Shown here: positions 1 through 29,521 of the stretch, piece after piece
Position numbering within the stretch: the first letter of the stretch is position 1
Layout: every line of letters begins with the position of its first letter
DNA from: a virus
Virus record (IMG/VR): IMGVR_UViG_3300042865_000903
Location: 1 to 29,521 of that record
DNA length: 29,521 nt
Strand: one strand, 5' to 3'
The notes under the pieces: generated by a model
Told to the model about the DNA's origin: nothing
Seen by the model: only the letters and a program-made list of their open reading frames with translations
Databases searched by the model: none
Translations under genes and position numbers: made by a program

Positions 1-2
1 AA

Positions 3-2966
3 GATGTTACTAGAGATTCAAGTAACAAGATGAAAGATGATTATCTAAAAAATATAGACTATGAATTAAAAAGAGTTTCTGGTTTAGATTTATCTCTTGA
101 GCAAAATGTAGAACAAGCTAAACAAATTTTTAGACCTGTCTATGAAAATAAAAACTTGATGAAAGATATGGCTCTTACTAAGAACTATAAAGATGAAAAG
201 TCAAGAGCATTAGCATTAGCATCAAGTAAAAATAAAGAAGATAGAGGTGCATACTGGGATGTAGGTATTAAAGACATGGATTACAGATTAGAAGAATTTA
301 AAAATGCAGCAGAAGCTGATGTTTTAGGTTTTGGAAATATTATGTATACTCCAAATGTAAATGCTACAAAACAATACTTGGATATGGCTAAAGAATACAA
401 CTTATCTGTTGATATTACTGAATCAGATGCAAGCGGTATGTATACAGTTAGACAAAAAAATGGAGACCTTATTATTCCTACATTACAAAAGATGTTTTAT
501 GCTGATTATATTAATGATCCTGCTTTACAAAAGAAATATTCTACAGAAGCATATGTAAAAAGAAAAGATGAAGCAAAAGCTAGAGCAAGTAAATATGGTA
601 ATAATGAAGTTTTAGCTGAAAAAGAATTTTTAAAAGAACAGTTTTTATTTCTTCAAGATTACACTAAAGAAAAAACAAAACAATCTGAAGAAGCTGTTAC
701 AGTATCTACTAATAAAAAAAATAATGTAGAACAAGATATAAGTAACGGTAAAGTAAATCCTTTTCAACCTGCTTACTTACAAAAAATTGCACAAGCAATT
801 GAAGTAGATGAAATTGTATACAAACATAACAGAGATCTAAGTGAAGAAATTGATCCATCTGGTAATGGAACTATACAAACAAATGATATAACTAGTGTTG
901 AAGGATTAAACTTAGATAATCTTGAACAAGCTAGATATAATGTAGATAGATTACTTGCAAGTTATTTAGCTGAGAAAGATATTATATTTGCTGCAGATGC
1001 ATATTCTAAAAATGATATGATCTACAAGAAAGAAATAAGTCCTCTAGGTCTTGAGACTGTTAGGAATCAGAATGCAATGGCTAGAGATAGAGAAAATAAT
1101 AGAAGAGCTGATTTAAGAGCAACTGCAAAAATAAATGCTGCAAGTGAGGATGCTAGAATAAAATATCTATTAGAGAATGACTTAGCAGAGATAGATCCTG
1201 ATACAGGACAAATAGCTAGGGATCCTTATTCAGGAGAAATAATTCTTACACCAACCCCATCACAACTATTAGAAAAAGATGAAGTGGAAACAGATGACCG
1301 TTCTGTCAATATGGTTAAGCATAATAGAGAAGTTTTAATGGAGAACATAGATAACTTGTCAAGTAGTTATGTTGGAACTTGGGTTGACTCTATCAAAAAT
1401 GGTATTGCTCTTGGTGAAATTAAAGCTAATGATTTAGCATATTTATTTGGTACAGACCGTGCTGGTGGTCAAAAAATATGGAATAAAATTAAAAATAACT
1501 ATGATAATGGTGCAGACGGTAGACAAAAACTTGTTAGAGATCTTACTATTAATGCTAAAATTTTTGATTACAAAAAGAGAATGGATGCTTGGGCTTTGAA
1601 AAATAATGCTACAAGTGTAGGTCAAAACTATAATGAACACTCATCAATTTCAAGTTATAAGCTTGATCAAATGAGAATGTTTTATAAAGTTCATAGAGAT
1701 ACTAAAGAAGAAAATAGAAAAAGAATTGCTAATACATTAAGTACAAAGTTAGAATCTACAGGTATTAAAGATAAAGCATTGAGATATACAATTATTGATC
1801 AATATCTTAAAAAATATGTAACCGGTGAAACATGGGAGGATGATGAATTCAATGATGTTTTAGAAAACATATTTGATAGCTATGAAAAAAGAACAGGAAA
1901 AAAAGCAAGTCCTCCTGGATTCTTTGAAAGAGCAGGTAAAACTATAAAAGCTCTTCCATCTATAGTTGGTATTAATCCAGGAAATCCAGCAGGTACATTA
2001 GGTGCAATTTCAAATTCATTTTCTTCTTCTGATTTATTAAGTGAAATGAATGATGAATATGAAAATATTGTTTATCAACCTGATCATAAATTAGGTTTGA
2101 TATCTTATTTACCAAGTGAAAAAGGTACTTCAGGTAGTAAAACTTCATTGGGAGCAAGAGCAACATCTATTCCGGTAAACTTAGGAAGAAAAGATGATAA
2201 CTTAATTTCTTTTAATCAATTTTTATATGATCTAAGTAAAATTAATTTTAATCAAGCTGATAAAAACAGTTATATGGTTTCTTTAGATGGTAATCAATAT
2301 GATCCTGATGCTGAAATAAATATAAATTTAAATAACAAATTAAAAAACATGTTGTTTGATTTAAAAAATTTGTCAAAAAATAAAAGTCAAAAAACTAACC
2401 CAACTATATTTAAACTTATACAATCTCAAATTGGTGCTGAAAATTCTGACTTAGGAGCTATGAAAATTAGTAATATACCTAATGAAGTTATTGAAAAATA
2501 TTTTAAAGGTGAAGATGATATAATTGATAAGATAAAAACAAACGGTATCACTTATATTGCACCTACAAGTAATTGGAAAAATAGTTTATTTCAATCAAAC
2601 AGAATTACTCCTACAGAAGCAATATTAAACACTGGTAAAAAATTATCTTATGTAGATCCTACTTATGGACATACAGTAATTTTTGACAAAGATAATGTTA
2701 CAGGTAATTATCGTTACACTACTGTAATAAGAGCTGTTGATGACAATGGTGAATATTTTGAAACGAAAGAATCCAGTATGGCACAGCCTTTTGGTAAACA
2801 AATTGATAATAAATTAAACTCTATTATGAAGAGTTTTGCTGATGCAAATGCAAGACTTAAAGAAGATTATGAAAGATTTCATAATTCAAATAATGAAAAA
2901 AATGTAAAAGCTTTTAATGAAAAATTTGGTAGAGCTCCAAAAAATCCAGGATTTAATACATTATAA
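3..2966 (+). CDS. Giant-operon virion/cargo protein, 5' end outside window
   Basis: At least 987 residues. The first ATG is at 30, but the frame stays open for nine more codons to the window edge (DVTRDSSNK) with no stop, so that ATG is probably internal and the gene is cut. I recognise no enzyme motif: there is no HExxH, no DxDxD and no nuclease triad. The protein is charged and mostly helical in appearance, with Lys/Glu-rich stretches around residues 150-240 and 340-400 (numbered from the ATG) and an Asn/Lys-rich C-terminal half. It lies directly upstream of the other giants and ends in tandem stops, TAA TAA, the second sharing its last A with the next ATG. Position and style fit the structural or internal cargo proteins found beside the polymerase gene in crAss-like phages; this is inference from context. 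Coding is certain, function is not. Confidence 0.85.
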   Translation, partial: DVTRDSSNKMKDDYLKNIDYELKRVSGLDLSLEQNVEQAKQIFRPVYENKNLMKDMALTKNYKDEKSRALALASSKNKEDRGAYWDVGIKDMDYRLEEFKNAAEADVLGFGNIMYTPNVNATKQYLDMAKEYNLSVDITESDASGMYTVRQKNGDLIIPTLQKMFYADYINDPALQKKYSTEAYVKRKDEAKARASKYGNNEVLAEKEFLKEQFLFLQDYTKEKTKQSEEAVTVSTNKKNNVEQDISNGKVNPFQPAYLQKIAQAIEVDEIVYKHNRDLSEEIDPSGNGTIQTNDITSVEGLNLDNLEQARYNVDRLLASYLAEKDIIFAADAYSKNDMIYKKEISPLGLETVRNQNAMARDRENNRRADLRATAKINAASEDARIKYLLENDLAEIDPDTGQIARDPYSGEIILTPTPSQLLEKDEVETDDRSVNMVKHNREVLMENIDNLSSSYVGTWVDSIKNGIALGEIKANDLAYLFGTDRAGGQKIWNKIKNNYDNGADGRQKLVRDLTINAKIFDYKKRMDAWALKNNATSVGQNYNEHSSISSYKLDQMRMFYKVHRDTKEENRKRIANTLSTKLESTGIKDKALRYTIIDQYLKKYVTGETWEDDEFNDVLENIFDSYEKRTGKKASPPGFFERAGKTIKALPSIVGINPGNPAGTLGAISNSFSSSDLLSEMNDEYENIVYQPDHKLGLISYLPSEKGTSGSKTSLGARATSIPVNLGRKDDNLISFNQFLYDLSKINFNQADKNSYMVSLDGNQYDPDAEININLNNKLKNMLFDLKNLSKNKSQKTNPTIFKLIQSQIGAENSDLGAMKISNIPNEVIEKYFKGEDDIIDKIKTNGITYIAPTSNWKNSLFQSNRITPTEAILNTGKKLSYVDPTYGHTVIFDKDNVTGNYRYTTVIRAVDDNGEYFETKESSMAQPFGKQIDNKLNSIMKSFADANARLKEDYERFHNSNNEKNVKAFNEKFGRAPKNPGFNTL

Positions 2967-2971
2967 TAATG
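2964..2971 (+). other. Tandem-stop/start junction (TAATAATG)
   Basis: The first giant ends TAA followed directly by a second in-frame TAA whose last base is the A of the next ATG. No Shine-Dalgarno lies upstream, so the next gene probably starts by re-initiation or by AT-rich unstructured mRNA. Confidence 0.7.
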
Positions 2972-5900
2972 GCAAATACTAAGATTGTTTCAAACATGAC
3001 TGATATGGATATTAATAACTTATCTAACACAAGTAAAATTATTGATACTAGACAAGCTATATCAGGTGTACCTCCAAAGACACCTATTAAAAATACTACT
3101 AGTACTAGAGATTTTATGAAAGGTCTGTCAAGTTCAATAAAACAAAGTGATGCTGCTTATCAAGATAAAAATGAATATGGTAATGTTTTTGCTTATGATA
3201 ATAGTCCATCAGGACCATCTTTTAGAGCAAGATATAAAGCTTATGGTCAAGAGACATTTAACAAAATAGGTTTTGATCCACATATTGATAATGAGGCTGT
3301 GTATAACCAACAGACAAATACATTTGATGATATGAAAAGATGGGCTGTAAATGCAGCCTTACCTATGGTCGGACTTGGTTTTATGTCCCCTATTAATTCA
3401 TATGCTGGAGCAATGGGTGGTGATGTTGGAGCAAGTAGACAAGAAGCAAAAGATTATGAATACTATAATGCTCTTGGTTACTCAAGTAGAGGTGGTGCAG
3501 GTGGACTTACTACAAACTTATTAAACTCTGTTTCCTACTCAGCAGGTATTTTATTAGAAGGTGTTGCTGAAGGTATGATGATTGGAGCAACTGTTGGAGC
3601 TGTAGGTGGAGAAGGTGTTGGTGCTGTTCCTGGTACTGTTATAGGTGGTGCTGTAAAAGGGTTAGAGGCATTTGCAAAAATTCCTAATGCACTTTATCAG
3701 TCAGTTAAAAATATTGGTAAAATCAGCACTGCTGTAGGTGAATTAAAAAATATAAATGCTGCTAAGAACTTTTTTACATCTACTGTAAAGGGTACTGCTA
3801 AATTTTTAAATCCATTAGAGAATACATATGATGCATACAAATCTCTAAAAGGAGTTGATGACATAACTAGATTAGCTAAGACAGCTAAAACTGCTGGTGC
3901 ATTTTGGCATGATATAATGGGTGTAAACTTAGCATTGTCTGAAGGTAGACTAGAAGGAGGTTTTTCTCAAAAAAGTGTTTATGATAAACTATACAATGAG
4001 CACTATGCTAAATTTGGTCAAGCTCCATCATCAGATGAACAACAAAGGATGATGATGCAAGCTAAACAAGCTGGATTTAAAAATACAATATGGAATACCG
4101 GATTAGTATTTTATTCAAATAAAATTGCTTTCCCTTCTATTACAAGAGCAGGTTTCTTAAAAAATGCTCCAAGATTTAATTTTGGAAAAGTAATTGGTGA
4201 AGTAGGAAAAGAATTTCAACTTGTATTTAATCCTGCAGATGATATCACTAAGTCTTATTACTCAAAGGAAGCAATATCACTAAAGAATTCCCTCAAAGCA
4301 CTAAAAGATCCTAAAAAATTAGGAGCTGCCGGTCTTAATTACTTTAAGAAAAATCTTGTTGAAGGTGTTCAAGAGATTGGACAAGAAGCATTAGCTGCGG
4401 CAACTGAAAAAGAATTTGTGGATGGTTACTATAACAAAGCTGCTTCAGGTTTTATGTATAGTTATGGAGCTCTCTTAGATGGATTAGGTAAACAAATGAA
4501 TGCACAAGGTGCTGAGATATTTGCATCTGGTTTCTTAATGGGAAGTTTATTAGAAGGACCAAGTAAGCTATTTAAGTTTGGTACTAAAACATACAGTAGA
4601 ATATTTAAAGATAAAGAGTTATATAAACAAAACTTAAAAGACAGAGAAGCTCAAGCTGATAACATTGTTAATGCATTAAACGACATGCATCAAAATGCTA
4701 AGTATTTCTTTGATCCAAGAATGAGTAATTACTCTACACAAATGTTAATAGCTAAAGCTGTAGATAATCCTGATGACTTAGATACTAAAACTGCTAAAGA
4801 TTTAGAGTTTCATGGTTTCCAAAAGTCTGTAATAACCGCTTTAAAGACAGGTACTTTTGATATGTTTGTTAAAAATCTTCGTGAGTATAAAACACTTACT
4901 CCTGAAGAACTAGAAGAAGCATGGTCATTAGAATCAGGTCAAGGAGAAAAAGCATTATCAAGTATTGATAAAGCACTTGACACAGCTAAAATAACTGATC
5001 AAAGATACAAGTATGCTCAAGATAAGTTTAAGGACTTTATAAATATTGAGAACTTTGAAAAAGACTCTCCAGAGTACCAAAAAGCTCAAATATATAATCA
5101 AGCATATAGTGAGGCTGTAGGTAGTTTTGTCTTTTTACAAAACACTTTTGATAATAATTTAGGAAGGTTAAAAAAATTATATGGTTCAACTAATAAAATT
5201 AAAAGTTTATCAGGTAGTCCATTTGGTAATTTTGCTATTCTATCTGACCCAAACAAATTAAGTACTCAAATAAGTTATCTTATAGAAGAAATCAAAGCTG
5301 GTGCAGAAACAAATGATCCAAAATTATATGATGAGCTAAACAGAAAAGCAAAATTACTTGAATCATTACATGCATTTGAAACAGTTCAAAGAAATATTTT
5401 AAATGAAAAAGGTGAAATCAGTGACGAGGATGAACCTCTTTACAGAGAAAGCTTACAAAATGTATTTGAAGCTATAGCTATAAACAATAAAGAAGATGGT
5501 TCTTATGATGATGAAGCTCAAGCAATAGTAAAACTAAGAGGAGAAATAGATACTAATGGTGGTATGGACCAAATATTCAGTGAGTTAAAAGACATTGAAA
5601 AATTAAAAAAAGAAAATGGTTCTGTTGCTCAGTATATCAACTTACTTGCAGATCCACAAGGTTTCTATGAACATATAAATAGAAACTTTGAGTGGATGAA
5701 AAACATCTATGCAAATAGAAAAGAACTTTACAAAGACATTGTAAATAAAGAAATTACTGATTCAGAAAAAAATGAAGTGTTAAATACATTAGCATCTCAA
5801 GGTATTTTTGTTGACTTAGATGAATTTGCAGAATGGTGTAATGATCCTAGATACATACCTTCATACTTTATTGACACTACAAAAGAGATGGTGATTCCTC

Positions 5901-8900
5901 AAGATAGTGTTTTGTATGAAAGATATGCACGTATATTCTTAGATGCTTCAAGAACAATAAATAGAAAACCAGCTGGAGAAAAACTTACTGATAAACAACA
6001 GATGGAAGCACAGCTTTCTGAATTAAAAACTCAAAAAGAATCTGCTGTAACAAAAGCTAGAGATGTTTATAAGCAAGCTTTCTTAGATGAATATGGTGAA
6101 GAACTAGATGCAGTTGAATCAAGAAATGCAGAAATAGTTTCAGAAAATGAAGAGTTAGAAAAACAAAAGAAACTTGCTCAAGAGAAAATAGAAGCTATAA
6201 CTGATGCATTAGATGCTCTTGGTAAAAACAATGCTTCTAATATTATTGAAAGAGTAAAAAAATTAACTGAATTAAATATAATTTCTGAAGAGGAATTTGA
6301 TAAAGTTACAGCACTTGATTCTACAGATCCTGAAGTACATGCTTTAGTTCAAGGAATGTTCAATAAATTATTCACAGATAAATTATCTGAGGAAGAATTA
6401 TTATTTGCATCTGTATCAGCATTAACATTACCTGAATTTATAGTAGATAAGATTGAAGAACAAAAAGAAATCTTAAATAAACCTTTTGCTGAAGTTGTGG
6501 ATGTTCAAGCAACAGAAGCTTTTAAAGTATATACTGAAAAAGTTGGTCAACTTGATGCTCAATATGCTGCTAAAGAGGAGGACATAAAAGCAACTTATGC
6601 TGAGAAAGGTATTGATGAAAATACTTTTGATGAGATAAATGTAAATACTCCATATGATAACATGCCTGATGATTTAAAAGTTTTAATTGATAATGCTTTT
6701 AATGAATTTTTGGTAGAGGCTGGTGATCCAACATTAAAAACTATTGATCCAGAAAAGTATGAAGAAACTAGAGCAAATTGGGTTGAACAAAATGGTGCTC
6801 AAATAATAGCTACTTATAATACAGAAAAACTAGCTGAGTCAAAAGCCCGTGCGGAACAGTTAAAAAAACCACCGTTCCTAAAGTACAACAAGAAGCAAGT
6901 AGAAGCAAAGGAATCTGTAGCTCAGTTAAACCAATTGTATAAACAATTAAAAGCTTTATCTGACTCAGGTAAAACTCTTAAAGGTACAGATTTAACTGAC
7001 CAACAAAAAGCTGACTTAAAAGAAGACTTAGAAAACTTAGCTGGATACCTAGATGCATTAACTAAAGTATATAAGCCTAAATCTGTTGCACAAAAAGTAG
7101 TTGACCAAATTGTTGAAAGAGTAGTTAACAGAAGAGGTGAAGTAGAGGATGTAGTAGATGCAGAAGGTAGAAAGACAAGAAAATTTGTTGGTCAAGAAAC
7201 TACTTCTACAGATGCTAAAGATGATATAGAAAGAAGAAGAAAAAAGAGTTTAAATAATACAGCTAAGAAGAGAACTTCTGGACTATATAAAAGAGCTAGA
7301 ACTATTCCTCAAGGTATAGGTTTTGACCAGTTTGGAACACTGATGAGTGTTATATATAAAATGACTACCACTGCAGTAACTGGTCAAAAATTTACTACTC
7401 CTAAAGAAAATGCTTATATCATTACTCCTGAAACTCCATATCGTAAGAGTATGGCAGAGGGATCTGTATATGATGAAGAAAAATTACAGATAGCAATAAA
7501 AGAGTTAGAAGATAGAATAAATGCTATATATGATGCAGAACTAGCTGCTTTAGGTGAAGGTACTACAGAACCAAGTAAAACATTAAGAAGAGTATCTGAA
7601 ATTGCTACTAGAGTAGCAGAAGACATAGCTAAGTTTAAATATGAAGGTTATAATAAAAAAGAAAACATATTAAAAAGATTTTCTGATATTTTAGAAAATG
7701 AGAAAGATTTGAATAAAGCTGTTGATATATTCATGTCTTTATTCAAACAGCTTGCTGCAAAAGGCTATGAGCAATTTGACTCTAAAAGTAAATTAAGTGC
7801 AATAGAAAAAGGTTTAAGAAGTGACCCTACTCTAGAAAGGCTTGAAAAACTGATTGATCAATATGCATTCATAGAATCTACTGATGCTGGAACAAAAGTT
7901 GATGAACTAATTAGAAAATTCTTAACTCTGGATTCAGGTTCAGGTGAGGGTTTTGCTGAAGTTAAGTATACAGGTGATGTAAACATTAATGGTGTTGACT
8001 ACAAAGTTTCAGACTTCATGTCTCAAAAAGCATTTGATAGATTGTTTGGACCAGGTGGTATAGTATCTACTATAAGAGGTAAGATGATTGATGGAGAGTT
8101 TGTATTGTTTCCAGAGAACTTACTGGTATTTGATAAGACTTTGGGTATTACAGGTGAGATAGATTTATTAGCTGTTAATGCTAAAGGTGAAGTAATGATA
8201 ATTGATATCAAGACTTCTAAGAAATGGGGAGAATATAAAAACCCTAACAACTACAAAAACATAAGCCACCGTGCTCAGCTGTCAATCTATTCCACATTGT
8301 TTTACAACATGACTGGTATTAAAGCTACCAAACTACAAATTCTTCCTTTACAAATTGATGTTAATGTTGATGGTTATGTAAATGACATTGATAAAGCTAA
8401 AGTAGATGTTTTAGGTAAGGATGGTAAGCCAATAAAAATGGAAGATGGTAAAACTAATAAAACAGAGCTTCTTGCTAAAGGTTATTATGAGTTACCATTC
8501 TTAGAAGATATTGCTGAATATGGCGTAACCATGATAGAACCTGAATTTGAAACTGATTTAACTGAGGAAGATGGTGATTTAGAGGGGACTGGTGAAACAA
8601 AAGATACCTCAGATAAAGTAGAAGAAATTGAAGATTTATCAAAAACAAGTTTGAGTAATCTGTTAAATAAAACAGTACTGTTTAATGGCCGTTTAGGTAA
8701 AGTTGTTACTTTACCTAATGGATCATTTGGTATTGAATATAAAGTAACTAAAGATATAGATTTACTAGAGCAACTTGTAGCAAGTTTAAGAGAAGATCTA
8801 AAAGCAGATGATTTATTAGAAACACCTGATCCAGAATATAGAAAAGGACTTGAAGATAAAATCACTGAGTTAAAGAAAGAAATCAAAGATGGTAATGCTA

Positions 8901-10546
8901 AAGGTGGTAAAGAAATAGTAACTCTTTATTATAAATTTAAACCTGTTACAGATAGTTCTTTAGATGGATTAGACTTAGGTATTGGTGTTGTTACCGGTAT
9001 TACTTTTCCATTCCAAGTAAACAGACTTAACGGTCAATACATAAAAGCTGAATTTACTAATGAAGATGAAACTACTGCTATCATTAATGATGTTAGATAT
9101 GATGTTATTAGAGATAAGACAGGTGCAATTGCTGCTTTAAGTTATAGAAAGAATGAGAAGCAGATTTTAAGAAATGATTTAGAAATTGAAGAGTTAAATA
9201 AAGAGCTCAATAGAATTTACCAAATTGTTAAAAAACAAAATGTAAAACAAAAAAGTACTATTACTAAGTTATTTGTATTAAATCAAATTGCTCAACTTAA
9301 AGATAGTATTGAAGTATTAGAAAAAGTAAATAATAAACTTATAGAAACTAATGACTTGATATTTGAAAAAGGTGGTAATGCAAATGATTACATATTTGCT
9401 TTAAATACTTTACCTAATAGTTTCCAAAAAGCTACTAAAAATTTCAAACCATTAGAGGAAGTAAAACATCTTAAAGAAATTGATAGACTTAGTTTATCTT
9501 CTGCTGTAAGTAAAGCAATAACTGAAAAATTAAATGAAAATTATCCTGAGCAATTAGATACATTAATGGAAAAAGGAGTTAAAGCCATTACTCCTACTCA
9601 GCTAATGGGAATTTATTATTGGATAGATGAAACTATTGATGCTTTATATGGTTTAAGTTCAATAATAATTAATAGAGGTGATTTGGTAGATGATATATCA
9701 AATCAAATTAATGAATTGTTACATTTAAAAAATGATTTAAATTTAATAAAAATTATAGAAGATGGAAAAACTAAAAAACCAAGAATCAGCAAGCAACAAG
9801 GGGCAGCAAACAAAGTCTTCGGAGCAACCACAAAAGTACAGAAAGGGACTGGTGTATCTCAGAATGAAAAGTCTACCGGAAAACAAACAAAAGCAGTTTC
9901 TGGATTACCTGAACAAGGAGTCTCAACAGAAGAACTTAAACAAATAGTAGGCTCTGCTAAACAGATAAAACCTGTTTTTACAGAACCTAAAGTACAAGCA
10001 ACTGAAAATTCAGATTTACTTGATGGTATAAATAATGCTAAGAATGAAACTGAACTTCGTGAGGCATTCACAAATGCTATTAATAATAGAGGAGATGTGA
10101 AGGCAGCTACTGTTCAAGAAGCCTTTGAAAATAGAAAGAAAGAATTACAAAATGTTTCATTAGATACATTAGAAAAAGGTTCACTTCTTATCTCAAAAAT
10201 AGCTATCTTTGATGGTGCAGAAAATGTTGTAGTAGAACTTGTTAGCATGGACAAAAACACTAAGTTAATTACTGTAAAAGTCTATGGTACAGATACTAAG
10301 AAATCATTTACTGAACAAGAACTTAAAGATAACTTTACTATATATTCTAAAGAAGCAATGGAAGCAGAAAAAGAAAAGGAAACACCAATCACAGAAGAAA
10401 CTCAAGATAACTCTACAATCAGTAAAGATAACCTTGAAGAATTCTCAAGTGATTCTGAAATTGTAAAAGAAGCTGAGAAAGAAGCTGAGTCAATAGACAA
10501 AGCAACTAGATTTAATAACTTATTCAAAAATTCAAAAACTTGTTAG
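2969..10546 (+). CDS. 2525-aa virion protein with PD-(D/E)XK nuclease domain
   Basis: Starts at an ATG two bases after the upstream stop; no Shine-Dalgarno is present. Visible parts in order: a low-complexity N-terminus; two glycine-rich hydrophobic segments (about residues 131-156 and 191-232) that could insert into membrane; long charged helices, with a strong coiled-coil candidate at about 1012-1085; a basic stretch near 1420; then a PD-(D/E)XK-type nuclease core with D1732 in GEIDLLA, D1746 and K1748 in IDIKTSK, and Q1770/Y1774 in QLSIY, the arrangement of RecB/Cas4-like nucleases. Two small beta-rich SH3/KOW-like segments follow (about 1905-1926 and 2401-2462). The C-terminal 130 residues are acidic and Gln-rich. 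The gene ends in a single TAG in the same frame as the next gene. A virion cargo protein that enters the cell and cuts or processes DNA is plausible; the nuclease fold is well supported by motif, the rest is inference. Confidence 0.9.
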   Translation: MANTKIVSNMTDMDINNLSNTSKIIDTRQAISGVPPKTPIKNTTSTRDFMKGLSSSIKQSDAAYQDKNEYGNVFAYDNSPSGPSFRARYKAYGQETFNKIGFDPHIDNEAVYNQQTNTFDDMKRWAVNAALPMVGLGFMSPINSYAGAMGGDVGASRQEAKDYEYYNALGYSSRGGAGGLTTNLLNSVSYSAGILLEGVAEGMMIGATVGAVGGEGVGAVPGTVIGGAVKGLEAFAKIPNALYQSVKNIGKISTAVGELKNINAAKNFFTSTVKGTAKFLNPLENTYDAYKSLKGVDDITRLAKTAKTAGAFWHDIMGVNLALSEGRLEGGFSQKSVYDKLYNEHYAKFGQAPSSDEQQRMMMQAKQAGFKNTIWNTGLVFYSNKIAFPSITRAGFLKNAPRFNFGKVIGEVGKEFQLVFNPADDITKSYYSKEAISLKNSLKALKDPKKLGAAGLNYFKKNLVEGVQEIGQEALAAATEKEFVDGYYNKAASGFMYSYGALLDGLGKQMNAQGAEIFASGFLMGSLLEGPSKLFKFGTKTYSRIFKDKELYKQNLKDREAQADNIVNALNDMHQNAKYFFDPRMSNYSTQMLIAKAVDNPDDLDTKTAKDLEFHGFQKSVITALKTGTFDMFVKNLREYKTLTPEELEEAWSLESGQGEKALSSIDKALDTAKITDQRYKYAQDKFKDFINIENFEKDSPEYQKAQIYNQAYSEAVGSFVFLQNTFDNNLGRLKKLYGSTNKIKSLSGSPFGNFAILSDPNKLSTQISYLIEEIKAGAETNDPKLYDELNRKAKLLESLHAFETVQRNILNEKGEISDEDEPLYRESLQNVFEAIAINNKEDGSYDDEAQAIVKLRGEIDTNGGMDQIFSELKDIEKLKKENGSVAQYINLLADPQGFYEHINRNFEWMKNIYANRKELYKDIVNKEITDSEKNEVLNTLASQGIFVDLDEFAEWCNDPRYIPSYFIDTTKEMVIPQDSVLYERYARIFLDASRTINRKPAGEKLTDKQQMEAQLSELKTQKESAVTKARDVYKQAFLDEYGEELDAVESRNAEIVSENEELEKQKKLAQEKIEAITDALDALGKNNASNIIERVKKLTELNIISEEEFDKVTALDSTDPEVHALVQGMFNKLFTDKLSEEELLFASVSALTLPEFIVDKIEEQKEILNKPFAEVVDVQATEAFKVYTEKVGQLDAQYAAKEEDIKATYAEKGIDENTFDEINVNTPYDNMPDDLKVLIDNAFNEFLVEAGDPTLKTIDPEKYEETRANWVEQNGAQIIATYNTEKLAESKARAEQLKKPPFLKYNKKQVEAKESVAQLNQLYKQLKALSDSGKTLKGTDLTDQQKADLKEDLENLAGYLDALTKVYKPKSVAQKVVDQIVERVVNRRGEVEDVVDAEGRKTRKFVGQETTSTDAKDDIERRRKKSLNNTAKKRTSGLYKRARTIPQGIGFDQFGTLMSVIYKMTTTAVTGQKFTTPKENAYIITPETPYRKSMAEGSVYDEEKLQIAIKELEDRINAIYDAELAALGEGTTEPSKTLRRVSEIATRVAEDIAKFKYEGYNKKENILKRFSDILENEKDLNKAVDIFMSLFKQLAAKGYEQFDSKSKLSAIEKGLRSDPTLERLEKLIDQYAFIESTDAGTKVDELIRKFLTLDSGSGEGFAEVKYTGDVNINGVDYKVSDFMSQKAFDRLFGPGGIVSTIRGKMIDGEFVLFPENLLVFDKTLGITGEIDLLAVNAKGEVMIIDIKTSKKWGEYKNPNNYKNISHRAQLSIYSTLFYNMTGIKATKLQILPLQIDVNVDGYVNDIDKAKVDVLGKDGKPIKMEDGKTNKTELLAKGYYELPFLEDIAEYGVTMIEPEFETDLTEEDGDLEGTGETKDTSDKVEEIEDLSKTSLSNLLNKTVLFNGRLGKVVTLPNGSFGIEYKVTKDIDLLEQLVASLREDLKADDLLETPDPEYRKGLEDKITELKKEIKDGNAKGGKEIVTLYYKFKPVTDSSLDGLDLGIGVVTGITFPFQVNRLNGQYIKAEFTNEDETTAIINDVRYDVIRDKTGAIAALSYRKNEKQILRNDLEIEELNKELNRIYQIVKKQNVKQKSTITKLFVLNQIAQLKDSIEVLEKVNNKLIETNDLIFEKGGNANDYIFALNTLPNSFQKATKNFKPLEEVKHLKEIDRLSLSSAVSKAITEKLNENYPEQLDTLMEKGVKAITPTQLMGIYYWIDETIDALYGLSSIIINRGDLVDDISNQINELLHLKNDLNLIKIIEDGKTKKPRISKQQGAANKVFGATTKVQKGTGVSQNEKSTGKQTKAVSGLPEQGVSTEELKQIVGSAKQIKPVFTEPKVQATENSDLLDGINNAKNETELREAFTNAINNRGDVKAATVQEAFENRKKELQNVSLDTLEKGSLLISKIAIFDGAENVVVELVSMDKNTKLITVKVYGTDTKKSFTEQELKDNFTIYSKEAMEAEKEKETPITEETQDNSTISKDNLEEFSSDSEIVKEAEKEAESIDKATRFNNLFKNSKTC

Positions 10547-10552
10547 GAAATG
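10544..10552 (+). other. Same-frame TAG-GAA-ATG junction
   Basis: The second giant ends in a single TAG, followed by GAA and the ATG of the polymerase gene, all in one reading frame. The AGGA at 10545-10548 is only two bases from the ATG, too close to act as a normal Shine-Dalgarno. Readthrough of the TAG would fuse the two proteins. Confidence 0.8.
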
Positions 10553-13500
10553 GCTTGTGCATTAAATAAAGAACAAATTAAAGATTTGTATGTAGCATTA
10601 TATGGTGAAGTATTTGACCGTATGAGCACTGATAAACCTTTTGATTTATCAATAGAAGGAATAGTAAAAGAAATTTATGAGGGTGTTAAAAATGCTACAG
10701 GTGAAGCAGATAAAGCTCTTTTATATGCACAAGCAATACCAGATATTTTTTCTTCTGTTGCTTTAAATGCTAAAGCTAACAAGTACCTAAGAGCAAATAA
10801 GTTTAGCTTAGATGCATTAGGAGACATGCGTGTTAAGTTTGAAGATTTAAAGTATGTTCAAGAATTGGTATCCCCAAAAAAAGAAACATTTGAAGATGTT
10901 GAAGAAAAGTTAAAAGAAGCAACTAAAAGTAAAAATGATGTAAAGATATCAGATGATGCTGAGTTATCTCCAACTGATTTAGAAAAAAGAAATGCTGCTA
11001 AAATTACTTTTCCTAACCGCACATCTTTACAAACATCAAGATCTAAAAACCCTACTGAGTTTAAAAAAGGTGATGATAGAAACCCTGATGATAAAATAAA
11101 AAGTGTATTTAACATTGTTCAGAAAAATATAGTAGCTGTTATAACATATAGATCATTGACAGAAACTGATGTAATATATCAAGGTGTTCCTTTAATTCTT
11201 TCTGTTACAAGAGCGTCTGCTTTTCCAGATAAACTAAAATTAAGAGAACACTTGATTGCCTCAGATAAAGAATCTGTAGGTGTATTTGCTGTTATAACTG
11301 ATAAAGATGGTAATTATATTTACTTTGACAAAGATGGTAATATAACAGATGAAGAGAATGGTACTGTTGTTTATACCTTTTTAAGAAAAGTAGAAATCAT
11401 TGACGGTAAACTTACTTTACTTTATACCAGAACACTTGGTGATGGTAAACAATATACATACAAAAACACTCTTGTTAATGCAGAAAAGTTAGCTAATGAT
11501 GAAGCAGATTTATTTGCAAAGCAAGGTGGAGAAATTACTCAAGACTGGGTAGATATCAGAACTCAAGAAATCTTTGAACAACAAACTGCTTTAATGAATG
11601 GTTTGTATAATCTAAGAAATTCTGCTGAAGAAACAGATGAACCAATAAAACTAAACATTACTGGTGGTAGTTTGGGTATTGCTCCGGATGCATATGTTAA
11701 AACTGTTAAGGAACTTGGTATATCAAAAGAGGATTTATCTACTTTTGATATTATCAAAGATAAATTTAATAGTAAAATAGGTGTGCCTGTAATCACTATA
11801 TTCATTGATACTCCTGTAGGAAAGATTTCACAACTTATCAATCTTATATATGGTGACTTTGATGAAAGACTTGCTGAAAAAGTTGCGACAGTTTTAACTA
11901 CTAAAGCAAAATTATCAACAGGTAAGGAACTAGATGCTCAACAAAGATTAGATTATTTTAAGATATTTATCAATAACACTATTTACTACCCAAATGAGTT
12001 TAACAGAGAAAATATCTTTCTTACTCTTAAAGATGGAAATCTTACAGTTACAATGAAAGACTATGAAGGTACTGTAACTGTGTTTTCAGGAGATGATTTA
12101 TATACTCAAAAGGCTAAAGAAACTATCAAAAGACATCTTAAACTAAGAGAAATAAATGAAAATGGTAAAGATCTCCCTGTTTCTGTGCACTATACTGATG
12201 TATATAAAGACACTAGTTTTACTGATTTTACTGTTGAAGGTGATAAAATTATTGCAAGACCAGTAGAATATCTTGAGTTTATAAAAGATTATGCAAAAGC
12301 TAGATACAGCAAAGAATATCAACAATACAATTATGGTAACAATCCATATTTGACATATGAGATTCCTGCAGAATTCATGGGTGATACAGAATATGAAATA
12401 GTAGTTGAAGATGAAAAAGTAACTATACCGGCTCCAAAGACTAATGAAGAAAAATATAAAGAAGTAAGAACTGCTCCAAAGGCTACTGAAGAAATACCAT
12501 TTGCTGAAGAGCTAAATGACATAATTGATGATACAACAGACATGATAGATTTATCTGACATACCTGATGATATTGATTTTGATGTTGATGCTTTTGAAAG
12601 AAATAAATCTTTGGGTAACTTTTTAGACAGATTATTTACTAATAAAGCTGACAAAGAAAGAGTAGATGATTGGTGGAAAAATTCTCCATTGAATAAAGAT
12701 AGTCAGCATGCAAAAAATAAAAAGTATAAACATTTAGGTCTTATTGGTTTAGAAAGAATATCAAAAGTTGTAAACTCAGATGCTTTTGCAACATTTATGG
12801 GTACTGGTATTACACTTTATGAAGGTGATGGAGGTACTCCAATAGATATATATCATGAAGCATGGCACGGATTCTCACAGTTATTCTTAACTAAACCAGA
12901 AAAAATTAGACTTTATAGAGATTTAAAGGGCCAACCAAAATGGGCCAATAAATCTTACTTTGAAATAGAAGAAGATATTGCTGAAGATTTTAGAGATTAT
13001 GCTAGAAGCAGAGGTAAGAAAGAAGCTCCTAAAGGATTTTTGGGTCAAGTATTCAGAAGAATTTACCAGTTCCTAGAGAACCTCTTTGGTAAGGTAAACA
13101 TAACACAAGCAAAATTAAGACCAAGAGATATTGCTTCAGTGAAAGAAATGTTTGATATGTTATATGAAGCTAGTGCAAGACCTGAGTTATTACAGCACAT
13201 GGAGCCTTCTACAAAGAACATGATGTTTACTAAACTTAACAGAGCAAAAGTAATCAAACCTGTTAGTGCTTATAAAACTGAATATAAAGAATTCACAGAG
13301 TCTGAATCTTTAAAAGCAGCAAACTTAGTAGATTCTATTTTACCTAAGATATTCCTTAAATACAACCAAAGTAAAAACAATACTGCGGGAGCTATTAAGA
13401 TTCTATACAATAACAACAACCGTGTTGCAATGTATAACACTGTTCTTGGTGTATTAAAAAAGAAATTTGATGCTTATAGATTAGAATCTGCACAATTAGC

Positions 13501-16500
13501 TGCAGCAGGAGAAGACATCCCATCTTACTTGTTAAACAACTTAACTTTTATTGAGAAGATGATCACAAACTTTGGTGATCCAAAAGCTGCAGTAGAAGGT
13601 AAAGAAAAGTTTGGTGTTGTTGCATATCACTTGGAAAACTCAAGATTTAAAATTTTAAATAATACTTATACAGAGATTGATAATGATCCTACTAACATGC
13701 AGCAGTCTCAAACTTTTAAATTGGACAGTGGTAACACTATATCATCAAAAGATGAGGCAAGTGAAGCTACTAAAACTATATTAAGTAGTATTTATAAAGT
13801 TGACAGATCAAAGTTTGATTTTGAAGTAGTGGATGGTAAAACTAAATTCAATATTCAATATGAATTAAATGAATTTGGAGAACCAATACTAGTTGACATG
13901 GGAATCATGTGGAATAAGCTTGCTAAAATATTAGCGGGGTCCTTTGATAAAATTGAGATGTATAGTAGATTACATAATGCTATTAAATCTGAGCCAGAGA
14001 TTAAACAACTTTTAGCATTGCTTCCTGATCCATCAGCAAGTAATTACAATGACATTACTGAGTTTAATATTGATGTGAACTTCTGGCAAGATCTTAAAAA
14101 GCCAAGAATTTCTTATTTACAATTAAATGTAAACTCTACACCAATTAAAAAAGGTGAGGCTGTTTATGATGCTGTTGTAAGTAAAGCAGACTTTCCGGTT
14201 ACTAATGTTATCAGAGATTGGAATTTCATGTTTGTTAATGAAGACCCAACTACTAACATGTTTATGGTTTATGATCCAATAAACAATAGATATGTACTAG
14301 ATACTGAAAAGGTATTTAAAACATTTACTAATAATAAAGGGGATTTTAGATATGAATTATCAAAAGACTTTTTAAATGCAATTGGTATAAAATTAGATTA
14401 TACAAACAAAGCCATTAAAGAAATAACTGATGATCCAAGATTTGGTATCAGATATGGTGTTGACCATATATTTAGTACTATAAGAAGTGCTGTTGCTACT
14501 TCAAATACTGAAGCATTATTTATTGCAAGAAATCCAATTAAATATATCATGGAAGGTGTTACTAAAGACTTTAGTAGCAATGCTAAAATGAAGATATCTA
14601 ACACCCGTGTTAAAGAACTTGCAAGGTTGCAAGCAGCTAACTCTGATTTATATTCTAATTTTAGTGCCCTAAGTCCTGAAGGAAATAGAGTATGGGAACA
14701 TTTCTTAGATAATACAATTACTAGAAAGATAACATCAATCAATTTTGCTAAGTCATGGCAAGAACTTACCAGAGCAGAGGCAGATCCTTCAAATAAATTC
14801 CAACACATGCGTTGGTTATCTGAGGATATCAACCCTTACTCTTTACATTCTTATCTACTAGGTTCTCTTTTTGATTTGAAAGACAAAAAGAAACCTGCAG
14901 GAACTAGATTAAAAAATAATTTATTATTGAATAATGTTGCTGGTACACAGTTAATAGAACAAAGAAAAGGAGCTCAAGATAAAAAAGATGGTATTTCTAC
15001 TGCATCAATGGATGCAACAAGTAAGTTCTTACAAGAGATACATACTATGTTGATGAATGGTGTAGAAGAATTTATGAGACATGCTTCTAAACAAATGGCT
15101 CAAGGTTTGACTGTAACAGGAAAAATTGATACAGGTATTCCTAAAGGTGATAACAAATTATATGTAGACATCAAGAATTTTGCACCATATGGATTTGGTG
15201 AGTCAAGAGCTTTTGATATCATTTCTGGTTACATAATGGCTGAGTCTAATAGAATATTTAAGTTTGGTCTTAATAAAGACACTCTTAAAAACTATAAGGG
15301 TTATAACAAAGAAGTAACAAGAAAAGATAAAAAAAATACTAAGGTAATGGTCGGGGATGCATTTACTGCATTTGATGATGTTCTTACAGAAGATACACAA
15401 GCATTGTTATATGCTATCATAGACAAAGCTGTAGCAGATAAAAACACTTCTTTTGACATGATGGATGTGATTAATTCAGATCCTTCTTTGAGAGCTCTAC
15501 TAGAAGCAGAAACAACTGAGTATTTTACAAAACTTACTAAACAAAATCTTGATAGATTAGAACAAGCAAAATATATTGATACTGGTTTAAAAGAAAGAAT
15601 CCCTGGATTTGATAATCTTTCAGATGATGATGTTAATGAAATTCTTATAAAAGCTTATACATATAACTCTTGGATTCATAAATTTGAAACTGCTATTATA
15701 ATATATGGTGACTTAGCTCAGTACAATCATGAAAATGAAGAGTTCCACAAGCGTAATGCTGGTTTTGGTGGAGGTGGAAGAAGTTTCTCATCTGATAAAA
15801 AAATATTAGATTTTGTAAATTCTTTACCTACTTACTATTCAGATTCATTTGGTTTTAGTTCTAGAGCTTATGATGGTACTTTAAAGACAGCAATTCTAAA
15901 AGAAAGAATAATTGATGAATCAATTTACTATGATGAGTACTATGATGATGTATATAATGACTACTATTCTAGATTAAAAGATAAAGACAAAGCAAAACAA
16001 CTTACTGAAATAGCACTTAAAGGTTATAGAGGTATGGAGATTGGTGATGGTCAGGGGCATATTACATTTGAAGGATATAGAAAATTAAAAAATCTTGAAG
16101 GAAGTTGGTTACCAGAACAAGAAGAATTATACAAAAAAATTGCTAAAGGTGAAGATGTAGCTGCTGGTGACATTGTTAAGTTTTTTCCACCATATAAATT
16201 ACAGTATATAGGTAATATCAAATCAGATTTCTTACCAGTAACATCTTTTCATAAATTTTCACTTAATCCAATTATACCAGGTGTAGCAAAAAAAGGTACA
16301 CCAATGTATGATTTACATGAGAAAATGATGAGAGATCAACTTGACTATGTTGTATATGAATCTGGTTCTAAAGTTGGGCATATTGGTAAAGGTGATGAAA
16401 TATTTGATGCAGAGGGTAAAATAATTGAAGATAGCAAGTTTACTGTAAATACAATTTTCACAGAGTTCCTAAAGAACCAAACAGAAGTTAATGCTGATTT

Positions 16501-19500
16501 CAAAGGTACATCTATCTTCTCTACACAGATGAGAAAGTTAATCTTAGATAATCTTTATGAAAATGGTAATATTACTTCTGAATCAGCTAAACCAATTGTA
16601 GAAAAATATTTAAAAGATGTAACTGCATACACTGAAGTAGTTAAATTAAAACTATTAGAAGAAATTGGTTATGATGAAGTATCAGAAGGAGAGTACAAAC
16701 CAAGAGATAAAGACAGTATTTCTAAACTGTTAGAATTAATTAGAGCTAACTTAGAAAGAGAAGATGCTTATGGAAATGAGTTAATTGATTTCATTGATGC
16801 ATTGGATTCTGGTCAAATAGCAATTGACTTATCTTATCACCCAGAGGTACTTAAAATTGAAAAAGTACTTTTATCAATGATTAATAAAAGAATCATTAAA
16901 CAAAAAATTAAAGGTGAACCATTAGTACAAGTATCCTCAGCAATGTTTGAAAACAACATAAGTGGTATTGGAGATTTTACAAATGCTACAGATGCTGAGA
17001 AGAAAAAATGGAAAGGTAGTAATGTACTTCCTACATATCACAAGAAGGCTAATGGTAAAACTGCAGCAATGAAGGTTATGATTGCATTACAGGGGGACTA
17101 TGCTAACTTGTTGAATCTTGAGTATAATGGACAAATCATTGGTGATATCAAGACATTAAACAGAGCTATCAAAGATGATGCATGGTTAGATGCAAATGAT
17201 GGTGCTAACAGAAAAGCAATAACTCTTGTAGGGGTTAGGATTCCAGTTCAGGGTCTAAACTCTATGGAGTTCATGGAAGTATATGAATTCTTACCTCCAC
17301 AAGCAGGTAATATTATCATTCCTCCAGCAGAGATAGTTGCTAAGTCCGGGGGTGACTTTGATATTGATAAACTTACAATCTTCATGACTAATATTAATGC
17401 TGATGGTAAGTTAGCTGAACCAACTATGGCAGATATTGAAGCTATTAAAAATGCTGTAAAAGAAAAAAATGTTGCAGGTGAATCTTTAGATCAATTATTT
17501 AAAGAGCAAATGGCAGGTTTAGAAAATGAATTGATTAAAGATATTAAAGCTATATTGGAATTACCTGAGAACTTTGTGTCTCTGATCACTCCTAATGGTA
17601 CTTTCTTACTTAAAAAAACTGCAGATATGTTAGCTGAATATGTAATGCAGTATAACCCATATTCTACATTAATGACTCCAGGTAAGGAAAAACAAATTAG
17701 TCCTACTAGAGTTTTAGAGACAATGTATAATTTATACAAACATGAATCTAATATAGTAGGTAAGGCTACCCTTGGTCTTGGAGCAATTGAAAATACATTT
17801 AATATCTTATTAAATTCTATAGGAGCAAGTTTACCAAAAAATTATATGAGTAAACGTGGTACTAAAAATGAAAAGATAAGAGAAACAAGTCTTGCATTAA
17901 GACATCGTACAATAAATGTTAATGAAGAAGAAAGAATTTCTCTTTCAAATATCTATGATGTTGATAATGTAAATAAAATAGCAGATATATTCTCTCAAGC
18001 AATAAATGGTTGGGTGGATGTTGAAAAAGATGCATGGATATTCTTTATCCAAGGTAACTATGAAGTAGCACCAATATTATTATTCTTAGTTAAAGCTGGT
18101 GTACCAGTTAAAGAAGCTATTTACTTTGTATCACAACCATTAGTAAGAGAGTATGTAGACCAACAACGCTTAATAGGTTCTACATTTGCACCTATGTTAG
18201 GTAAAGCTGTAGATAGTCAAAACTTGGTTAAGCACACAGCTATGAAAGAAGTAATAGCTAATAATTTCCCAAAAAATATACTTCCTGCAGATGCAAAAGT
18301 TAAAACTATTCTTGATACTGCTGATTCACTTTTAGAAAAAGTAATGAAAGACAGAGATGAGAAAGTTTTTACTGAAAAAGGAATGTTAAAACTTATTGAA
18401 GAATCTGCAGCTGATCCAAGTAAAAAGAAAAGAGAGGTGTCATTAGCTATGTTCTTGCATTATTTGAAAATTGAAGATCAAATTAAAGGCTTGACAAAAG
18501 TTAAAATGAATGCAAATCCGGATACTAATACAGACACTACACTTACTAATATTGAGTTATCTGAAAATACCTTATCTGAATTAGTAAATGATGAATACAT
18601 GTCAGATTTAATTACAGGTTTGATGAATGATTCTGTTATTAGTTCCTTCTTTAACGGGCCCTTAGCGTTAGCTTTAAGTAGACCTTTGTTTAAATTAAGA
18701 TACAATAAAATATTCAGTGATTACATAATCACTTTAAAGAAGACCGGTTTACTAGATAAAATTGTAGATAAAACTTTTAATGGAAATGAAAAAGGTTTCA
18801 TTAATGCATTCAGAAATGATCTTGTAAGTTATATTTTCCAAAATGCTTTACTTAAAGATAAGCTAGGAGACAGTTACATGTCTTATGATTTGAAAGAAAC
18901 TGCAGATATTAAAAGTTTTGAATCTAAGTATTTTGGAGCTTATGTGAAAACTAACAAGGATGGATCTAAAACTTTATTTGTTAATGATGATGTTTTAAAA
19001 TTACAATTTGAAAATAAAGCTTGGGCTACATCAAATGAAAATTCTAAAAATCCATATAAGGTATTAGGTTTACATCAAGTAGATGAGATGACTTTTACAG
19101 GAATTGAAAAAGGTCAAAACTTTAACCAGTATAAGAAATTTGTGCTTGAAAGAGAATATTTGAGAAGCATTTATCCTAAAGAAGAATCTCAATCTAAAAA
19201 AGAATATGAAAAATTCTTAGCAGAGAAAGCACTAGACAATACATATAATTTCAACCATCTGTTCAATAATGTAAATACTGCATATGCAAACAGAGTATCA
19301 AAAGTTATATTTGACTATCCTTTGTTAACCAAAGAATTTGATGTTCTCTCAGTATTAAAATCTGAATCAAACTTTGACCAAACTATATTCAACTTAGGTA
19401 TTGCCGATAGAGATATCAACAGTACTAAAGCTAATATGTTTATAAGTAATTTTAAAGATTTAGCTAATCCTGTAGTTCTAAAAACTTTTGCTAAAGAGTT

Positions 19501-20422
19501 AAAGCTAAATGATGCTGACATAAAGAAAATAACTGATTTGTTTTCTATGTTACCTACTTTTGCATACTTACAATCTGGTATAAATAAGTCTTCTTATAAC
19601 TTAGTACCATTTGTGGATTATACTAAAGTAATTGATATCATTCAAGATGCCGGTAATGAACTTATAGAATTAATAGATAAAGATCCTCTAAAAGGTATCT
19701 TTATACTTAATGACTACTTAAATAAGTTTGAGTTTGCAAATAACAAAGTAACAAACCCAACTAAAAAAGAGTTTAAGAATTACTTGACTGATTTTGATGT
19801 AAATAAAATACAAGTTGCTAAAGAATCTACTACTCAACCAGCTACTGAAGCTGAAATAAAAACAGAAGTTTCAGATTTGATTGAAACAAAAGAACCAAAT
19901 GTATTTTTATATGATTCTAAGAGTAAAGACAGTAAATACTATAAAAATTTAACAGACAAAAATTCTAAAGTTATTTTCTTGCATTCATTTACTAACTCAG
20001 AATTTGAAGATAGTAGAAATAAAAATCATACTGAGCAATCTGTAATGCAATTGCATGCACCAGATATGAGTATTCCTGTTATAATTTCTCTTGACAAAAA
20101 TGATAATTTATCTGAACTTTCTAATGATGACAAAGAGCTTATTAAAGAGTACTGGAGCAAAATTTTAAGTACTGCCGAAAACATTAAGGAAAAAGGTGGC
20201 AACATTGCCCTTCCTACAGCAGGATTTGGAAATCCAAACCTTATGCCTCAAGATTTATTTGTATATTTAAGTAGGGAGTTATATGAAAAATTAGGATATT
20301 TGAACCCTGGTTCTCTTTTACATAAAGAGATAGATGATCTAATAGTTAGTAAACAAGGAATATCTGATGAAGAAATCTTACAAGCGTATGGTTTTGAGAC
20401 AGATCCTTTTAATTGTGTATAA
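10550..20422 (+). CDS. 3290-aa virion RNA polymerase with N-terminal zincin
   Basis: Contains the catalytic loop of the single-chain two-barrel RNA polymerases: GGDFDIDKL with D2269, D2271 and D2273. It is preceded by R2230-I-P-V-Q-G and LPPQAGNII at 2248, which parallel the segment before NADFDGD in cellular beta' subunits. A likely first-barrel strand (MKVMIALQGDY, from 2174) lies upstream. A helical block at about 2381-2426 may be the bridge-helix or trigger-loop region. An N-terminal zincin has H769-E770-A-W-H773, with E812 in the IAEDF segment as candidate third ligand. From 3117 to about 3250 there is a small alpha/beta domain ending GGNIALPTAGFG. In phi14:2 gp66 (about 2180 residues) this polymerase is carried in the virion and transcribes early genes; this protein is much longer, mainly by N-terminal extension. 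Start is the ATG three bases after the upstream TAG. The polymerase call is firm; promoter and substrate details are not visible. Confidence 0.95.
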   Translation: MACALNKEQIKDLYVALYGEVFDRMSTDKPFDLSIEGIVKEIYEGVKNATGEADKALLYAQAIPDIFSSVALNAKANKYLRANKFSLDALGDMRVKFEDLKYVQELVSPKKETFEDVEEKLKEATKSKNDVKISDDAELSPTDLEKRNAAKITFPNRTSLQTSRSKNPTEFKKGDDRNPDDKIKSVFNIVQKNIVAVITYRSLTETDVIYQGVPLILSVTRASAFPDKLKLREHLIASDKESVGVFAVITDKDGNYIYFDKDGNITDEENGTVVYTFLRKVEIIDGKLTLLYTRTLGDGKQYTYKNTLVNAEKLANDEADLFAKQGGEITQDWVDIRTQEIFEQQTALMNGLYNLRNSAEETDEPIKLNITGGSLGIAPDAYVKTVKELGISKEDLSTFDIIKDKFNSKIGVPVITIFIDTPVGKISQLINLIYGDFDERLAEKVATVLTTKAKLSTGKELDAQQRLDYFKIFINNTIYYPNEFNRENIFLTLKDGNLTVTMKDYEGTVTVFSGDDLYTQKAKETIKRHLKLREINENGKDLPVSVHYTDVYKDTSFTDFTVEGDKIIARPVEYLEFIKDYAKARYSKEYQQYNYGNNPYLTYEIPAEFMGDTEYEIVVEDEKVTIPAPKTNEEKYKEVRTAPKATEEIPFAEELNDIIDDTTDMIDLSDIPDDIDFDVDAFERNKSLGNFLDRLFTNKADKERVDDWWKNSPLNKDSQHAKNKKYKHLGLIGLERISKVVNSDAFATFMGTGITLYEGDGGTPIDIYHEAWHGFSQLFLTKPEKIRLYRDLKGQPKWANKSYFEIEEDIAEDFRDYARSRGKKEAPKGFLGQVFRRIYQFLENLFGKVNITQAKLRPRDIASVKEMFDMLYEASARPELLQHMEPSTKNMMFTKLNRAKVIKPVSAYKTEYKEFTESESLKAANLVDSILPKIFLKYNQSKNNTAGAIKILYNNNNRVAMYNTVLGVLKKKFDAYRLESAQLAAAGEDIPSYLLNNLTFIEKMITNFGDPKAAVEGKEKFGVVAYHLENSRFKILNNTYTEIDNDPTNMQQSQTFKLDSGNTISSKDEASEATKTILSSIYKVDRSKFDFEVVDGKTKFNIQYELNEFGEPILVDMGIMWNKLAKILAGSFDKIEMYSRLHNAIKSEPEIKQLLALLPDPSASNYNDITEFNIDVNFWQDLKKPRISYLQLNVNSTPIKKGEAVYDAVVSKADFPVTNVIRDWNFMFVNEDPTTNMFMVYDPINNRYVLDTEKVFKTFTNNKGDFRYELSKDFLNAIGIKLDYTNKAIKEITDDPRFGIRYGVDHIFSTIRSAVATSNTEALFIARNPIKYIMEGVTKDFSSNAKMKISNTRVKELARLQAANSDLYSNFSALSPEGNRVWEHFLDNTITRKITSINFAKSWQELTRAEADPSNKFQHMRWLSEDINPYSLHSYLLGSLFDLKDKKKPAGTRLKNNLLLNNVAGTQLIEQRKGAQDKKDGISTASMDATSKFLQEIHTMLMNGVEEFMRHASKQMAQGLTVTGKIDTGIPKGDNKLYVDIKNFAPYGFGESRAFDIISGYIMAESNRIFKFGLNKDTLKNYKGYNKEVTRKDKKNTKVMVGDAFTAFDDVLTEDTQALLYAIIDKAVADKNTSFDMMDVINSDPSLRALLEAETTEYFTKLTKQNLDRLEQAKYIDTGLKERIPGFDNLSDDDVNEILIKAYTYNSWIHKFETAIIIYGDLAQYNHENEEFHKRNAGFGGGGRSFSSDKKILDFVNSLPTYYSDSFGFSSRAYDGTLKTAILKERIIDESIYYDEYYDDVYNDYYSRLKDKDKAKQLTEIALKGYRGMEIGDGQGHITFEGYRKLKNLEGSWLPEQEELYKKIAKGEDVAAGDIVKFFPPYKLQYIGNIKSDFLPVTSFHKFSLNPIIPGVAKKGTPMYDLHEKMMRDQLDYVVYESGSKVGHIGKGDEIFDAEGKIIEDSKFTVNTIFTEFLKNQTEVNADFKGTSIFSTQMRKLILDNLYENGNITSESAKPIVEKYLKDVTAYTEVVKLKLLEEIGYDEVSEGEYKPRDKDSISKLLELIRANLEREDAYGNELIDFIDALDSGQIAIDLSYHPEVLKIEKVLLSMINKRIIKQKIKGEPLVQVSSAMFENNISGIGDFTNATDAEKKKWKGSNVLPTYHKKANGKTAAMKVMIALQGDYANLLNLEYNGQIIGDIKTLNRAIKDDAWLDANDGANRKAITLVGVRIPVQGLNSMEFMEVYEFLPPQAGNIIIPPAEIVAKSGGDFDIDKLTIFMTNINADGKLAEPTMADIEAIKNAVKEKNVAGESLDQLFKEQMAGLENELIKDIKAILELPENFVSLITPNGTFLLKKTADMLAEYVMQYNPYSTLMTPGKEKQISPTRVLETMYNLYKHESNIVGKATLGLGAIENTFNILLNSIGASLPKNYMSKRGTKNEKIRETSLALRHRTINVNEEERISLSNIYDVDNVNKIADIFSQAINGWVDVEKDAWIFFIQGNYEVAPILLFLVKAGVPVKEAIYFVSQPLVREYVDQQRLIGSTFAPMLGKAVDSQNLVKHTAMKEVIANNFPKNILPADAKVKTILDTADSLLEKVMKDRDEKVFTEKGMLKLIEESAADPSKKKREVSLAMFLHYLKIEDQIKGLTKVKMNANPDTNTDTTLTNIELSENTLSELVNDEYMSDLITGLMNDSVISSFFNGPLALALSRPLFKLRYNKIFSDYIITLKKTGLLDKIVDKTFNGNEKGFINAFRNDLVSYIFQNALLKDKLGDSYMSYDLKETADIKSFESKYFGAYVKTNKDGSKTLFVNDDVLKLQFENKAWATSNENSKNPYKVLGLHQVDEMTFTGIEKGQNFNQYKKFVLEREYLRSIYPKEESQSKKEYEKFLAEKALDNTYNFNHLFNNVNTAYANRVSKVIFDYPLLTKEFDVLSVLKSESNFDQTIFNLGIADRDINSTKANMFISNFKDLANPVVLKTFAKELKLNDADIKKITDLFSMLPTFAYLQSGINKSSYNLVPFVDYTKVIDIIQDAGNELIELIDKDPLKGIFILNDYLNKFEFANNKVTNPTKKEFKNYLTDFDVNKIQVAKESTTQPATEAEIKTEVSDLIETKEPNVFLYDSKSKDSKYYKNLTDKNSKVIFLHSFTNSEFEDSRNKNHTEQSVMQLHAPDMSIPVIISLDKNDNLSELSNDDKELIKEYWSKILSTAENIKEKGGNIALPTAGFGNPNLMPQDLFVYLSRELYEKLGYLNPGSLLHKEIDDLIVSKQGISDEEILQAYGFETDPFNCV

Positions 20423-20427
20423 AAATG
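20420..20427 (+). other. Tight stop/start junction (TAA AA ATG)
   Basis: The polymerase gene's TAA and the next ATG are separated by two A bases and lie in different frames. It is the third 2-3 base gap in a row, which supports coupled translation of the giants. Confidence 0.7.
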
Positions 20428-23400
20428 GTTTGTGAGGTTAAAGAAAATGCAATAAAAACTTTGATGAAAACAAAGTCTGTTGATGATTCAAGAAAAATTA
20501 TCAGTGATACTTTGTTTGAAAAAGTAAATAGAGCTCTAACAGATATTGCTATAGAAAAGTATGGTCTTGAAACAAATGGTCAGTTACTGTTTGATAAAAC
20601 AAGTAAACAACTTGTTGATGAAAGAACCTCTACATACAGAAGGGATACTACCATTACTGTTGAAAGAGCAGAACCAAATGAACCATTGTTTCAACAGTTA
20701 CAAATTTTAAAAACTAACTATGATAGTGCTAAAGCAATAGCTGATCAGTCAATAATGCCTGATGCGGATAAAGCTAAACAAGAACAAATTACTTTAGAGT
20801 TTAATTCTGGTTATGATGATAACAGTTTTAATCTAGATATAGTAAAAAATGGTACTAAAGTAGGTGACATAAATTATAAACTAGAAGGTAATATTGCTAC
20901 AGTAGATGCAGTTGAAATTTATCCTGAATATAGAAATCAAGGTATTGCTATAAGGGCCTATAAAGAACTAAATAAAAGTTTAAGTAGAACTAATATTGCT
21001 TTAAGAAGCGGTAATTTAAATGAAAATAGCACCGGGGTTTGGAAAGGTTTAGTTAGAAGAGGTTTGGCTAAAGAAATAAATCCAGGCTCTTATGAATACA
21101 CAAACTATAAAGAAGGTGAGCAGTTAACTTTATTCCAATTAGAGAATGAAAAAGTTTTAGAACCTGCTATCAAAGAATTAGATAATTACCTGTTAGATTT
21201 TCTTAAACCTTTTGGTGTAAAAAGTAAAGAGTTTGCAGATCTTAAATCTAAATTGGGAGTTGATGCTTTGGGAGCTACTGATGTTTTAAATAAACTTATC
21301 TGGTACAGTACACATAGAAATGCTGAAACACTGCCTGAAGAAGCAGCCCATATGATAGTAATGTTAATGGGTGAGCAAAATAAAGCTATAAAATATTTAA
21401 TAAATAATATCACAACTTGGTCTGAATACTCAAGTATAAAAGCACAATATATGCCTTTATACAATAATGAAAAGCAAGTTAAGATTGAAGCTGTTGGTAA
21501 ATTAATTGCTAAAGCATTAGTTAAAAATTACAAAGCAAGTGGTTTAGATAAATCATTATTAGACAAAGCTTTAGAATTACTTTATGAAGTTTTTGAAAAG
21601 CTGAGAGGTATTTATAAGAATAACATACTTGCTCAAATGGAGTATAATGATAGAGTTGCTGATCATATTGCAATTAATGTATTAATGGGTGATAAAGATT
21701 ATATTGCCAAATTAGCCACATCTACTGCTAAATTAGACTATGAGAAAGCATTATCAGGTAATGAATTTGCTCAAGATATCATAAATGTATTTAGTAAACT
21801 AAATGCTAAACTTACAGGATCACTTGCTATTGCTGCACAAGGAGACGCAATATATAGAAGTTCAGAAGAACCTATACATGATATTGATTTTTCTGTACAG
21901 AATAAAGAAGACTATGAGGTTATGCTTGAAAAAGTTGAATCTATAAATGGTGTACCTTATCATTATGGTTGGGATAGTGATGCTAAAGAATATACAACTT
22001 ATGCTTTTTTAATTCCTAAAGAAGGTCTCACTGTTGAAGTTTTATCAAGAGATTTTAATAGAGGAAATGGTTGGATTACTGCATACAATCTTAGAGATAA
22101 AGATGGCAATATTGTAAAAGCAACAAGTCAGAATCACATGGCTGTAGATTTTTTTGTACATAAAGACAATATTGACACTGGTGGTTCAAAAGGTATACAT
22201 AAAAGTACTGCTGTTATATTTAAAGGTAAACTTAGTTTGTCACCTTTGAGTAGTAGAGAAAGAATGTTTGCTAGACCTAAAGATCAACAAGATTATGTCT
22301 TACATCAACCTACAGATCTTTCAGAATCATTTCCACAGTTTACATACTTTCAATTAAACAGTGAAGAACCACAAACATTAAACATTGATCTTGAGTCAGT
22401 AAATAATGCAAGAACTAAAGAAGTTGCTGAAGTACTTGCAAAAAAACTTGCTGCTCAAATGAATACAGATTTTTTTAGCGTATCACCTGAGGAAGCACAA
22501 AAAATCTTAGAAAATAGTTCTAAACCTTATATGGGAGAGCCTGCATTTTATTTTGCAGGAGGTGTTTATTTTGTAGGAGATAATGTAAATATTAACACTG
22601 TTCTACATGAATTCTCACATCCTTTTATACAAGGTATTAGAAGATCTAACCCAGAATTATTTGAAAATTTATTTGCATCACTGTCAGAAACAGATGAAGG
22701 TCAAGCAATAATTGCTCATGTTAAAAAATTATATCCTGAACTTGGTCAAGACACACCTCTTTTTAAAGAAGAAGTTTTAGTTTATGCTTTACAATTAGAT
22801 GCTGTAAATAAAGTTAATGATAAAGTTGCATCAGAAGGTTTTGCAGCATTTATTAATCAGTTATTAGCTGCATTAAAAAAGTTTTTACGTGAGACATTTG
22901 GGACTGGTGTAAATGTAAAAAACCTAAGTTCAGCAACAACTATCTCTGACTTAGGAGATATATTACTTAGTGATACAGAAATAGACCTTGATTTAGGAAC
23001 TAAATCAATTACTGAAGCTGATGTAGTAATGTATTATAAAGAAGTAGTAGAAAGAGCGGAAGATTTATTAAAGAATTCCTCTCCAGAAGCAGTTCAGTCT
23101 ATAGTAAACTATACTTACTTGAATGGTAAAGCTACTTTAAATAAAGCTAGAGAGTTTAATACCGGTAAGGACAGCGTAAATAAAGCAATGTTGCAAAGAG
23201 CTTTATTAAAAGAAGGTAACACAGAATTATTACCTGCTGTAGATAAAAGTTTAAAAGGGTTCCAAGATGTTAATCCTACAAATAATGTTTCACCGGAATC
23301 AATAATTGAAAATGCAATTAATGCTGAAGAAAAATTACAAGAACTTGCCTTGATAAAAGCAACTGCTCTTGTTAACAGTATTGACCGTATCAAAAGTGCA

Positions 23401-26400
23401 AGTATAAATACATTAGGTGAGCTTAGAGTTATTGATGAAAATGCATCTTTAATAAACAATAGAAATGTTGTTGCTTTACTTGCTTTATATAGTTCTACAG
23501 CAAATTCTTGGATAGGTTTAATAAATGAAATAAATGAAATCCTTGAAGACTATACAATAGGTACAGATGGTTTATTTTATCAAACTCTAAATGAAGTTTT
23601 GAACAATTCAACCATGATTGTTAAAAAGATTGGAGAAATATATAAGAAAAATAATGTTCAACTTTTTGTTCAGATTACTGGTTACATGACAGACTTTGTT
23701 CAAAACCAGTTAAATGATAACTTAAAGATAGCTCTAAAAAAACTACCTCTTGAGGAACAAGAAAATGAAGTTACTGACTTGTATAATAAAGTTATTAGCA
23801 ATACTATAACAGATGCTGATTTGGAAAGACTTTACCAAAAAGGTGTTCCAAAAGAAGTATTAGATAGATTTGTTCAACAATATAATACTTATGTACTTAA
23901 TGAAGATAAAATATCTGATATCTTATCTGGTAAAACAAAAGATGTAAGCTGGTTCAATAGATGGTTAGAATCTTATTCATCAAGTAATGACCCTATAGTA
24001 GGTTCACTTGCTATGTATATTCAAAATGAAAAAACTGAAGTAGAAAATGAAGTATGGAATAAGTCTCAAATATTTAGAAATGTCTTAGCTAAGCTTTTAC
24101 CACAGGTTAACTTTAGCAAGTTAAATTCTTTACAGATTAGAGACATGGTGGCTACAAGAGACACCATCTTTTATATTGACAAGCAAACTGGAAAACCTGT
24201 TCCTAAAGAAGTATACACATTCCTTAATGAATTTGGTAATGGCTGGAGATATGAAAAAGATAATTTAGAGTATGAATATGCTTTAGCTAAAGACAGTGGA
24301 GATAAAAACAAAACTGCACAAGCTCTTGATAGATTGAGACAATTCAATAAAGCTTATATGTGGCAAGAATTTGTTCCAGAGCTTTATGAGAAGGATGATA
24401 TCTTTAATGAATCTGAGATAGGGAAACTTGCATACTTAGCTAAGAAAACTGCTTTTGATAATTTCTTAAACTTACAAAACCAGTTTGAAAAAGAACTTGA
24501 AAGATTTGAAAATTACAGTACTATAGAAGCGGCCTTTAGAGCATATCAACAACTGTACTCTTTACACTATGAAGATGCTACAGAAAAAGTTGATGATCCA
24601 GCTAATGGTATATATGACAAGTCTATTGCTGAATTACTTATTAAACATAGAAATGCAACCAGTGAGTTTTATGAATGGGTTTCAATTCCTAATTCATTAT
24701 CTACAGCATACAATGAATTTGTTACTGAATTAGAGGCTAAAAGAATAAAAAGAGGTACTGATAAGTTCCAAGCTGAATTAAGAAAGTGGGAAAAACAAAA
24801 CATCAAAATTAAATATTCACAAGAATTCTATGAAAGAAGAGCTAATCTTTTAAATAGACTTACTGAGATCCAAAAAAACATGAGAGAAACCATGAACTTG
24901 GATTTTGATATTTCTGCTGCATACAAAACTATTTCTGATTTAATCTTTACATACCGTGATGAGTTTGGTCAACCTGACACAACTCAATTAGGTAAAGACA
25001 GATTAAGAAAGATAAAAGATCTAGAACAAGAAATTATAAATTTCAGAGCTAAGTTTGATTACAGAACCGGTTTATCTAAAGAAGATGCTAATACATTAAG
25101 CTTCTTATTGGAAAAGTCAAAAGTAGAAGACTTAAATACAAATGAAGCTATGCTTTTAAATGAACTAATTCAGAAACAAAAAGCTAAAGGGGTTGATGTA
25201 GAATTGGTTGAGGAAATGACGGATATTTTTAACTCCTTGTCTAATTTATCTAGCAACCTTCCTACAGAATACTATTTAGATGCATTAAACATGCGCTTAT
25301 CTAAATTCAATGTTACAGAAGTGACTGAAACAACAGTAGATAACTTTATTAATTCTGAAGAATTTACTGATTTGCTTGTACAAGATGAAGAACTAAGAAA
25401 ATGGTTTAACATAAATCACATTGAAGTTAAAAGATATGATAAAGGTAAAGAGGTTGATAAGTTCCAAAGAACTTCAGCTAACTCCGTAATGAGACCTAAA
25501 GAGGGTAAGTACTATGAAACTACTACAATCTTTGATAATGAAACCGGTGAAGAAGTTACTTTACTAGGTGTTCCTAATGCAAGACATTCAAGAAGAGAAG
25601 TAAAAGATAAGTATAGAACTATACCAAGAGGTGCTGTAAGAGAAGACTATATTGGTAAATATGTGGATAATAAAGGTGAATATTTACCTAGATTATTTCA
25701 ACCAGGAACTAAATACAGTGCCCTAGATGATAGATTTATTGATAAGAGATACCAAACTTTAAAAGCTAATCCTGACTCACCTGAATTTAAGTTATTGGAA
25801 GCTATCAAAGAGCATCATTTAGACATGCAAAAAAATGGTAGTAACTATGGTAAATTATATATGGATGTACCAAGATATAGTACTAAAAAAGGAGATTTCT
25901 ATCAAGCATTCCAAAAAGGTCAATATGGGGATAAATTCAAAAACATTAACTCTAATGTTAAAGAATGGTTGAAGCAAAAATTTGGTAAGTCAACAGAAGA
26001 TTACTTAAATGACTTTAACTATGATGCTGACAATAACTTAGTAAATACAGATTTAAATGGTGATGAGATATCATACATTCCTGTTACAGGTATATTTAAT
26101 CTTGATGCTGATGTAGTTGATGCAGATATATTCAATTCATTGTTTAGATATGCATTGTCTCTTCAAACACAAAAACAATTATATAAATCTTTACCACTAG
26201 TTAAGTCAATTATATCCACACTAGAAGATCCAAAAAATCAACCTAAGAATTTACAGAAAAAATCTAAACAGCTACAAGATGGTAAAAATAAAATTAGAGC
26301 TTTTGTAAATTTAAAAACGGATACTTATAACAGATTAGAACAAATTAGATCTCTTATTGATAGAGAATACTTTGGTAGAAAAGTAGTAGGTATGGAAGAA

Positions 26401-27945
26401 GCAAACCCAAGACTTACAAAATGGTTAAGTAATTTAACCAAATGGTCAAGTAGATCTTCTTTGATGATGAATATACCTTCTGATTTAAAAAATCAGTTCT
26501 CAGGTTATGTTCAAACTATTATTGAATCTTCAGGAGGTAGATTTGTTACAGGAAAAGACTTAGCATTATCTTCAGCATGGGCTACTAAAGCTATGATGGA
26601 TTGGACAATGAATGGTATGTACACAACAGGACCGGGAAATTTATCTAGTCAGTTAGTTCAAATATTTGATCCAAACTTTAAAACTACTGATGAGTATGGT
26701 AATACTGTTTACAAAAGTTTATTTAAAGATTTGATGAACTTTGAATGGACTTACATGCATAGAAAATTTGGTGAGATGGATGTAGCAATGAGATTATTTG
26801 GTGCATTCTTGTATGGTCAAAAACTTGAACAAGACTTAATAAGTGGTGATAAAGCTACAATAAGATATGTTGATGCATGGGAAACTGATGAGAATGGTGT
26901 TGCTAGATTAAAAGCTGGTATTCACCCAGGATGGAGTAATCTTTCAGTTTATCACACATACCAAAAAGGAGAAACTCTTGAAGAAATTGCTAAAAAATAT
27001 AATGTAACAGTAGAAGAACTTAAAGCTAAAAACAGAATTAAATCTCAAATTCAATTAACAGAAGGACAAGAAATTGTCATTGCAAAATCTGAAAAGTATA
27101 AATTATTTAAAAACAGATTACAAGGTACTTCAAGAGCACTATTTGGGGTTTATGATGACTTTGGACAACCAGAAGGTAATAAGTTATTACTTTACAGAAT
27201 GTTTTTCTTTATGAGAAAATGGTTTACTCCAATGTTTACTAACAGATTTGGTATGGATACAGCTAAAGAAAACTTTGGTGGTGCTAGATATGATTGGGCT
27301 TTAGGAAAAACTACAAAAGGTTTTTACATAAATTCATTACAGGTAATATATAGAGGTTTAAAATCTAAAGGTGTAGAGTTTCAGTTCATGACTGAAGATG
27401 AAAAAGCTGATTTAAGAAGAGCTATGGCTGAAGGTATGATTGTTACCATGTCAGCATTACTAGCATCATTATTATTTGGCTATGAAGACGGTGATGAAGA
27501 TAGATGGAAAAAAATAAAAGAAAGATCAGGACCAATAAACTCTGATAATTTTAATACATATGGCTTCCTTGCTAATCATGCTCTCTTATTACTATTAGGA
27601 GTACAAGCTGAAACAGGTGCATTTATTCCATTACCAAAAATTACTGTAAATGGTGTATCAGTTAATCTTGGTGCTGATGATTACTCAAAGTTATTAACTT
27701 CAACTAGTACAGCATTTAGTAATACGGTTCTTACTTATATGGAGATCTTTGGAGATATACTAAATTTTGCCACAGCAAGTGATGCAAATAAATACAAAAA
27801 AGATGTAGGACCATACTGGTTCCAGAAAAAAGGTGAAAATAAAATTTACAAAAGAGTATTTAGTTTGTTAGGTTTTAGTGGTGGTACAGGAGATCCTGAA
27901 ACATTGATTAAAAACTTATCAAAAGGTGCAACAAGAATCAGGTAA
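20425..27945 (+). CDS. 2506-aa virion protein: GNAT, zincins, NTase, LysM
   Basis: I chose ATG 20425, two bases after the upstream stop, over an in-frame TTG at 20413 that lies inside the preceding gene. Domains from that ATG: a GNAT acetyltransferase at about 120-225 (YPEYRNQGIAIRAY, with R170 and G173 in the acetyl-CoA loop); a zincin-like site E305-E306-A-A-H309 with E355 downstream; a nucleotidyltransferase fold with G465-S466, D486-I-D488 and E538; a canonical zincin H728-E729-F-S-H732 with E782/E783 as third ligand; about 1300 mostly helical residues; a LysM domain at about 2174-2222 (QKGETLEEIAKKYNVTVEEL); and hydrophobic segments near 2337-2352 and 2381-2394. LysM binds peptidoglycan, so the C-terminus probably meets the cell wall during entry, with the hydrophobic parts touching membrane (inference). 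No signal peptide, as expected for a virion protein. Tandem TAA TAA ends the gene. Confidence 0.92.
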   Translation: MVCEVKENAIKTLMKTKSVDDSRKIISDTLFEKVNRALTDIAIEKYGLETNGQLLFDKTSKQLVDERTSTYRRDTTITVERAEPNEPLFQQLQILKTNYDSAKAIADQSIMPDADKAKQEQITLEFNSGYDDNSFNLDIVKNGTKVGDINYKLEGNIATVDAVEIYPEYRNQGIAIRAYKELNKSLSRTNIALRSGNLNENSTGVWKGLVRRGLAKEINPGSYEYTNYKEGEQLTLFQLENEKVLEPAIKELDNYLLDFLKPFGVKSKEFADLKSKLGVDALGATDVLNKLIWYSTHRNAETLPEEAAHMIVMLMGEQNKAIKYLINNITTWSEYSSIKAQYMPLYNNEKQVKIEAVGKLIAKALVKNYKASGLDKSLLDKALELLYEVFEKLRGIYKNNILAQMEYNDRVADHIAINVLMGDKDYIAKLATSTAKLDYEKALSGNEFAQDIINVFSKLNAKLTGSLAIAAQGDAIYRSSEEPIHDIDFSVQNKEDYEVMLEKVESINGVPYHYGWDSDAKEYTTYAFLIPKEGLTVEVLSRDFNRGNGWITAYNLRDKDGNIVKATSQNHMAVDFFVHKDNIDTGGSKGIHKSTAVIFKGKLSLSPLSSRERMFARPKDQQDYVLHQPTDLSESFPQFTYFQLNSEEPQTLNIDLESVNNARTKEVAEVLAKKLAAQMNTDFFSVSPEEAQKILENSSKPYMGEPAFYFAGGVYFVGDNVNINTVLHEFSHPFIQGIRRSNPELFENLFASLSETDEGQAIIAHVKKLYPELGQDTPLFKEEVLVYALQLDAVNKVNDKVASEGFAAFINQLLAALKKFLRETFGTGVNVKNLSSATTISDLGDILLSDTEIDLDLGTKSITEADVVMYYKEVVERAEDLLKNSSPEAVQSIVNYTYLNGKATLNKAREFNTGKDSVNKAMLQRALLKEGNTELLPAVDKSLKGFQDVNPTNNVSPESIIENAINAEEKLQELALIKATALVNSIDRIKSASINTLGELRVIDENASLINNRNVVALLALYSSTANSWIGLINEINEILEDYTIGTDGLFYQTLNEVLNNSTMIVKKIGEIYKKNNVQLFVQITGYMTDFVQNQLNDNLKIALKKLPLEEQENEVTDLYNKVISNTITDADLERLYQKGVPKEVLDRFVQQYNTYVLNEDKISDILSGKTKDVSWFNRWLESYSSSNDPIVGSLAMYIQNEKTEVENEVWNKSQIFRNVLAKLLPQVNFSKLNSLQIRDMVATRDTIFYIDKQTGKPVPKEVYTFLNEFGNGWRYEKDNLEYEYALAKDSGDKNKTAQALDRLRQFNKAYMWQEFVPELYEKDDIFNESEIGKLAYLAKKTAFDNFLNLQNQFEKELERFENYSTIEAAFRAYQQLYSLHYEDATEKVDDPANGIYDKSIAELLIKHRNATSEFYEWVSIPNSLSTAYNEFVTELEAKRIKRGTDKFQAELRKWEKQNIKIKYSQEFYERRANLLNRLTEIQKNMRETMNLDFDISAAYKTISDLIFTYRDEFGQPDTTQLGKDRLRKIKDLEQEIINFRAKFDYRTGLSKEDANTLSFLLEKSKVEDLNTNEAMLLNELIQKQKAKGVDVELVEEMTDIFNSLSNLSSNLPTEYYLDALNMRLSKFNVTEVTETTVDNFINSEEFTDLLVQDEELRKWFNINHIEVKRYDKGKEVDKFQRTSANSVMRPKEGKYYETTTIFDNETGEEVTLLGVPNARHSRREVKDKYRTIPRGAVREDYIGKYVDNKGEYLPRLFQPGTKYSALDDRFIDKRYQTLKANPDSPEFKLLEAIKEHHLDMQKNGSNYGKLYMDVPRYSTKKGDFYQAFQKGQYGDKFKNINSNVKEWLKQKFGKSTEDYLNDFNYDADNNLVNTDLNGDEISYIPVTGIFNLDADVVDADIFNSLFRYALSLQTQKQLYKSLPLVKSIISTLEDPKNQPKNLQKKSKQLQDGKNKIRAFVNLKTDTYNRLEQIRSLIDREYFGRKVVGMEEANPRLTKWLSNLTKWSSRSSLMMNIPSDLKNQFSGYVQTIIESSGGRFVTGKDLALSSAWATKAMMDWTMNGMYTTGPGNLSSQLVQIFDPNFKTTDEYGNTVYKSLFKDLMNFEWTYMHRKFGEMDVAMRLFGAFLYGQKLEQDLISGDKATIRYVDAWETDENGVARLKAGIHPGWSNLSVYHTYQKGETLEEIAKKYNVTVEELKAKNRIKSQIQLTEGQEIVIAKSEKYKLFKNRLQGTSRALFGVYDDFGQPEGNKLLLYRMFFFMRKWFTPMFTNRFGMDTAKENFGGARYDWALGKTTKGFYINSLQVIYRGLKSKGVEFQFMTEDEKADLRRAMAEGMIVTMSALLASLLFGYEDGDEDRWKKIKERSGPINSDNFNTYGFLANHALLLLLGVQAETGAFIPLPKITVNGVSVNLGADDYSKLLTSTSTAFSNTVLTYMEIFGDILNFATASDANKYKKDVGPYWFQKKGENKIYKRVFSLLGFSGGTGDPETLIKNLSKGATRIR

Positions 27946-27963
27946 TAATTAAAAACAAATACA

Positions 27964-28083
27964 ATGGCAGCTAAAACAAAATCAGTGAAAGTTTCAAGAC
28001 CGGGAATTCACGCAAAGACAAAAACTTCAAAAAGTAAAATGTCTAAGAACTACAAAAAAATGTACAAAGGTCAAGGGAGATAG
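27964..28083 (+). CDS. 39-aa basic conserved phage protein
   Basis: Encodes 39 residues: a short start, then SRPGIHAKTKTSKSK and SKNYKKMYKGQGR. It is extremely basic (14 Lys/Arg, no acidic residue) and lacks hydrophobic stretches. From memory, near-identical short proteins with RPG-hAKTKTSK and NYKK-Y-GQGR occur in crAss-like phages next to virion genes; I cannot run a search to confirm it. It begins 18 bases after the giant gene's stop, in an A-rich leader with ATGG start context like the giants, and its TAG is followed at once by the shared terminator, so it is the last gene of the operon. Function unknown; binding nucleic acid inside the capsid is one guess from charge. Confidence 0.85.
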   Translation: MAAKTKSVKVSRPGIHAKTKTSKSKMSKNYKKMYKGQGR

Positions 28084-28090
28084 AAAAAAA

Positions 28091-28114
28091 AGGGAGAGCC
28101 GTTAAGCTCTCCCT
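28091..28114. terminator. Shared hairpin terminator between convergent operons
   Basis: A perfect 9-bp stem (AGGGAGAGC paired with GCTCTCCCT) with a 6-base loop sits in the 34-bp gap between the plus-strand basic gene and the minus-strand 59-aa gene. Seven A bases at 28084-28090 become a U-tract after the hairpin when read on the minus strand, so it is a standard intrinsic terminator leftward. On the plus strand only a weak AATTTAATC follows the stem, so rightward termination may be less efficient. Confidence 0.85.
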
Positions 28115-28117
28115 AAT

Positions 28118-28297
28118 TTAATCTTCATCACAACAGTCACATTCTTCATCTGACTCTTGTTTACCATATTCATTATCAAACCATTCTCTAGCTTCTGCTT
28201 TAGTAGGTCTTTCATAACAACCACAATCCATAACAGTTGCACCTGCTAAGTATGCTTCAATCATAAGTTTTCTAAAGACTACTGGATGCATAATCAT
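28118..28297 (-). CDS. 59-aa cysteine-rich small protein, unknown function
   Basis: Starts at the ATG at 28297, which shares its A with the stop of the upstream 55-aa gene (TAATG), and ends TAA four bases before the terminator stem. A second ATG, two codons in, is possible. The N-terminal half is a short amphipathic helix (HPVVFRKLMIEAYLAGATV). It then has DCGCYE (C25, C27), a helix KAEAREWFDNEYGK, and an acidic tail with C53, C55 and C56 (ECDCCDED). The paired CxC and CxCC groups could bind a metal ion, but the tail may be disordered. I recognise no family. Overlap, spacing and the terminator make it a real gene rather than a chance frame. Confidence 0.75.
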   Translation of the reverse strand: MIMHPVVFRKLMIEAYLAGATVMDCGCYERPTKAEAREWFDNEYGKQESDEECDCCDED

Positions 28298-28464
28298 TAA
28301 TTTAAATCATCATTACTAATATAGGTTTTTCTAATTCTTTCTCTTGTAATATTAAAAACACCTTTTCTATTTTCTCTAAACTTAAATCTATTGTAACTGA
28401 TTGGACACATTAAATCTAACTTTATTACTTTTTTTCTGTTTCTGTTTTTATTTGTTTTGCTCAT
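28297..28464 (-). CDS. 55-aa basic small protein, unknown function
   Basis: Encodes 55 residues beginning MSKTNKNRNRKKVIKLDLMC and ending SNDDLN. It is strongly basic (about 16 Lys/Arg) with a Lys/Arg-rich head, a central CPISYNRFKFRENRKGVF segment and a helical RERIRKTY tail. There is no membrane segment and no family that I recognise; charge suggests nucleic-acid or ribosome contact, only a guess. Its TAA overlaps the ATG of the 59-aa gene by one base, so translation of the two is probably coupled. No Shine-Dalgarno is visible before the ATG; the leader is AT-rich. Confidence 0.7.
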   Translation of the reverse strand: MSKTNKNRNRKKVIKLDLMCPISYNRFKFRENRKGVFNITRERIRKTYISNDDLN

Positions 28465-28482
28465 TTTCAATAAATTGTTTTA

Positions 28483-28505
28483 AGTTTGGTTTAAAATAGT
28501 TTGGT
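28483..28505. repeat. Direct repeat AGTTTGGT x2 in divergent intergenic region
   Basis: Two exact copies of AGTTTGGT at 28483-28490 and 28498-28505, 15 bases start to start, lie in the 81-bp gap between the leftward 55-aa gene and the rightward endonuclease gene. The spacing, about one and a half helical turns, and the location would suit an operator or promoter element, but the sequence is AT-rich and two 8-mers are weak evidence. Confidence 0.35.
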
Positions 28506-28533
28506 CCTTTTAAGATTTTATAAAAATTTTTCA

Positions 28534-28541
28534 TATATTTG
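28534..28541 (+). promoter_or_regulatory. Possible Bacteroidota-type -7 box (TAnnTTTG)
   Basis: TATATTTG matches the TAnnTTTG -7 element of Bacteroidota primary sigma promoters. It ends four bases before the endonuclease ATG at 28546, which would make the transcript leaderless or nearly so. No clear TTTG -33 element is found 19-21 bases upstream; the nearest TTTG is 30 bases away, so this is a weak call. Confidence 0.3.
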
Positions 28542-28545
28542 TTTT

Positions 28546-29256
28546 ATGTGTTATACTTATTTAATAAAATGCACCATTAATAATAAGTTTTATTATGGTG
28601 TTAGATGGGGTAATAAGCTTCCCCCTTCTCAGGATTTATGGATCAAATATTTTACTTCAAGCAAAATAGTAAAAAAATTAATTCAAGGCTATGGAAAAGA
28701 ATCATTTATTTTTGAAATAAGAAAAACTTTCAAAACTAAAACTGAAGCTATTTCTTGGGAAGAAACAGTTTTAAGAAGATTAAAAGTTTTGAAAAATTCA
28801 AATGTCTGGTTAAATAAATGTATATCAAAAGCTATAAGATATGATATACATCCTAAAACAGGTAAACTCGTATCTACTGAGACAAGAAATAAAATTAGCA
28901 AATCCAATTTAGGTAAATCAAAATTTACAAATGATCAAAAAATATTAATGTCACTAAATAGAAAAGGTTCACTACATTGGAATCATGGTAACACATGGTC
29001 TAATGAAGTAAAACAAAAAAATTCAAATAGTAATAAAAATAATTGGCTTGAAATAAAAAAGGATCCAAAAGCCATGCAATTACACAAAGAAAAATCAATT
29101 GCTAAAAGTGTAAAAACATGGCTTTTAGAAAATCCATTTGGTGAACAATTTACAATTACAAATCTGAATGCATTTTGTAGAAACAACAAATTATATGCAT
29201 CTAATTTACATGCAAAAGGTCATTGTAAAGGATATAAATTAATTCAAAGATTATGA
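28546..29256 (+). CDS. GIY-YIG homing endonuclease with NUMOD3-like motif
   Basis: 236 residues from ATG 28546; an in-frame TTG at 28501 would add 15 residues ahead of the GIY-YIG start and is not favoured. The GIY-YIG core runs from residue 1: Y3-T-Y5 (GIY element), Y16-Y17-G18 followed by R20 (YIG element), a helical stretch, and a candidate catalytic Glu in W71-E72-E73. A NUMOD3-like DNA-binding motif follows (STETRNKISKSNLGKSK, 110-126). The C-terminal part (about 198-232) reads like the FCRNNKL-x-x-SNL-x-x-x-x-GY DNA-binding repeat common in phage homing enzymes. Such enzymes cut a site in related genomes so that their own gene is copied in. It stands alone on the plus strand between leftward genes, and its last 13 bases overlap the MazG-like gene's 3' end. 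No intron halves are visible around it, so it looks free-standing. Confidence 0.88.
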   Translation: MCYTYLIKCTINNKFYYGVRWGNKLPPSQDLWIKYFTSSKIVKKLIQGYGKESFIFEIRKTFKTKTEAISWEETVLRRLKVLKNSNVWLNKCISKAIRYDIHPKTGKLVSTETRNKISKSNLGKSKFTNDQKILMSLNRKGSLHWNHGNTWSNEVKQKNSNSNKNNWLEIKKDPKAMQLHKEKSIAKSVKTWLLENPFGEQFTITNLNAFCRNNKLYASNLHAKGHCKGYKLIQRL

Positions 29257-29519
29257 TTATTATAAATAATAGGTTCTAATCTAGGGGGATGGTAGGATTT
29301 TCCTTTTAAGATTTTACCATCTTCTCTCATGATTGCTTTACCATCTTCTCCAACTTTACTCATGTTGCTAGAATGAATCTCATCAAATACTTTTTCTATG
29401 ATATCTTGCATACCATGTTTAAGTATAGTACCACACAATATATAAAGTTTATCACCTAAAGCATCTGCAATTTCTGTAAGATCTCCTTTATCACAGCCAT
29501 CAAAATATTCATCATTTTC
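29244..29519 (-). CDS. MazG-like NTP pyrophosphohydrolase, N-terminus cut
   Basis: 91 C-terminal residues are visible; the frame is open to the right window edge, and the TTG at 29438 is internal. The residues carry the MazG/phosphoribosyl-ATP pyrophosphohydrolase signature: ENDEYFDG (an ExxE metal-binding helix), then LTEIADALGDKLYILCGT with the second ExxD pair, and the tail SNMSKVGEDGKAIMREDGK typical of phage members. These all-alpha enzymes hydrolyse nucleoside triphosphates to monophosphate and pyrophosphate with Mg2+; in phages they probably adjust nucleotide or alarmone pools. It belongs to the leftward gene block and ends in TGA inside the endonuclease gene's 3' end. The last residues (EPIIYNNHNL) lie in or next to the overlap and may have been changed by the endonuclease insertion. 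Confidence 0.85.
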   Translation of the reverse strand, partial: ENDEYFDGCDKGDLTEIADALGDKLYILCGTILKHGMQDIIEKVFDEIHSSNMSKVGEDGKAIMREDGKILKGKSYHPPRLEPIIYNNHNL

Positions 29520-29521
29520 TT

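Follow-up and report, generated by a model that had tools for sequence, protein, structure and literature searches.

Organization of the MazG locus

The window, meaning the whole stretch of DNA analyzed, covers 29,521 nucleotides of the IMG/VR virus record IMGVR_UViG_3300042865_000903. A homing endonuclease gene near its end is antisense to its neighbours on both sides, a MazG-like gene and the two small ORFs 28118-28297 and 28297-28464, all of which are on the minus strand. ORF coordinates and strands bear out the preliminary description in this arrangement, and also in the 13 bases (29244-29256) that it assigned to the 3' ends of both the endonuclease and the MazG-like genes. The features at the locus are as follows.

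28297-28464, minus strand: next gene, 55 aa, with its start codon within the native MazG tail
28448-28504, minus strand: native MazG tail in its displaced position, PNYFKPNLKQFIENEQNK plus stop, matching the empty-site relative L005
28448-28534, minus strand: possible 28-codon mini-ORF, opened by an ATG of the element and continuing in frame into the displaced tail (putative translation)
28505-28520, minus strand: direct repeat copy 2, TAAAATCTTAAAAGGA, 16 bases, far junction
28534-28541, plus strand: candidate Bacteroidota -7 promoter box TATATTTG, 5 bases before the endonuclease ATG
28546-29256, plus strand: GIY-YIG/NUMOD3 homing endonuclease gene, ATG start, 236 aa, with Pfam and PHROG matches
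29244-29256, both strands: overlap of the replacement tail with the endonuclease C-terminus, 13 bases
29244-29300, minus strand: element-borne MazG replacement tail KSYHPPRLEPIIYNNHNL, 18 codons and stop
29244-29519, minus strand: MazG-like gene, whole frame, partial (open at the window end, stop at 29244)
29301-29316, minus strand: direct repeat copy 1, TAAAATCTTAAAAGGA, 16 bases, MazG-side junction
29317-29519, minus strand: recipient-type MazG body up to the repeat, 73/73 residues as in L005, PRA-PH domain

The endonuclease matched the Pfam families SegE_GIY-YIG (PF19835, E 6.6e-6) and NUMOD3 (E 3.5e-4) as well as PHROG 314 (homing endonuclease, E 5.3e-20), and it combines a GIY-YIG nuclease domain with a NUMOD-type DNA-binding motif, as a SegE-type enzyme does. 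The residues Y5, Y17, G18, R20, E72, E73, and N90, which we take to have catalytic roles, were invariant in five of five homologues. Judged from its substitution ratios, the gene is under purifying selection (pN/pS of 0.19, 0.10, and 0.08 for three pairs, with few differences), so the element looks alive. The consensus of the Bacteroidota -7 box is TAnnTTTG; the upstream TATATTTG fits it, was kept in seven of the eight distinct occupied sequences described below, and is a candidate promoter of the endonuclease.

About 40 N-terminal residues of the MazG-like protein are missing from the window (full length is 131 aa in the relative L068). The gene had a PRA-PH/MazG-like Pfam/PHROG match (E 3.5e-5), and the solved structures matched by its family profile were Deinococcus DR2231 and a related NTP pyrophosphohydrolase. 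The predicted structure of the native MazG also matched the DR2231 fold. When positions 22000-29521 were compared with phages by blastn, only the MazG stretch was matched (12 records).

Empty sites among relatives

Searching IMG/VR with the MazG fragment yielded 34 loci, 28 of which were close (L002-L029). The endonuclease was present in only two of these 28 (L002 and L003) and is thus far from being shared by all relatives at this spot; 25 had a native tail and no endonuclease, and one (L015) was cut ahead of the tail. In the 25 loci without the endonuclease, the native-type ending was mostly KGPxYFKPNLxxF. The empty site and the original MazG C-terminus that the preliminary description had proposed to look for were both found, in L005, L004, and others, and this C-terminus is unlike that of the window. 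Specifically, the window has its empty sister in L005, whose MazG is identical over 73/73 residues and then has another ending, PNYFKPNLKQFIENEQNK followed by the stop in place of KSYHPPRLEPIIYNNHNL and stop, and which lacks the element. The replacement tail KSYHPPRLEPIIYNNHNL is missing from the empty relatives and common to the window, L037, and L068. A degenerate DNA pattern for the window tail matched only two contigs, both with the endonuclease, so that no relative was found in which the same tail occurs without it.

The native MazG tail was not lost in the window. It lies at 28448-28504, beyond the endonuclease gene. Past the far junction, the window and L005 were identical over 60/60 bases, and they matched at 385/401 of the next ~400 bases. 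Between the two copies of the direct repeat are the 18 new MazG codons and stop on the minus strand and the endonuclease on the plus strand. Of 390 MazG relatives, the best 80 were checked for a further tail motif downstream, which was present in 5/5 loci with the endonuclease and in 0/75 of the others; in several of these 75 the downstream DNA is short, and L086 breaks off inside the tail.

Relatives differed widely in the gene next to the MazG 3' end (for example, L059 3017-3628, L061 1334-1762, and L007 3255-3455), so this flank is variable in gene content even without the element.

One element in different recipients and several lineages at one site

Nine records were occupied, namely the window, 3300042292_001643 (L002/L036/L069/L071), 3300042382_000657 (L003/L037/L070/L072), L068, L038, L039 (also L055/L083), L040, L087, and L092. 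Since 3300042292_001643 and 3300042382_000657 were identical over the 2000 bases compared, they were counted once, giving eight distinct sequences. L038, L039, and L040 came from the endonuclease scans, and L087 and L092 from the MazG scan (best 80 of 390). The GIY homologues L062-L067 (33-44% identical) adjoin other genes and were left out of this count.

The window, L037, and L068 share an element of ~0.8 kb at 96.8-98.8% identity over 812 bases, while the adjacent MazG bodies are only 79.9-85.4% identical. For example, the window and L037 matched at 802/812 bases (98.8%) of the element and 159/199 (79.9%) of the MazG body, and their downstream DNA was unrelated (213/430), with different downstream genes. 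L068 matched the window at 788/812 bases of the element and had close downstream DNA (380/403). Each recipient also had an orphan tail of its own, PNYFKPNLKQFIENEQNK in the window, PQYFKPNLQQFL in L037, and PQYFKPNLKQFVEEYEQK in L068. L037 has an empty sister, L007, which matched it at 54/60 bases of the orphan tail and 379/401 bases downstream. A shared element beside recipient-specific orphan tails is as expected from homing into different recipients, and the site is polymorphic for presence, being empty in L005 and occupied in the window, L037, and L068.

Across the eight occupied sequences, the endonucleases were 47-98% identical (47-67% when lineages are compared, with L039 and L087 falling into a single lineage at 81%). 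In every one, the gene lies antisense at the MazG 3' end and is accompanied by a tail of its own, and the recipient tail is displaced beside the endonuclease start. The recurrence of this antisense, convergent placement in eight distinct sequences argues that the arrangement is not due to chance. The overlaps measured 13, 13, and 13 bases in the window, L037, and L068, followed by 21 in L038, 32 in L039, 0 in L040, 32 in L087, and 0 in L092. Of the five element lineages, three thus have bases common to endonuclease and replacement tail, and the separation of the two in L040 and L092 indicates that the shared bases are not essential. In L087 and L092, the MazG proteins were 90% identical, the endonucleases 63%, and the element tails different, indicating entry of different elements into similar recipients.

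The hybrid MazG gene

The occupied MazG gene is a hybrid, in which the 5' part of the recipient is joined to a 3' part of the element. The preliminary description had held that the mobile gene partly sets the last residues of MazG, which proved correct and goes further, in that the whole run of 18 terminal codons is replaced along with the stop; the 13 overlapping bases on which it had centered make up only a small share of what is exchanged. It had also proposed that the insertion re-makes the stop codon. A new stop is indeed supplied, but the insertion lies 18 codons upstream rather than at the stop.

The replacement and native tails had equal bases at 30/57 positions, and a Y-x-x-P motif was retained in the replacement tail. 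The Y and P of the tail were invariant in 18/18 aligned MazG proteins, including those of L068, L037, L038, L039, and L040, which have element tails. AlphaFold models reached a mean pLDDT of 94.6 for the native MazG of L005 and 92.7 for the hybrid of L068. Both models contained the same elements, including a helix from residue 122, and the extreme C-terminus of the hybrid was uncertain. With the motif kept and the DNA recoded, the hybrid MazG would be expected to work while its gene resists the enzyme.

The far junction and a possible leader ORF

In empty loci, the next gene starts close to the MazG stop: it begins within the MazG tail in L005 (MSKTNKNRNRKK...), and the next ATG lay -25 to +2 bases from the MazG stop in 19 of the 22 empty loci tested. 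An in-frame ATG ahead of the displaced tail was found in seven of the eight occupied sequences, the exception being L040. In the window, it would open the putative mini-ORF, the stop of which overlaps the start of the next gene by 17 bases. Given the usual distance in empty loci, the mini-ORF may keep translational coupling for the next gene, and part of the pattern may come from common descent of the junction.

Proposed mechanism

The feature is very probably a homing element of ~0.8 kb that consists of a GIY-YIG gene and an antisense replacement 3' end for the MazG-like gene. At the level of sequence comparison, this reading is carried by the empty and occupied sites, the hybrid gene, the displaced tail, the several recipients, and the divergent lineages at one site. 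During co-infection, a predicted activity of the endonuclease would cleave an empty phage genome in its native MazG 3' region, and repair templated by the occupied genome would copy in the whole element. The MazG body of the recipient would then be fused to the tail and stop of the element, and its old tail would end up beyond the endonuclease, beside the point where the next gene starts. The resulting gene is predicted to resist the endonuclease through its recoded 3' end and to encode a functional hybrid enzyme.

Counting against this reading, the displaced tail is native from the repeat onwards; the target must therefore reach upstream of the junction, as self-cutting would otherwise result. 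The cut need not fall at the junction, since the T4 free-standing endonucleases described in PMC2988022 often cleave at a distance from their own genes.

Tentatively, phages may have evolved such spare-end homing elements independently, with shared bases that link the endonuclease to the tail that patches the gene and makes it immune, and a far-end ATG that restores coupling, a proposal to which we give somewhat less than even weight. If true, the displaced tail would serve as a leader ORF via the ATG of the element, and the insertion would be mended at its two ends.

Alternative explanations

It is improbable that the locus represents a split gene, in which MazG is broken and the displaced tail acts as a separate peptide in trans, like the split nrdA of Aeh1. 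The in-frame ATG before the displaced tail in seven of eight occupied sequences would suit such a peptide, and phage precedents with working products are among the cases presented in PMC2988022. However, L040 has no such ATG, the upstream MazG part already has a complete tail including the invariant Y and P, and the native and hybrid MazG are predicted by their models to share the same elements.

Even less probable is an ordinary intergenic free-standing endonuclease beside a diverged MazG tail, with an incidental overlap, or a chimaeric contig. Free-standing T4 endonucleases do overlap their neighbours by 11-24 bases in the examples of PMC2988022, although in sense. The displaced native tail in 8/8 distinct occupied sequences, the abrupt change of identity at the repeat, and the same anatomy in nine records count against this explanation, and in the window it is refuted by the identity of the orphan tail to the native tail of L005. 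An equally slight probability attaches to removal of the insert from the product, through a spliced intron or ribosome hopping between the repeats to yield native MazG. The 16-base direct repeat does end in the same GGA codon at both junctions, and T4 gene 60 hopping uses matching codons, but the endonuclease and MazG lie on opposite strands, some 0.8 kb would have to be bridged, the family motif kept in the element tail would be needless in a skipped stretch, and no Rfam intron match was obtained up to E 1 on either strand of 27900-29521. A group I intron was rejected on this last result, and an intein was also considered and rejected for the MazG-site insertion.

Comparison with known systems

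The gene-end exchange favored here is of a kind known from yeast and mitochondria. The WHO elements, reported at FBA1 in Torulaspora and Lachancea yeasts, consist of an endonuclease gene and a replacement 3' end for the target; in the account given by PMC7282813, the recipient 5' part is likewise fused to the 3' end of the element, the old 3' end persists as a fragment past the endonuclease, and an abrupt divergence sets the 3' part off from the 5' part. They differ in having intein-like zinc-finger (LAGLIDADG-type) enzymes, in residing in yeast nuclear genomes, and in an FBA1 fragment of ~400 bp (PMC7282813). In contrast, the phage element has a GIY-YIG enzyme, is antisense, replaces at least 18 codons, and has overlapping coding in some lineages. 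A WHO element proper was rejected because the enzyme is GIY-YIG and not of the intein-like zinc-finger type, though the phage element appears to work like one.

The mORFs of fungal mitochondria, described for atp6, atp9, cox2, and nad3 of Allomyces and Glomus, also bring a foreign C-terminal part that creates a hybrid gene, with the native C-terminus displaced downstream, and the atp9 case described there involves a GIY-YIG enzyme (PMC3630166). These are mitochondrial, with one-strand transcription and an endonuclease that is sometimes in phase with the gene in the cases described (PMC3630166), whereas here the endonuclease is antisense to its target and in a phage. The free-standing Seg enzymes of T4-like phages resemble the window enzyme in the SegE-type GIY-YIG domain (PF19835), the lack of an intron, and the short overlaps with neighbours; the parts of PMC2988022 that describe them place them between genes or splitting genes, with no mention there of a replacement gene end.

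The best reading is thus a phage counterpart of WHO elements and mORFs, in which homing would swap in a cleavage-resistant 3' end. What is new is its occurrence in a phage, antisense to the target, with shared bases in three of five lineages. In the open-licence literature, searched mostly through titles and the starts of abstracts, no precedent was recognised for a phage homing element carrying the end of its target gene, and a search of the open-licence literature found no paper linking homing endonucleases, MazG, and crAss-like phages. The locus suggests that phages also use the gene-end-swapping route of yeast and fungal mitochondria, by which a mobile gene can enter compact phage coding sequence without an intron, an intein, or loss of the target. 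Recurrent homing would explain the abrupt changes of the MazG-like C-terminus between near-identical phages.

Other features of the window and its relatives

A second, different GIY-YIG endonuclease was found just upstream of MazG and in the same direction in L011 (2157-2900), L027 (2157-2918), and L038 (5070-5813, minus strand), where it overlaps the MazG start by 20, 38, and 11 bases, respectively. These genes may be a mirror case at the MazG 5' end. Additionally, L062 (3983-4555) and L065 (262-903) have a GIY-YIG relative (39-44% identical) that is convergent with another gene, presumably encoding a T4 gp32-type protein. The overlap with the gp32-like gene is 33 bases in L062; L065 is without a stretch, and the endings of the gp32-like protein and of the endonuclease both differ. 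A simple motif search found no displaced tail at L062 or L065.

The window also contains giant ORFs at 2969-10546 (2525 aa), 10550-20422 (3290 aa), and 20413-27945 (2510 aa, with a LysM domain). A PHROG scan covering three of the giant ORFs returned exonuclease and LysM-type matches only, and tblastn of the 2510-aa ORF against 50,697 phage records gave no match. They are followed by a small and highly basic ORF (39 codons, MAAKTKSVKVSRPGIHAKTKTSKSK...) at 27964-28083 on the plus strand, ahead of a terminator-like hairpin (28091-28114, both strands) at the boundary between the giant genes of the plus strand and the MazG block of the minus strand. Finally, L068 (JAIOYD010000080.1), a phage contig of the same group, has been deposited as part of a public Rickettsiaceae MAG, a placement that is probably due to mis-binning.
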